Assembly (NCBI GenBank): GCA_025617745.1
Contig: CM046873.1
Span: 32,869,101 to 32,933,100, forward strand
Origin: Heliocidaris erythrogramma
Lineage: Eukaryota; Echinodermata; Echinoidea; Camarodonta; Echinometridae
DNA: 64,000 bases
Direction of reading: 5' to 3'
Position 1 is the first letter of the stretch; each line of letters begins with the position of its first letter. A program made the translations under genes and the position numbers. This document shows, one piece after another, positions 1 to 64,000 of this stretch. Under the pieces are notes generated by a model, which saw nothing but the letters and a program-made list of their open reading frames with translations, was not told the origin of the DNA and did not search any database.

Positions 1-235
1 ATCTCGTATATTTTGGTAATAATATTTCCTCTAAAGACTGTAAAATTAAAGTGCAAAAAATCCACAAATTGATCGGGCAAGTGACGTCAGTCCTCGCGGA
101 AATACGTATATTAATTTGGACAAGAGACACCTGCCACGTCGAGTTCGAAATTGAGCCAGCGCTCAGATACAGGTACGGTACTCCTATGTAATGAGTTGAT
201 GTAATTGGTGATTGATTGAACTTTGCAATTTTCAA

Positions 236-281
236 ATTTCCCCCCCCCCCCCCCTATTGGGAAATCCTGGATCCGCCCCTG
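236..281. repeat. End of a GGATCCGCCCCTG-type repeat with poly-C tract
   Basis: A 14-base C run is followed by TGGATCCGCCCCTG. The same end sequence closes the elements near 9.29, 10.25 and 21.2 kb, so this looks like one end of a dispersed inverted-repeat family. The other end was not found. Bases 1-235 show nothing else I can name. Confidence 0.45.
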
Positions 282-367
282 TACCTACTTACGAGGTAAC
301 GCCTTAGCTTCGTTTAAAAGAATTGTTGGGGAGGGGGGCTATCAACTAGTTGGTTATTCAGGTATTG

Positions 368-2080
368 TCAGGTGATTGTTTTGTTTGCAAAAACGGTGCG
401 AGTTCGCGGGAAGTGGAAATGGTTTGTTCGTCTAGTTGGATAGGAATGTACAGCATTCTTGCGTTGAAAAATAGGGATGAAAGCATCTGGTAAATTACCT
501 TTCGAAAGTTCGTACATAAATATTCCAAGATTGTGTAAGTACAAGTCAGATATCTTAAGGATATTACAATTATAGAAATGTTCATTTGTATGTGCACGAA
601 ATCCAACGTTATATACTATTCTAATAACCCGTTTTTGTACAACTTTAATTTTATCGATTAGGGTTATGGAGCTTTTTCCCAATGGAAGTATACAATAGTT
701 AAGATAAGGCAAGATCAGGGCAGAATAGAGTATAAGCATAAAGTGAGAAGGTACAAAGGTTTCAACTTGTTCATTACACCTGAATTACGTGATAACAGTT
801 TACATAGGCAATCAATTTGAACCTTCCATGTTAGTTTTGCTGTCTATAAAAATACCCACAAAGCTTGATAGATTCACCCTGGGCGATATTTTTATTGTTT
901 ATTTGTATATTACCTGGTAAGGATGATATAGAATTACTAAATAGCATGAAATTTGTTTTATTTATATTGAGCTACAATTTGTTAGCTTGAATCCAATCAG
1001 AAACGCATTTTAATTCAGTGTTTACAATGTTCAGAAGTGTATCGGGGTTCTGGTCAGAGCAATAAGGCAAAAAAAGTTAAATGATAAGACCGCAGATAAG
1101 TTTTGGAGATCGTTATTGTATAAGATAAACAGGAGCGGGCCTAATAGAGAGCCTTGAGGGACACCACAAGTAACTGACTGAAGGGTCGATTAGAACCATT
1201 TATGTATTACATATTGTTTTGTCGTACCCTCCGTGATACGTCAGACATCAGCTAGTAGCCGAGCACAGCCGAAGCGTAATTGCAAAACCGCTGCTAGCGT
1301 CGCTAATGTTCAATGCCGCAGTCACAGCGACTCTGCCATTGGTCAGCACTTGCTGAATCGTCCGGCTTGTTCCAAGGCGTATAACCTAGCTCAGTTCACT
1401 ATTGTTGTCCGAGCACGCAGCTTTCAACATCTTCGCTTCTTAGAAGCGTTGTTCATTCAGTCGAGAGATCCGCTATTGTGCCGACAAAAGGAGTTTGTAC
1501 AAGCGCTTCCATTATTTTAGCGTGCCCGGATCATATCCGGGTCGCTGTACTCACCCTGCCTTGACTTTTGTATTTTCTTGTATTCTCTCATTCCTGCGTT
1601 GTGACCCGATGCTTCGTCACTATGAATTTGTTAAATGTTATGTACATATTGTTTTCTATTAAGAAGGTAGTTCCTGAACCACTCCAATGCCTTCCACCGA
1701 ATACCATAGTGGGACAACTTATGCAACAATATATCATGATTTGTAGTGTCGAAGGCCTTGGAGAACTCCAGGAAAATACCTGCAGTGTGCGACATACTGC
1801 CAATCGCTCTTGCAATTTTATTGATAAATATTAAACAGAAGCGCGTGCGCAGTTGAATGCTTTTTACGGAAACCAAAATGAGACCCGGAGAGAACATGAT
1901 GATTAGTTTAAATTGTAATGAGGCGAGAATAGACAATTTCTTCTAGAATCTTTGAAAAGCTTGTTAAGAGTGATATGGGGCGGTAATTACCTACGTCTTG
2001 TTGGTCATCTTTCTTGAAAATAGGTATGACCTTTGCAGTCTTCAATTTATTGGGAACAGTGCCGTTTGTTAGTGATAGAT
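368..2080 (-). pseudogene. Reverse transcriptase relic of the 0.3-4.1 kb LINE
   Basis: Fingers, palm and thumb segments of a non-LTR reverse transcriptase can be followed across several frames. They run from the IPIFKK and NYRPISLL block (about 1.99-2.08 kb), through the palm motif with KAFDTTNHD, to the VPQGSLLGP block (about 1.13-1.16 kb), ending with the thumb segment containing LILPYLNYC. No FADD-type catalytic motif was located in a readable frame. A foreign segment at 1221-1643 separates the NRKQYV stretch from the VPQG block. No function is expected. Confidence 0.75.
1221..1643 (+). mobile_element. 5'-truncated retroelement 3' fragment (Penelope/GIY-YIG-like C-terminus)
   Basis: This insert breaks the RT of the host LINE and is flanked on both sides by the 12-base sequence ACATATTGTTTT (1209-1220 and 1644-1655), read as a target-site duplication. 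Its plus strand codes a C-terminal peptide with SAIGQHLL, a conserved Cys, ARSFQHLRFLEALFI and LCRQKEFV, ending in a stop near 1520. That pattern is known from the C-terminal nuclease region of Penelope-like and related retroelements. The rest is 3' untranslated sequence. The boundary evidence is good; the family call is moderate. Confidence 0.6.
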
Positions 2081-2849
2081 TGAAAATAAGGGTTAAAGGA
2101 GAAACTATTTTATGAATTATATTTTTAGTAAAACATTTGTTATACCATCGTACCCAGAGCTGTTTTTTAGCTTTAAATTGCTTACAATGTCAATAACTTC
2201 AGTTTCGTGAACCAGTAAAAAAAATAAGCTGTCTAATATTTTGTCAATTAGAAAGGAATGGAATGGTATATTGGATTCAGGAATGTTATGGACAAGATTA
2301 GGGCTTATGTTTATAAAAAAATGGTATTAAATGCATTGGCCACGGAAGTGGGTAATCTATATGTTCACCATCAACAAGAATATTACTAAAGTCAGATTTA
2401 TTATTATTTTCTTTTTTTAACTTTGTGACTTACTTTCCACGTACTTTTGATATCGGACTTGAATATGTGGAATTGATTTGAATAATATTGTGTTTTTTTG
2501 CGGTTGGGAATAAAGTGGTTAAATTATTCCGGTAATGAGTTATTTAATTTCGTTTGGATTAGCTTTATATTTACAGAACAATCTTATTTTTTCTGTTTAT
2601 TGATCTTAGGAGAGCTTTTGAGATCCATGGAGATATTGGCACCTTTTTGTAGTTTATGCGGGCAGGACATTGTAAGGGTATGTTGGTGTCAAACAATTCA
2701 CTGAATATATCAATAAATTTGTGGAATGCTAAGTTGGAATCTTCAATATCGTATACCTGTTGCCAGTTAATAGACGAGGTGCTTTCTCTGAATCTATTGA
2801 GGTTGTCTTCTTATACCACTCGAAATCCGTTCTGTTTACTATTACCTGA

Positions 2850-3440
2850 TGGAGATGATTGTGTAATGTTCGATATGAAGGAAAATATAGGGAAATGATC
2901 GGATAGGTCAGAAACAAAGACGCCAGAGAAAACGGGAGAATTTCCATTAGTAAAGATGTTATCTTAGAGGGTTGATGAGGTGTCAACAATTCTGGTAGGC
3001 TTCGTAATCGCCGGAATAAATGAATATGGACTTTTCGATTTGCACGTTCACTAGTCGACTGCTACGTGCGGTAATTCAATGGACTGATTTGTGTTAATGG
3101 TATACAAAGCCGGTGAAGCGAGGCACCACGCTTTGTGCAAGAGCGGCTCACACGTCCACTGCCTTGAGGACGACCAGGATTTCCACCCAAGACGCGTATG
3201 TCCACAGGGCAGTGGACGAGTGAGCCGTTCTTGCACAAAGCGTGGTGCCTCGCTTCACCGACTTTGTATACCATTAACACAAAGCAGTCCATTGAATTAC
3301 CGCATGTAGCAGTCCAGGTGAACGTGCAACTCGAAAAGTCCCTAATGTGAGAGTAGTATGTCTAAGAAGTCCCTACAATTCGAATTCTGCTGATAATGAG
3401 GTAAATTTAGGTTAAAGTCTCCCATGATGAAACAAGGTTT
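2850..3440 (-). pseudogene. Endonuclease relic of the LINE, split by a foldback MITE
   Basis: On the minus strand an APE-type endonuclease is recognisable from MGDFN (near 3.41 kb) and, after the 316-bp insertion at 3027-3342, from PAITKPTR and SDHFPIF (about 2.88-3.02 kb). The two halves join sensibly when the insertion is ignored, which supports the insertion boundaries. Stops are present, so it is non-functional. Confidence 0.65.
3027..3342. mobile_element. Foldback MITE (316 bp) with TA target duplication
   Basis: Almost the whole segment is a palindrome. The left arm starts TGGACTTTTCGATTTGCACG and the right end reads as its reverse complement (GGGACTTTTCGAGTTGCACG). The arms continue for about 150 bp with few mismatches. 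TA lies on each side (3025-3026, 3343-3344). Part of the arm (GTGCAAGAACGGCTCAC) recurs inside the broken SRCR exons at 12.9, 18.0 and 22.5 kb. Confidence 0.8.
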
Positions 3441-4142
3441 GCTATTAAGAAGATGTGAGGCTAATATAGACTGGATAAGAGATATACTCTCAAAAAAGTT
3501 ACATTTGGAGGCCTGTAGACTTCACCTATAATAATATTTTTGTCACCGTGATTTTTTAATTCGATAAACATTAGATTACTTCGGTCGCGTGTATATAAAA
3601 AACTCAGGCATTTGATTAATACCATTCAAATCAAAGATGGCAGCGTCTTCTCTGTTGGACAGGGGAGAAGAATTTCTCGGATCGTAATTTAGAGAGAAAA
3701 TGTCATTGAACTCGTCCTCGTTTAGGATTGTAAAGGCATGCATAGGAAAATCATTCATTGAATATTTTGGGAGAGTTGGGGTTGGAAAAGAGAGGCTCTG
3801 ATTTATTAACACATGTCTGTATAGAAATAGCGGCTCTTGCTTCACTACACATATACAAGAATATGCAAGTATAGGTTACAATATACAAAAAGTAGTTGCG
3901 TAATTTGCAAACTGGATCGTACAGGGATGTACAAGTAGAATTCTTTGTTCGTATGAATAACAAATGATTTACAAAAGTAAATGAATTCTGTCCATCAATA
4001 GAGACAGCATGTGGAACATAGAACGTAATAGACACAAACAATAGATATCCAATGTCGAGAAACAGGCGACAATGCATACGCTTATACGAAATTGGTGAGA
4101 ACTGACTGTATCTCATAGTCACCACCAGAGTACAGAGTGTTA

Positions 4143-4795
4143 TTAAAGGACAATTAACCCCACGTGATATTCTAGATGCACCTATTGTCTGCTACGTCTT
4201 TCCATGGAGGCTGCCATTTTGTGCATGACACGGATCATTAGGTACCATATGCATTGATAATAGCCTACCTTTACAACAGATACGTCGCTTTGTTCTGATT
4301 GTATTACGATTGTTATTGGCCATGGGCCTAGATAATTGACGACCCATGAGTTCTAATAGCCATCCTGTAAAGCAGATTCCTCGCTTTGTTTTGGTATTGT
4401 TACGATTGTCTCCGTCCTTGACGTCAATTCTCCGTCCTTGACGTATATTTTTTATGAAGTATATTTTTTATGAACAAATTAAGACCTTTTAAAAAATATA
4501 TAAAACTAAACTTACATTTCAGAATATGTGACTTTATCTAATATATATTTGTCCTCTAAAAATCAATTACAAGTTAACGATGAAGGAAATTTTACTTGGG
4601 ATGAAAAATATGTTCGTGTACACATAAAGTAATGGCAGCCCCTTATTATTGCTAGCAGACGATAACTTGGCTGGAAAATAGTGATTTATATCTATATCCT
4701 GTGTGTTTACATGAAATTGCATGTATCAAATAAGAGGCATATACTACACCATTCAAAATAAGCTAATTCATACGCTGAGGTTAATTTCCCTTTAA
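4143..4795. mobile_element. TTAA-flanked terminal-inverted-repeat element, 653 bp
   Basis: The left end is TTAAAGGACAATTAACCCC and the right end reads in reverse as TTAAAGGGAAATTAACCTC. Both ends carry TTAA, the target of piggyBac-like transposases, and both carry an inner GCTGCCATT motif (about 4210 and 4633). No coding capacity is seen, so it is a non-autonomous element. Bases 4796-5330 are AT-rich with no gene visible. Confidence 0.6.
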
Positions 4796-5329
4796 AGAAA
4801 GTAAGTCCCTTGAGCATCTTGAACGTCATCGATCGTTCCTCTCGAGCTATACAAGAATACATTAAACAAAAAGAAACGACGGATTTAATTACTTTGCAGT
4901 ACTCTTAAGAAAGTTCCAATTCATCAGTAAATTACTTCATTTTTATTTGGAATAGTATTCTATATGTCAGAGGTCCTAATAATGCAGACTTAGATAAAAC
5001 AGTGATTTATATATAATGTACACTGTAATTTGATACAAACTCTCTCTTTCTCTCGTGAGAAGTTTTAACTGGATACTTAGTTCTCTATTGTGAGGGTATG
5101 CATAGATTTTCAAGTGAACTTTTCTGATGTCTTCTAATACTATCATGTATAGTCATTATTCATAAGACCATGCTGCATCCGGAACCTTACTCCAGCAATG
5201 TCTATTTTGGTTTACTCTAATTTCGTCAAAATATCAATTACTCTTGTGGCAAATCGCCAATTATGTAGTAAAAAGTTCATTATCCGGCAATACATTTGAT
5301 TTTCGTCAAAACCCGATATAGACCTATTT

Positions 5330-6004
5330 CACGTCCTAAATTGATTTTCTTCATTACCTAAAATCCCATATATGAAGAAAAATGTAAAGTGGGTGTTTAC
5401 ATGTATTATAAAAATTAAATCTTTAAAATGATACTTTTAAATTGTCTGGTTTTGCTTAACAAAAATCTGTTTTCTTGGGTTTGCCAAACAGAGCAGAACA
5501 TAATATACGCAGCATGCATTCTGACATTTCAAGTCCATTATCCGAAAGCAGGTGAATGCATAGTTTGCCGCTATAGATGATCAGGGAAGAAGCATCCATA
5601 AAATTTGAATTAATTTGCTCCGTCCCATACGTCCAGTATCGAGAAAATAGATTTCTATTAAGCGAATATCGATTTTCAACAGAAATATATAAGGAAATCT
5701 TCAGTTTAAAAATAAATTGACATATCTATTCTATATTTTTAATCTCAAATGGGTTTTTAATTTTGAAAAAGGCAATTGAGCATTTGGATTAAGAAAATCT
5801 TCTTGTACACATAAACAAAATGGCAGCCCCCATGTCCTGCTAGCAGACGATACATATTGTTAGCAGATGGTAAATTTTGCTCAGAAAATCTTGATTCGTA
5901 TCGATCTCGTATATTTTGACGCGAAGCCATATAGTCTAACAAGTAGGAATAAATAACACCTTTGAACACTATCATCTTTATTTTTGAGCATAATTCTCCT
6001 TTAA
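5330..6004. mobile_element. Truncated TTAA element, second copy of the 50.7-51.7 kb family
   Basis: From the block ATTGATTTTCTTCATTACC onward the sequence matches 50.99-51.65 kb closely over more than 600 bp. The right end has ATTCTCC followed by TTAA (6001-6004). The left inverted repeat is missing, or diverged, compared with the other copy. AAAATGGCAGCCCCCATG lies near 5817, as in the related ends. Bases 6005-6330 show nothing I can name. Confidence 0.6.
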
Positions 6005-6334
6005 CCAAAGAACATAAAGAAAATGGCTTGTATCTAACAAATATGTATCAACCCAATTCAATACAAGAACCAGAAATAACTAGGATGCAGATGGGTCAAT
6101 GTCTGGGGTGATTACGTAATGAGGAATGTTCAACAAAAGAACCAGATGTGAGGATGGAAGGAATGGGCACGTCTGAATAGGAAAGGAATGAAGGTGACAA
6201 AAGTAGGACAGCGTCTGATGAGATGCATGACAACAAACACATATTGAAAACTGCCCTGAACTGAACTAAATTCCAATTTCAGAACAGAAAAGAAACAAAG
6301 TCAAACACAAATCACAAAATAGGCATCCTACATT

Positions 6335-6582
6335 CACTATGAACATGGTGAACAAAGAAGCGGACAAAATATACTGCTCCTCATTGTACCTTCCACACTT
6401 GCTGTGGTAGACAATAAAACATCCCTTCATTGCTATTATGTAAAAATATGTAGAACAGGTGTCACATGCATATTCACCTGTTCTACTTATTTTACATAAT
6501 AGCAATGAAGGGAAGTTCTTTTGTCCTTATGAGGAACTGCATATTTTGTCCGCTTTCTTTGTCATCGTGTTCATATATAGTG
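6335..6582. mobile_element. Foldback MITE, copy 1
   Basis: This is a palindrome of about 120-bp arms around the centre TCACATGCATATT. The arms contain CATTGCTATTATGTAAAA and its inverse, and begin near CACTATGAACATGGTG. A second copy lies in an intron of the SRCR gene at 17773-18019. Neither copy codes for protein. Bases 6600-7060 contain no clear gene. Confidence 0.75.
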
Positions 6583-7068
6583 ATTAGTGCCAGGGTCGAT
6601 TACCCCTTTATTATATGTTATTTCATTCCTTTGTCATGTTGGCGTGTTTATTAGAAACCCCTTTTTATCCGCTGTGAATGAAACATTGGCGTAGCGACGA
6701 AGGACAAGGGTTTATCTCCCCCGATCAAAATAGTTAAATGGGGAAGAAATAAGAAGGAAAGGGGCCGAAAGAAAAGGAGGAGTGGGGGTGAACCCCGCCC
6801 TTCAATGACTGGGCCCAAACTCGATATATGAGGGCCTGTCGATGTGTGGTTTGAGGGGCGGTTGATCTGTATCTTACAGGTTGAGGGGGCCGGTCGCATC
6901 GACATTCCCCAATCGAATTTCAGTTCCAGTCCGCCCTGGCCACTTAAGGATTTTATTTTGCAAGTCAATGTTCTTTGAACCATACAGTCTTAGCCTGCCA
7001 GTAGTTGAGGCGAAACAATGCTTGAAACTTTATATCTGAAGAAAAAATTTCTTTTGTCAACCTATCAC

Positions 7069-7075
7069 TATAAAA
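7069..7075 (+). promoter_or_regulatory. TATA box of the SRCR gene
   Basis: TATAAAA lies 95 bases before the ATG at 7164. A start site about 30 bases downstream (near 7100) would give a leader of roughly 60 nt. The position fits the signal-peptide exon well. No start-site data are available, so this is inference from spacing. Confidence 0.55.
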
Positions 7076-7163
7076 CCCTTTCGCTTTCAAGAATTCGCAA
7101 CACTTTCCACTGAAACATCATCACATCAACACATCAGTTCCTGGCTGAATTTCTTGTTGTACG

Positions 7164-7230
7164 ATGGAGGGCTACGCAATATTCTGGTTTCTTCTCTCCC
7201 TCACGTTGGCAAATGCCCAGACCAACTTGG
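7164..7230 (+). CDS. SRCR gene exon 1: signal peptide
   Basis: The exon codes MEGYAIFWFLLSLTLANAQT and then NL plus the first base of the next codon. It has a short N-terminal region, a hydrophobic core and a probable cleavage after ANA. The ATG has G at +4. The donor is TTGG|GTATGG, phase 1, and joins the D codon of the SRCR exon at 8004. It is the only ATG near the TATA box that leads into the SRCR frame. Confidence 0.8.
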
Positions 7231-10200
7231 GTATGGTTTAGTTTTAATTTATATGTTGTTGCACAGTCTTCTGTCTTTGTTATTGTTGCTTTAATTTCGT
7301 ATTGTGATCTATACATCATTGTCTGTACGACTGTAACAAAAAAATTGAAGAAAACTGGATAAAGATCCTACTTGGAGAAAATATTTATCCGCATTTATTT
7401 GTACAACAAAATTTGTGAGAGACACAATTTGTATTTCACTTTCAATAATCCCGTACAGACGGACAGAGAGACGTCGTCGGTTCGATCCCCGGCACGGCAC
7501 TTACATATATATCATTGAGTAAGGCATCTTATCTGCATTACCCCTCTGCACCGCGGTGTGAAGAGTACCGTCGGAATGATACAAAAGTCATTGTGGTTTA
7601 GCTCCACTTGTCAATGTTTTATGATATAACCAGATGTTGACAAAGTTAGGATATATCCTCGATGTATGGGGGATTTGTTGAAATTTTGCAATTTTGCGGA
7701 CACAAACATGCAAAAACACGCACGATCAGTTGTGACCATAGCATTACAAATATCCATAAATTTCTTTTGTGACTACTGAACCAACTCGGATACGGTTTTC
7801 ACCAAGATACAGATAATTAAATATTTTCATTATCTTAAGTATATTTCAATTCATTTATTTCACATCTCTTGAATAGTATAGAAACTAATATGAATCGGAA
7901 ATAACAAAACAATAACATGATTGTTATTGCATGTTTCTTTGAATGTTCATGCATGTTTATTTAGTAACAATACATTATTGTTATACATGTATATCCCTTT
8001 CAGATATTCGGCTAGCAGGAACGGGTAGCAACTACAGGCAAGGTCGCGTTGAGATCTTTTACAACGGACAATGGGGAACAGTGTGCGATGACAGTTGGGG
8101 GCTGAATGATGCTAACGTTGTCTGCAAACAGTTAGGCTATGCAGCAGGTGCTACTGAATACAAGGTAGAGGCCCAGACATTCGGCCAAGGCACGGGACGG
8201 ATCTGGCTCGACAACGTGGTTTGTACGGGCACCGAAACTAAAATCACGGACTGTCCGGCGAATGCAATTGGGACCCATAACTGCGGACACGACGAAGACG
8301 CGGGGGTCGTATGCGCAGGTCAGTGTCCATAATTTCAAGATAACAATAGTGATTTGATAGGAATAAAAAGAAAGTTTATTTTTATGTGAGGGAAATCCCA
8401 TAGTAGCAAAATCCATCGAGGATTGCCCTTTCAGTGCAGCTCACAAATTTATTTCAAAATTGATGACCGTAAAGTAGTTTAAAAGCAAATCCGGATGTTT
8501 ACAATGTTTCTGTATTTGTAAAATTTTAATGATTCCATTATCATTCGTATTAAATTTTATTGCATAACAATTCAAAATAACGTCCAGACACTCATTGGTA
8601 TGACCAATACTCGACACAAAGATACCCCCCCCCCCCCCACGTACTGTTCACAGCTATACAAATTAAGCGCAAAGCTTACATTTTCTAATCTCCTCCCCCG
8701 GCCGGCCTACTTTATAATTACCAATAAAACGATGTTAAATAACCTCGCTTTTAACGCCTAACATAGGTATATGTACATTTAAAGGAAAATCCAACCCGAT
8801 TTTGCTATTCTATGAAGCGTAACTTGCTGATTAATTTGATACCAAGTTTACCAAAATTGTACAGCTATGAAGAAAGTTATAGAATGTTTTAGATCTCGCC
8901 AAACACTACTTTCACCACCAGTCTGCTGCACATGGGGGCTGCCGTTTTCCACGAATGACTTATCTGTCATGACAACTGGCTAGTCTAGATTGTGTCAGTT
9001 TTTTAATTTTTTTATTTGGTTTATTCCCCTTGTTTCGATTGTACCCCCCCCCCCCTCCCCCTAGAACGAAAACCTTTAAAAAAAATTTTATTTGCTCTTC
9101 ATAATTATGGAGGGAAACTGAGCAAATTTTGGAGGTCTGGCGAAACCATTGTCACAACCCCTTACCCCCCCCCCCACGAGCGACTTTTTGAGAGCTGGCG
9201 AGACCCCAAAAATACAGGTCTCCACTTTCCAAAAGTTGACAAACCTGCATTTGTGTCCCCCCTATACAAAATTGTGGATCCGCCCATCGATATTACTCAT
9301 ATTTGTGAAAGAGGACGATATTTGCTTTCCGGTGCTATTAATCATGCCAGAGAAGGAGATTTGGCTAAGGGTCTAGGAATGGTTTGGTCTAAACGGGCAT
9401 TTCTATATTCGGCACATCTCCTAGAAATTACACTCGTCTAATGTATTAAAACTAGCAGAAGCAGCCCGTGGACATCCACGGGCGCTAGCTGTGTTTATGA
9501 TTAATCACCGTACCGTATATTTGTTACAATAATTAAGTGAATAAATAAAAGTCGGGTAAAGTTATTTTTACCAAGAAGTATTTACAACATGTCCATTGGC
9601 GGACCGGGGGGGGGGGGGGGTGCTTCTGGCCCGTGCCATCCCCACCCCCACCCCCCCCCCCCCCCCGTTCAATGGCAGGAAAGTATGTATTTTAACCATA
9701 GACATCCGCCCTTTTGTTGATTGTGCCCCCGCCCCCTTTTAGAATGAAACCTTTTTTTTGCTCGTCAGAATAAGCCAGTTCGGGGTTAGCGCATGGTACA
9801 AATGACCCCAAATATCCAGATATTTTAGACATGGAGGGTCCCTTTATGTGCACTTCAGAAAAATAACTCTGGGAGTGATAGAGGTGCCTCATGAATAGCT
9901 TTTGTTTCCCCCTTTAAAATGAATACTTCCACCTGGATATCATGGAATGCACCATTAGTGCATAATTGAATAATGATTACATGACATTCATGAGCACATA
10001 TCGAATATTAGTGTCAGTGGGTTTTAGAATTTTGGTACAGATGACCTTTATCTGCTCATGCTCAGATGGCAACCCCGAACTGGCTTATTATGGAGGGACC
10101 CCCATAACCGCCCCCTCCTGAGCGAATTTTCTAGGTCTGACGAAAAAAAAATTCTCGCCACCCCCCCCCCCCCGGTCTGCCTTTTCCAAAAGTTGACAAA

Positions 10201-13200
10201 CCTGCACTTGTTTTCCCCGCCTTATACTAAATTCTGGATCCGCCCCTGATCATGTGAATATGTCTTATTTATCCAAAGCTTGCATGAGTTCTGAAGAAAA
10301 TTCCTTTTAATCTTGATGAAAATTGATATGGATACAATAATGTTCGAGTAGAAGATCCATGCATAGACCTAGAGGGAGCGATTTGATCTTGCCATGTTTC
10401 TGTGGTTTATTAATACTCAGAGTAACATCCATAATTAGTGGTACGTCCCCTGTAAAGGATGCAATAATGAGAAAAAATGAATTTGTCATTTTATTTTCAG
10501 GGGGATTATGGCCCCCTTATATGGGTCTTGGGAGGACCGACGGATTGACTTCCCCCCTACTACCCCCCCCCCCCCCCTCCAGCTCCCCCCATTCCATTGT
10601 CATCCCATCAGCCCCAGGGCGAGGGGAGAAGGGATTAATATTCCGGTAGCCTCCTACATTCCCGGTCAGGACAATCTGATCGCGGATTTTCTGTCTCTGG
10701 GCAAATGCCTCCCGTCAGAGTGGACTCTTCATCCGGAGGTGTTTGCTCTTCTCCAAGAGGTGTGGGGTCCTCTGGAGATCGCTTGGCTCTTGTTGATAGC
10801 CCCACATTGGCCAGCGAGACTGGCTCTCCGAGAGGGCCTCCCAGTTTGTAATGAGAAGCCGTAGAGACTCCACTAGAGATCTCTACAACTCTCGTCTAGG
10901 GGCCTTTTCTTGGTGCGAGAATCAGGGTGTCTCGCCACGTGAAGCCCCTATTGGTGTTATTGCCGATTTTTTGATCTCCCTTTTCGATAAGGGTAGATCG
11001 ACTTCAACCATACGTGGCTATCGTTCGGCTATTGCCGCCGTCCACGTTGGTTTTGCTGATGGTTCGGGAGTCTCCAACTCCCCTCTTTTGGCTAGGTTGA
11101 CTCGCTCCTTCTTGCAGCGTCCATCAACTCGTAGCCCGACTCCTTCTTGGAATCTACCCAAGGTCCTTGACGTGCTTGCGAAGCCACCTTTTGAACCTTT
11201 GGGTAAAGCGTCCCTTCACCATTTAACGGTCAAGACGCTGTTTTTAGTTGCTATTGCTTCTGCACAGAGGAGTACTCTTCATGCTCTGTGTATCACACCG
11301 GGTCACATCCGTTGGGAGAACCATGGTGTGCGACTTATACCCAAGCCCTCCTTTATTGCCAAAAATCAGACTGCTTCCTCTGGACCAGTTGAGATTTTTC
11401 TTAGACCGCTGTCGGACCATTCCTCGGTGCAGGAGGATAAGGTCTGGTGTCCGGTGAGGGCCTTGAAATGGTATTTAGATAAGACTAAGACTCTTCGTAA
11501 GAGTGATCAGCTTTTTGTCATCACTCGAGAGCCCTTTTCCCCCGCTTCCAGAGAATCCATTTCTAGATGGATAGTCGAAGCAATCCAGGCAGCTGGGCCG
11601 GAGGCCCTATTAAGTGATGGGAAGCCCCGTGCTCACGATACCAGGGGCATCAGTGCCTCTTGGGCTCTTTTCCAAGGGGTGCCCCTAGTGGACATTATGA
11701 GGGCAGCCTACTGGCGCTCCTCCACGTCCTTCACATCTTTTTATTTAAAAGATGTTCTGTCGAGTCTTTTTCTAATAAGACGTTGCAAGCTGCAACGTCA
11801 TCCTTGGGTTCCTGTTGACCTTCCTCTTGGGACATGCCCCCCATTTCAATCTGTGCTGGTCTAGCAAATAGGTAGGTACATTGATTTATTGTAGTAAATC
11901 AGTAAAATCAGAAGTGATTTTATTATTTGCTAGATAAATCTATGTCCCACCCTCCTACCCCACTCCTTGCCTAGCAACATGTCAAAGTTTGTCTGAGGCT
12001 GCTCGTAAAGAGGATTGTGTGCGCGCGTCATGCGTACGTGCACAGAGGAAGGCGTGATCCTGGGGGGGGGGGGGGGGGGGGGTATATGCACTGTCGTGAC
12101 TTCAATTACTCGAATGGCTTGCGTAGTCGGAAGACTAGCAAATAGGTAAATAGGTAGGTACATAGATTTATCTAGCAAATAATAAAATCACTTCTGATTT
12201 TACTGATGTCGCTTACAAACTGTGCCCTATAAAGTCCACAAAAGAGCCACATAGGCCTACGTAGCTCCAAATAATCAGAGGCTTCATAAGACTCCCCTAC
12301 TGATATCAGCACAATCAAAGGCAGTGCAGCAGGCACAATTACCAAAGTTATACTAAAATGAGCAGTGCCCCTAAATAATAACAGGAAGAAATTTTTTTTT
12401 TCATATCCAAGTCATAACTTTTACAAAAAAAAAATTGCTTTTCGACATCTCTTTTATAATGCTTTAAATCTTTACGTTAGTAACGGAACCCCGAAATCAA
12501 GAAAAGGATGAATTTTCAAAAGTTTCATTATAGAAAATGTGCTGTTAATTTTGGGCGACGCGGGGAGGGGGTCAACATTTTTTTTTCGGCAGACCTGCAA
12601 CATTCACTCGGGGGGGGGGGGGGGTGGTGGTGGGGTATGGGGGTTCCAGTTTCCCTCCATAATTCCCTGACAAGCAAAAAAGTCTTTCCGATTTTTTTCG
12701 CTATTTTGAACCCCCGTAAGTGAGGTTTTCCTGGCATCTACTAACGCAATGGAGACCATAAAAAGCAGTCCTGTGATATAGGAACGTACTGTGTGGGTCT
12801 GGACATGATGGCGTTTTTCTATGCACATTAATTTTTTACTTTATAGCCCAAGGGGGTTAAATCCCCTACCACCCCCCCCCCCCCCCCCTGTAGATACGCC
12901 ACGGGAGGTCGTGTCGAAGTGAGCCTTCGAATATGCGGACTGAACGCCGTCCTAGATTTTCTGCATACCGCGCTGTGTGCAAGAACGGCTCACCCGTCCA
13001 CTGGCTTCTCCCTTGTCCATTGCCGTCTTCTCTAAAACGTGAATCTCCACCCATTGTTAGCTTCATGCTTCACCTACTTTGTATGCAGTCAACACAAACG
13101 GTCAGTTGTCGCTGGGAGGATCTAGGACGGTGTTCTAGTCACGTCTGAAAACTCCTTAATGCGCTATAAGTGCAAAAGGATCCTTGTGACGCCAATGTAG

Positions 13201-16200
13201 TCTGCAGAAGGCTTCCTCGAAGGCGCCCATTCTTGCCTTTCACAAGCTTCGAGTTGGGTTCCTTGCACGCATTTTCATGTTATCCGTTATTTTCCTCTTA
13301 CTCCTGTACTATTAACCCATAGAATAATAAGTAATTTTTTTTGGAGGTTGATTTTACACTCTAGCTGTCCGTAATATTTTGTTTTTAAATTTTCTTAAAA
13401 TCGTTAATATCCCTCATCAGTTGGTATTCGGCTAGCAGGAACAGGTAGCAACGACAGGCAAGGTCGCGTCGAGATCTTTTACAACCGACAATGGGGAACA
13501 GTGTGCGATGACAGTTGGGGACTGAATGATGCCAACGTTGTCTGCAAACAGTTGGGCTATGCAGAGGGTGCTACTGAATACAAGGTACAGGCCCAGACTT
13601 TCGGCCAAGGCACTGGACAGATCTGGCTGGACAACGTAGTTTGTACGGGCACCGAAACTAAAATCACGGACTGTCCGGCGAATGCAATTGGGACCCATAA
13701 CTGCGGACACGACGAGGACGCGGGGGTCGTATGCGCAGGTCAGTGTCCATAATTTCAACAATATTAGTGATTTGATAAAAATAAGAAAATACTTTTTCTT
13801 TTTATTCCTATGTGGGGGATCTACCATAGTAGCAAAATCCATCGAGCATTATCCTTTCAGTGCAGCTCACATAATTCATTTTAAACATGATGACCGTAAA
13901 GTAGTTTAAAAGCAAATCCGCATGTGACATTTTTTTTGTACTACATTTATTTGTATAATTTCAATGATTTTAAAATCTTACAATACGTAATCATTCGCAT
14001 TTACTGCGTGACAACTTCAAATAACGTTCACCGCTATTACAAAGGCGCAGAGCATGATCGTTCCTATTTTCGAATCGCCAGACCCCCGCCTATTTACCAA
14101 GAAAATGAGATTAAATTCACTTTTTTTTTAAAGCGTAAATTAGATAAATGTAAATTTAAGGGATGCCCAATTTTAACGTTTCCAAGTAAAACAACCATAT
14201 TGAGGTTCTTTGACAATGAACATGATGAAATTAGTGTTTCAAGGTTCCAGCAACAAAATTATCAGTATAGGCCTAAGCATTATCTCCCAATTGGTTGACT
14301 TGTACATAATGTATTGTAACAACTGGTGTAGCGTAAACCTGTGACAATGTGCACGTTAACATAATTTTAATGAAAATTTATCTTTTTGAACGTTCATATT
14401 CCACAGGCACGCAAACAGGTGAGATGATTTTCCTTTTGACGCACTTCTAATACCATGAACAGTCTTTCTATACCATGTATACACCATACACCAGGAATAT
14501 ACAAGAACAAAGCTATCGGGGGCGGCGATTTCTTGTCATGGTTGGGGGGGGGGGGGGAAACCAGCGATGGAGAGGGTCTATGACGGTTAAGGCCCCACCG
14601 CCCCCCCCCCCAAAAAAAAAAAAAAAAGAACGGGCACAGAATTTTGCACTCTGTAATTAAAAAGCTTTTGCATCCTGGCGTATTCCTGAGTAAATATATT
14701 TTACAATAAATTGATGCCTACATATTACAGACATGCCAACTAATACGGATTCCTCACCCAGTTTCGCTCCTATTACACTTGATAAGGGGGTACCAACATC
14801 TATGGATGTCTGAAATTAATTTGGAACACAGCATTACCATAATGCACCGCACCTGTCTACTCGAACAACCTTTTGTTATCCACTGGCATTAACTATTTAT
14901 GGCTATGGTTAAAATAACTGTTCTGAATTTTTGCCTGTGATACACAATGCCATACCCCTTATCAACCGTAAAAGGTGAGGAATACGATTTTAGGTTGGCA
15001 GCACTGCATATTATGCTAGTTGACACAAACTACGACACCACCGAAAAACTTTAAAGTGGCATTCGCGCTGCCCCACCCCGCTATGCCACATTCCCATAGT
15101 CACCTGCGCGAACGCACTCCCGCCATCTTCCTCTTTTCATTCTCGCTGCCGATGAATTAACAGTCATTGTGGGGAACAAGATGATTTCGGTGCAACTGGT
15201 CTCATCTGCGCACCATTCCCCATATCAATGTCCTAGAGATGCTGGCGGCCTTGTCCTCTGCCATTTCAGACACATAATAGACTCAAATTAATGAATAAAC
15301 TACAATACTTGAAATCCAGTTTGCATACATTACTTGTTGCTATATCTGACAAGCCTCTGGCAAGCTTTCAGGTTGTCAAGAACATGTTTATTTAGTAACA
15401 ACGCATGATTGTTATCAAGGCCGTACGCGGGGGGGGGGGGGGGGCCATGGGGGCAGTTGCCCCCCCCCCAGAAATTTCAAAATCATACTTTTTTTTAATC
15501 GGGTTTTAGACTTTTAAATGATCCAATAATAAAAAGCGATCATCTTGCCCCCCCCCCGGAAAAAATTTCTGCGTACGGCCTTGATTGTTATACATGTATA
15601 TCCCTTTCAGATATTCGGCTAGCAGGAACAGGTAGCAACAACATGCAAGGACGCGTTGAAATCCTTTACAACGGAAAATGGGGAACAGTGTGCGATGACA
15701 GTTGGGGGCTGAATGATGCTAACGTTGTCTGCAAACAGTTGGGCTATGCAGATGGTGCTACTGAATACAAATTACGGGCCCAGACTTTCGGCCAAGGCAC
15801 TGGACAGATCTGGCTGGACAACGTGGTTTGTACGGGCACCGAAACTAAAATTACGGACTGTCCGGCGAATCCAATTGGGACCCATAACTGCGGACACGAC
15901 GAGGACGCGGGGGTCGTATGCGCAGGTCAGTGTCCATAATTTCAAGATAATATTAGTGATTTGCTAAAAATGAAAAGAATTATCTACTTTCTATTTATTC
16001 CCATGTGGGGGAAAATACCATATAGTAAATCCATCAGGATTGCCCTTTCAGTGCGAGTTGCTTTCCTTACACGCATTTTCATGTTATCCGTTATTTTCAT
16101 CTTTTACTACAACCCATAAAATATTAAGTAAATTTTGAGATTGATTTTATTCTCGAGCTGTACGTACACGAAATATATTTTGTTTTGATTTTACATTTTA

Positions 16201-19200
16201 TTAAAATCGTTAATATCCCTCTCAGTTGGTATTCGGCTAGCAGGAACAGGTAGCAACGACAGGCAAGGTCGCGTCGAGATATTTTACAACCGACAATGGG
16301 GAACAGTGTGTGATGACAGTTGGGGACTGAATGATGCCAACGTTGTCTGCAAACAGTTGGGCTATGCAGCGGGTGCTACTGAATACAAGGTACAGGCCCA
16401 GACTTTCGGCCAAGGCACTGGACAGATCTGGCTCGACAACGTGGTTTGTACGGGCACCGAAACTAAAATCACGGACTGTCCGGCGAATCCAATTGGGACC
16501 CATAACTGCGGACACGACGAGGACGCGGGGGTCGTATGCGCAGGTCAGTGTCCATAATTTCAACAGAATATTAGTGATTTGATAGGAATAAAAAGGTAGT
16601 TTCTTATTTTTATGTGGGGGAAATAATTACCCTTTCAGTGCAGCTCACATAATTAATTTCAAACATGATGACCGTAAAGTAGTTTAAAATCAAATCCGCA
16701 TTTGACATTTTTTTTGTAGTACATGTATAATTTTAATGATTTTAAAATCTCACACTACGTAATCAACTCCAAATAATCCACACACCGTACTCAACAAACT
16801 TTGAGACGACCTCACCCGTGATGTTCACCGCTATACAAAGGCACAAAACATGATCGTGTTTTTCGAATCACCAGACCCCCGCCTATTTACCAAGAAAATG
16901 AGACTTAACTTTTTTTAACGCGTAAATTGGGTGAATGTGAATTTAATGGATGTCAGGTAAAGCAACCATATTGAGGTTCTTTGACAATGAACATGATGAA
17001 ATTAGTGTATTCAAGGTTCCAGCATAAATTATCAGTATAGGTCTAAGCATTATCTCCCAATTGCATGACTTGTACATAATGTATTGTAACAACTGGTGTA
17101 GTGCAAACCTGTGACAATATTATACTCATGTTAAATTTTAATAGAAATATCTATTCAACGTTCATATTCCAAAGGCACGCAAACAGGCGACATGGTTTTA
17201 TTTTTACATTTAAGTGTTCCTCCCCTTCAACCCGTCTCAAACATCAACCACCACATAAAAAATTGTAGCACAAAAAGAATTTACGTACAACTAAAACAGT
17301 CCCCCCCCCCAAAAAAAAAAAAAAACAACAACAAATGTTCAAAGTTCAATTTAGGAATGCCATGCTTACATAACTTCGGACTCCCTAGAGCCGAACTGTC
17401 ACACATAAGAGACAAAATATTACGGGTACCTGAATGATCGCCACGACCGCCCCACCACAATATTGTATTGCAGCTTTACTTTTAAACTAATTTTCACCTG
17501 GAATATCACATTGAACACATTAACAAAATGTGCTTCAGGCGACCAGACATATTCATGATTTGTCTCTAAATCATTTGATATTACTATTCTTCACAATTCA
17601 ATTGCATTTCCAGAATACAAGTAAATGAAACGTTACTTTCTAAATCTCGGAAGTAAATACGAAGCAACTTTTACTCTGCAATGCAGAAATATCCATAGCA
17701 ACCGTCAAACGTGTCGGAACAACTTGCAACGACAGTTCGTATCGAGACTAATTTTCACGAGTGGGGAATAGTCACTATGAACACGATGACAAAAAAGCGG
17801 ATAAAATATACAGCTCATTGAACCCTCCACAATTGTTCTGGTAGACAAAAGAACATCCCTTAATTGCTATTATGTAAAATAAGTAGAACTGAATATGCAT
17901 GTGACACCTGTTCTACATATATTTATATAATAGCAATGAAGAGATGTTCTATTATCTACCGGAGAAAGTGTGGAAGGTACAATGAGGAGCTGTATATTTT
18001 GTTCGCCATGTGAGTAGTGAGCTTTCGAATGTGTGCACTCAACGCCGTCCAGGATTTTCCGCATACCGTGCTTTGTGCAAGAACGGCTCACCCATCCACT
18101 GGCTTCTCCCTCGTCGATCCCTCAACTAGTCAGATCGAGAAGGCGTCACAAATGGCTTTGCCGCCTTCTCTAAAACGTGAACCACCTTCACCCTTAGTTA
18201 GCTTCATGCTTCACCTGTATGCAGTCAACACAAAACGGTTATCGCTCGGAGGATCTACGACGGCGTTCTAGTTGACACATCCGAAAACGCCTCGGTGTGC
18301 TATAGGTGCGAGAGGATCATTGTGACACTAATGTATTCTGCAGACAGTTAGGCTACCAAGAAGGCGCCCATTCTTGCCTCACACAGGCTTCGAGTTGCTT
18401 TCCTTACACGCATTTTCATGTTATCCGTTATTTTCCTCTTAATCCTTTACTGTTAACCCATAGAATAATAAGGTTGATTTTACACTCTAGCTGTACATAC
18501 ACAATATATTTTGTTTCGATTTTTACATTTTATTAAAATCGTTAATATCCCCCTCAGCCGGTATTCGGCTAGCAGGAACAGGTAGCAACGACAGGCAAGG
18601 TCGCGTCGAGATCTTTTACAACGGACAATGGGGAACAGTGTGTGATGACAGTTGGGGGCTGAATGATGCTAACGTTGTCTGCAAACAGTTGGGGTATGCG
18701 GAGGGTGCTACTGAATACAAGGTAGAGGCCCAGACTTTCGGCCAAGGCACTGGACAGATCTGGCTCGACAACGTGGTTTGTACGGGCACCGAAACTAAAA
18801 TCACGGACTGTCCGGCGAATGCAATTGGGACCCATAACTGCGGACACGACGAAGACGCGGGGGTCGTATGCGCAGGTCAGTGTCCATAACTTCAAGAGAA
18901 TATTGATTTGATAAAAATAAGAAACTTTTTCTTATTCCTATGTGAGGGAAATCCCCTAGTAGCAAAATCCATCGAGGATTGCCCTTTCAGTGCAGCTCAC
19001 ATAAATTCATTTCAAAATTGATGACCGTAAACTAGTTTAAAAGCAAATCTGGATGTTTACAATGTTTCTGTATTTGTATAATTTTAATGATTCCATTATC
19101 ATTCGTATTAAATTTTATTGCATAACAATTCAAAATAACGTCCAGACACTCATTAGTATGACCAATACTCGACACAAAGATACCCGCCCACGTTCTGTTC

Positions 19201-22200
19201 ACAGCTACACAAATTAAGCGCAAAGCTTACATTTTCTAATCTCCTCCCCGGCCGCGTCTTTTTTTTGTAACCAAGCCTAGGCAGATTTCGCATTTTTTCA
19301 TACTAATACGGTTTATTCCGTCAAGACTAATCTTCATGAATATTCATGAAACGAATTATACCGATATAATAAAACGAGCAAGAGCATCGAGCAGCTGTTC
19401 TGTGTGGCGCAATCGGATAATCCTGTCCTCTCTTGGCGAAGGAACCACGAGTTGGAACCTCGGCAGAAGTTTATATTACGAAATTTTCTTTTGCTTATTT
19501 AAAAATAAGGTGACTGAGTAAGAAAATACAAGTCCGATACTTGTAGTCTGTTTCAAAGTCATCAAAAAGGGGTTTCTGCCTAGGCTTGGTTACAAAAAAG
19601 ACACCCCCGGCCGGCCTACTTTATAATTACCAATAAAACGATGTTAAATAACCTCGCTTTTAACGCCTTACATAGGTATATGTACATTTAAAGGAAAATC
19701 CAACCCGATTTTTCTGTTCTATGAAGCGTAACTTGCTGATTAATTTGATACCAAGTTTACCAAAATTGTACAGCTATGAAGAAAGTTAGAGAATGTGTTA
19801 GATCTCGCCAAACACTACTTTCACCACCAGTCTGCTGCACATGGGGGCTGCCATTTTCCACGAATGACTTATCTGTCATGACAACTGGCTAGTCTAGATT
19901 GTGTCAGTTTTTTAATTTTTTTTATTTGGTTTTCCCCAACGCTGCTTTCTCTCTACATGCACATCCCACACGGGCGCAACTCGTAATCGCACTATCCCCA
20001 AAATTATCACCCGGAGGGTGGAATTGCAAAGTACTTGTTCGGATCGCGCGATATGGAGACACAAAATTCGGGGCAAGTTCTATAACGTTTCTCTCTGAAT
20101 ACTTTTCTTTGAAGATTGCTCTGAACATTTAGATCTTTCACTTTGTTAAAGCGAGGCCACACACCAGTAATTCAAACCACAACAATTGCCATTGTGTTGC
20201 AGATGAAATTCCAGAACACCTTTTTTAACCCATAGTCATGAATCCTTAATCACACTGGACCCCAAAAGGTTGGATAAACGACAGCTGCAAAACACACAAT
20301 GTCAATTGTGTTCTGAATTATACGAAAGATTTTGTTGCCTTGATTTAAAAAAAAAATGAAAAAAATCTTAATCGAGCAATTTTTAAAGAAAAGTATCCAG
20401 AAATTAACTTGCTCCCGAACAATTTTATATCCTTCAACTTTACAATGCTAAAACCTCTGTCGGATAGATGTATGTGTAAAAGTTTTTTGAGCTAGTGTGG
20501 AGAGTCGCGCTTTGCGTGGGATAGGCGTGTAGAGAAAGTGCAGGGTAGGGGAATAAACCAAAACAAGAATCTGGACTAGGAATTGTCCACGTAATACACC
20601 ATTCGTGGACTAAGTCCACTGCAAACATGGAAAATGGCGGCCCCCATGCATGTGCAGCAGACGATGGGCGAGAGACGGGTTTGGTATCGTCATTAACTTT
20701 CTTCATAGCTGTCCAATTCTACTTTGGGATTAAATTAACCAGCAAGTTACGCTTCATATAACATCAATAGAAAGAAATAAGGTTGGATTTTAAGGGATGC
20801 CCAATTCTAGCATTTCCAGGTAAGCTGTAGCTTCATGGTAAAACAATATTGAAAGTTCTTTGAATTAGTGTTTCAAGGTTTCCAGAAACAATCGTATGCC
20901 TAACCAGGAACCATTTGGCATGATCAGTGGCGGATTTAGAGGGGGGGGGGGGGGTTGGCACATCCGGCCTGTACCCCCCCCTAGAACGAAAACCTTTTTA
21001 AAATCTTGTTTGCTCTTCATAAATATGGAGGGAAACTGAACAAATTTTGGAGGTCTGGCGAAACCATTGTTACAACCCCTTACCCCCTCCCCCCCCCCCC
21101 CCACAAGCGACTTTTTGAGAGCTGGCGAGACCCCAAAAATACAAGTCTCCATTTTCCAAAAGTTGACAACCCTGCATTTGTGTCCCAACCCCCATACAAA
21201 ATTGTGGATCCGCCCATCGATATTAGTCATATTTGAGAAAGAGAACGATATTTGCTTTCCGGTGCTATTAATCATGCCAGAGAAAGAGATTTGGCTAAGG
21301 GTCTAGGAATCGTTTGGTCAAAACGGGCATTTCTATATTCGACACATCTCCTTGAAATTACACTAGTCTTAATGTATTCAAATATATCAAGTGTAGGTAA
21401 TGGTAATGGCAGGGAAACTTCCCATTCCCAATGGCTCATATTACTGTGTTTATGGTGTGGCGAGAATATTCCACGACTCAAGAGGTCTACATCCTAATCT
21501 ATGCTTCCTAAGCATCAGAGGTGACCCCCTGCCTCCGGGGGCACAGTGCCCCCACTTTTTTCAAGTACCCCAAAAGTGCCCCTTTACTATGAAAAGTGCC
21601 CTTTTACCTTCTGATAAATGCCCTATATACATGTATATAGTTAATATATTGTACCTATATACTTCGATGTCGCTTACAAACTGTGCCCTATAAAGTCCAC
21701 AAAAGAGCCACATAGGCCTACGTAGCTCCAAATCAGGCTTCATAAGACTCCCCTACTAATATCAGCACAATAAAAGGCAGTGCAGCAGGCACAATTACCA
21801 AAGTTAAATATACTAGAATAACCAGTGCCCCTAAATCATAACAGGAAGAACATTTTTTTTTTCATATCCAAGTCATAGCTTTTACCCACAAAAAATCGCT
21901 TTTCGACATCTTTTTTATATTGCTTTAAATCTTTACGTTACTAACGAAACCCCGAAATCAAGAAAAGGATGAATTTCCAAAAGTTTCATTATAGAAAATG
22001 TGTTAATTTTGGGCGACGCGGGGAGGGGGTCGACATTTTTTTTCGGCAGACCTCCAACATTCTCAGTGGGGGTATGAGTGTTCCAGTTTCCCTCCATAAT
22101 TCCCTCCATAATTCCCTGACAAGCAAAAACATCTTCATTCTAAAAGGGGCACAATAGAGAAAATGGCGGGTCGTCTATGGTCAAAATGCATACTTTTCTT

Positions 22201-25200
22201 CAGATAGGGGGCACGGCCCGGATGTACCCCCTGGATCCGCCAATGGACCCAACGACGATGCAACGCATTGTCCACAAGCCGCCGCATAGCGGCGAGCCGA
22301 TTTTTTTCGCTATTTTGAACCCCCATTAGTGAGGTTTTCCCGGCATCTACTAACGCAATGGAGACCATAAAAAGCAGTCCTGTGATATAGGAACGTACTG
22401 TATGGGTCTGGACATGAAGGCGTTTTTCTATGCACATTAAATTTTTACTTTACAGCCCAAGGGGGTTAAATCCCCTACCCCCCCCCCCCCCCCGTAGATA
22501 CGCCACGGGAGGTCGTGTCGAAGTGACCCTTCGAATATGCGGACTGAACGCCGTCCTAGATTTTCTGCATACCGCGCTGTGTGCAAGAACGGCTCACCCG
22601 TCCACTGGCTTCTCCCTTGTCCATTGCCGTCTTCTCTAAAACGTGAATCTCCACCCATTGTTAGCTTCATGCTTCACCTACTTTGTATGCAGTCAACACA
22701 AACGGTCAGTTGTCGCTGGGAGGATCTAGGACGGTGTTCTAGTCACGTCTGAAAACTCCTTAATGCGCTATAAGTGCAAAAGGATCCTTGTGACGCCAAT
22801 GTAGTCTGCAGAAGGCTTCCTCGAAGGCGCCCATTCTTGCCTTTCACAAGCTTCGAGTTGGGTTCCTTGCACGCATTTTCATGTTATCCGTTATTTTCCT
22901 ATTACTCCTTTACTGTTAACCCATAGAATATTAAGTAATTTTTTTTGGAGGTTGATTTTACACTCTAGCTGTCCATAATTTTTTTTTTTGACTTTATTAA
23001 AATCGTTAATATCCCTCATCAGTTGGTATTCGGCTAGCAGGAACAGGTAGCAACGACAGGCAAGGTCGCGTCGAGATCTTTTACAACCGACAATGGGGAA
23101 CAGTGTGCGATGACAGTTGGGGACTGAATGATGCCAACGTTGTCTGCAAACAGTTGGGCTATGCAGAGGGAGCTACTGAATACAAGGTACAGGCCCAGAC
23201 TTTCGGCCAAGGCACTGGACAGATCTGGCTGGACAACGTAGTTTGTACGGGCACCGAAACTGAAATCACAGACTGTCCGGCGAATGCAATTGGGACCCAT
23301 AACTGCGGACACGACGAGGACGCGGGGGTCGTATGCGCAGGTCAGTGTCCATAATTTCAACAGAACATTAGTGATTTGATAAAAATAAACCTACTTTTTC
23401 TTTTTAATCCTATGTGGGGGAAATACCATAGTAGCAAAATCCATCGAGCATTACCCTTTCAGTGCAGCTCACATAATTCATTTCAAACTTAATGACCGTA
23501 AGGTAGTTTAAAAGCAAATCCGCATGTGACATTTTTTGTAGTACATATATTTGAATAATTTCAATGATTTTAAAATCTCACAATACGTAATCATTCGCAT
23601 TTAATGCGTGACAACTCCAAATAACGTTCACCGCTATTACAAAGGCGCAGAGCATGATCGTTTCCCCATTTTCGAATCGCCAGACCCCCGCCTATTTACC
23701 AAGAAAATGAGATTAAATTCACTTTTTAGCTCACCTGAGCCTATGGCTCGAGTAAGCTATTGCGATGGAAATTCGTCCGTCGTGCGTCGTCCGTTAACTT
23801 TTTACCTTTTCATCTTCTCCAAAACCATGATCAGAATTCAACCAAACTTGGTAGGAATCATCCTTAGGGGTAGGGGACCCAAAATTGCTAAAATGATACA
23901 TGTGGCCCCCAGGGGGAAGGCCCCCCAATTGTAAAAGCTATGTAAATTTCAAACATCTTCTTCTCCAGAACCAGGCACAGCTCAGACTTGGTATTGTGTA
24001 TGGAGATTTTTTTTTCTGGGTGGCCCTATAGGGGGTCTGTGGGTAACATACTGGAGGGGGGGGGGGGGGGGTGGGCAAGGTGTCCGCCATCCATAAACTT
24101 TTTACATTTTCAGCTTCTCCAAAACCCATGATTGGAATTTAACCGAACTTGGTAGGAAGCTCAGACTTGGTATTGTGTATAGAGATACCTCTATAGATGA
24201 AGAATGAAAGTTGTTCATGTGCTAGAGAGAACATGCACCAGATGTGAATTGATCCACCTAGGGTGAGCGTCGTGCCCCCTGGGGCTCTTTTTTTTTTAAG
24301 CGTAAATTAGATAAATGTAAATTTAAGGGATGCCCAATTTTAACGTTTCCAAGTAAAACAACCATATTGAGGTTATTTGACAATGAACATGATGAAATTA
24401 GTGTTTCAAGGTTCCAGCAACAAAATTATCAGTATAGACCTAAGCATTATCTCCCAATTGGTTGACTTGTACATAATGTATTGTAACAACTGGTGTAGCG
24501 TAAACCTGTGACAATGTGCACGTTAACATAATTTTAATAAATTTATCTTTTTGAACGTTCATATTCCACAGGCACGCAAACAGGTGAGATGATTTTCCTT
24601 TTGACGCACTTCTAATACCATGAACATAGTCTTTCTATACCATGTATACACCATACACCAGGAATATATTTTGTGAATTATGATATACAAGAACAAAGCT
24701 ATCGGGGGCGGCGATTTCTTGTCTTGGTTGGGGGGGGGGGGGCAAACCAGCGATTGAGGGGAAGAGGGTCTATGACGGTTAAGGCCCCACCGCCCCCCCC
24801 CCCCAAAAAAAAAAAAAAAACAACAAAAAAAAAAACGCACAGAATTTTGCACAATGTAATTAAAAAGCTTTTGCATCCTGGCGTATTCCTGAGTAAATAT
24901 ATTTGACAATATATTGATGTCTACATATTCTAGTTAACACAACTACGACACCAGCGAAAAAGTCGCATAGTCACCTGCGCGAACGCACTCCCGCCATCTT
25001 CCTCTTTTCATTCTCGCTGCCGATGAATTAACAGTCATTGTGGGGAACGAGATGATTTCGGTGGAACTGGTCTCATCTGCGCACCATTCCCCATATCAAT
25101 GTGCTGGAGATGCTGGCGGCCTTGTCGCTCTGCCATTTCAGACACATAATAAACTCAAATTAATGAATAAACTACAATACTTGGAATCCAGTTTGCATAC

Positions 25201-27694
25201 ATTACTTGTTGCTATATCTGACAAGCCTCTGGCAAGCTTTCAGGTTGTCAAGAACATGTTTATTTAGTAACAACGCATGATTGTTATACATGTATATCCA
25301 TTTCAGATATTCGGCTAGCAGGAACAGGTAGCAACAACATGCAAGGACGCGTTGAAATCTTTTACAACAGAAAATGGGGAACAGTGTGCGATGACAGTTG
25401 GGGACTAAATGATGCTAACGTTGTCTGCAAACAGTTGGGGTATGCAGATGGTGCTACTGAATACAAATTACGGGCCCAGACTTTCGGCCAAGGCACTGGA
25501 CAGATCTGGCTCGACAACGTGGTTTGTACGGGCACCGAAACTAGAATTACGGACTGTCCGGCGAATCCAATTGGGACCCATAACTGCGGACACGACGAGG
25601 ACGCGGGGGTCGTATGCGCAGGTCAGTGTCCATAATTTCAAAATAATAGTGATTTGCTAAAAATAAAGAATTATCTACTTTCTATTTATTCCGATGTGGG
25701 GGAAATACCATGCATAGTAGCAAAATCCATCGAGGATTGGCCCTTAAGTGCAGCTCACATTCAAAATTGACCATGTCATACAATCGTATAATTGACACCG
25801 CTTTTGTCAGTTACGGCTATATAAAGTTATTATTTCTAGGGTAAACATACTACAGTATATTTCATTGATATAAGCAATAGTGTAATTTTTTAAAAATAAA
25901 TTCTCATCCGACTGTTCCTTTTCCCCTTTTTCCCTTTTTTGAATCTCATTTTCACAGGTAGTAGCACAGGTAAGATACTTTCAATACACATAAATACATA
26001 AACCAAACAGTAAAACATCGCGATAAATGAAGACATAAACAGAGTGCACTTCATACTTCCATATCTCTTTTACGCAGAGGTAGAAGTGACGTCAGTGGTC
26101 TTAAACACTGTCTGGAAATGGAAAGGTCGTGGGTTTGATCCCCGGCACTAATGTCCTTGAGCAAGGCATCTAATCGACATTGCTCCTCTCCACTGCTTCT
26201 ATCCACCTTGGTGTAAATAGGATGCGAAAGTCATTCAGTACGATTTTAAAAGGCGCCTGGCTGGAATGATCCCAAGGGTGGAGAAGTTGTATACACTGAT
26301 TGCAGGCAAGCCAGAATCCGATAACTGAAGTAATATCTGTAAAGCGCTTAACAGCAAAGGAATAAGGGGATTTATAAAGCCAGAATAGCACTATTGTCAT
26401 TAAATTAAAATAATTTTCCTTCATTGGACTTTTGCACACAGCTCCGTTTTTACCATCACTTAAAATTCATTTACTCGCATAATATTTTTAAATTCTCTTT
26501 GTATTTTATTAATACATGTAAGTGAGAATAATTAAAGCATTTTCATGTTTTAAAGGCCCCGCGTACTATAATCTACACAAAATTAATGAAAGAGCACTAC
26601 GAAGTGTCATCGGATTTTGCTTTTTTTTTAAATTTTACCTTGTCATGCATAAACGGAGCTAATATAAAGTGTGGCAATTAAAGCGGTCGGAACGAGTGAT
26701 AACAGTCTTATTCGGATTATACATGTATCCGCCAGGTTGTATATTGTTTTACTAGATTTAACTGGTACACAGGGGCGGATTGGAGTTTCCCCCAGGCCGA
26801 CGAGGGTCAATTGATAGTTGAATGGAACGGTAACATAAAAATTCCCCTACTGAATTTCAGTCTTCACCCACCCCTGCATGTCGTACATAATTTATTTCCA
26901 TTTTACTGGTGAAGGCAATACGCTGCATGATCTACATGTAATATACTACGTAATTAATACAGACTTTTTCCATGCCAAAGCCCTGTGAAATGCAATTCCA
27001 TTTAACAAAACTATAAAACCATCTTACCATCAAAATTTTCCTGGGGTGTAGAAAATAAAGAATTGTTTTCTCTTTCTATAATGTATTCAGGAAAGCGTGA
27101 AGAGAAAGACTACGAGCTTTATTACAAGAGAGAAGAAGTGGTAAGGAGTTTCATTAAATCTGATAAATATGGGTTTAAAAAAATAATACATTGTGAAATT
27201 GGCAGGACATAACATCCAAACTGCATTGCCAACCACTACACAAGCTTTGCTTTCTATATAGCCTTCTGTCTATAGATTAAGGTCAATATTTATACATGAT
27301 GTAATTTATTTTTCATTAATTTTTATTCTTAACATAGGCATCCTTGTTGGTACACATTATGTTATACGAAACTGTATATATATTTCGTATTACTGTTGAA
27401 ACAGAACAAATCAAACTCGTGAAAAAGTACATTGCTTTACACAATTATAGAGTGACGGTAAGATTCCTCTTTGATTTCGTCCAAGATTTTAGGTAACATC
27501 CGTTTTGGAATTGACGTAAATTGGTAATTGATATCGTCATGGAAGTAATACTGTAACATTTTCCGGGTTGTGCAAAGATTAATGGTTTTTTTTTTTTACT
27601 TATTTGTTACCAACAGGGTGCTGATGAAGTCTCTAAGAAGAAAAAGGTCCTTAGTGCTCTGGCTGAACTCCTTGCAAAACTTGAGAACAAATAG
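7164..27694 (+). CDS. Secreted multi-domain SRCR (scavenger receptor cysteine-rich) protein, spliced
   Basis: Predicted exons: 7164-7230, 8004-8318, 13421-13738, 14407-14418, 15611-15925, 16226-16543, 18558-18875, 23023-23340, 24572-24583, 25307-25621, 25958-25969, 27091-27140 and 27617-27694. All junctions have AG acceptors and GT donors and all but the last are phase 1. The sum is 2448 nt, 815 residues. Order: signal peptide, seven SRCR domains of about 105 residues, three four-residue linkers from 12-nt exons, then a Lys/Glu-rich tail of about 42 residues that could form a helix. There is no transmembrane segment, so the product should be secreted. SRCR domains bind ligands in innate immunity and adhesion; the ligand here is unknown. 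Each domain has six cysteines. Exons and introns are nearly identical between repeats, pointing to recent tandem expansion or gene conversion, and also making assembly error possible. Some exons may be skipped without frame change. Confidence 0.82.
7430..7625 (+). mobile_element. tRNA-derived SINE, partial, in intron 1
   Basis: The Pol III B box GGTTCGATCCC is at 7479-7489, followed by CCGGCAC and a body resembling the other SINEs here (GAGTAAGGCATCTTATCTGCATT). It is short compared with the copies at 26.1 and 47.3 kb. The ends were not defined. Confidence 0.55.
8004..8318 (+). CDS. SRCR exon 2 (domain 1, 315-nt type)
   Basis: Acceptor CCCTTTCAG and donor GCAG|GTCAGT. It codes a full SRCR domain starting IRLAGTGSNYRQGRVEI, with six cysteines in TVCDDSW, VVCKQL, VVCTG, TDCPA, HNCGH and VVCAG. 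It is the only copy with Y at the SNYRQ position and with GRIW instead of GQIW. Both ends are phase 1. Confidence 0.88.
8779..9032. mobile_element. TTAA element, left arm only (copy A)
   Basis: TTAAAGGAAAATCCAACCCG and the following 250 bp match the left inverted repeat of the complete element at 19688-20793. The interior and right arm are absent here, and the arm runs into a fragment of the GGATCCGCCC family. Confidence 0.6.
9035..9290. mobile_element. GGATCCGCCC-family MITE fragment (copy A)
   Basis: Matches 20950-21216: CTAGAACGAAAACC, poly-C tracts, CCAAAAGTTGACAAACCTGC, and the right end TGTGGATCCGCCCATCG. The left terminus seen in the partner copy (CAGTGGCGGATTTAGAG) is missing here. 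Confidence 0.55.
9593..10248. mobile_element. GGATCCGCCC-family MITE, interrupted by a nested element
   Basis: The left end is CCATTGGCGGACC with a G run and the right end CTGGATCCGCCCCTG. The right part repeats CCAAAAGTTGACAAACCTGC, as in the copies at 9.2 and 21.1 kb. A second inverted-repeat element occupies about 9771-10087. Bases 10249-10631 are AT-rich and then C-rich, with no gene seen. Confidence 0.5.
9771..10087. mobile_element. Nested MITE with AAGCCAGTTCGGGG inverted ends
   Basis: AAGCCAGTTCGGGGTT at the left and AACCCCGAACTGGCTT at the right are exact inverted repeats, with GGTACAAATGACC and GGTACAGATGACC also shared. The sister copy at 9.09 kb runs uninterrupted through the matching site. 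Confidence 0.6.
10632..12205 (+). mobile_element. 5'-truncated DIRS-type retroelement
   Basis: It begins inside the RNase H region (PVASYIPG, NLIADFLS), continues with a tyrosine recombinase, and ends with the DIRS layout. An internal complementary region (about 11865-11945) is inverse to the right terminal repeat (about 12140-12205, ending near GATTTTACT). The matching site in the duplicated copy near 21.66 kb lacks it. A G run sits at 12061-12082. Confidence 0.7.
10851..11864 (+). CDS. DIRS tyrosine recombinase, open frame of 337 codons
   Basis: The frame codes a DIRS1-family integrase that would use site-specific recombination to insert circular cDNA. An N-terminal core-binding part (DLYNSRLGAFSWC, STSTIRGYRSAI) precedes the catalytic part. 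Visible catalytic residues are the Arg in ASAQRSTLHAL (about residue 140), HDTR in PRAHDTRGISASW (about residue 263) and the Tyr in FTSFYLKD (about residue 298). The RT and most of RNase H are missing upstream, so the element cannot move on its own. The start is the first ATG of the open frame; in the second DIRS here the same domain begins a few residues earlier. Intact catalytic residues suggest this copy is fairly young. Confidence 0.8.
   Translation: MRSRRDSTRDLYNSRLGAFSWCENQGVSPREAPIGVIADFLISLFDKGRSTSTIRGYRSAIAAVHVGFADGSGVSNSPLLARLTRSFLQRPSTRSPTPSWNLPKVLDVLAKPPFEPLGKASLHHLTVKTLFLVAIASAQRSTLHALCITPGHIRWENHGVRLIPKPSFIAKNQTASSGPVEIFLRPLSDHSSVQEDKVWCPVRALKWYLDKTKTLRKSDQLFVITREPFSPASRESISRWIVEAIQAAGPEALLSDGKPRAHDTRGISASWALFQGVPLVDIMRAAYWRSSTSFTSFYLKDVLSSLFLIRRCKLQRHPWVPVDLPLGTCPPFQSVLV
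12905..13255 (+). pseudogene. Broken SRCR exon (copy A) carrying a foldback-MITE remnant
   Basis: GGTCGTGTCGAAGT codes GRVEV. Later TGTGACGCCAATGTAGTCTGCAG codes CDANVVC, a typical SRCR core, and CGAAGGCGCCCATTC codes EGAHS. Between them lies about 170 bp related to the foldback MITE at 3027-3342 (GTGCAAGAACGGCTCAC, CTTTGTATGCAGTCAACACA). Stops and frame changes exclude coding. Confidence 0.6.
13421..13738 (+). CDS. SRCR exon 3 (domain 2, 318-nt type)
   Basis: Acceptor CCCTCATCAG, donor GCAG|GTCAGT, phase 1-1. It codes VGIRLAGTGSNDRQGRVEI, with NRQW, YAEGATEYKVQAQ and PANAI variants. The 318-nt type has one extra codon at the start relative to the 315-nt type and a different upstream intron end (ATCGTTAATATCC). 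Confidence 0.88.
14407..14418 (+). CDS. 12-nt microexon (linker GTQT) between domains 2 and 3
   Basis: ATTCCACAG|GCACGCAAACAG|GTGAGATG. With phase 1 on both sides it adds four residues and joins the upstream CAG to DIRLAG of the next exon. The same block occurs at 24572-24583 and, with a damaged donor, at 17175-17186. A related exon (GTAGTAGCACAG) is at 25958. No transcript data support it, so it is a sequence-based prediction. Confidence 0.6.
15416..15583. mobile_element. 168-bp hAT-like MITE with 8-bp target duplication
   Basis: The ends are CAAGGCCGTACGC and its inverse GCGTACGGCCTTG. ATTGTTAT lies on both sides (15408-15415 and 15584-15591). The duplicated locus at about 25275-25290 reads GCATGATTGTTATACATG with no insert, so it preserves the empty site. 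An 8-bp duplication fits the hAT group. It contains long G and C runs and no coding sequence. Confidence 0.85.
15611..15925 (+). CDS. SRCR exon 4 (domain 3, 315-nt type)
   Basis: Acceptor CCCTTTCAG, donor GCAG|GTCAGT, phase 1-1. It codes IRLAGTGSNNMQGRVEILYN with GKW, YADGATEYKLRAQ and PANPI. It is closest to exon 25307-25621. The intron after it is only 300 bp. Confidence 0.88.
16226..16543 (+). CDS. SRCR exon 5 (domain 4, 318-nt type)
   Basis: Acceptor CCCTCTCAG, donor GCAG|GTCAGT, phase 1-1. It codes VGIRLAG with SNDRQ, NRQW, YAAGATEYKVQAQ and PANPI. The preceding 300-bp intron looks like a recombination join between two intron types. Confidence 0.88.
17175..17186 (+). pseudogene. Microexon relic with GC in place of the GT donor
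   Basis: ATTCCAAAG|GCACGCAAACAG|GCGACATG is the counterpart of the microexons at 14407 and 24572. The donor GT has become GC and the following bases fit a donor poorly, so it is probably skipped. Because the exon is 12 nt and phase 1-1, skipping keeps the frame. Confidence 0.55.
17773..18019. mobile_element. Foldback MITE, copy 2
   Basis: Same palindrome as 6335-6582, with CACTATGAACACGATGAC on the left arm, ATTGCTATTATGTAAAATAAG near the centre, and GAAAGTGTGGAAGGTACAATG on the right arm. The right end is shortened where it meets the broken SRCR exon. Confidence 0.7.
18010..18395 (+). pseudogene. Broken SRCR exon (third copy)
   Basis: It contains the best-preserved remnant: REDHCDTNVFCRQLGYQEGA is an unmistakable SRCR core, clearly different in sequence from the seven working domains. 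The upstream part again carries the foldback-MITE-related block. No usable acceptor leads into the core in frame. Confidence 0.6.
18558..18875 (+). CDS. SRCR exon 6 (domain 5, 318-nt type)
   Basis: Acceptor CCCCCTCAG, donor GCAG|GTCAGT, phase 1-1. It codes AGIRLAGTGSNDRQ, NGQW, YAEGATEYKVEAQ and PANAI. It mixes features of exon 2 (NGQW, KVEAQ) with the 318-nt start, suggesting gene conversion. Confidence 0.88.
19256..19602. mobile_element. 347-bp inverted-repeat element containing a tRNA-like sequence
   Basis: The left end is GTCTTTTTTTTGTAACCAAG then CCTAGGCAGA; the right end is its inverse, TCTGCCTAGG then CTTGGTTACAAAAAAGAC. The uninterrupted site in copy A (8690-8705, CTCCCCCGGCCGGCC) shows an insertion with about 8 bp of flanking duplication (CCCGGCCG). 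Inside lies a 71-nt tRNA-like block. Confidence 0.75.
19398..19468 (+). tRNA. tRNA-like sequence (probably not a working tRNA)
   Basis: TGGCGCAATCGG (19405-19416) is an A-box match and AGTTGGAACCT (19450-19460) a B-box match. CGAG-TTGGAAC-CTCG gives a T-arm with a seven-base loop, and TTCTG pairs with CAGAA as part of an acceptor stem. The anticodon arm pairs poorly, so I cannot name an anticodon. It may be a Pol III promoter captured by the element. Confidence 0.45.
19688..20793. mobile_element. TTAA-flanked element with about 250-bp inverted repeats (complete copy)
   Basis: Left end TTAAAGGAAAATCCAACCCG; right end, reversed, TTAAAATCCAACCTTATTTC. The arms share GAAGCGTAACTTGCTG, CAGCTATGAAGAAAGTTA and the CATGGGGGC...GCCATTTTCC motif. 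The interior (19930-20540) has no recognisable transposase. Copy A retains only the left arm. Confidence 0.7.
20925..21216. mobile_element. GGATCCGCCC-family MITE, complete copy
   Basis: Left end CAGTGGCGGATTTAGAG plus a G run; right end TGTGGATCCGCCCATCG, an imperfect inverse. About 290 bp, non-coding, C-rich. Confidence 0.6.
22509..22859 (+). pseudogene. Broken SRCR exon (copy B)
   Basis: Nearly identical to 12905-13255, so the breakage came before the segmental duplication or was homogenised afterwards. Confidence 0.6.
23023..23340 (+). CDS. SRCR exon 7 (domain 6, 318-nt type)
   Basis: Acceptor CCCTCATCAG, donor GCAG|GTCAGT, phase 1-1. It codes VGIRLAG, SNDRQ, NRQW, YAEGATEYKVQAQ, PANAI, and uniquely ETEITDC where the others have ETKI or ETRI. 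Paralogue of exon 13421-13738. Confidence 0.88.
23728..24287. mobile_element. 560-bp insertion of an AGCTCACCTGAGC-type repeat
   Basis: Copy A has an uninterrupted T run at 14120-14130. Copy B has this block inserted there, beginning AGCTCACCTGAGCCTATGGC and ending GGGGCTC. The block includes internal repeats of CTTCTCCAAAACC-ATGAT and AACTTGGTAGGAA. The family is unidentified; inverted ends were not seen. Confidence 0.6.
24572..24583 (+). CDS. 12-nt microexon (linker GTQT) between domains 6 and 7
   Basis: ATTCCACAG|GCACGCAAACAG|GTGAGATG, identical to the one at 14407. Phase 1-1. Confidence 0.6.
25307..25621 (+). CDS. SRCR exon 8 (domain 7, 315-nt type)
   Basis: Acceptor CCATTTCAG, donor GCAG|GTCAGT, phase 1-1. 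It codes IRLAGTGSNNMQGRVEIFYN, RKW, YADGATEYKLRAQ, ETRITDC, PANPI. Paralogue of exon 15611-15925 and the last SRCR domain. Confidence 0.88.
25958..25969 (+). CDS. 12-nt microexon (linker GSST) after the last SRCR domain
   Basis: CATTTTCACAG|GTAGTAGCACAG|GTAAGATA: strong acceptor and donor, phase 1-1. It resembles the GTQT microexons but has its own sequence and probably joins domain 7 to the tail exon at 27091. Confidence 0.55.
26085..26420 (+). mobile_element. tRNA-derived SINE in the last large intron
   Basis: B box GGTTTGATCCC at 26132-26142, then CCTTGAGCAAGGCATCTAATCGACATT, and a 3' body with AGCGCTTAACAGC. The body is shared with the SINE at 47.3 kb. Bases 26421-27090 show no further exon; a CAGGGGCGGATTGG repeat end lies near 26767. 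Confidence 0.6.
27091..27140 (+). CDS. SRCR gene tail exon (charged)
   Basis: ATGTATTCAG|GAAAGCG ... GAAGTG|GTAAGG. It codes KREEKDYELYYKREEV after the shared Gly codon and moves the phase from 1 to 0. It is rich in Lys, Glu and Tyr. Confidence 0.65.
27617..27694 (+). CDS. SRCR gene last exon and stop
   Basis: TTACCAACAG|GGTGCTGATG, ending ...LENK then TAG at 27692-27694. The 25 residues include VLSALAELLAKLENK, an amphipathic helix candidate. No membrane anchor follows. Confidence 0.65.
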   Translation, partial: GADEVSKKKKVLSALAELLAKLENK

Positions 27695-27713
27695 AGGACA
27701 ATATGGCTTACGA

Positions 27714-27719
27714 ATTAAA
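27714..27719 (+). terminator. Possible poly(A) signal ATTAAA
   Basis: ATTAAA lies 20 nt after the stop, followed by a GT-rich stretch (GGTTGGGTTATGTT). It is a variant signal and would make a very short 3' UTR. Confidence 0.35.
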
Positions 27720-27966
27720 TAAGGTTGGGTTATGTTAAAGTGATTTGCGAGATTCCTCCTTTTCACTTCATTTTGGGAAAATATCGGAAAAATGTATAAA
27801 GTATTCTTCAAATACCCTCGTATTCGAAATACAGGAAGTAGCCAAAAGCTTTAACTGTCATGCGACATGTTTATGTGCAGTCCCATATACAAATGAATGC
27901 ATTGCATGTGACTTTACCAAGATGATTCAATTTCGTATCATTTCAAAAGACGGTTGGCGTCCCGGT

Positions 27967-27999
<33 letters not shown>

Positions 28000-28018
28000 G
28001 GGGGGGGGGGGGGAGGGG
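27967..28018 (+). repeat. Poly-G tract of about 52 bases
   Basis: Almost pure G with two A interruptions. Bases 27720-28465 otherwise hold no gene I can support. Confidence 0.8.
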
Positions 28019-28465
28019 TGGGTGTTGGGCATAATTTTTCCAAATATTCTCAAATGCTGACTAGCTTTATAACATGGATGGGTTTTCTCCTTATCCTTTA
28101 TAGGAAGTTATTTGTGTTTTAAAGAATTTATTATGGTGTTATATTTACTTTCAATTTGACTAATTATGCTTTTGAAGTTTATAATAACCGGACGTGCGTA
28201 ACTGTATTCACAAGGTCTTTAATTAAAATCATTCTTGCACTCAGAAAAAAAATGTGTAGTTTAATTTTTGCTTGGGATATATAGCGAATCGATATATGCA
28301 AATGCTCATTGATTAATGTACACGGGCATTTTATAAAAGATTGAAACAAGTGGGTGAGCATTGGTGTGCAGTAATTCTTAAGTCTCGTTTCGCTGACTAT
28401 ACTGCGTGAGATTTCACCCCGCCTATAAGCTAACTGCACATTAAAGAATTATGGACAAAAGTCTG

Positions 28466-28640
28466 ATTTACTGCAATAAATCATATATACCTACCTATTA
28501 TGCCTGTAGTCTTGACTACGGGACCCCTTCGAGAATTTAACACACATGCGTCACAATATTGTGCGCACCCCCCGTAATCCTATTGTCCTCGCCACTCACG
28601 CGCGCCAACACGCTACGGCCATCTTCCTCTTTCTTGCTCG
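28466..28640 (+). repeat. DIRS left inverted terminal repeat
   Basis: It contains GCCTGTAGTCTTGACTACGG, CACAATATTGTGCGCACC and GCGCCAACACGCTACGGCCA, all present in inverse in the right repeat. Confidence 0.85.
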
Positions 28641-29046
28641 CCCCCGACGAGATAGGACGTATAGTCACAGCGCTCCTGAAATCAGGTCGTATAGTATCTT
28701 TTAGGTGCGCTTTTTCACATAGTTAAAGCACTTTTAGGTACCTATATTCGTTTAGATTATAGTACTTTGTGTTTTATTAGTCACTCTTGCCGATTGCAAG
28801 GGATTTTTGATTCCCTTTCTTGGCATTTTTGTTTCTCTTTTACGGTCAGCCCCACGTAGATATTTCTGTGTTTGCGGGTGTTTCCGTTTGTCACCGAGCC
28901 TTCGGGTTCGGTGTTTGTTCTTACGGTTTAGGCTGTAAAAATTTCTGTTGCGCGTATCTCCCAAATAAACTTTAGTTTAGTTTCTGCATTCGGTTGAAGT
29001 ATTTCTTAATTTGAAAAGTATACTTTATTGTCTGTTTTATTGCAGA

Positions 29047-30471
29047 GGTATGAATTCGGAAGAAGAAGCAGCTGGGTCGAGGAGACCTGCTTCTTCCGAA
29101 GAGTTGTCTAGCAAGACGACTCGGCCTTCCAGAACTCCCCCGAGTACAGCGGTACGCGGGGGAGGGAGGAGGGCCAAAGGTAAGTTGCCTAGTGGTGTTT
29201 CCTTGCAGAGTTTGCCAGTTTCGGAGCTTGCGGCTTCGGGACGGGTGGCGTTAACTGAATCGGGATTGTCAACTCCGAAGCCTGTGGTTTCGGGGTGGGT
29301 GGCGTCAGATTCTAGTGGTTTGGATATCTGGAGAGAATCCAATCCCCCGGTCGCTGAGACCAGAGGGGGGGGCTGTTGTTTCCCGTACGGTAGCGTTCAC
29401 TCGCTCTGATCCGTTAGGGGAGACGCGCCCCACTACTGCAGGGCAACCCACGGGCTTAGTCCTTGTTGGTCTGGGTTCCTCAAACCCTAGCCCCCGGCAA
29501 ACGCCATATGGGGGAACGAGTACTTTCTGGGCTGTCTTAGTGTGCCAGCTGATGGGAATGCTCGAGCTAACAATTATGGACGCTCTTCGGAGCAACAGGT
29601 GTTTTCACCTGAGTGCGTGACTACTAGTGCTCCCCTATTGCCGCTTTCGAGCGGTCCAATAGTGGGTTCGCACGCCTTTAGTAGTCATCGGGCACATACT
29701 GAGTTATCTCGGTCTGTCCACGCACTGGGAGCTTTTAGCTCTCAACCCATGGCTACGGCATCTTCTTGCCTAGCTAATATGGGTGTTTTGGATGATTCTC
29801 AAGGCTCACGCCATGAGCGCTCCAATCCCTTTATGGGAAGTGAACGTCCCTCCGCGGAGGGATCGGTTCGTGTTTCCGAAGTGGCTTCGGAGATCCGAAT
29901 GAATCCGATTAAGCGTTCTATCAAAAGGGTTTCGGCTTCGACTCTTGTCGAGCCAGCCAAGAAAAAGGCCAAGAGGTAGGCAAAAAGTGGCAAGGCTTTG
30001 CTGGCCTCTTGCCCGTCTGGCCTGGCTAACCCAGCTAGCTCCTCTCAAGCTGACATGTTCAGCATGATGCGGGCTTTTGCTCAGAATCAGGGTTGGTCCT
30101 TTGTACCGGCTACTTCAACCCTGACTTCTGTCCCTATTCAGGGGTTTGACTTTGAGACTAATCAACCTTTTGTGATTGATTCCTCTTTGTCTGAGACTGA
30201 TTCGCATGTGCCTCCTGCTCCCGCGGCCCTTGGGGCTCCGCCGGGCGAGGAGACTGTTGGTGAGTCATGCGGGGACCCGCCTGCTGAGGCCTTTGTTAAT
30301 GTTCCTTTGTCTCATTCCACTCGGGTGGAACCAGATTTGGATACGTCCTCTCAAGCTTCGGTTCCCGAATCGCTTGGGCAGGCGGAGTCTCAATCGCTCA
30401 TTCTCTGTGGAGTGGAAGCGATTGTTTTGTTGTCCAAATATCGCCCTGAAGTTCAGTCAACCCGCGCGTAG
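29047..30471 (+). pseudogene. DIRS gag-like region, frameshifted
   Basis: Three overlapping frames give a Ser/Thr/Pro-rich protein with basic stretches (SIKRVSASTLVEPAKKKAKR) and no zinc knuckle. Frame changes occur near 29.33, 29.58 and 29.98 kb. The position before RT and the composition fit a DIRS ORF1, which is poorly conserved in general. I see no catalytic motif. Confidence 0.5.
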
Positions 30472-30534
30472 GGTTCGACTTCGCGTTGGTTTAAGCAGCG
30501 GGATTTCTGCTGAGTCTGGGCGCCTTGGCGTCCG

Positions 30535-31500
30535 GCCCATGGCTGTTGCATCTCCTTGCTCGGCCGATATGGGTAATTGGTGTGCGTCTTTGGGTTCAAT
30601 ACCCTCAGCGCACTTCTCCCATAAAGGGAGGTGAGCGTTCCTCAGTGGAGGGTTCGGTTCGTGTTCCCGAAGGGCTTCGGGGATCCGAACGAAACCGGAT
30701 AAACGCTCTGAAAAGCGGGTTTCGACTTAGGCTCTTTTTGGGCCAATCAGAAGCCTAGGGAAGGGGCTAAAAGAGGCAAGGCTTTGTCTGCCTCTTGCCC
30801 ATCGGGTTTAGCTAACCCTTCGGTCTCTCAAGCTGAGATGTGCCAGGCCCTTCTTCTCGCCCCCCTTCGCCGGGGGAGACAAGGGGGTCCGACAAAACCC
30901 CGTGCACTCACAGACCATGTGAACTTGGGGAGAGCCACTTGGGTGGGCCTGCCAGGCGTGTAGCGTCTCGGCGAGCCCCCGGGTCCAGCGAAGGCGGTCT
31001 AACGACACCCCCCTAGGGGTATCCCGCTGGAGGGCTTGCAGCGAGGTCCGTCGAGCGTCCCCCGCGGACGCTCGGCGGCGCTCCCCGTTTTTAATCAGTG
31101 TGAGATGGGCTTTGCCAGACTCAGGGTTGGTTCCTTGTACCAGGATTCACATCCCCTGCTATTGTCCCTTTTTTGGGTCGGACATCGAGACTAATTAGCC
31201 TTTTATGGTTTATTCTTCTTTGTCCGTGATGAGATCACATGAGCCTCCTAGTCTCGCAGCCTTGGGGCTCCGTCGAGTGAGGAGGCTTATGGCGGTTCAT
31301 GCGTGAATCCGACCGTTTCGGCTTTTGTTCGTGATTTTTTGTCACGATCTTTTCAGGCGGATCCAGTTTTGGAAGCGGCCTCTCTAGCTTCGGTCTCCGA
31401 ATCGCTGGGGCAGGCAGAGCCTTAGTTGCTCTCCCTTTGTGGGGTAGAAGCGATTGCTTTGTTCTAAACTTTCCCTGACTCTTTAGTCAACCCGTGCGTA
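30535..31500 (+). repeat. Diverged duplicate of the gag-like region (of 29740-30480)
   Basis: CCCATGGCT, GAGGG-TCGGTTCGTGTT, GGCAAGGCTTTG-CTGCCTCTTGCCC, TCTCAAGCTGA-ATG and CCTTGGGGCTCCG occur in the same order in both segments. The second copy is more decayed and holds a GC-rich insert at about 30846-31083. Confidence 0.65.
30846..31083. other. GC-rich insert of unknown origin
   Basis: About 238 bp with far higher GC than its surroundings, including GACAAGGGGGTCCGACAAAA, GAGAGCCACTTGGGTGGGCC and the palindromic GAGCGTCCCCCGCGGACGCTC. It ends in CGTTTTTAAT. It is absent from the first copy of the duplicated region. I cannot identify it. Confidence 0.5.
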
Positions 31501-31659
31501 GGGTTCGTCTTTGCTTGGGTTCAGGCAGCGGGCGGACGAGACGGTTTCTTCATAGTTCTGTCCGCCCCGCTCCCCGGAGGTGCTATAGGAACTCGGACAC
31601 CTCACAGGCTGTCCTTTTTCCCTTCCTCCGACTTTTGTTATTCCCAGGCGCTCGGGAAA

Positions 31660-33297
31660 ACTTCGTTTGATACTGAACCTAAAGAGGATAAACAAATTTA
31701 TTCCTCCGGTTCATTTTTGTATGGAGACTCTTGCCTCCATTCTTCCGTTGATCAAAAGGGAAGACTACGCGGTCTCGATAGATCTCAAGGACGCGTACTT
31801 TCACATTCCCATTCATCGCGCATCTCGCGATCTTCTGGGGTTCTCCTTCCTCTCGGAGACTTACCGGTTTTGGGCTCTTCCCTTTGGGCTGCGCCCGGCC
31901 TTTCGGGTTTTTACTCAAGTTGTAGCGGTGCTAGCGGCCTTTCTGAGGCGTCGCGGCCTGCGGTTGTTTTGTTACCTGGACGATTGGCTTCTCCTTGCGG
32001 AGTCGCGCGATCGTTTGTTGGACGAGACTCGTTGCTAGTCTCTCTTACTCAAGACTTAGGTTTCCTAATAAATTGGGAAAAGTCAGAGTTAGTCCCCACT
32101 CGCAGCCCAGTTTTTCTGGGGGCGGTGTTAGACATAAGGAATCAGTTAGCTCGGCTCAGTCGAGACAGGATTCTCACCATTGTCTCTGCGGCTCGCAAGC
32201 TCTTGCTGGCCAGAAGAGTCTCGGCCAGACAGTGGCTTCAGTTTCTAGGTTATCTAGCCAGTCTAGTCGATGTTTTAGAGGACTGCCGGCTCCTCATGAG
32301 ACCCTTTCAGAGACATCTCCTCAGGTTCTTCAAGCCGGGAAAAGACTCTCTTTTGGTCTGGTTTCCAGTACCAGTAAAGATCAAGTCTCTTCTCGCTTGT
32401 TGGACGAGCGAGGTGTTTCTCGCGCGAGGCAGGTCCTTCTCTGCCCCTCTTCCGTCGATATCGGTTTCGACGGACGCCTCTCGGTTGGGGTGGGGAGGAC
32501 ACTGCAACGGCAGCACGGTTGCGGGGGATTGGTCTCATCTTGGGACTCTTCCTCACTTCAATGTCCTGGAGTTTATGGCAGTTCTGTTGACCTTGCTCCA
32601 TTTCAGAAGTCGACTTCTCAGTCGTTCGGTTCTGATTCTCACGGACAATGTTACTGTGGCGGCATATATCAATCGGCAGGGAGGCACTCGTTCGGTTGCC
32701 CTGAATGCCCTAGCAGCTCAGCTGTGGAGGTGGTGTCGTCGCATGGCAATCACACCCGTGGCCTCTTTCATCCCCGGTCGGGAAAACCTCTTTGCGGATT
32801 TTCTGTCCCGGGGCAGGTATCCTCCTTCGGAATGGATGCTCCATCCGGAAGTATTTTGCCGCATTCGCAGTTGCCTAGGTCCACTGGAAGTGGATCTATT
32901 TGCGTCGGTGCTAAATCACCAGCTGCCGAAGTATTGCTCCCGTGTTCGGGATCAGGGAGCATGGGCTTTCGATGCTTTCTCCCTCAGCTGGGAGAACCTT
33001 CAGGGATTCGCCTTTCCTCCCTTCCAACTGATTCCGCGTGTCTTGCGGAAAATCAGGGAAGATCGGGCGAGGGTGCTTGTAATAGCTCCCTTTTGGCCCA
33101 GGAGGAATTGGTTTCCGGAACTTATGAGCCTTCTAAGGGCTCAACCGTTAGTTCTCCTGTTAAGAGCGGATCTGGTGTTACAGCCCCTATCGGGGATTCT
33201 TCACCACAATCCGGAGTCTCTTCATTTGACTGCTTGGCCCCTGTCAGGGAATCTGCAAGACAGTCGGGTCTCTCTGATAGAGCCGCGGACTTTTTAA
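31660..33297 (+). pseudogene. DIRS reverse transcriptase and RNase H
   Basis: RT motifs are plain: SIDLKDAYFHIPIH (motif A), ALPFGLRPAFRVFTQ (motif B) and LFCYLDDWLLLA (motif C). A one-base frame change near 32.03 kb moves the rest (VSLTQDLGFLINWEKSEL onward) to another frame. RNase H follows with SVSTDASRLGWGG, LEFMAVLLTL, LTDNVTVAAYIN and NLFADFLSR. The enzyme would copy element RNA. The frameshift means this copy cannot make a full protein. Confidence 0.85.
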
Positions 33298-34263
33298 TGT
33301 CCAGTCGTAGGGTTTCTACTAGGGAAATTTACAATTCCCGTCTCTCGGTCTTTTTCCTTTGGTGCAAAGAGAGAAATCAAACCCCTTCTAAGGCTCCTTT
33401 TGGTTCATTTGCGGATTTCTTAATCTCGTTATTTGACAAAGGGAGGTCTATTTCTACTATCCGAGGCTACCGTTCGGCGATCGGGGCCATTCATTCGGGT
33501 TTTTCGGATGGTTCGGGGATTTCCAATTCCCCGCTACTAAGTGGTTTGATTCGTTCTTTCTGAAACGACCTTCGTTTTCTAAGTTAGTGCCGTCTTGGAG
33601 TCTGCCTAAGGTCCTGGAGGCCTTAGCGAAACCTCCTTTTGAACCGTTAGGTGAAGCTTCGCTTCATCATCTTACGGTTAAGACGCTCTTTTTGGTAACT
33701 ATTGCCTCTGGGCAGAGGCGCAGTACTCTTCATGCTCTCTGTCTTACTCCTGGTCATGTTCGCTGGGAGAGAAAAGGTGTTAGGTTGATTCCTAGGGCTT
33801 CTTTCGTTGCCAAGAATCAGACAGCTACCTCCGGTCCTGTTGAGATTTTTTCTTTGTCCGCTTTCTGACTTTTCTTCGGTGCGCGAGGACAAAGTTTGGT
33901 GTCCTGTTAGGGCTCTCAAATGGTATATTGATAAGACTAAGCCTTATCGTAAGGATGATCAGTTGTTCCTGATCACTAGAGAGCCTTTTTCTCCTGCCTC
34001 TCGATTCCATTTCTAGATGGATCGTCGAAGCTATTAGGGCCGCTGGCACAGTGGCTCTTTTATCCGACAGCAAGCCTCGTGCTCATGATACTCGTAGTGT
34101 CAGCACTTCTTGGTCTGTTTCAAGGTGTGGCGCTGGTTGATATTTTGAAGGCTGCTTATTGGCGTTCGCCCAATTCCTTCATTTCTTGCTACCTTAGGGA
34201 TGTTCCCGCAGGTGAAGCTCTGTTTGCGTCAACCACCTTGAAGTCCGCTGTGTCTTCTTTGTA
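33180..34263 (+). pseudogene. DIRS tyrosine recombinase, frameshifted
   Basis: It overlaps the end of RT/RNase H in another frame, as in other DIRS elements. Visible parts: REIYNSRLSVFFLWC, STIRGYRSAIGA, the catalytic Arg in ASGQRRSTLHAL, HDTR encoded near 34.08 kb, and the Tyr in FISCYLRD. Breaks near 33.56, 33.86, 34.01 and 34.10 kb disable it. The stop lies just inside the LINE target site. Confidence 0.8.
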
Positions 34264-34270
34264 GTCTTTA

Positions 34271-34785
34271 CCCCCCTGTGGGTCCGGGGGTTAGAATAGG
34301 CCCACTGTATCCTACTGCATGTCGTAAAAGGCGACTAAAAGGGGCGGCTTGTTTGCCGTGAGCTGCGACCCGTGTCTGTGGAGAAAGGGATCCTGGTGCT
34401 TGAGTGGATGGTGTGACTGCGGTCCTCCTAAAGCAACACATCACTTTGGCCCTGGATTCACTTAGACGGGAGGTTATATAGGCCTGGATATAACCAATCG
34501 GCTGGTGGTGCTCAGCCCTAAAATACAAATACAATTTATAATAACCAACATTGATTTTGGTCTGTGTCTCAACAACTGCGAATCACTAATTTTGTCAAGA
34601 TTTGTATTTTAGAAGGCAGCTGCTTAATCAGGTCAATCTGGGTGTATTTTATTACACCTGGAGTATAGTACTGTTTGTATCTCTGTCGTCAGTATAAGAT
34701 GTTTTTATCCTTATATGTATGACGTCCCCTTCTTGGGCTCCGTGGTGGGTGGGGAGCAATGGTACCGAATTTTTAATAAATTAAT
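34271..34785 (+). other. LINE 5' untranslated region
   Basis: 515 bp from the insertion point to the ORF1 ATG. In I-type elements this region holds an internal promoter; no specific box is claimed here. Confidence 0.55.
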
Positions 34786-36111
34786 ATGGCATCTAAAACA
34801 AAAAACCTTAAAAGAAGCAGAATAAGCGACTCGGACGATGACCAGGAATCTTTTCCAAGATTTCTGGTCTTTCAGGCTAGCGATCCGAGCCAGCCTCTCA
34901 AGTTATCGCCTTTTGCGGTGCACAAAGGCATTGAGGGGTTGGTCGGATCCGTCAAGACGATCTCACGTTTAAGATCCGGTGACATTATGGTGGAAGTTGA
35001 CAAATTGATACATGCAAAGAACTTGTTAAAAACAACTAAATTTGTTGGCATTCCAGTGAAGGTCTGTCCGCATAGGACCTTGAATTCATGTAAAGGAGTA
35101 ATTCGTTGCTCTGAACTAACAGATTGCGACGCAGATGAAATTTTAGAAGAGCTTTCCGACCAGAACGTAACTGATGTATACAGAGTCATGACAAATCTAA
35201 ATGGTGTAAGAAAACCAACAAACACGATCTTCTTGACATTTGGAAAACCGGATCCTCCATCTTTTATCAAAGTGGGCTATTTGAGAGTGAAAGTAGATCC
35301 TTACATTCCAAATCCAATTCGGTGTTTTCAATGTCAAAGATTTGGTCACTTTAAGACCTATTGCAAGAGACCACAGTGTTGTGTGAAATGTGGAGAAGAT
35401 GGTCATGATGGTTCCGATTGCAGGGGCCAACAAAAATGCATCAACTGCAGTGGAAATCACCCTGCTGACTCAAGACGTTGCCCAAAGTGGGTTGAAGAAA
35501 AGAAAGTACAAGAAATAAAAACCTTAAACCACGTATCTTACCCTGAAGCTCGTAAGCGCTTTCAGGCTCAATATAATACACCGGGCACATCTTATGCGGC
35601 TAAAGCAGGGCTGGCCCCTGCAGTAGGAAACCAGAAAGTACCATGCAGGCCCCGGTCTGATGCAACTGTACAGACAGAGCTTACATGGATAACAGGCGAT
35701 ACTCCGGTCTCTATCAAGAATAATACTTCTATGATTACAAAAAGTACTTCTACGGTTACGAAAAGTACTTCTACAATTACATCAAAAGTTTTTCCCCAAA
35801 TTAAAAACAGGGATCACCAGAAAATGGGACAGAATAAACTAAATGTCAACCGTAGAAGTCGAAGTCTAACACGTGAACCATCTGACAAAAGCACTCCTGT
35901 TAATCATGGTAATGAAACCTCTGGCAATCGTCAGCTCACAGCAAAGCAAACAAAGAAAGAAAGTATCCAATCAAAATCTAATTTGTCGGATATAAAAAAC
36001 AAGAACAAGTATGAGATATTGTCAATCGAGGGGGAAGAAGAAATGGACGTAGTTCCCCCTACGATTCCGACGTCCAAAATTCAAGTCGTTAAAAAGAAAG
36101 ACAATACGTAA
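34786..36111 (+). CDS. LINE ORF1: gag-like nucleic-acid-binding protein with CCHC knuckles
   Basis: 441 codons, uninterrupted. The N-terminal half is compatible with an RRM-like fold often found there, with a basic start (KTKNLKRSRI). About residues 183-240 hold zinc knuckles: CFQCQRFGHFKTYC and CVKCGEDGHDGSDC fit C-x2-C-x4-H-x4-C, and CINCSGNHPADSRRC is a third, looser one. The C-terminal third is Ser/Thr/Lys-rich and low in complexity, with a three-fold repeat around ITKSTST. Such proteins coat the element RNA in the cytoplasm. The stop TAA is two bases before the ORF2 ATG (TAAATATGG), so ORF2 is probably translated by reinitiation. The open frame suggests a young copy. Confidence 0.88.
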   Translation: MASKTKNLKRSRISDSDDDQESFPRFLVFQASDPSQPLKLSPFAVHKGIEGLVGSVKTISRLRSGDIMVEVDKLIHAKNLLKTTKFVGIPVKVCPHRTLNSCKGVIRCSELTDCDADEILEELSDQNVTDVYRVMTNLNGVRKPTNTIFLTFGKPDPPSFIKVGYLRVKVDPYIPNPIRCFQCQRFGHFKTYCKRPQCCVKCGEDGHDGSDCRGQQKCINCSGNHPADSRRCPKWVEEKKVQEIKTLNHVSYPEARKRFQAQYNTPGTSYAAKAGLAPAVGNQKVPCRPRSDATVQTELTWITGDTPVSIKNNTSMITKSTSTVTKSTSTITSKVFPQIKNRDHQKMGQNKLNVNRRSRSLTREPSDKSTPVNHGNETSGNRQLTAKQTKKESIQSKSNLSDIKNKNKYEILSIEGEEEMDVVPPTIPTSKIQVVKKKDNT

Positions 36112-36113
36112 AT

Positions 36114-39100
36114 ATGGATATTGTTAAAGAAATAGCCGTCATTCAGTGGAATTGTCGTGGCCTTAGACCTAACTATGAGGAAATAAAACGTCTTATGTAT
36201 GATTATAATCCTTATGTTATTGCTCTTCAAGAAACTTTCTTGAGTTTGTCTGATAATTCTTCATTCCGGAATTATAATATTTTTAACACATACAGTAACT
36301 CTTTAATTGATGGAAGGCCCATAGGAGGCTCGTCTCTTTTAGTTAAAAAGGGAATACCACATGAAGTTGTGGAGATTCAAAGTAATATCCAAGTTACTGC
36401 AGTTAAGGTTACTCTTCATAGAACCTTTACTATTTGTTCAATATATATACCACCTCGATTTGAGCTTAATCAAACAGAATTAGATAGACTCGTTAATCAA
36501 CTTTCGGAACCTTTTTTATTAGTTGGTGACTTTAATGCACACAGTCCTCTTTGGGGCTGCCGAAATAAAAACAGATTTGGTTCAATGGTTGAACGAATGA
36601 TTGAACATTTTGATTTGTGCCTTTTAAATGACAATTCTACTACGTATCTCCATCCGGCCTCTGGCTCAATGACGGCTATCGATTTATCATTTTGTTCCCC
36701 TGCAATATTTCTGGATTTTCGGTGGAATGTCCATTCAGATCAGTGTGGAAGTGACCACTTTCCTATTTTTATGGAAATAGTCAAATGTTTACCTGACGAA
36801 AGAATTCCAAATTGGCGTCTCCATAAAGCCAATTGGGATGCTTTCTCTGAACAATGTTCGCAAAATATTAATTATGAGAAATTCAGAGATTCAGAAGATC
36901 CTCTTACTTTTCTTTCCCACACATTAATTGATGTAGCTGCTAATACAATACCAAAATCAAGTTCCTCACTTCATAAACATAACCCTTGGTTCAGTAATGA
37001 ATGCAAGGAAGCCGTTAAATGCCGAAAAAAAGCTTTGAGAAAATTTAAAAAACACCCAAATAGTGACAATTTACAAAAGTATAGGGAAACACGAGCTAAA
37101 GTTCGTAACATTATTAAGAAAGCAAAAAGGCAGTCTTGGAGGAACTATGTTTCTAAATTGAATATTCATACATCCACTAATAAAGTGTGGGAAATGATTA
37201 GAAAAATAAGTGGAAAATATACAAGTAATTCTGTTTCCTATTTGACAAAAGCAGATGGAAATAAATGTACTGAAAGGTCGGACATTGTTAATTTGTTGGC
37301 ACAGGAGTTTGAAAATAATTCATCAACTGACCACTATTCACCAACATTTCAAATTTATAAGGATCGAGCTGAGAGTCTGGAACTTAATTTTTTATCAAAC
37401 AACAAGGAAGATTACAACATTCCATTTAGTATTACTGAATTAAGAGAATCCATCAAGAAATCCCATGATACAGCAACGGGTCCAGATGATATTCATTACC
37501 AATTTCTGAAGCATTTACCTGATGTGTCTCTATTAGTTGTATTGGACATTTTTAACAGAATTTGGAGAACAGGCGTTTTTCCGGATTCTTGGCGGGAAGC
37601 TACCATTATTCCCATTCCAAAACCTGGAAAAGATACGTCTAAGCCAACAAATTATAGACCTATTTCCTTGACCAGCTGCCTTTGCAAGACAATGGAGAGA
37701 ATGATCAATGCTCGATTGGTGTGGTTCTTAGAAAAAAGGGATTGATTTCTAAATATCAGAGTGGTTTCCGTCAAAATCGAAGTACTGTTGATCAACTCGT
37801 TCGACTAGAGACTTTTATTCGTGATGGCATTATTCGGGGTCACCATGTGGTGTCTGTCTTTTTTGACCTGGAGAAGGCATATGATACCACTTGGAAATAT
37901 GGTATTATGAGAGATCTTTACAATATTGGTTTGAGAGGTAAACTGCCCATTTTCATCAAGAATTTTCTTTCCAATCGTACATTTCGAGTTCGCCTTGGAT
38001 CAAGTTTTTCAGAATTGCACAATCAAGAAATGGGTGTCCCTCAAGGTAGCATACTTTCTGTTACTTTGTTTTTGTTGAAGATTAACAGCATTGTGGATGT
38101 TGTCACTCCCCGGTTTGACAGGTCATTGTTTGTGGATGATTTTTGTATTTCTTGCTCCTCGGAGAGTATGCCGATTATAGAAAATATATTACAAAATTGT
38201 CTAAATCGAATTGAAAAGTGGGCAGATGAGAACGGTTTTCGCTTTTCAAAAACTAAGACTGTATGTGTATACTTCTGCAACAAACGTTCTTTACATCCTG
38301 ACCCAGAAGTTAAAATAAATGGTTCTGTCATCCCGGTAACCCAGCAAACGAAATATCTTGGTCTGATATTTGATAACAAACTCAATTTTAAGGCACATAT
38401 TGATCATGTGAGGCAAAAGTGCCATAAAGCATTAAATCTTTTAAAGGTTGTATCTAAAATGGATTGGGGCGCTGATCGTATTGTTTTGCTACGGCTTTAT
38501 AGATCTTTAGTCAGATCAAAACTTGATTATGGCTGTGCAGTTTATAGCTCGGCTCGAAAGTCCTATCTTGAAAAATTAAAACCAATTCAGAATCAAGGAC
38601 TAAGGATTTGTACTGGAGCTTTTCGTACTTCGCCTATGGAAAGCTTGTATGTGGAGGCAAATGAACCTCCTTTGCATTTGAGATACGAAAAGCTGTCTCT
38701 TAACTATGCAATCAAATTAAAGAATAACCCCTCAAACCCGGCGTACGAAAATACCTTTAGACCGCGATACGTCGGTTTTTATAACCTTAAACCATCTTCT
38801 GTGAAATCTTTTGGCTTACGTATTCAAGAAGCTCTAGTACAAATCATTGGTACAACTAATATTTCCCCATTCCTGACACCTAATATTCCACCTTGGGTGA
38901 TCAGTGATCCAGTAATTGACCTGACATTAACAGCATTTAAAAAAGGCTCTACAAGTGATTTGGTCTACCTTGATAAATTTGGAGAAATAAGACATAAATA
39001 TAGGAATTGTCATGCTATATATACAGATGGATCAAAAGATCAAAATAAAGTTGGATCAGCCTGCATTAGCGGCACTATAAACAAACAAGTGAGACTACCG

Positions 39101-39540
39101 GACAGTTCTTCCATATATACTGCCGAACTGTTGGCTTTGAAGATGGCCTTAAACACTATAGAAAACACTGATGGAAGACGTTTTGTAATTTTTACGGATT
39201 CGCTATCTAGTTTAATGGCTTTACAATGTAGAAACCTTAAACATCCCTATGTTGTACAGTTACTAGAATTTATGTACAAACTCGATGTACTATGTAAACG
39301 GGTGGTATTCGTTTGGATACCAAGCCATATAGGTATTAAGGGAAATGAAAAAGCTGATTTGTTAGCAAAAGAAGCCCTCAGTATGGATGTAACAGAAATA
39401 AAAATACCTTATACAGATCTCAAGTCAAAGATTAACACCTACATTAGAACGAAATGGCAAGTATTATGGGATTTAAATCTTGGCAATAAACTCTACCAAC
39501 ATCAACCAATAATCGGACATCATAATAGGCCAGTAGATCT
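36114..39540 (+). pseudogene. LINE ORF2 part 1: endonuclease, reverse transcriptase, RNase H (one frameshift)
   Basis: Endonuclease first: IQWNCRGLRP, ALQETFL, VGDFNAHSPLWG and SDHFPIF (residues about 10-225). RT follows with NYRPISLTSC, then FFDLEKAYDTTW, GVPQGSILSV and a motif C reading LFVDDFCI, with VDD in place of the commoner ADD. RNase H near the end has YTDGSKD, YTAELLALKMAL, IFTDSLSS and WIPSHIGIKGNEKAD. The frame changes once at an A6G3 run near 37730-37740: the first frame stops at 37745 and the second carries on. No other break occurs before the DNA element begins at 39541. Confidence 0.88.
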
Positions 39541-39639
39541 AGTGATAGACCCACCACTAATTGCAAAAGAAACCAATCAAAGTTTTTTTTACTCAAAATA
39601 TGGGTTAAAATAACATACTAAAAATCACGAAAAATCGGA

Positions 39640-40440
39640 GCTGTGGAACAATGTCTAATTTGCATAATTCAAAATGGCCGCCATTTGGCCTATTTTGGCA
39701 TATCCCACAGATATTCCAGCCTTTAGCCCAGGGTTGAAAAGTCATAGAAACTTCTTTTTTGTGACTACCCCAATGTTTTAGGGGTCAAGGAAAATAATTA
39801 AGGTAGTATAAGAGGTACATAAATGTAATATCATACCTAATTTGCATAAATTTACATATTTTCCCAACATGAATGCTGTATTATATCATTATCTTGGAAT
39901 ATAAGACTGGAAGAGGCAATATTTTTGTAAATATTTTGTAAATATATTTTGTTGAGCTAGTGTACCTGCTTATTTAATGCTTTATCCAGATTATACATCT
40001 TTCATTAACTTCCTTATTTGCATAAATTTGCATAAAATAATGGAAAAATGACCACTAATCAGTAAGTATAAGTATGGCAGATTGCAGAGTCAAGCAAACT
40101 TCACTATTCTGACTACACAAATGCTTTGAGGTCAATTAATAATTAATTAAGTTAATATTAGAGGCATGTTATTGCGAAATGCCTAATTTGCATAAATTTG
40201 CATATTTTGTTTTAAAATGGCCGATAATCTGAATGTTGTTTTTTATATCAATATCTTGGAATATAAGACTGATAGAAGCATTGTTTTGATAAAATATATC
40301 AATTTTTTTAGCCAGAGAACCTGCAGAGACAAAGAATATTTAAGTCTATAGAGAGGTTCTGTGGGTTATGGAAAATGATAAAAAATATATATATCATCCA
40401 AATAGAGCCATGTAATGAGACATAATTTGCACATCTTATT
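39640..40440 (+). repeat. Left array of TTTGCATAAATTTGCAT repeats
   Basis: TAATTTGCATAA-type motifs occur near 39658, 39840, 40015 and 40185, with a weaker one near 40425, spaced about 170-185 bp at first. The first is joined to AAAATGGCCGCCATTT. The right end (44165-44745) has the inverse array. Confidence 0.7.
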
Positions 40441-40739
40441 CCTTCATGATGGGCACCATAATATGTGTAATTTTACGATAAACTAACATCTAAATCAATT
40501 GTTCTCAAATTTTCTAGCTGAAAAACAAAATGCCCTAAAATGACCCAGGGGTAAGTTTGTAATCTTGTAGTACTATTTATTGATTAAGATTTCTGGATCG
40601 ATTAACATTTTCTGGGTTATATCGGGATAAAAAGCTTAAAAAGATAAAATAATTTGCATCACTTTCAATTCCAAAAGCCATGCAGCGATCAAAGTCTGTA
40701 GATGTACCTTTAACCAGCTCTGTTGGATTTTAAGTCATT

Positions 40740-41020
40740 TTATTCATCCTCGAAATCACTTTCTGGATCAGGAAGTGCCACATTGGTGCAATGAAGTCCT
40801 TTACACATAACACATGCTGGGGAGCATTGCATCCCGTATTTCCTGCAGGAACATTTCAGTCCTGTACATCCTGCCTTGCAGCTACAGCTGATTACTTTCA
40901 GAAGACATTCGGGAGCTGGCTTCATATCAGTCTGAATGGGCACCAACATCTCGTCGACATTCTTCCATCCCCAATTCTCAGCACATATATCAACTCCACT
41001 CCATTGTTGGACCTGAAGAT
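40740..41020 (-). CDS. CXC-type cysteine-rich C-terminal fragment
   Basis: On the minus strand the frame reads through WGWKNVDEMLVPIQTD and PAPECLLKVISCSC, then a cysteine cluster (CKAGCTGLKCSCRKYGMQCS, then ACVMCKGLHC) and an acidic end (PESDFEDE) with a stop at 40740. The pattern resembles a tesmin/TSO1-like CXC region seen at the C-terminus of uncharacterised, often repeat-associated, invertebrate proteins. No start or upstream domain was found, so it is a fragment, either of the element's own lost protein or of a captured gene. The function is not known. Confidence 0.5.
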
Positions 41021-41059
41021 AAACACGTTGGCTGTGATACTGAGCTGCTGAGGATGTCC

Positions 41060-43640
41060 CCAGTAGTTTTCGGAAGTGTGAAAATATATTTTTTCCCTAT
41101 TTTATTCCTATTTAAACGAAAATAGGCCTATTTTTTTCCTATTTTCTTTGGAAAATATGAAAAATTAGATCTATTTTAGGCTATTTTTTTATTTTTCACC
41201 TATTTTCTTCCTATTCTAAGGAAAATAGGCCTATTTTTATTGTATTTCCCTCGGAAATAGGAAGAAAATAGAAGTAATTTTAGGCTATTTTTTTAATTTT
41301 TCACCTATTTTATTCCTATTTCAGGAAAATAGGCCTATTTTTATCCTATTTCCCATGGAAAATATTATAGAAATAGGCCTATTTTGAGGCCATTTTCTGA
41401 TTTTTTCCTATTTTTTAGACCTCATTTCTCTCCGGACTATTTTTTCCCTAGTTTTTGCACTTTTCATTTTTGTCAAAAAAATAGTTTTATCCTATTTTTC
41501 AGGCTAGCTCTAGTTTCATCCTAGTTTTCTCATTATTCTAAAACTAGTTAGTTTTAGAATTAGTTTTAGTTAGTACTATTTTCCAAACTTTTATCTTTCC
41601 CCTTGATCCAGCACTAGTTTTATCCTATTTTCCAAACTTTATTTTTTCCAGCACTATAGTTTTATTCTAGTTTCCTGACTTCTGTACTTTTGCTAACACT
41701 AGTTTTATTATATTTTCCAAACTTTATCTTTCCCAGCACTAGTTTTATTCTAGTTTCCCAACTATTGGTTTCTATAGGTCCTAATCAATCATGAATATTC
41801 ATGAATAACAATCTAAAATATGAAAACTAGTGGAAATAGATAAATACATTTAGATTTGGGATTAAGATTTGAACTTTGATAGAAATTTTACTTACATTAA
41901 ACTATTGTAATGTTGTACACAATTTCAAAAGGCATTTTCATATTTCATTAATAAAAGTGTAAATCAATTTTAATAATAAAAGTGTTATCTAGTCAGTAAC
42001 CATTTTTTTATAGCACTACAACTATGTCCCTATATATAATGACTGTGATACAATTGCTTAGTAGCTAGGTATAGGGCATAGGATGTAGGCTATAGGATTT
42101 ATAGGAGTAGGATAGGATATGATTACAAGATAGGATTAATAAAATAATAATTAATAATGTCATGTGATTGTTCCTGTAGACACCCACAGACACCAAAAGA
42201 TTAATTATTATTTTAATCTTATAGTTAATTATTTTCTTATTGGTTTTCTATAGGTCCTATAGAAACCTACAGGATTTCTTATTGGACCTATAGAAACCTA
42301 CAGGATTATCAGTCCCATAGACACCCATAGGATTTCTATGGGTGTCCCATATACCATTTCCATATAGAAACCTATAGAGACATGGGTCTCTATGGGACCT
42401 ATAGAAATTCTGTCTATAGGATTTTCGACCTGGGTTGTGAGGAGGTCTTCCTCTTTGTATTTGCTCAATTAAGTTTAACCTATTTTCTGCCTAGTTTTCC
42501 ACTATTTTATTCCTGTTTTTGCCCCATTTTCTCTCTAGTTTCCCATTATTCAATCCAAATTTTCACCCTATTTTCATTCTAGTTTTTCCCTATTTTTATT
42601 TTCTTAATCAAGTTTTATCCTATAGTTTCTCAATCTGGTTTTCCTATTTTCTTTGTATTTTCTCCCTAGTTTTTCCCTATTCCTTATTTGTATTTTCTCA
42701 ATTAGGTTTAACCTATTTTCTGCCTAGTTTTCCACTATTTTATTCCTGTTTTTGTCCTATTTTCTCTCTAGTTTCCCATTATTCAATCCCAATTTTCACC
42801 CTATTTTCATTCTAGTTTTTCCCTATTTTTATTTTCTTAATCAAGTTTTATCCTAGTTTCTCAATCTGGTTTTCCTATTTTCTTTGTATTTTCTCCCTAG
42901 TTTTTCCCTATTCCTTATTTGTATTTTCTCAATTAGGTTTAACCTATTTTCTGCCTAGTTTTCCACTATTTTATTCCTGTTTTTGCCCTATTTTCTCTCT
43001 AGTTTCCCATTATTCAATCCCAATTTTCACCCTATTTTCATTCTAGTTTTTCCCTATTTTTATTTTCTTAATCAAGTTTTATCCTAGTTTCTCAATCTGG
43101 TTTTCCTATTTTCTTTGTAGATTTTTCCTATTTTCTCCCTAGTTTTTCCCTATTACATTGCATTTTCTAAATTAGATTCAATCTATTAGTCTGCCTAGTC
43201 TTCCACTATTTTATTCCTGTTTTTGTCCTAATTTTTCTGTAGTTTCCCATTATGCAATTCCTATTTCCTCCTATTTTATCCTATTTCTCAATCAAATTTT
43301 ATCCTATTTTCTGCCTAGTTTTCCACTATTTTATTTCTATATTTTTCCTATTTTCCATCTCCCACTATTTTCTTCAACGTGTTTTCCCCTATTTTCTACC
43401 TAGTTTTCACCTAATTTAATCCTATTTCCATCCTATTTTTGTTTTTTTCCTATTTCCGGAATAATTTCGAAGGACTATTTTCTTTCTGGTTTTATCCTAT
43501 TTTCTTGGAATAAAAATAGGGGAAAAAATAGGAAAAATCTGTTTCAATCCTATTTTTATCCTATTACAAGTAGCTATCTCTACGCTATACAAAATAGGAA
43601 AAAAAATAGGGAAAAAATATATTTCCGTTGGTAATTTTTT
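41060..43640. repeat. CTATTTT/AAAATAG-rich low-complexity block
   Basis: About 2.6 kb dominated by variants of CCTATTTTNTNCCTA and GAAAATAGG, with a sub-block of CTATAGAAACCTA-type repeats at 42245-42420. No coding potential. It lies wholly within the 5.3-kb DNA element. Confidence 0.8.
42440..43340 (+). repeat. Tandem repeat, unit about 232 bp, roughly four copies
   Basis: The anchor TTTTATTCCTGTTTTTG recurs with TCCTG at 42511, 42744, 42975 and 43215, giving spacings of 233, 231 and 240. The first three units are nearly identical and the fourth is diverged. Confidence 0.8.
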
Positions 43641-44159
43641 TGTATTTTTCCTATTTTTACCCTATTTCATTTCGACTTGGGGTGGGAGGCAAGCTACTAG
43701 GATGTATACTTGTTGTACTAGATGCAACCTTCTGGTGGAAGCGGTTGAATCGGAGAGTGTCCAAGGTCTCTAGCGACCCCCCCCCCCCCCCAATAATGGT
43801 TATATTTATGGCAATTTTGACAGGTATTTTGAATTAAATAAATATAGTTCATTTTGATTGTATTGTCCAGATAAATGGAATGGGGGTCCCAATGTAGTGA
43901 ATGTTGGCTCTCGAATGGCTAGGGGTGCGTGATTTGTTAAAACTTCAGAAGACTGCCAGGGATGCCAGAAATTGCAGGGGGCTGTACCAAGCCTAGCAAG
44001 GTTTGGTGCAATTATGGGTAAAATAAGTATAAGTAAAAGGATGTCTGGAAATTGTAAAAATTTCTTTCATCCGTTTCCCTGTTCCGATAAACATGTGGAT
44101 ATACCGCTATTTCAACATCTACCACTCTTGAAATAGGGCTATTGGTCGCCATTTATTGA

Positions 44160-44760
44160 AATAAATATGCAAATTAATGCAAATCATGTGTGGACACATA
44201 GCTAAATTATATGACATTGATTTTATCATGTTCATTATACTACAAAACTTTACTACAGGCATCAAAATGATGATTCTTTGATCTTCTAATCCGAAAATAC
44301 AGACCAAAGCAGATGAATTAGCAAATTAATAAAACATTTTTGTAAATATGCAAATTTATGCAAATTGGGAATTCAAGGTAAGGAGAATTTTCCTAATTAG
44401 ACTTTAGTCAGATTCTCTGATCAAACAAAGATCATATAGCTACAAATTTTAGCCCTGTATTTCTCTTTTATTCCAAAATATATAGAATAAATTGACATAA
44501 TGTTCAAATTGGCGGCCATTTTGAAGACTTTTTATGCAAATTTATGCAAATTAGGCTTGATAACATAATTATGTCTCTTTAATATTTCCTTTTTCGTACT
44601 CCTTGACCCATAAAACCTATATATAGCCACTAAAATGAGCGTTTCTCGACTCTCTTATGCCGAGATACAGGCTGGAATCTTGATGGAGTATGCGAAAATA
44701 GGCTAAATGGCGGCCATTTTGAATTATGCAAATTAGGCATTGTTCCACAGCTCCGATTTT
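44160..44760 (-). repeat. Right array of TTTGCATAAATTTGCAT repeats (inverse)
   Basis: ATGCAAATT-type motifs near 44165, 44352, 44545 and 44732 mirror the left array, spaced about 187-193 bp. GGCGGCCATTTTGA accompanies two of them. Bases 43640-44160 hold a C run near 43780 and nothing else I can name. Confidence 0.7.
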
Positions 44761-44865
44761 TCGTGATTTTTAGTATGTTATTTTAAACTGTATTTGGGAT
44801 CATAAATTCCAAGATGGTTTCTTTTGCAATTAGTGGTGGGTTCCATGGTAATTTTCAGTAGATCT

Positions 44866-45163
44866 ACTAGCCTATAATACAATCCCGCTAACCAAAAGGC
44901 GGGAAGATATTGTGCTGACCCGTATTCGAATTGGTCACTCTCACTTAACTCATGCATATTTGCTTGCAGCAGAGGACCCACCACATTGTATATCATGTGA
45001 CTGTACACTTACAGTTAAACATATTCTTATTGAATGCATTGAATTTGCTCACATCCGTAACAATTTTTATAATGTCCCTGATCTGAATACCTTGTTTAGC
45101 GAAATTCCACGATTATGCATCATAGATTTTCTTAAAGAAATCAACCTATTTATTAGATTCTAG
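44866..45163 (+). pseudogene. LINE ORF2 part 2: C-terminal domain after RNase H
   Basis: The frame from the RNase H part continues here without shift when one copy of AGTAGATCT is kept. It contains LTRIRIGHSHLTHAYLL, then a Cys/His pattern (CISCDCTLTVKHILIEC), typical of the end of I-type ORF2 proteins. Stop at 45161-45163. It is followed by about 340 bp of 3' UTR and the (ATCA)n tail. Confidence 0.8.
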
Positions 45164-45582
45164 ATCAGGAACTTTTTCCCACAGCTATGCCTTTAGGCAA
45201 TTTTATTCAATTTTTTAGTCTTTCGGAGGAGACTTTAAGCCGTCGGTCCCGTGTAAAGGAGAGTCACACCACTTGCACGTTAAAGAACCTGCTTCTCTGT
45301 TCGAAAAGAGTAGGGAATTTTTCCCGGAAAAGTAGTTAAGCTTACTTTTACCCAATATACTTCGTAATTAAACCTACTGATCACATATATACACACTAAA
45401 CAAATATTGTACTTTAAGAAACTTTATATATTAATGTTTAGACACTTATATGACATATTGTGTTGATAGTGTCGTTAAATTTTAATCAATCAATCAATCA
45501 ATCTTTGTAGTCTTTAGTGTAATCCTATTTCCTTCCGCTCGAAACATGCCTCCCGGTCTTTGAGTTGGCGTTGGTCTGGCAT

Positions 45583-45676
45583 AATAGGTAGGTATATATG
45601 ATTTATTGCAGTAAATTTGTAAAATCAGCACTGATTTTCTTATTTACTATATAAATCTATATACCTACCTATGACC
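45583..45676 (+). repeat. DIRS internal complementary region
   Basis: GCATAATAGGTAGGTATATA then GATTTATTGCAGTAAA is inverse to the element's left end. TTTGTAAAATCAGCACTGAT and the following bases are inverse to its right end. The two halves meet exactly where the ends would join in a circle. Confidence 0.85.
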
Positions 45677-45729
45677 CTCCCTCCTTCCCCGCTCCTTGCA
45701 AGCAACATGTTTCTACTTGGGATTGCTCG

Positions 45730-45925
45730 CAAAAGAGGAAGATGGCCGTAGCGTGTTGGCGCGCGTGAGTGGCGAGGACAATAGGATTACGGGGGGTGCG
45801 CACAATATTGTGACGCATGTGTGTTAAATTCTCGAAGGGGTCCCGTAGTCAAGACTACAGGCATAATAGGTAGGTATATAGATTTATATAGTAAATAAGA
45901 AAATCAGTGCTGATTTTACAAATTT
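45730..45925 (+). repeat. DIRS right inverted terminal repeat
   Basis: It contains the inverse of the left repeat (GTGCGCACAATATTGTG, CCGTAGTCAAGACTACAGGC), and the outer 60 bp form the second half of the internal complementary region. Confidence 0.8.
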
Positions 45926-45977
45926 ACTAGAAAGTGGGATAAAAATAGGATATTTGCTTTTTCTCCAGATTGGATAG

Positions 45978-46990
45978 TTAAAGGGATAGTTCACCCTGAC
46001 AATAAGTTGGTTTTAATAAAAACAGAAATAAGATATTGGTGAAGGTTTGACAAATCCATCAAGGAATAAGATTTATGGGTGTTTAAGGTTTAAATTTGTG
46101 ACCTCACATGCGAGCAGCTTCCCCATGTGTCATGTGATAAATTCCAGAAAAATGGAAATGGTGTTACTTGTGCATTCAATATAACATCTTAGACATCATT
46201 TCATACCCGTTCCTCTAAGAAAACTATCTTCATCATAAACCATTGAAAAATGGGAATTTATAGAATTTATATTACATGACGAATGGGGTAGTATGTAATA
46301 AACCATGAAATTATAAAACAAAATGTAAATGTACAAAATGAAGTACAACAGTAGTTGGATACCTTTTAGCATCTTGAAATGGCATTTTGCTATCCATGCA
46401 GTGTGATCCATTTGGCATGCTAATAAAAAATCCGTGAGATCTGTGATCGGCGAAATGAGATGTCAATTAAACAAATGCAGTCGGTTTACAACCTGATCAG
46501 ATAGGACTGTTAAAGAGGAATTAAACTTTCATGAAAACTTGGATTAGTAGAAGCAGAAATATCTGAGGGGAATAGTGAGACTAAATCAGACAAAGAAGAA
46601 AGTAAATAGTTTGAAAGCCGGGATCACTAATGACATGGGGAAACTCCTACTGAAATGCGGTGACGTCATACATGGATAACTCTCCCATGTGATGTGTGCA
46701 ACAAAATTATCAAATACTGCTTGTCTATTTTAATCCTAGATCAGACTTTTTGTCTACGATTCATTATGGGTAACACATTTCCACATGTCCTCCAGTGAAA
46801 AAGTCTTTCACCATAAGAGTTGAGAAAGGGAATAAATGTGAAGGTTCAGCATGTGGATCATCACACATGACCGCATTACCAATTCGAGGATATCCTTATC
46901 AGTAGTGATCTTAACTTTATCTCAAACATGTTTCTCTGATTTTTCTGCTTCATTCCAACCAGTTTTCTCAAAGGATCAATTCCCCTTTAC
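45978..46990. mobile_element. TTAAAGGG-type MITE sequence, probably two abutting or nested copies
   Basis: TTAAAGGGATAGTTCACCCTGAC starts at 45978 and TTAAAGAGGAATTAAACTT at 46510. The latter has an inverse end near 46990 (GGATCAATTCCCCTTTA), and AGAAGCAGAAA is shared in inverse. Boundaries are approximate. No gene seen. Confidence 0.4.
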
Positions 46991-47130
46991 AAACCCTTGC
47001 GTTGTTGTGCATGGAGGCGTGAGAGAGAACGGAAAGGAGAGAAATTAATGTGAAAGAGACGGAAAGAGCGAGTAAGAGTGAATGAATATGAAGCCTGTTA
47101 AATTGGAACAAAGCTTGTTGAATATGGACC

Positions 47131-47248
47131 CTCTTGCATAAAAAGTTGCTTTTTAATCGCAAAACTCGATTAAACCCAAGTCCCAAAATACTCGATCCTG
47201 AGTAGTCGAAAAAACAAGTTGCGTTTAATGGCAACTTTTATGCAAGAT
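47131..47248. mobile_element. Small palindromic MITE
   Basis: TCTTGCATAAAAAGTTGC on the left and GGCAACTTTTATGCAAGA on the right are inverse, enclosing about 80 bp with ATCGCAAAACTCGATTAAAC. Confidence 0.6.
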
Positions 47249-47275
47249 GTGTTTCAAACTATACACTTGCCTAAT

Positions 47276-47600
47276 ATATAGAGGTGTTGTGGATAAATCT
47301 CCGGACTAAACCACGACATGCGGGGTTCGAATCCCACCGCAGCACTAGCGTCCTTTGGCAAGACGTTAATCTACATTTGCCACTCTCCACCCAGGTGTTA
47401 AATGGGTACCCGGTAGGATGGCGAAAGTGTATGTCCTTTGCTTAGCATGTGAGCGCTTAACAGGCGACTCGCTGGAATGCTCCCCAGGGAGTGGACAATG
47501 TGCATACTGTGTGCGGGCGTCCAATGACCGGGGTAATATATATATCTAGCGCTGTGAGCCAGTACTTGGAAAGGCGCTTTATAAATGCCAGGTATTATCA
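47276..47600 (+). mobile_element. tRNA-derived SINE, best-preserved copy
   Basis: A perfect B box GGTTCGAATCC is at 47324-47334, followed by CCTTTGGCAAGACGTTAATCTACATTTGCC and a 3' part with AGGCGCTTTATAAATGCCAGGTATTAT. The body matches the copies at 26.1 and 62.7 kb. Bases 47601-47944 contain no gene I can support. Confidence 0.7.
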
Positions 47601-47944
47601 ATATGTTAATGATTTCCGGATATTTTTTTTTTTTTATGTAAACATCTAGAAAGTCCAAATCGAGGCTGTGGCCACACCCTGTCGACCTACAGATAGGGAC
47701 GGCTGCGCCAGCATACAGAACACAAAATTAATCTATATATGCGCTCGTTTATGTAGATTGCTATGCCATTCCTCTGGTGAAAGTTCATTTTCGAACAAAT
47801 TCGAATACCGGCGCAACAATCTACACACTCGGGCAAATGTACTGGACATCTGTGAGACATTAAGCGCATCCGTCTCCATTTGTACGGGCCTATTCACTGT
47901 TAATATTGTTATACGGTAGCGAAGTACGCCTCATGTGCACCTGG

Positions 47945-48172
47945 CCTAAAGCCCGGCTCACACGAGGCATCATATGCCGACTCTAGGACTGCGTCAGTGA
48001 ATTGTAGGGTTTTTTTGCGTCATGGAAGAGTGATATCGCTTAAAGTGATTGCAAAATGGAAAGTGCAAACCATACTTTTAATAACTGGTGTATGGGTTAT
48101 TTCCCTTCAGCAGCTCGATTAGCGCAGGTATTGACGCAATGGGGAAAACGCCTCGTGTGAACCGGGCCTAAG
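47945..48172. mobile_element. MITE with GGCCCGGTTCACACGAGGC ends
   Basis: CCTAAAGCCCGGCTCACACG at the left and CGTGTGAACCGGGCCTAAG at the right are imperfect inverse repeats of about 24 bp. Confidence 0.65.
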
Positions 48173-48476
48173 ATCGTCGTAATGTATTCAAATTTAATGC
48201 ATACAGTTTTGTCGAGTGCCTAGCGATAAATTATTTCATTCACCTGCTACAAATATTAGCATTTTTCAGAAGTCGGAATGCGTATGGCATACATTTCGTG
48301 TTATATCGCGCAAGCCATGTTTGTCCGACATAACAAATGTATCCAATTTTCATTTCGGCTATTGAAATACAACTCTTTGTAAACAGGTGAATAGAATATT
48401 CCGTTGCTAGGCAAGCGTGTATAAATTTGACTGCGTATAACGTTAACGGTATATTTTGTCTATTGGGGATTACTTA

Positions 48477-49743
48477 AAGGCTTGTCTCGAATGGGTGGGT
48501 TGCAGGAGCGGGATGGGAGCGGGAACAGGCACACCCTTTCGAGACAAGCCCCCCCCCCCTGGTTATCTCGAATGGACGCGTTCCCAGCGAGAAGTTCAAT
48601 GAACGCGCCACTTCGAGACAACCGGGGGGGGGGGGGGGCTTTCCTCGAATGGGTGTGTTGAGTAGACTTTTGTAACAGACGTTTTAGAAATTTTTGAAAA
48701 ATGTACTCTTGTACTCTTGTCTCGAATTGAAAGGGGGGGGGGGGGAGGGCTTTGTGTTACGGATTTTAGCGATTAATTGCGATTAGCGCTTGATCGGAGT
48801 TTATAAACACTCTTTATGTTACGGGACCGAGGTCACGCCAAACAAAAATAATAATAAATAAATACAAATCCTAGCTACGCCACTTGCCCTTTCATCCCCG
48901 TGTGTTTTAATGCATAATTATTCAATTCTATTTTTTTGCACAAATAATGATTTCCTTGTCAAGAGCTTTTTTTAGATACTGTTTTATTTTATACAACACC
49001 TGAGTAGATCCTTGTAATTTAATTGGAGAATAATAGGTCACATGTTATTAAATATTTGTTCCATTCCATGGTTTAGCGCTAGCTAGCGTGCATTTTTGTT
49101 CCATACGATTTTTTCCATTCAACGCCTCGACCTTTTCAGTGCAATGCGCGGCTGCGATACAGCGCACGTAATGATACGTGCTCTTGAGAAAAGAAGCATA
49201 ATGGATGACTGGACAATTGTAAGTACATATATTTATTTTATTGTACAAATAACAAGGATAATAATACAACGCACTTATATAGGATCTACTCAGATGTTGT
49301 ATAAAACAAATAATGAATTTTTTTTCATTCGTGCAATGGAAAGAATATTTTCATTCGTTGAAATATGGAATCTGTTCCGTTCAATGGAACATTCCATCTT
49401 TCAACTCATGAAAATATTCTTTCCATTGCACTCATAAACATTCATTATTTGTATAATATTTTCTACATCTTAGACAAAAGAAAAACGAAAAAAAGAAACA
49501 GTACATTTTTCAAAAATTTCTAAAACGTCTGTTACAAAAGTCTCCTCAACCGCCCATTCGAGGAAAGCCCCCCCCCCCCCCCCCCCCGGTTGTCTCGAAG
49601 TGGCGCGTTCATTGAACTTCTCGCTGGGAACGCGTCCATTCGAGATAACCGGGGGGGGGGGGGGGCTTGTCTCGAAAGGGTGTGCCCGTTCCCGCTCCCA
49701 TCCCGCTCCCGCTCCCGCAACCCACCCATTCGAGACAAGCCTT
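48477..49743. mobile_element. 1.27-kb element with compound inverted repeats
   Basis: The ends are AAGGCTTGTCTCGAATGGGT and its inverse; ACTTA flanks both sides (48472-48476, 49744-49748). Arms of about 245 bp contain three sub-blocks joined by G or C runs. Each sub-block is bounded by TCTCGAAT/ATTCGAGA-type sequence. The interior (48720-49500) has a further 100-bp palindrome at 49331-49431. There is no convincing protein. Confidence 0.75.
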
Positions 49744-49955
49744 ACTTAGGTGTAAGAGAAAACGTTTGACATTTTTGATCGTTAATAACTCGTATCAGAC
49801 TGATTTTTTTACAGAAAGTTTGAGGATGTCAAATTTAGTTATTGTAAGTTTTGTGAATGTTGGAAGACACACCTAAAAGCAAAAGCTTGGGGCGAGGTTC
49901 CATTAGGCGTTAGAGTGCATTATATATGTATTATTTAAAAAAAAGGATAACATTC

Positions 49956-50600
49956 CTAAACCGCTGAGCTTGATTGGATAAAAGAAAAGAGGGGGAATGG
50001 GAGTTGCAAAAGAAAAGGAGTAAGAAAAGGAGTACGAAAAGAGAAATTCACGAAGAAACGGAGAGAAAAACCCAATGGAAGGTGGGGAAAGTGCCTTAAA
50101 CCATTATTACTTCTAAGATTAAGTAAAAAAAGTCTTGAAGCTGGCAAGCGATAGATGCGGAGTATTTTATTATAATAAAGTTCTGTGCTTGGGAGATAGA
50201 TGTGATTTGCATGTCTGGTTTCGTATTTATGAACAGTTGAATTTAATTGAAAGGAGTTACAAAATTCGTCAGGATACAAGTTGTTTGTACATCTGTACAT
50301 ATGATTTCTTGGCGTTTAATATCAATTGTTTTAACAAATGGTCGACGTGAGAACGGGGAGCATTACCGGAGGTTGGAGAGTTCCCCCAGGCGAGGTTGCA
50401 ATATGATAGATATGGTAGGATAAGAGAATTGTAAAGCATACGGAGGACGTTGTTTGGTTTCATTTCTAGACTGCGACACATTTTACAATGTATTGAGACT
50501 TTGCTTTCTGTTTCAAGAATTTTTTTTTTCAAAGAAAGAACTATCAATGTGCACACCTTGAAATTTGTGTTTTCAACTCTAGGTAGTAGTACGTTGGAAA
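49956..50600 (-). pseudogene. 3' fragment of a jockey/CR1-like LINE (RT C-terminus)
   Basis: The minus strand codes LYNSLILPYLSYCNLAWGN and, in another frame, HKYETRHANHIYLP, both from the RT C-terminal region and related to the relic at 368-739. Truncated and frameshifted. Confidence 0.65.
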
Positions 50601-50742
50601 TGTAAATGAAATGGAAATGTCTAAATCCATGTTTTTATTATGAAATATCAAATTTTAATTTAAGAATATTGGGAGAAGGGATGTGGCAATGAAATATGTA
50701 TTGACAGCATATTTTTCTGATTACGGCTAAAAAGATTTTAAA

Positions 50743-51653
50743 TTAAAAGAATTAACCCCTGATTACAAATTTACTTAATATATTGAAAGGTGTAATATAT
50801 TCCTACTTATTGGCCTAAATCATTTTCTAATAAGATATCAGAAAAGGGTATAAATAAAGATATTCCAACACCCGGTATCGTCTCCTACTCATTTACATGG
50901 GGGCTGCCATTTTCTTGCTGATTTGGATTTGTACATGAACCATTGAGAAATGTTCCGGTCAGGAAGATATTTTGCATCCAAGACCTAAATTGATTTTCTT
51001 CATTACCTAAAATCCCATATGTGACGAAAAATATAAAGTGGGTGTTTACATGATTTATAAAAATTAAATCTTTATAATGATACTTTTAAATTGTCTGGTT
51101 TTGCTTAACAAAAATCTGTTTTCTTGGGTTTGCCAAACAGAGCAGAACATAATATATGCAGCATGCATTCTGACTTTTCAAGTCCCATTATCCGAAAGCA
51201 GGTGAATGCATAGTTTGCCGCTATAGATGCTCAGGGAAGAAGCATCCATAAAATTTGAATTAATTTGCTCCGTCCATTGCGTCACAGTATCTAGAAAATA
51301 GATTTATATTAAGCGAATATCGATTTTCAACAGAAATATATAAGGAAATCTTCAGTTTAAAAATAAATTGACATATCTATTCTATATTTTTAATCTCAAA
51401 TGGGTTTTTAATTTTGAAAAAGGCAATTGGGCATTTGGATTAAGAAAATCTTGTACACATAAAAAAAATGGCAGCCCCCATGTATTGCTAGCAGACGATA
51501 CATATTGCTAGCAGATGATAAATTTTGCTCAGAAAATCTTGATTCGTATCGATCTCGTATATTTTGACGCGAAGCCATATAGTCTAACAAGTAAGAATAA
51601 ATAACACCTTTGAACACTATCGTCTTTATTGTTTGAGGTTAATTCTCCTTTAA
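50743..51653. mobile_element. TTAA-flanked inverted-repeat element, 911 bp
   Basis: Left end TTAAAAGAATTAACCCC; right end, reversed, TTAAAGGAGAATTAACCTC. Arms of about 190 bp share CATGGGGGCTGCCATTTT in inverse. The interior matches 5.33-5.75 kb. No transposase. Confidence 0.7.
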
Positions 51654-51857
51654 AAGAATTGTTATAAGAATTTGATAGATGCAGTTGAAACTACCGTTAC
51701 CTATTACATAATCAATTTAAGAAGCCTTACTCTTTGATACGGCCATGCTTTCCCAATCGTATTCTTTTGAAATATTCTCGCTCCGCCTATCGCTCTCTCG
51801 CACTCTCTCCCTCATATATCGCTCCCTCCACCCCCACCCCCCCCCCCCCCCTCTTTC

Positions 51858-51965
51858 TCTGATAAAGACTATTAACTGCTTGGAGCCAGAAGGACGTTAA
51901 CTCATACTTTAACACAGAGTTAACGCCCTTCTGGCTCTCAACAGACAATTTGTATAGTCTTGTGA
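51858..51965. repeat. Short hairpin around GAGCCAGAAGG
   Basis: GAGCCAGAAGGACGTTAACT and AGTTAACGCCCTTCTGGCTC are inverse. AAGACTAT and ATAGTCTT lie at the outer edges. A C run and a pyrimidine-rich stretch precede it. Confidence 0.5.
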
Positions 51966-52026
51966 TATACATAATTATGCAGGTAGACCAATGCTAAAAA
52001 AGAATGAATTGAGCGTGTAGCCTGTA

Positions 52027-52366
52027 GGGGTGGGAGTTTCGGGTATTTTTTCAATTCGGGAACCCGACGATTTTTCGGGCGGGTTCCCGGTTACCCGAAA
52101 ATCATATAACACAAATTACAAGCTTATATTTACCCTTAAGAAGCTATTAACACTGGGAAAAACTCGAAAGCGCATCACTGCAGCGGGGCGCTACATGGAT
52201 ATTTACATGTAGATATTTAATGGCTGGTCGACGTTATCTACCGCCGTGTCATGTTACATACATGAGTAATCATTAAATACTTATTTTCGGGAAACGGGCA
52301 TGTAATATTTTGACCCGGGACCCGATGCTCTCGGGAGGGACCCGGGTACCCGGTTTTTAGTCCCAG
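52027..52366. mobile_element. MITE with GGGTGGGA/TCCC ends and CGGGTACCCG motifs
   Basis: Left GGGTGGGAGTTTCGGGTA and right CCGGGTACCCGGTTTTTAGTCCCAG are imperfect inverse ends. Many CGGGAACCCG-like motifs suggest a hAT-type non-autonomous element. Bases 52380-52864 show no gene. Confidence 0.45.
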
Positions 52367-52864
52367 CAATACGTGTAGGTAGCCTACTTTAATAAGATAT
52401 GACCTTGAATTGGCAGGCCTAGGACCATCAAAGACTACCCGTATTTTCCCGTGTACTATATGAGAAGGAAACGTATCTTGACGATAATCAGAATGTACTA
52501 CCTACTCAGCTGCGGAGTAACGCTCGTTATTATGTCACAGAGATTAAAAAAAGGGTAGAAGGTTTTTATCTTTATTTCCTTTTCAGTCTACTGGTCTTGT
52601 AAAGCCAACATCTTAAGGATAATTTTCGTGACGGTCTAAAGCTTTCTGAGAACTTAAACTGTCAGTCTGTTTCACTAAATATCACTCGAATACTCGAACA
52701 GGACAACTGTGGTACAGAAAGGGAAGTATAGCTGTTTGGCGGACTTTGAACCAGCGGACCGTCGCGAATGGTAAGTAAAGTTAAATGTGACACATCGGCT
52801 TTAAACCACGAATAACTTGGCCCCGATATAGTTTTCCAGGCTCTATATTTGAAATTGAGTTCTA

Positions 52865-53760
52865 TTAAAGATCACATTACAAAAAAATTCCATCAAAGTA
52901 AATATTGGCTTAATACTTTTATTGCATATATGGCATATATGGCATAAATTAAACAAGGTTATCCAAATTCAACGCTTGGAAACATTTGAAGTAATGATTA
53001 TAAATTATAAAACGGTAAAATACAGCCCCCGATATAGCAGCTGAAGAGCTCCTCGAACGCTGCTGAGATGTGTGACGACACACCAGGGGCCAGTCCTGTC
53101 TAAGCAGACGATGTCCCATAACATCTTTTTCAGTGCCTGTTTTGTCATCTCCTCTTCACTTATTTCTCTTACTTGACTAGCGTCAGTCTCAATATTAGTC
53201 TGTTGCCTCACTCTTTAACTTCGTGTATGGTATTATTTTGATGAAATATGCAGCCTTAAAAAATAAAGGAATCGGTCACTTGTAAACAAAATAAGGCGCC
53301 ACTGTATTTTCAGCTGCTTGCACGGAGGGCTTTTCAATTTGAAAATGGGGTTTATTTCATTGGTCACTGACCCTTCTCCTGTGTATTTACAATCAAACAG
53401 TTTTAGTTATCAGAATCAGTTTCACTTTCCCTTTTAGAATGTTGTGAAATAAGGTCATGTTTGAATCTACCAAACTCTTTATAATTTGATAAATAATTGC
53501 ATTGCAATTACGTTCATTCATTATAGGACGTCGTCTGCTAAAAGCAGGATCGATCCCTAGTGTGACGACATCAAAACATTGCTATATTTCTGGCGAATCC
53601 TCGGATATTCCAGATGCTTAGAAGAGCTTTTATTTATGTTTTTATAATCATCAGATACGCAGTTGACATAAAACTTATACGATTGCCATCTGTAAGCTTC
53701 CCAGTTTCTAGTGATACATTAATTGCCATATTTGTGATTTTCTTGCAATGTGATCTTTAA
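52865..53760. mobile_element. TTAA unit 1 of a mirrored pair (896 bp)
   Basis: It starts TTAAAGATCACATTAC and ends AATGTGATCTTTAA. It is inverted relative to the unit at 54883-55567 over most of its length (for example CATCTCAGCAGCGTT in inverse, and CTGTATTTTACCGTTTTATAA). No intact protein. Confidence 0.7.
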
Positions 53761-54882
53761 GATAGATAAAGTAGAGTTCTGGTCATGCAATTACATTGTA
53801 AAAGAAACTGTCTCAAAGGAATTGGGAAAGTTTGGCCATGTATACATACAGTTATTTTATACTGTGTTGTCTTGGAATCATCAAAATAGATAAGAAACTG
53901 ACCCAATCTCACTCAAAAAAACACATGTAGCCTACTGCACACAGAAATGTGTATATGCGACTACGCGCACAAGTGACATGAATGTTCGGCCCGAATATTT
54001 CAGCTTTTTCTAGTCATATTTCGAATATAAGCATTTTCAGGGGATGTTTCTACTATGATGTTCTTCCAAACTGACATAAAATAAGCTCACAATTTATTTA
54101 TTCACCTTTCCCAGAACTCAACATTCCCTTTAAACACGGTGAAAAGCCATTTTCTTTCTTCGCAACCATTTTCTTTCACTATCCACTTTCTTTCCTCAAT
54201 TCTATCAATTTTACTTACACCAATCTATGGTACGACCGTAAAACGACACCCAACCAGTAAGCCAGTATTAGACACACTGTAAGGCCTATAAAATTATATA
54301 CTATCCTTTCAATATAAAAGGCATATCATCACATGTCTCAGCAACGTTAACAGCTGAAAAATTGTAAGGGTATATAATACAGTTTCTTTCGCTGTTTCTC
54401 ACTTTCAGAATAATGCTGGTACGGTTACTTTTTTATGATACTGAATTTTTATATTCTTCGGACGTAATGTCTTTGATACACAAAATGCACACATGGTGTT
54501 ATTTTACTTAACATCGGAAGCATTTCAAAGTTAAATATAAAGTTGAGTAATGGAACTACATTGTAATAGAAATGGAATCAATTAACAAATGTTTACTATG
54601 TATAGTACCTTACTTAAGATCTGGTGTATACTGTGAGGTTTTGAAATCACAAAATAATCGGAAATTTAGTCAGTCTTGCCGTTCAAAAATTATGCACTGG
54701 ACACAGAAAAAAATATGTTAAGAGCATGTGGCGTGATCCGGTCCTAACATTCTAGCCGTTTCTCCATATATGTTTAATATGAGGCCATTTGAAGAGCAAT
54801 CCTTTTCAGGAGACATTTTTTAAAATGATATTCTTCCAAACTAACGTAAGAATGAAAAAGCTCATAGCTCAATCTGTCTCCT
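53761..54882. repeat. Spacer of the mirrored TTAA pair, with diverged direct repeats
   Basis: TTTTCAGGGGATG...ATGTTCTTCCAAACTGAC near 54045 resembles TTTTCAGGAGACA...ATATTCTTCCAAACTAAC near 54810. No coding region was seen in these 1.1 kb. Confidence 0.4.
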
Positions 54883-55567
54883 TTAAAGATCACATTACAA
54901 GAAAATCACAAATATGGCAATTAATGTATCACTAGAAACTGGGAAGCTTACAGATGGCAATCGTATAAGTTTTATGTCAACTGCTTATCTGATGATTATA
55001 AAAACATAAATAAAAGCCATAAATAAACCCCATTTTCAAATTGAAAAGCCCTCTGAATAATATCACAGATTGTATTCGTTCCCTCTTGAAACGCCGAACA
55101 TGCCCCGGTGCAAGCAGCTGAAAATACAATGGCGTCTTATTTTGTTTACAAGTGACTGATTCTTTTATTTTTTAACGCTGCATTTTTCATCAAAATAATA
55201 CCATACACGAAGTTAAGAGTGAGGCAACAGACTAACATTAAGACTGACGCTAGTCAAGTAAGAGAAATAAGTGAAGAGGAGATGACAAAACGGGCACTGA
55301 AAAATGTGTAAGATGTTATGGGACATCGTCTGCTTATACAGGACTGGTCCTTCGTGTGTCGTCACACATCTCAGCAGCGTTCAAGGAGCTCTTCAGCTGC
55401 TATATCAGGGGCTGTATTTTACCGTTTTATAATTGATAATAATCATTACTTCAAATGTTTCCAAGCGTTGAATTTGGATAACCTTGTATAATTTATGCCA
55501 TCTATGCAATAATAAGTATTAAGCCAATATTTATTTTGATGGAATTTTCTTGCAATGTGATCTTTAA
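54883..55567. mobile_element. TTAA unit 2 of a mirrored pair (685 bp)
   Basis: It starts TTAAAGATCACATTACAAG and ends TTGCAATGTGATCTTTAA, in the opposite orientation to unit 1, with about 200 bp missing by comparison. Bases 55568-56554 are AT-rich and hold no gene I can support. Confidence 0.7.
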
Positions 55568-56554
55568 GTGATAGCACAAGGCGTAAGTAAAATTGATAGA
55601 AATGAGGAGAGAAAGAGGACAGATATAGGAATAGATTCGAATAAAAGTAGGAGAACATAGTAAAATAATCATGTGTAAATATTATTATACTCAAGTTTGT
55701 ACACATTTACCCAATATTGGGATAAACTTTACCCAACAAACATGCATGTTATTTGTTTATGCATGATTGGGTAAAATTATACTCAACCTATTGTACAGTG
55801 CATATAATCAGTGTTGATAGTATTGCATATCACTTTCCTGTCATGCAGTAAGCTTTATAATTATATAATTGCTGTTTATGACGGCCACTATACATTTATC
55901 AATACAGTTTGTAAATAAAGTATAATATGAATTACGTGGGGAAGATTTACGGTTCAACATGTGGTTAGACCTGAAAAGGACTGTTGAGTAAGAAGAAGAA
56001 AGGAAAGGGCCATCAACCTTGTTAATAAGTTGCGTGAAAAAGCATAAAAAAAAAGAGAAACAAGATAGTGAAAGTTTCAAAGAAATCTAACAAAATGGGA
56101 AAATTAGATCACTAAATTTATGCGAATCTCAAATTGGCAATTTGGTGAGTCCATGGTGACGTACTCCCGGTCACCTCTCCCGTTTGTCGTACACTAATAA
56201 TTTGCGGTCTTCTCATAAGCGCCTTTTCCCTCGGGCCAGTACTTCATATATATTGTAGGTAGCATATTGTTATAGGTCCCCCAAAATGAGTAATATATTT
56301 TAGGAAAATTGACATTTCAGTCATTTTGTGTGTTGGAGCAAATGAAAAATTGTCCCCCGCTATATTATCATCACAGTGACATAACTTTGAAATTTGGCAA
56401 TTTGAAAATTTGAAATGCCAATATGCATAGCGATTACAACTTTTAAAATTTCATAACTTTCCTATTGCTTGTCGTTCAAACTCCCACCAATCTGCTTCTC
56501 TGATTCAGTTCTACATTCTTTCAAACCATCTTGTAATTAAGGCAGAATTTCCCT

Positions 56555-57055
56555 TTAAAGGGAAAGTCCACCCTGATCTTAAGTTAAATGAATAAAAGAG
56601 GAAAAATGAGAGAAACGGATTAGTGCACGTTTGAGCAAAATCCGATAAGATATATATGTTATGAAATTTTGAAAATTTACTCGAAGCAAACACAAATTTC
56701 CAACTCCGTGACGTGTCTTGCGAGCTCAATCTCCCATTTCCTTAGTACAGAAATTTTTCATAATTTTTTATTTTCTTAATTTTTGATGAAGGAATAGATT
56801 TGCTTCATGTACGGTTTTGTTTAAAAACATATGAGCAAAGATTATAATGTGCCTGTATGATTGAATACTTTCTTTAGATAAAATGGAAAGTAATGATTTT
56901 TGGGGGTACAGGGCATTTGGAGAGGAGCTCGCAGATACATCACGGAGTTGTGCTTGATTATAACTTCAAAAATTCATAACTTTCATTGATCTGTTTCTTT
57001 AATTTGTCTGCTTCTTTTAAAACCAACTTGTAATCAGGGTTGATTCACCCTTTAA
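56555..57055. mobile_element. TTAAAGGG-type MITE, 501 bp
   Basis: Left TTAAAGGGAAAGTCCACCCTG; right, reversed, TTAAAGGGTGAATCAACCCTG. TTAA at both ends. GAAACGGATTAGTG and its partial inverse lie inside. Bases 57056-57950 are AT-rich and purine-rich, with no gene. Confidence 0.65.
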
Positions 57056-59097
57056 TTCCTTTATCCGAGAATACTGGTCTTAAAGGGTAAATCCTTAGCT
57101 ACATATTCATTAGTTTTCTACACAGGCATATTTTGTATTTTTTAAAATTTATTTTCTCTCATAAGAAAACTGAACATAATTTGAAACATTTCATACAATA
57201 TAACAAATCTTCACATAAATATAACTACTAACTGAAGTTTCACATTTCAAAACAATAATACAAATAACCTTTCATGTAAAATATATTTGGAAATAGAAAT
57301 ACACATTTCAAAAAGAATAAGATAATATATATAAGTTACACATTTAATTACAAAATAATAAAGAAATAAAAGCAAAAAGAAAAAGGACAATTGAAATGTA
57401 TTTTCACACAAAAAAAATCGTAAATAAAGTTTTACATTTCTTATGAAATTACTTTAATATTCCTTTATTAAAATATCATTAGGTCTTATAACAATTTCCT
57501 TCAGAGAGAAAGAATAATTAAATTAAAAAGAAAGTGGAAAGATAAGAAGAAAAAAGAGGATAGGAAGAAGATGGAAAGGAGAACAAAAAAGATTAGAGAA
57601 CATACGCTATCACCCCCCTCCCATCCCCACAACAACCCCCCCCCCTAAAAAAAACCCAAAAAAAAACAAAGAAAAGAGAGAAGACAAAACAAAAACAAAA
57701 CAAAAAGGGAACAGCCACAACAACAGCAGAGATACATAAACAAACAAAGGGGAAAAAGGAGAAAAGAAAAAAAGGAAGTAGGGCAGAGGGTCCAGAAGCT
57801 ATGCCTCCATTTCTTTAAATGGATTGAAAGAGTATTCCTTTCCATTGCAAGTTTTATTTTCCTCTTCATTTCTATTTTCAATGAATTTAATCAAAATCGA
57901 GACATGGTTCAGTAATTGCCCTGTTTTTATAATGTTGTCAGATATGAATTTCTTGAATTGGTAGATTAAGCTTGTCAGCATATTTTCCCCACACCTCCTT
58001 TATCTTATTTCATTCAAAGAACACATGTTGATAAGTTTCTTCAAATTTTTTGCAATATGAGAACAATCCATTTTCACGAAATTTCAGTCTATGTAAGTGA
58101 TGGTTTGTATAAATAATCTTATGTAACAGTTTGAATTGGAATTCTCTCCGTTTACTGTTGAGGGTACACATCATTGGTTGAACAAATATCTTTTCTACTT
58201 TTCGTTGTGAAATATAAAGTGAAATTAAATTTTCAAATGCTGTGTTCGTTTCTACATTCTTTTTAATTTGACTCTTATACACCATCTTTGCAGTTATTTC
58301 TTCAAATTATAAACTTTCTTTGAAAACATAGGCCTACATTCTAAACTGAGGCCACAGTGAATGAAATTCCTCAAAGGTTGAATATTTTTGTCCATTCATG
58401 AGGGGTTGTATATTTTTTTTTAACTTTTACAATTTCTTCTCTACTTAAACCTAAAGCTAAAATATGAGACTGCTTTAATTCTCCATGTTCATCACAAATG
58501 TGATGAAGTCGATTATAATCTTTAAAAACAACTTCTCCTCAAATAGAGTTTGACCCTCTAATTGAATACACTTACTATTATACAAAATTTCATTTCCTCT
58601 ATATCTCTTTCTTCTATCTTTATATATAGTCTTTCATATCTATCCATGCTTTCAATAGACTTTGATAAAGGTAGGTAACGTGATTTTCACTGTATCCCTC
58701 CAATACTTGTGATAAAATATCAAATTTCCTCCCATCGGTCTCTTTCAGTATTTGAAATAAAGTTTCCATTTGATAGCTTGAGTTCCTATTATAAGCCCTT
58801 TTATCCACATTATCATTTCTGTCTTTACACAGAACCTAAAATTCCCCATTTTGAGCCCACCCTGCTGATAATCTAAACTCACTGTACTTTTTAAAATTTC
58901 ATCTTTACTTCTCCACAAGAAATCAAACCATATTTCTTCAATTTCCTTATATACCCACTCTGGAACTGACATGGTGATGTTGCATATATTAATTTAGAAT
59001 ATCCATATATTTTCATTAATTGAATGTTTCCCATTAAAGTTAGATAACGCTGTTTCCACCACGTCGATATTTTTTTTTAATTTTGCTTAATATTTCC

Positions 59098-59820
59098 TTA
59101 AAATTCATTTTTCCTTGATATGCATGAAAAATAAATGCCTAATATTTTAACAACATCTATTAGCTTCCCAACTGGAAATGTATGCTTAGACACCTGCGGA
59201 CCCAAAGATATGTCTTGTCCTTGTTTATCTTTTAATCCTGATATTTCCTTAACCGAATTCATATCTTTGATGAGAGTTATGTCATCTGCATACAACACCT
59301 GCTTCATTTCTACATTTCCAAAACAAATTCCTTTTACCAAGTGATTATTTCTAATCATATGAGCTACAATTTCAATGCATAAAATAAATAAGTATGGAGA
59401 TAAATGCCTAACTCCTCTTTCAACTTTAAAGTAACCTGTTGATGTATCCATTCATAACACAGCTTTCAGTATTTGTATATAATATATTCACCCATTTACA
59501 AAATAATGGTCCAAAACCAAAAGATTTTAAGACTCTGTATAAGAATGAATGAGAAACAGAATCAAATGCCTTTTCAAAATCTAGAGCCATCAAAAAAGCA
59601 TTTACTTTATAAAAAGTACCATATCATCTATTATCCTTATTGCTTCTCCAATATTTCTATTCTTAACATAACCAAGTTGATCAGAAGACACGATTTCAGG
59701 TTTAACTTCTTGTAATCCCTTTGAAAGTATCTTTGCTATAATTTTATAATCCACGTTTAACAGAGAGATTGGTCTATAATTCTTAGTAAAGTCTGGATCT
59801 TTGCCTTCTTTATGTATCAA
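59098..59820 (-). pseudogene. RT core of the L1/Tx1-like LINE
   Basis: It holds the YRPISLL, DQxGY, SPYLFILC and YADD blocks in two frames. The YADD catalytic pair is intact, but frame changes between 59.45 and 59.6 kb break the protein. Confidence 0.75.
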
Positions 59821-60042
59821 GGTGATAACTGCTTGCCTCCGAGAGGCAGATAGTTCCCCCTGTTCAAAAGCTTCATTAAAAAATGCAAGAATTAGGTCTC
59901 CAATTACTGGCTAAATTTTTAAGATAAAATTCTTCGCTTAAGCCATCATCCCCTGGTGATTTATTTAATTTCATATGTTTAAATATATCTATACATTCCC
60001 TTTATACAATCTTGGCTTCACGTAAATCTCGTAAGGAATCGT

Positions 60043-60461
60043 TTAAAGGGGTACTCCAGGCTGAAAATAATATAAATGCTAAACGAATTGAGTGAAATTA
60101 AATGAGCAAAACACTGAATTTCATCAAAATCCGGTAACAAATAACAAAGTTATTGCATTTTTAAAGTTTTGCATTATCTTGGTAAAACAGTTCTATGCAT
60201 GTTTTCATGAAAATGCAATGAGTGGCCTCATGATGTCACACCCCCACTTTCCTTTTTCTTATTTTTTATGAAATCATAATTATTTCATTTTTCATACATG
60301 CGTGTAAACAGAGTGGTGCCTGTATTAAGCCTATGGGAATTAGAGAGTTCAGCAGTCAACGGGTTAACTTTGGCAGGTTACTAGGAAAAAATATCTAAAC
60401 CGCCATCTTGTACAAGTTCTGTTGTTGTATAACTGACTGTAAATTGATTTTATTCCCTTAA
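60043..60461. mobile_element. TTAA-type insertion in the L1/Tx1-like LINE
   Basis: TTAAAGGGGTACTCCAGGCTG starts abruptly within LINE sequence. A TTAA in CCCTTAAC near 60458 is a possible other end. The right boundary is uncertain. Confidence 0.4.
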
Positions 60462-61430
60462 CAATATCATTTTCCTCAAAAATAATCTCTCCATTTACAT
60501 TTAATTTCTGTATTATACTTTTCTTTCTATTAGATTCCATTATTTTTTCTTAAAAATGCTGTATTCTTCTCTCCACATTCATAACATGATGATCTTGAGC
60601 GTATTGTTGTTGTCTCTTAGCTTTCAATTTTTCAAGGATAACATTGATTGATAGTAAATTCTCCTCTAAGTCCTCATTTCTTTTTCTCTAAGTTTTGAAT
60701 TTTTTCCTTCATTTGATTTGCCCAATTCTTTGAAAATTTACTTGTAAACCAGTCCTGTGTATTTCCATTTTTATACAGTCCCATAATACTCTTTTATCTT
60801 TTATCTCACATGACAGTTTATTATTTATAGTCTGTATTTTTTCTCTCATCTTCAAACAATATTCCCTATCATTTAACAAACTATTATTGAACTTCCAATG
60901 ACCTCTTTTATTTTGAAATTTGAACGATATTCTATTAGCCTATACAGAACCAAATTAACAGCTGAATGGTCAGGGGCTATGGAGGAAATAATGTCGCATT
61001 TACCGTAGATGTTATATGTTCTAGATTCTCTGATATAATCCAATAATCTAAACGGCTTTACATAAATGGATTCCCTTGTCTATAATCTATATTGCCTTTT
61101 ATCTTTATTTTTATGTGCTCTTCCAATTTGCTACTGAATTTTGATTGCTTCTTTCAAACTTGTCCAAATAATCTAAGTTCGTGTCTCGAATAACATTAAA
61201 GTCACCTCCAAGTACTACTGGGTTCCCTTCAAGATTGTTCCGATGCAACTATTGATTTAAATCATTTAAACATTTTATTGCTCTCCTTCATTATTACCAG
61301 TAGGAAAATAAACATTTCCAAGCAACATCTTCTGGCCTTGTATACTACATTCAATAAATATATATATCTACCATTTACGTCTACACAGGTGTCACTAATT
61401 TGAATGTCTAACTTACTTTTTATCAACACC

Positions 61431-61716
61431 AGGCCCCGTTGCATAAAACTTACCCTTAATGGTAACTCTGCTATCAATGGTAACTACCATGGTAACATTA
61501 CCCAACAGCCAATCAAAATCAAGGTTTCCATGGGAGTTACCATTGATGGCAAAGTTACCGTTAATGGTAAGTTTTACGCAAAGGGGCCCTAACTTTGCCA
61601 TCAATGGTAACTCCCATGGAAACCTAGGTTTTGATTGGCTGTTGAGTAATGTTAGCATGGTAGTTACCAATGATAGCAGAGTTGCCATTAATGGTAAGTT
61701 TTATGCAACGGGGCCC
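61431..61716. mobile_element. Foldback MITE with GGCCCCGTTGCATAAAAC ends
   Basis: Long palindrome. CCCCGTTGCATAAAACTTAC at the left is inverse to GTAAGTTTTATGCAACGGGG at the right, with ACCATGGTAAC, CCAATCAAAA and TCCCATGGAAAC blocks mirrored inside. Confidence 0.8.
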
Positions 61717-61802
61717 AGAACTCCTCTACTGTGGCTGGTACCATGACTAAATATACATTTTCCGCCCCACTGTGATTGCCATTTCTACTCTACAGTATAT
61801 CA

Positions 61803-61940
61803 GGGGAGCGTTTCATCAAGCGTTTTGTCAGTGATTTCTACTGACAGCTGTAATAAGCTACTGAAATCCTTGCATCTGATTGGCTGAGAGCAAATAAATA
61901 AATAAAAATCACTGACAAAGTGCTTGATGAAATGCTCCCC
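61803..61940. mobile_element. 138-bp MITE with GGGGAGCGTTTCATCAAG ends
   Basis: GGGGAGCGTTTCATCAAGCG and CGCTTGATGAAATGCTCCCC-like ends are inverse, with TGTCAGTGATTT and AAATCACTGACA continuing the arms. Confidence 0.7.
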
Positions 61941-61948
61941 ATGTGTGC

Positions 61949-62000
61949 TATATATATATATATATATGTTTCTTGTATATATATATATATATATATATAT
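61949..62000. repeat. (TA)n microsatellite
   Basis: Two TA-dinucleotide runs are separated by TGTTTCTTG. Bases 62001-62684 hold no gene. Confidence 0.8.
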
Positions 62001-62684
62001 GTCTGTATATTCTTCCCTAAACCAATTAAACATCTTTTTCTCGTTTGCTTCTATCTCTTATTCCCTTCAAATTATGTGTGAGAAAACTACATGAAAGGCA
62101 ATTTATGATATTATCCATTATTTTCCTTTTGGAAGCATGGACACCCAAAGTATCCCCACTTTGTCTGACCCCCTGATATGGGGAGCAAAGTAAAGGAACA
62201 CTTCAATAATCTCTTTTCGCAAATAATTTTTTTTCGAAGAAATAACTTCAAGGCCCCCACCCTAAAAGAAAAAGAGCTAAGAAAGAAAAAAGATAAGACG
62301 TACATACATGTACAACAAATAGTCAACAACGTACAAATAGTCAACAACAAACTGCCTTAGCAAACGTTGCATGACAGTCCCTTCCATTCCCCCCTCACTT
62401 TCTGCTCCTTTCATGACTTTTGTGAATGGTCGTTTCTTGTATAAGTGGGTCTGTATGACCTCCAACAAAATTCCTCATGTGCTGCAGCCTTTATAATCCG
62501 TCGGACAATATTCCCGGTAAAGTAGGCTCTTAATTGAGCTAAATGAATAAATAAATTGATAAATAAACATTACTGCCCTCTCTTCGGTTTATGCATTATA
62601 ACAGTGATTTAGATTTTGAAAACCAAAAAGTGCCTGTACTGGCTCAACTTTCTTTCCCCTTTCATACATGTGACTGATTATGTA

Positions 62685-62870
62685 GAGGTGTTGTGGTCTA
62701 CAGTAGATTTAGTCACCCAAGGATGGATCTCAGGATACGGGGTTTGAGTCCCTGCCACGTCACTAACTACCTTTGGCAAGACATTAATCTACATTTGCCA
62801 CACTCGACCCAGGTGAGGTTAATGCATAGATACCTGGCAGGACTAATTTGCTCTTAATTAATAGCAGCCA
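62685..62870 (+). mobile_element. tRNA-derived SINE, partial
   Basis: B box GGTTTGAGTCC at 62741-62751, then CCTTTGGCAAGACATTAATCTACATTTGCC as in the 47.3-kb copy. A CAGGGGCGGACTGG repeat end lies near 62996. Confidence 0.6.
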
Positions 62871-63093
62871 TGCTAAAGCTGAGCTAGCGACAGGAGTGTT
62901 AAATGTGACAGACATGAGCGCTGTACATGACATGAAAATGTCACTTGAGCTAAATTTCACACCCCCTCCCACCCCCCCCCCCCCCGAGGAAAAACAGGGG
63001 CGGACTGGCACTAAAACTCTGATGGAAATGATAGGCTATGTATTTTATTCTGTATAATTTCTATAGGTTACCACCATACAGAACTGAAACGAG

Positions 63094-63746
63094 ATGGCAC
63101 ATGACAATTTGCCCGACCAGTCTTCTACTGGCATCGCTATCTTCTGGATACTCCGTGTAGTCCTACCCATAGTGACTTTTGTGGTTATCCTCGTCATTGC
63201 CTTTCTGATCTGCAGATGCTGTCGCGAGAGGAAAACAGGTGAGCATTATTCATTTGTTGTGGTCTCGTGGATATGTTCCCGAACTGAGGATCACAAGACG
63301 CCGGGAAGTAGACATATGATTACGACTACAGATGATCCGGGATTTGAAAATATGATTATGTAAAATCTAGAAGTGAAAAGAAAAACATTGAAAAGTAAAA
63401 GTTTGAATAATAAATTTGCAAAAATCACTCACGGATTTAGGTGGAACATCCTGCATTTCACTCCTTTTAAAGTACCAAAAGGATGATATTCCCCCTTTTA
63501 TCTGTGTTCTTGTGCCCATTACCTTTTTTTAAAGCTTAATTTACCTCCAAAAATTCTCCTTCTCCTTCTCCTTCTTTCCACACAGCTTCGCGAACCGGAC
63601 ACGGATCAAATGGCGATCATTCCCTGGAGCGATTTCCGCCCTCTAGGGCGAGTAGTAGATATGAGAAAGTTTCTCTGGCCTCGTCGTCTGCCTCGAGCGC
63701 TTCGTCAGAGGGATATGGCTCGTTACATGTAAGACCAGTGGCGTAG
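63094..63746 (+). CDS. Small single-pass membrane protein (spliced, 101 residues or longer)
   Basis: Exon 63094-63238 begins with ATG in the context ACGAGATGG; an in-frame TGA lies nine bases upstream, so this ATG is the likely start. It codes a short polar N-terminus, then a membrane span (VVLPIVTFVVILVIAFLIC) followed by CRCCRERK, which suggests a cytoplasmic tail. Donor AACAG|GTGAGC, phase 1. Acceptor TTTCCACACAG at 63585. The second exon codes a Ser-rich tail with YEKV and YGSL, both of the tyrosine-based sorting type, and stops at 63744-63746. A GTAAGA at 63729 could instead be a donor to an exon beyond the window. I do not recognise the family. An upstream exon with an ectodomain is possible in another frame but was not seen. 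Confidence 0.55.
63239..63363 (+). CDS. Alternative C-terminus by reading through the donor
   Basis: The frame stays open for 41 codons past the donor and stops at 63361-63363, ending DDPGFENMIM, with YSFV as another sorting-type motif. AATAAA follows at 63409-63414. This could be an intronic-polyadenylation isoform of 89 residues. Confidence 0.35.
63409..63414 (+). terminator. AATAAA poly(A) signal in the intron of the membrane-protein gene
   Basis: It lies 45 bases after the read-through stop, within the 347-bp intron, and would end the short isoform. Confidence 0.4.
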
Positions 63747-63887
63747 CATCGGTTCATAATTATAGAGGGGCAATGGCTTCATGGGGCGGGGGGGGGGGCA
63801 TTGGTCTTACTATGCACATAAAGTACAAATGGAAAAAGAGGGAAGGCGTTGGAGGGGACGTAGCGTCTTTTTTTCCACGTTCCCTTT

Positions 63888-63940
63888 TATCTCCCCCCTT
63901 CATCTCCCCCCTTCATCTCCCCCCTTCATCTCCCCCCCTA
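63888..63940 (+). repeat. 13-bp tandem repeat, about four copies
   Basis: CATCTCCCCCCTT is repeated in tandem, following a G run at 63785. The region after the membrane-protein exon has no other feature. Confidence 0.75.
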
Positions 63941-64000
63941 TTCTCAATCTCAGTTTCTCTAAAAAGTAAAACATCCTGTAAAACATAAGAACGGGATTTA

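What the first reader, a model, noticed from the sequence alone, without database searches (positions are those of the whole stretch)
13421..25969. Symmetric 12-nt microexons between SRCR domain exons
Three sites with good splice signals enclose exactly 12 nt (14407, 24572, 25958), all phase 1-1, like the SRCR exons. Each would add four Ser/Thr/Gln/Gly-type residues between domains. Including or skipping them never changes frame, so the gene could tune inter-domain spacing by splicing. I know of no standard description of such linkers in this family.
Basis: partly seen in the sequence, partly recalled or inferred. Interest (0 to 1): 0.75.

Follow-up and report, generated by a model that had tools for sequence, protein, structure and literature searches.

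The report
Tiny linker exons between SRCR domains
An animal gene that encodes a row of scavenger-receptor domains seems to carry two kinds of 12-base exon that would put four flexible residues after a domain; the splice signals look better than chance, but no RNA evidence was available, and similar short linkers are already known in other receptors.

Summary
But 14407 and 24572 are copies of one site in a local duplication, so there are two independent cases. The site at 25958 follows the last SRCR exon found. A copy at 17175-17186 keeps all 12 bases but has lost its donor (GT to GC).
In the SRCR introns these are the only stop-free phase-1 exons up to 60 nt passing A>=4, D>=7.5. Their donors are clearly, the acceptor of 14407/24572 barely, above those of all seven SRCR exons. 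Two exact 12-nt cases are unlikely by chance (P 0.0003), any 3n length less so (P 0.022); a plain consensus gives a weak excess. A difference-free patch round the site is not decisive: a longer one lies elsewhere.
Most likely these are real microexons, mostly included, coding short linkers. Tuning by splicing is untested; strong sites lean against it, the thymine-poor acceptor of 14407 leans for it. PTPdelta meB is a functional precedent. No RNA data.

The parts
8004..8318 (+). SRCR exon a, phase 1-1
13421..13738 (+). SRCR exon b, phase 1-1
14407..14418 (+). 12-nt candidate microexon GCACGCAAACAG (GTQT) between exons b and c; acceptor 6.47, donor 11.43, AG-free zone 73 nt
15611..15925 (+). SRCR exon c, phase 1-1, starts ATATTCGG
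16226..16543 (+). SRCR exon d, phase 1-1
17175..17186 (+). degraded copy of the 12-nt block after exon d: 12 of 12 core bases kept, donor GCGAC instead of GTGAG, acceptor CAAAG instead of CACAG
18558..18875 (+). SRCR exon a', phase 1-1
23023..23340 (+). SRCR exon b' (duplicate of b)
24572..24583 (+). duplicate copy of the 14407 candidate microexon, between exons b' and c'
25307..25621 (+). SRCR exon c' (duplicate of c)
25958..25969 (+). independent 12-nt candidate microexon GTAGTAGCACAG (GSST); acceptor 9.78, donor 11.14, AG-free zone 75 nt; after the last SRCR exon found in the window
27091..27140 (+). possible next exon (50 nt, can be entered in phase 1, KREEKDYELYYKREEV); uncertain, AG-free zone only 28 nt

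Best explanation
The 12-nt blocks are real symmetric microexons of a multi-SRCR receptor gene, included in most transcripts. Each adds four flexible, Ser/Thr/Gly-type residues: GTQT between SRCR domains b and c, copied along with them to b' and c', and GSST after the last SRCR domain found. In the b-c junction the insert lengthens the stretch between the last cysteine and the next IRL from 2 to 6 residues, so it would act as a passive spacer setting the distance and angle between two neighbouring domains. Shown: sites, phase, frame, duplication, one degraded copy. Inferred: splicing, inclusion level, spacer role.
For: In the introns from 8318 to 27091, 3 stop-free phase-1 3n candidates of at most 60 nt pass A>=4 and D>=7.5, and they are these three. 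With A>=6.4 and D>=11.1, exons of 3-30 nt: 4 on the + strand (these three plus one in a transmembrane ORF), 0 on the - strand; first-order Markov mean 0.175 (40 simulations), third-order 0.15 with no 12-nt case in 60 simulations. Donors 11.43/11.43/11.14 against 9.18 in all 7 SRCR exons; acceptors 6.47/6.47/9.78 against 4.19-6.42, so the first is ahead by a hair only. AG-free zones of 73, 71 and 75 nt, at the top of the range of the 7 SRCR exons (37-72); of 323 acceptors with A>=6.4 on both strands (the three sites and some SRCR exons included) 10.2% have 70 or more. All 21 SRCR exon pairs have dN/dS 0.07-0.31, so the host gene looks alive. Within 100 nt of the block the duplicate introns differ at 0 of 210 sites, against 45 of 1148 elsewhere; the degraded copy differs from the first copy more near the block than elsewhere (28 of 131 against 57 of 505).
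Against: No RNA evidence at all. Two independent cases only. Plain consensus excess is weak. For any 3n length up to 30, P is 0.022. From the real site counts 0.72 pairs of 3-30 nt would be expected on the + strand at the strong thresholds. At relaxed thresholds (A>=4, D>=9, 3-60 nt) there are 10 pairs on the + strand and 3 on the - strand; 7 of 10 and 1 of 3 also have an AG-free zone of 37 or more, and three of those outside the gene have 79-96 nt, so that zone alone does not single the blocks out. The frozen patch is not specific: a longer one (373 nt, 12924-13296) lies in an intron where the scan gave no candidate, so gene conversion may explain both. The half width of 100 nt was one of five tried. 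One of three copies of the first block has degraded splice sites, so the block seems dispensable at that junction. The acceptor of 14407/24572 is thymine-poor close to the exon, unlike human constitutive micro-exons. Matrices recalled, thresholds set after seeing the sites.
Confidence: 0.55

Rival explanations
1. The microexons are real and alternatively spliced, so that the animal tunes SRCR spacing in different cells or after challenge.
For: Symmetric 12-nt exons allow it without a frame change. The b-c junction without the insert is as short as the shortest of 8 CD163 junctions, and with it equals two of them (worked by hand from the alignment coordinates), so both forms look tolerable. Optional four-residue linkers are known in PTPdelta. 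The acceptor of 14407/24572 is thymine-poor at -20 to -5 (0.38), a trait of alternative micro-exons in human data. Sea urchin SRCR transcript repertoires change after challenge (PMC1988830, passage); that the window is from an echinoderm is not tested.
Against: Strong splice sites are typical of constitutive micro-exons (PMC4317164, passages). No TGCATG within 300 nt and no TGC within 40 nt upstream of the acceptor.
Confidence: 0.2
2. The blocks are chance pairs of splice-like signals and are never spliced in as exons.
For: Plain-consensus excess is weak. Other short pairs at relaxed thresholds are probably false: 11433 in a recombinase-like ORF, 30609 in an open frame, 63216 in a transmembrane ORF, 58659 near a reverse-transcriptase-like ORF. 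One copy has degraded sites.
Against: Two unrelated sites of the same length, right strand, right gene, no stop, donors stronger than those of the SRCR exons, and long AG-free zones.
Confidence: 0.2
3. The sites are recursive-splicing points: the intron is removed in steps and no 12 nt remain in the mRNA.
For: Each block ends in CAG|GTRAG, and at 25958 the block itself begins with GT, so a donor CAG|GTAGTA (score 5.04) would be rebuilt after joining. Annotated recursive exons are frequent in deuterostomes (PMC6224609, abstract and passages).
Against: Acceptor scores at the zero-length points are low (2.23 and 3.90) and the rebuilt donors are weak (2.92 and 5.04). The b-c and b'-c' introns are under 2 kb, where stepwise removal is not needed.
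Confidence: 0.05

Closest known systems
meB mini-exon of PTPdelta and other type-IIa receptor phosphatases (PMC4423211, abstract, passages and tables)
   Same: Four residues at a domain junction; acts as an adjustable linker; a GSSG tetrapeptide works as well as the native ELRE, so length matters more than sequence, as would be expected of GTQT and GSST.
   Different: Ig domains, not SRCR; optional use is described there and untested here; no common origin is claimed.
Interdomain exon of CD163 and WC1 (PMC2906472, passages)
   Same: SRCR receptor genes with an extra exon coding sequence between SRCR domains.
   Different: The one long spacer of CD163 (40 steps in my hand count; that it is the interdomain exon is inferred) is far longer than four residues; the passages seen do not call it a microexon.
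SRCR interspersed domains (SIDs) of DMBT1 (PMC3100851, passages)
   Same: Ser/Thr-rich spacers between successive SRCR domains of a tandem array.
   Different: 20-24 residues and between each of the tandem SRCR domains; here four residues and at selected junctions only.
Schistosome micro-exon genes (PMC4350168, passages)
   Same: Small symmetric exons that allow closely similar proteins by splicing, in genes at a host-parasite interface.
   Different: There most of the coding region is small exons; here the coding sequence found is almost all in 315-318-nt SRCR exons.
Constitutive micro-exons of human brain transcripts (PMC4317164, passages)
   Same: Short exons with stronger splice sites than long exons.
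   Different: Defined there by RNA-seq; here by sequence only. The high thymine content next to the acceptor is seen at 25958 (0.56) but not at 14407/24572 (0.38).

Membership tests
SRCR domain (PF00530) | match above the Pfam gathering score | tested here: met
   exons a, b and c' (3 of 7 exons given): 118.2, 115.9, 117.3 bits against a cut-off of 26.1; the other four are 91-97% identical to c' in protein
SRCR group B | eight cysteines per domain | tested here: not met
   six invariant cysteines in 7 of 7 exons (C27, C40, C73, C83, C93, C103); definition from PMC3100851
SRCR group B | domain encoded by a single exon | tested here: met
   each of 7 domains is one 315-318-nt open segment with splice signals at both ends; not checked against RNA
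SRCR group A | six cysteines per domain, encoded by two exons (PMC3100851) | tested here: inconclusive
   cysteine number met in 7 of 7, two-exon coding not met
Microexon | exon under 15 nt (definition as quoted in PMC6224609) with functional splice sites | tested here: inconclusive
   length and signals met; splicing not seen
Microexon | presence in mature mRNA | not testable with these tools
   no transcript data held for this genome
Alternatively spliced linker (meB-like function) | two isoforms with and without the insert | not testable with these tools
   needs RNA data
Schistosome-type micro-exon gene | most of the coding region made of small symmetric exons | tested here: not met
   7 large SRCR exons, 3 candidate microexons

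The most novel reading that the evidence does not exclude
A tandem SRCR receptor uses optional 12-nt exons at chosen domain junctions as a spacing code: cells or individuals make arrays whose domains sit closer or farther apart and so bind different ligands, and duplication followed by decay of the splice sites fixes the choice junction by junction.
Probability: 0.15. Interest if true: 0.65.

Novelty: new variant of a known kind. Interest (0 to 1): 0.38.

Why it matters
Exons this short are easily missed by gene predictors and aligners, so SRCR gene models, which are numerous in echinoderms, may lack junction residues. If the inserts are optional, they give a cheap and testable handle on how multi-domain pattern receptors set domain geometry. 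If constitutive, it is a small correction to gene models and an example of how linkers are gained and lost with domain duplication.

Tried and rejected
Constraint from the duplicate introns: at first persuasive (0 of 210 differences near the block; longest difference-free run of the b-c intron), then weakened by a control over ten duplicate blocks, where a longer run (373 nt at 12924-13296) was found in an intron in which one search gave no candidate exon. I keep it as compatible, not as proof.

AG-free zone: supports the sites at the strong threshold, but at relaxed thresholds several pairs outside the gene have long zones too.

Recursive splicing: scored and found weak. Two known microexon regulator motifs (TGCATG, TGC near the acceptor): none.

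Relatives elsewhere: the viral-contig scan gave no relative. The search of the window's own assembly did not complete. Rfam (gathering) and tRNA scans empty. Structure prediction of one SRCR exon gave a poor model (pLDDT 49.4); not used.

Literature: SRCR + microexon, 0 papers. The SRCR term with micro-exon, mini-exon, small exon or linker exon, at least two of five terms: 44 papers; the 12 listed do not hold the SRCR term, the other 32 were not seen. SRCR term + small exons, 1 paper, on T-cell receptor loci (listing and start of abstract). Searches were read as listings. The library is the open part of the literature only.

Full report
What is there. The + strand between 8 and 26 kb holds seven SRCR exons, which I name a, b, c, d, a', b', c' (coordinates in parts). 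All are phase 1-1, 315 or 318 nt long, and end CAG|GTCAGT. Pfam calls the three that I submitted (a, b, c') SRCR. The other six are 90-97% identical to c' in protein, and all 21 pairs have dN/dS between 0.07 and 0.31, so the array looks like a living gene. I did not recognise either end of the gene; exon candidates were listed for 1-8010, 25600-34800 and 60000-64000 only. Remnants of decayed SRCR exons also occur.

The 12-nt blocks. CACAG|GCACGCAAACAG|GTGAG occurs at 14407-14418 (between b and c) and, letter for letter, at 24572-24583 (between b' and c'); TTTTCACAG|GTAGTAGCACAG|GTAAGA at 25958-25969 follows c'. Self-comparison shows that the first two sit in a duplicated block: 14120-14726 matches 24287-24929 at 91.6%, and neighbouring pieces match at 94.6-97.5%. 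They are therefore one event. A third copy of that intron follows exon d; its block at 17175-17186 keeps 12 of 12 core bases but reads CAAAG...GCGAC at its borders, with donor score 1.09 and acceptor 3.04 and an AG-free zone of 28 nt.

Chance. I scored acceptors and donors with matrices recalled from memory (human-like). With thresholds at the sites' own level, exons of 3-30 nt number 4 on the + strand and 0 on the - strand; simulated sequence gives 0.175 (first order, 40 runs) or 0.15 (third order, 60 runs) per strand. From the real site counts, without simulation, 0.72 pairs would be expected on the + strand. Collapsing the duplicate, circular shifts give P=0.00029 for two exact 12-nt cases and P=0.022 for two cases of any multiple of three up to 30 nt. 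At relaxed thresholds the + strand has 7 short pairs, four of them 12 nt, and the - strand 2; the four other + pairs lie in a recombinase-like ORF (11433), an open frame (30609), near a reverse-transcriptase-like ORF (58659, the fourth 12-nt pair) and in a transmembrane ORF (63216), so false pairs do occur. A plain consensus search gives only a weak excess. In the introns from 8318 to 27091 the three blocks are the only stop-free phase-1 3n candidates up to 60 nt.

Two further features fit real exons. First, the blocks have better donors than all seven SRCR exons (11.1-11.4 against 9.18) and acceptors above theirs, by a hair for 14407/24572 (6.47 against at most 6.42), clearly for 25958 (9.78). 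Strong sites are expected of constitutive micro-exons in human data (PMC4317164, passages). Against this, the same data show high thymine content next to the acceptor of constitutive micro-exons; here it is 0.56 at 25958 and only 0.38 at 14407/24572. Second, the AG-free zone upstream is 73, 71 and 75 nt; the seven SRCR exons have 37-72, and 10.2% of 323 acceptors with A>=6.4 on both strands, these sites included, reach 70. The zone lies mostly outside the 20 nt that the matrix scores. But among all pairs of 3-60 nt at relaxed thresholds, 7 of 10 on the + strand and 1 of 3 on the - strand have zones of 37 or more, so the zone does not separate the blocks by itself.

Evolution. The duplicate b-c introns differ at 45 of 1358 aligned sites, but at 0 of 210 within 100 nt of the block (one-sided Fisher 0.00045; five widths were tried, P 0.0005-0.08). 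The longest difference-free run of that intron, 14272-14537, is centred on the block; under random scatter of the differences, 1.8% of trials have an empty 210-column window anywhere. The copy with degraded sites differs from the first copy more near the block (28 of 131) than elsewhere (57 of 505), and from the second copy at 96 of 638 sites overall. This would suit selection on a used exon. But a control over ten duplicate blocks (139 of 3959 differences) shows a longer difference-free run, 373 nt at 12924-13296, in a stretch where one search gave no candidate exon. Gene conversion could make both, so I give this little weight.

What it would do. Joined in frame, the b-c junction reads VCA-D-IRL without and VCA-GTQT-D-IRL with the block: 2 against 6 residues between the last cysteine and IRL; the other junctions have 3. 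From the alignment of one window domain with the nine SRCR domains of human CD163, I counted by hand the steps from the end of one domain to a fixed point in the next: 11, 11, 12, 9, 9, 40, 10 and 7 for its eight junctions (the last two from coordinates only, their alignments were cut), against 7 for b-c without the block, 11 with it, and 8 for the other junctions. Either form is within the known range. The best reading is a passive spacer. The closest working precedent is meB of PTPdelta: four residues between Ig2 and Ig3 that act as an adjustable linker, and that GSSG can replace (PMC4423211, abstract, passages and tables).

What is not shown. Splicing, the inclusion level, the exon after 25969, the ends of the gene, and the species. 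The 50-nt candidate at 27091-27140 is in phase but its AG-free zone is short (28 nt).

Noticed in passing
18324-18395, and by homology about 12918-13420 and 22522-23022: Decayed SRCR exon remnants upstream of exons a', b and b'; the one at 18324-18395 was hit by tblastn (DTNVFCRQLGYQEGAHSCLTQASS), the others match that stretch in the self-comparison: a sign of birth and death of SRCR exons in this array.
   Followed up: partly
12924-13296: A 373-nt stretch with no difference between the two duplicate copies, longer than the one round the microexon; gene conversion or an unknown constrained element.
   Followed up: partly
34780-39610: Non-LTR retrotransposon: a first ORF with no Pfam match (zinc knuckles by eye), then endonuclease, reverse transcriptase and RNase H.
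   Followed up: partly
10800-11861: Tyrosine-recombinase-like ORF inside the a-b intron (Pfam Phage_integrase, below its cut-off), possibly a DIRS-type element (the DIRS label is recalled).
   Followed up: no
63088-63360: Short ORF with one apparent membrane-spanning stretch and a very strong donor at 63239; weak TMEM154 match below its cut-off. May belong to another gene.
   Followed up: partly
5330-5985 and 50979-51633: Two copies of a stretch about 650 nt long, 45.6 kb apart, with 95-98% identity over the matched pieces.
   Followed up: no
42390-43084: Three tandem copies of a 231-nt unit, two of them identical.
   Followed up: no
SRCR exons (8004-25621): Six cysteines per domain as in group A, but one exon per domain as in group B (definitions from PMC3100851). 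Passages of a sea cucumber genome preprint (PMC13228809) also place most SRCR domains of that species in group A.
   Followed up: partly
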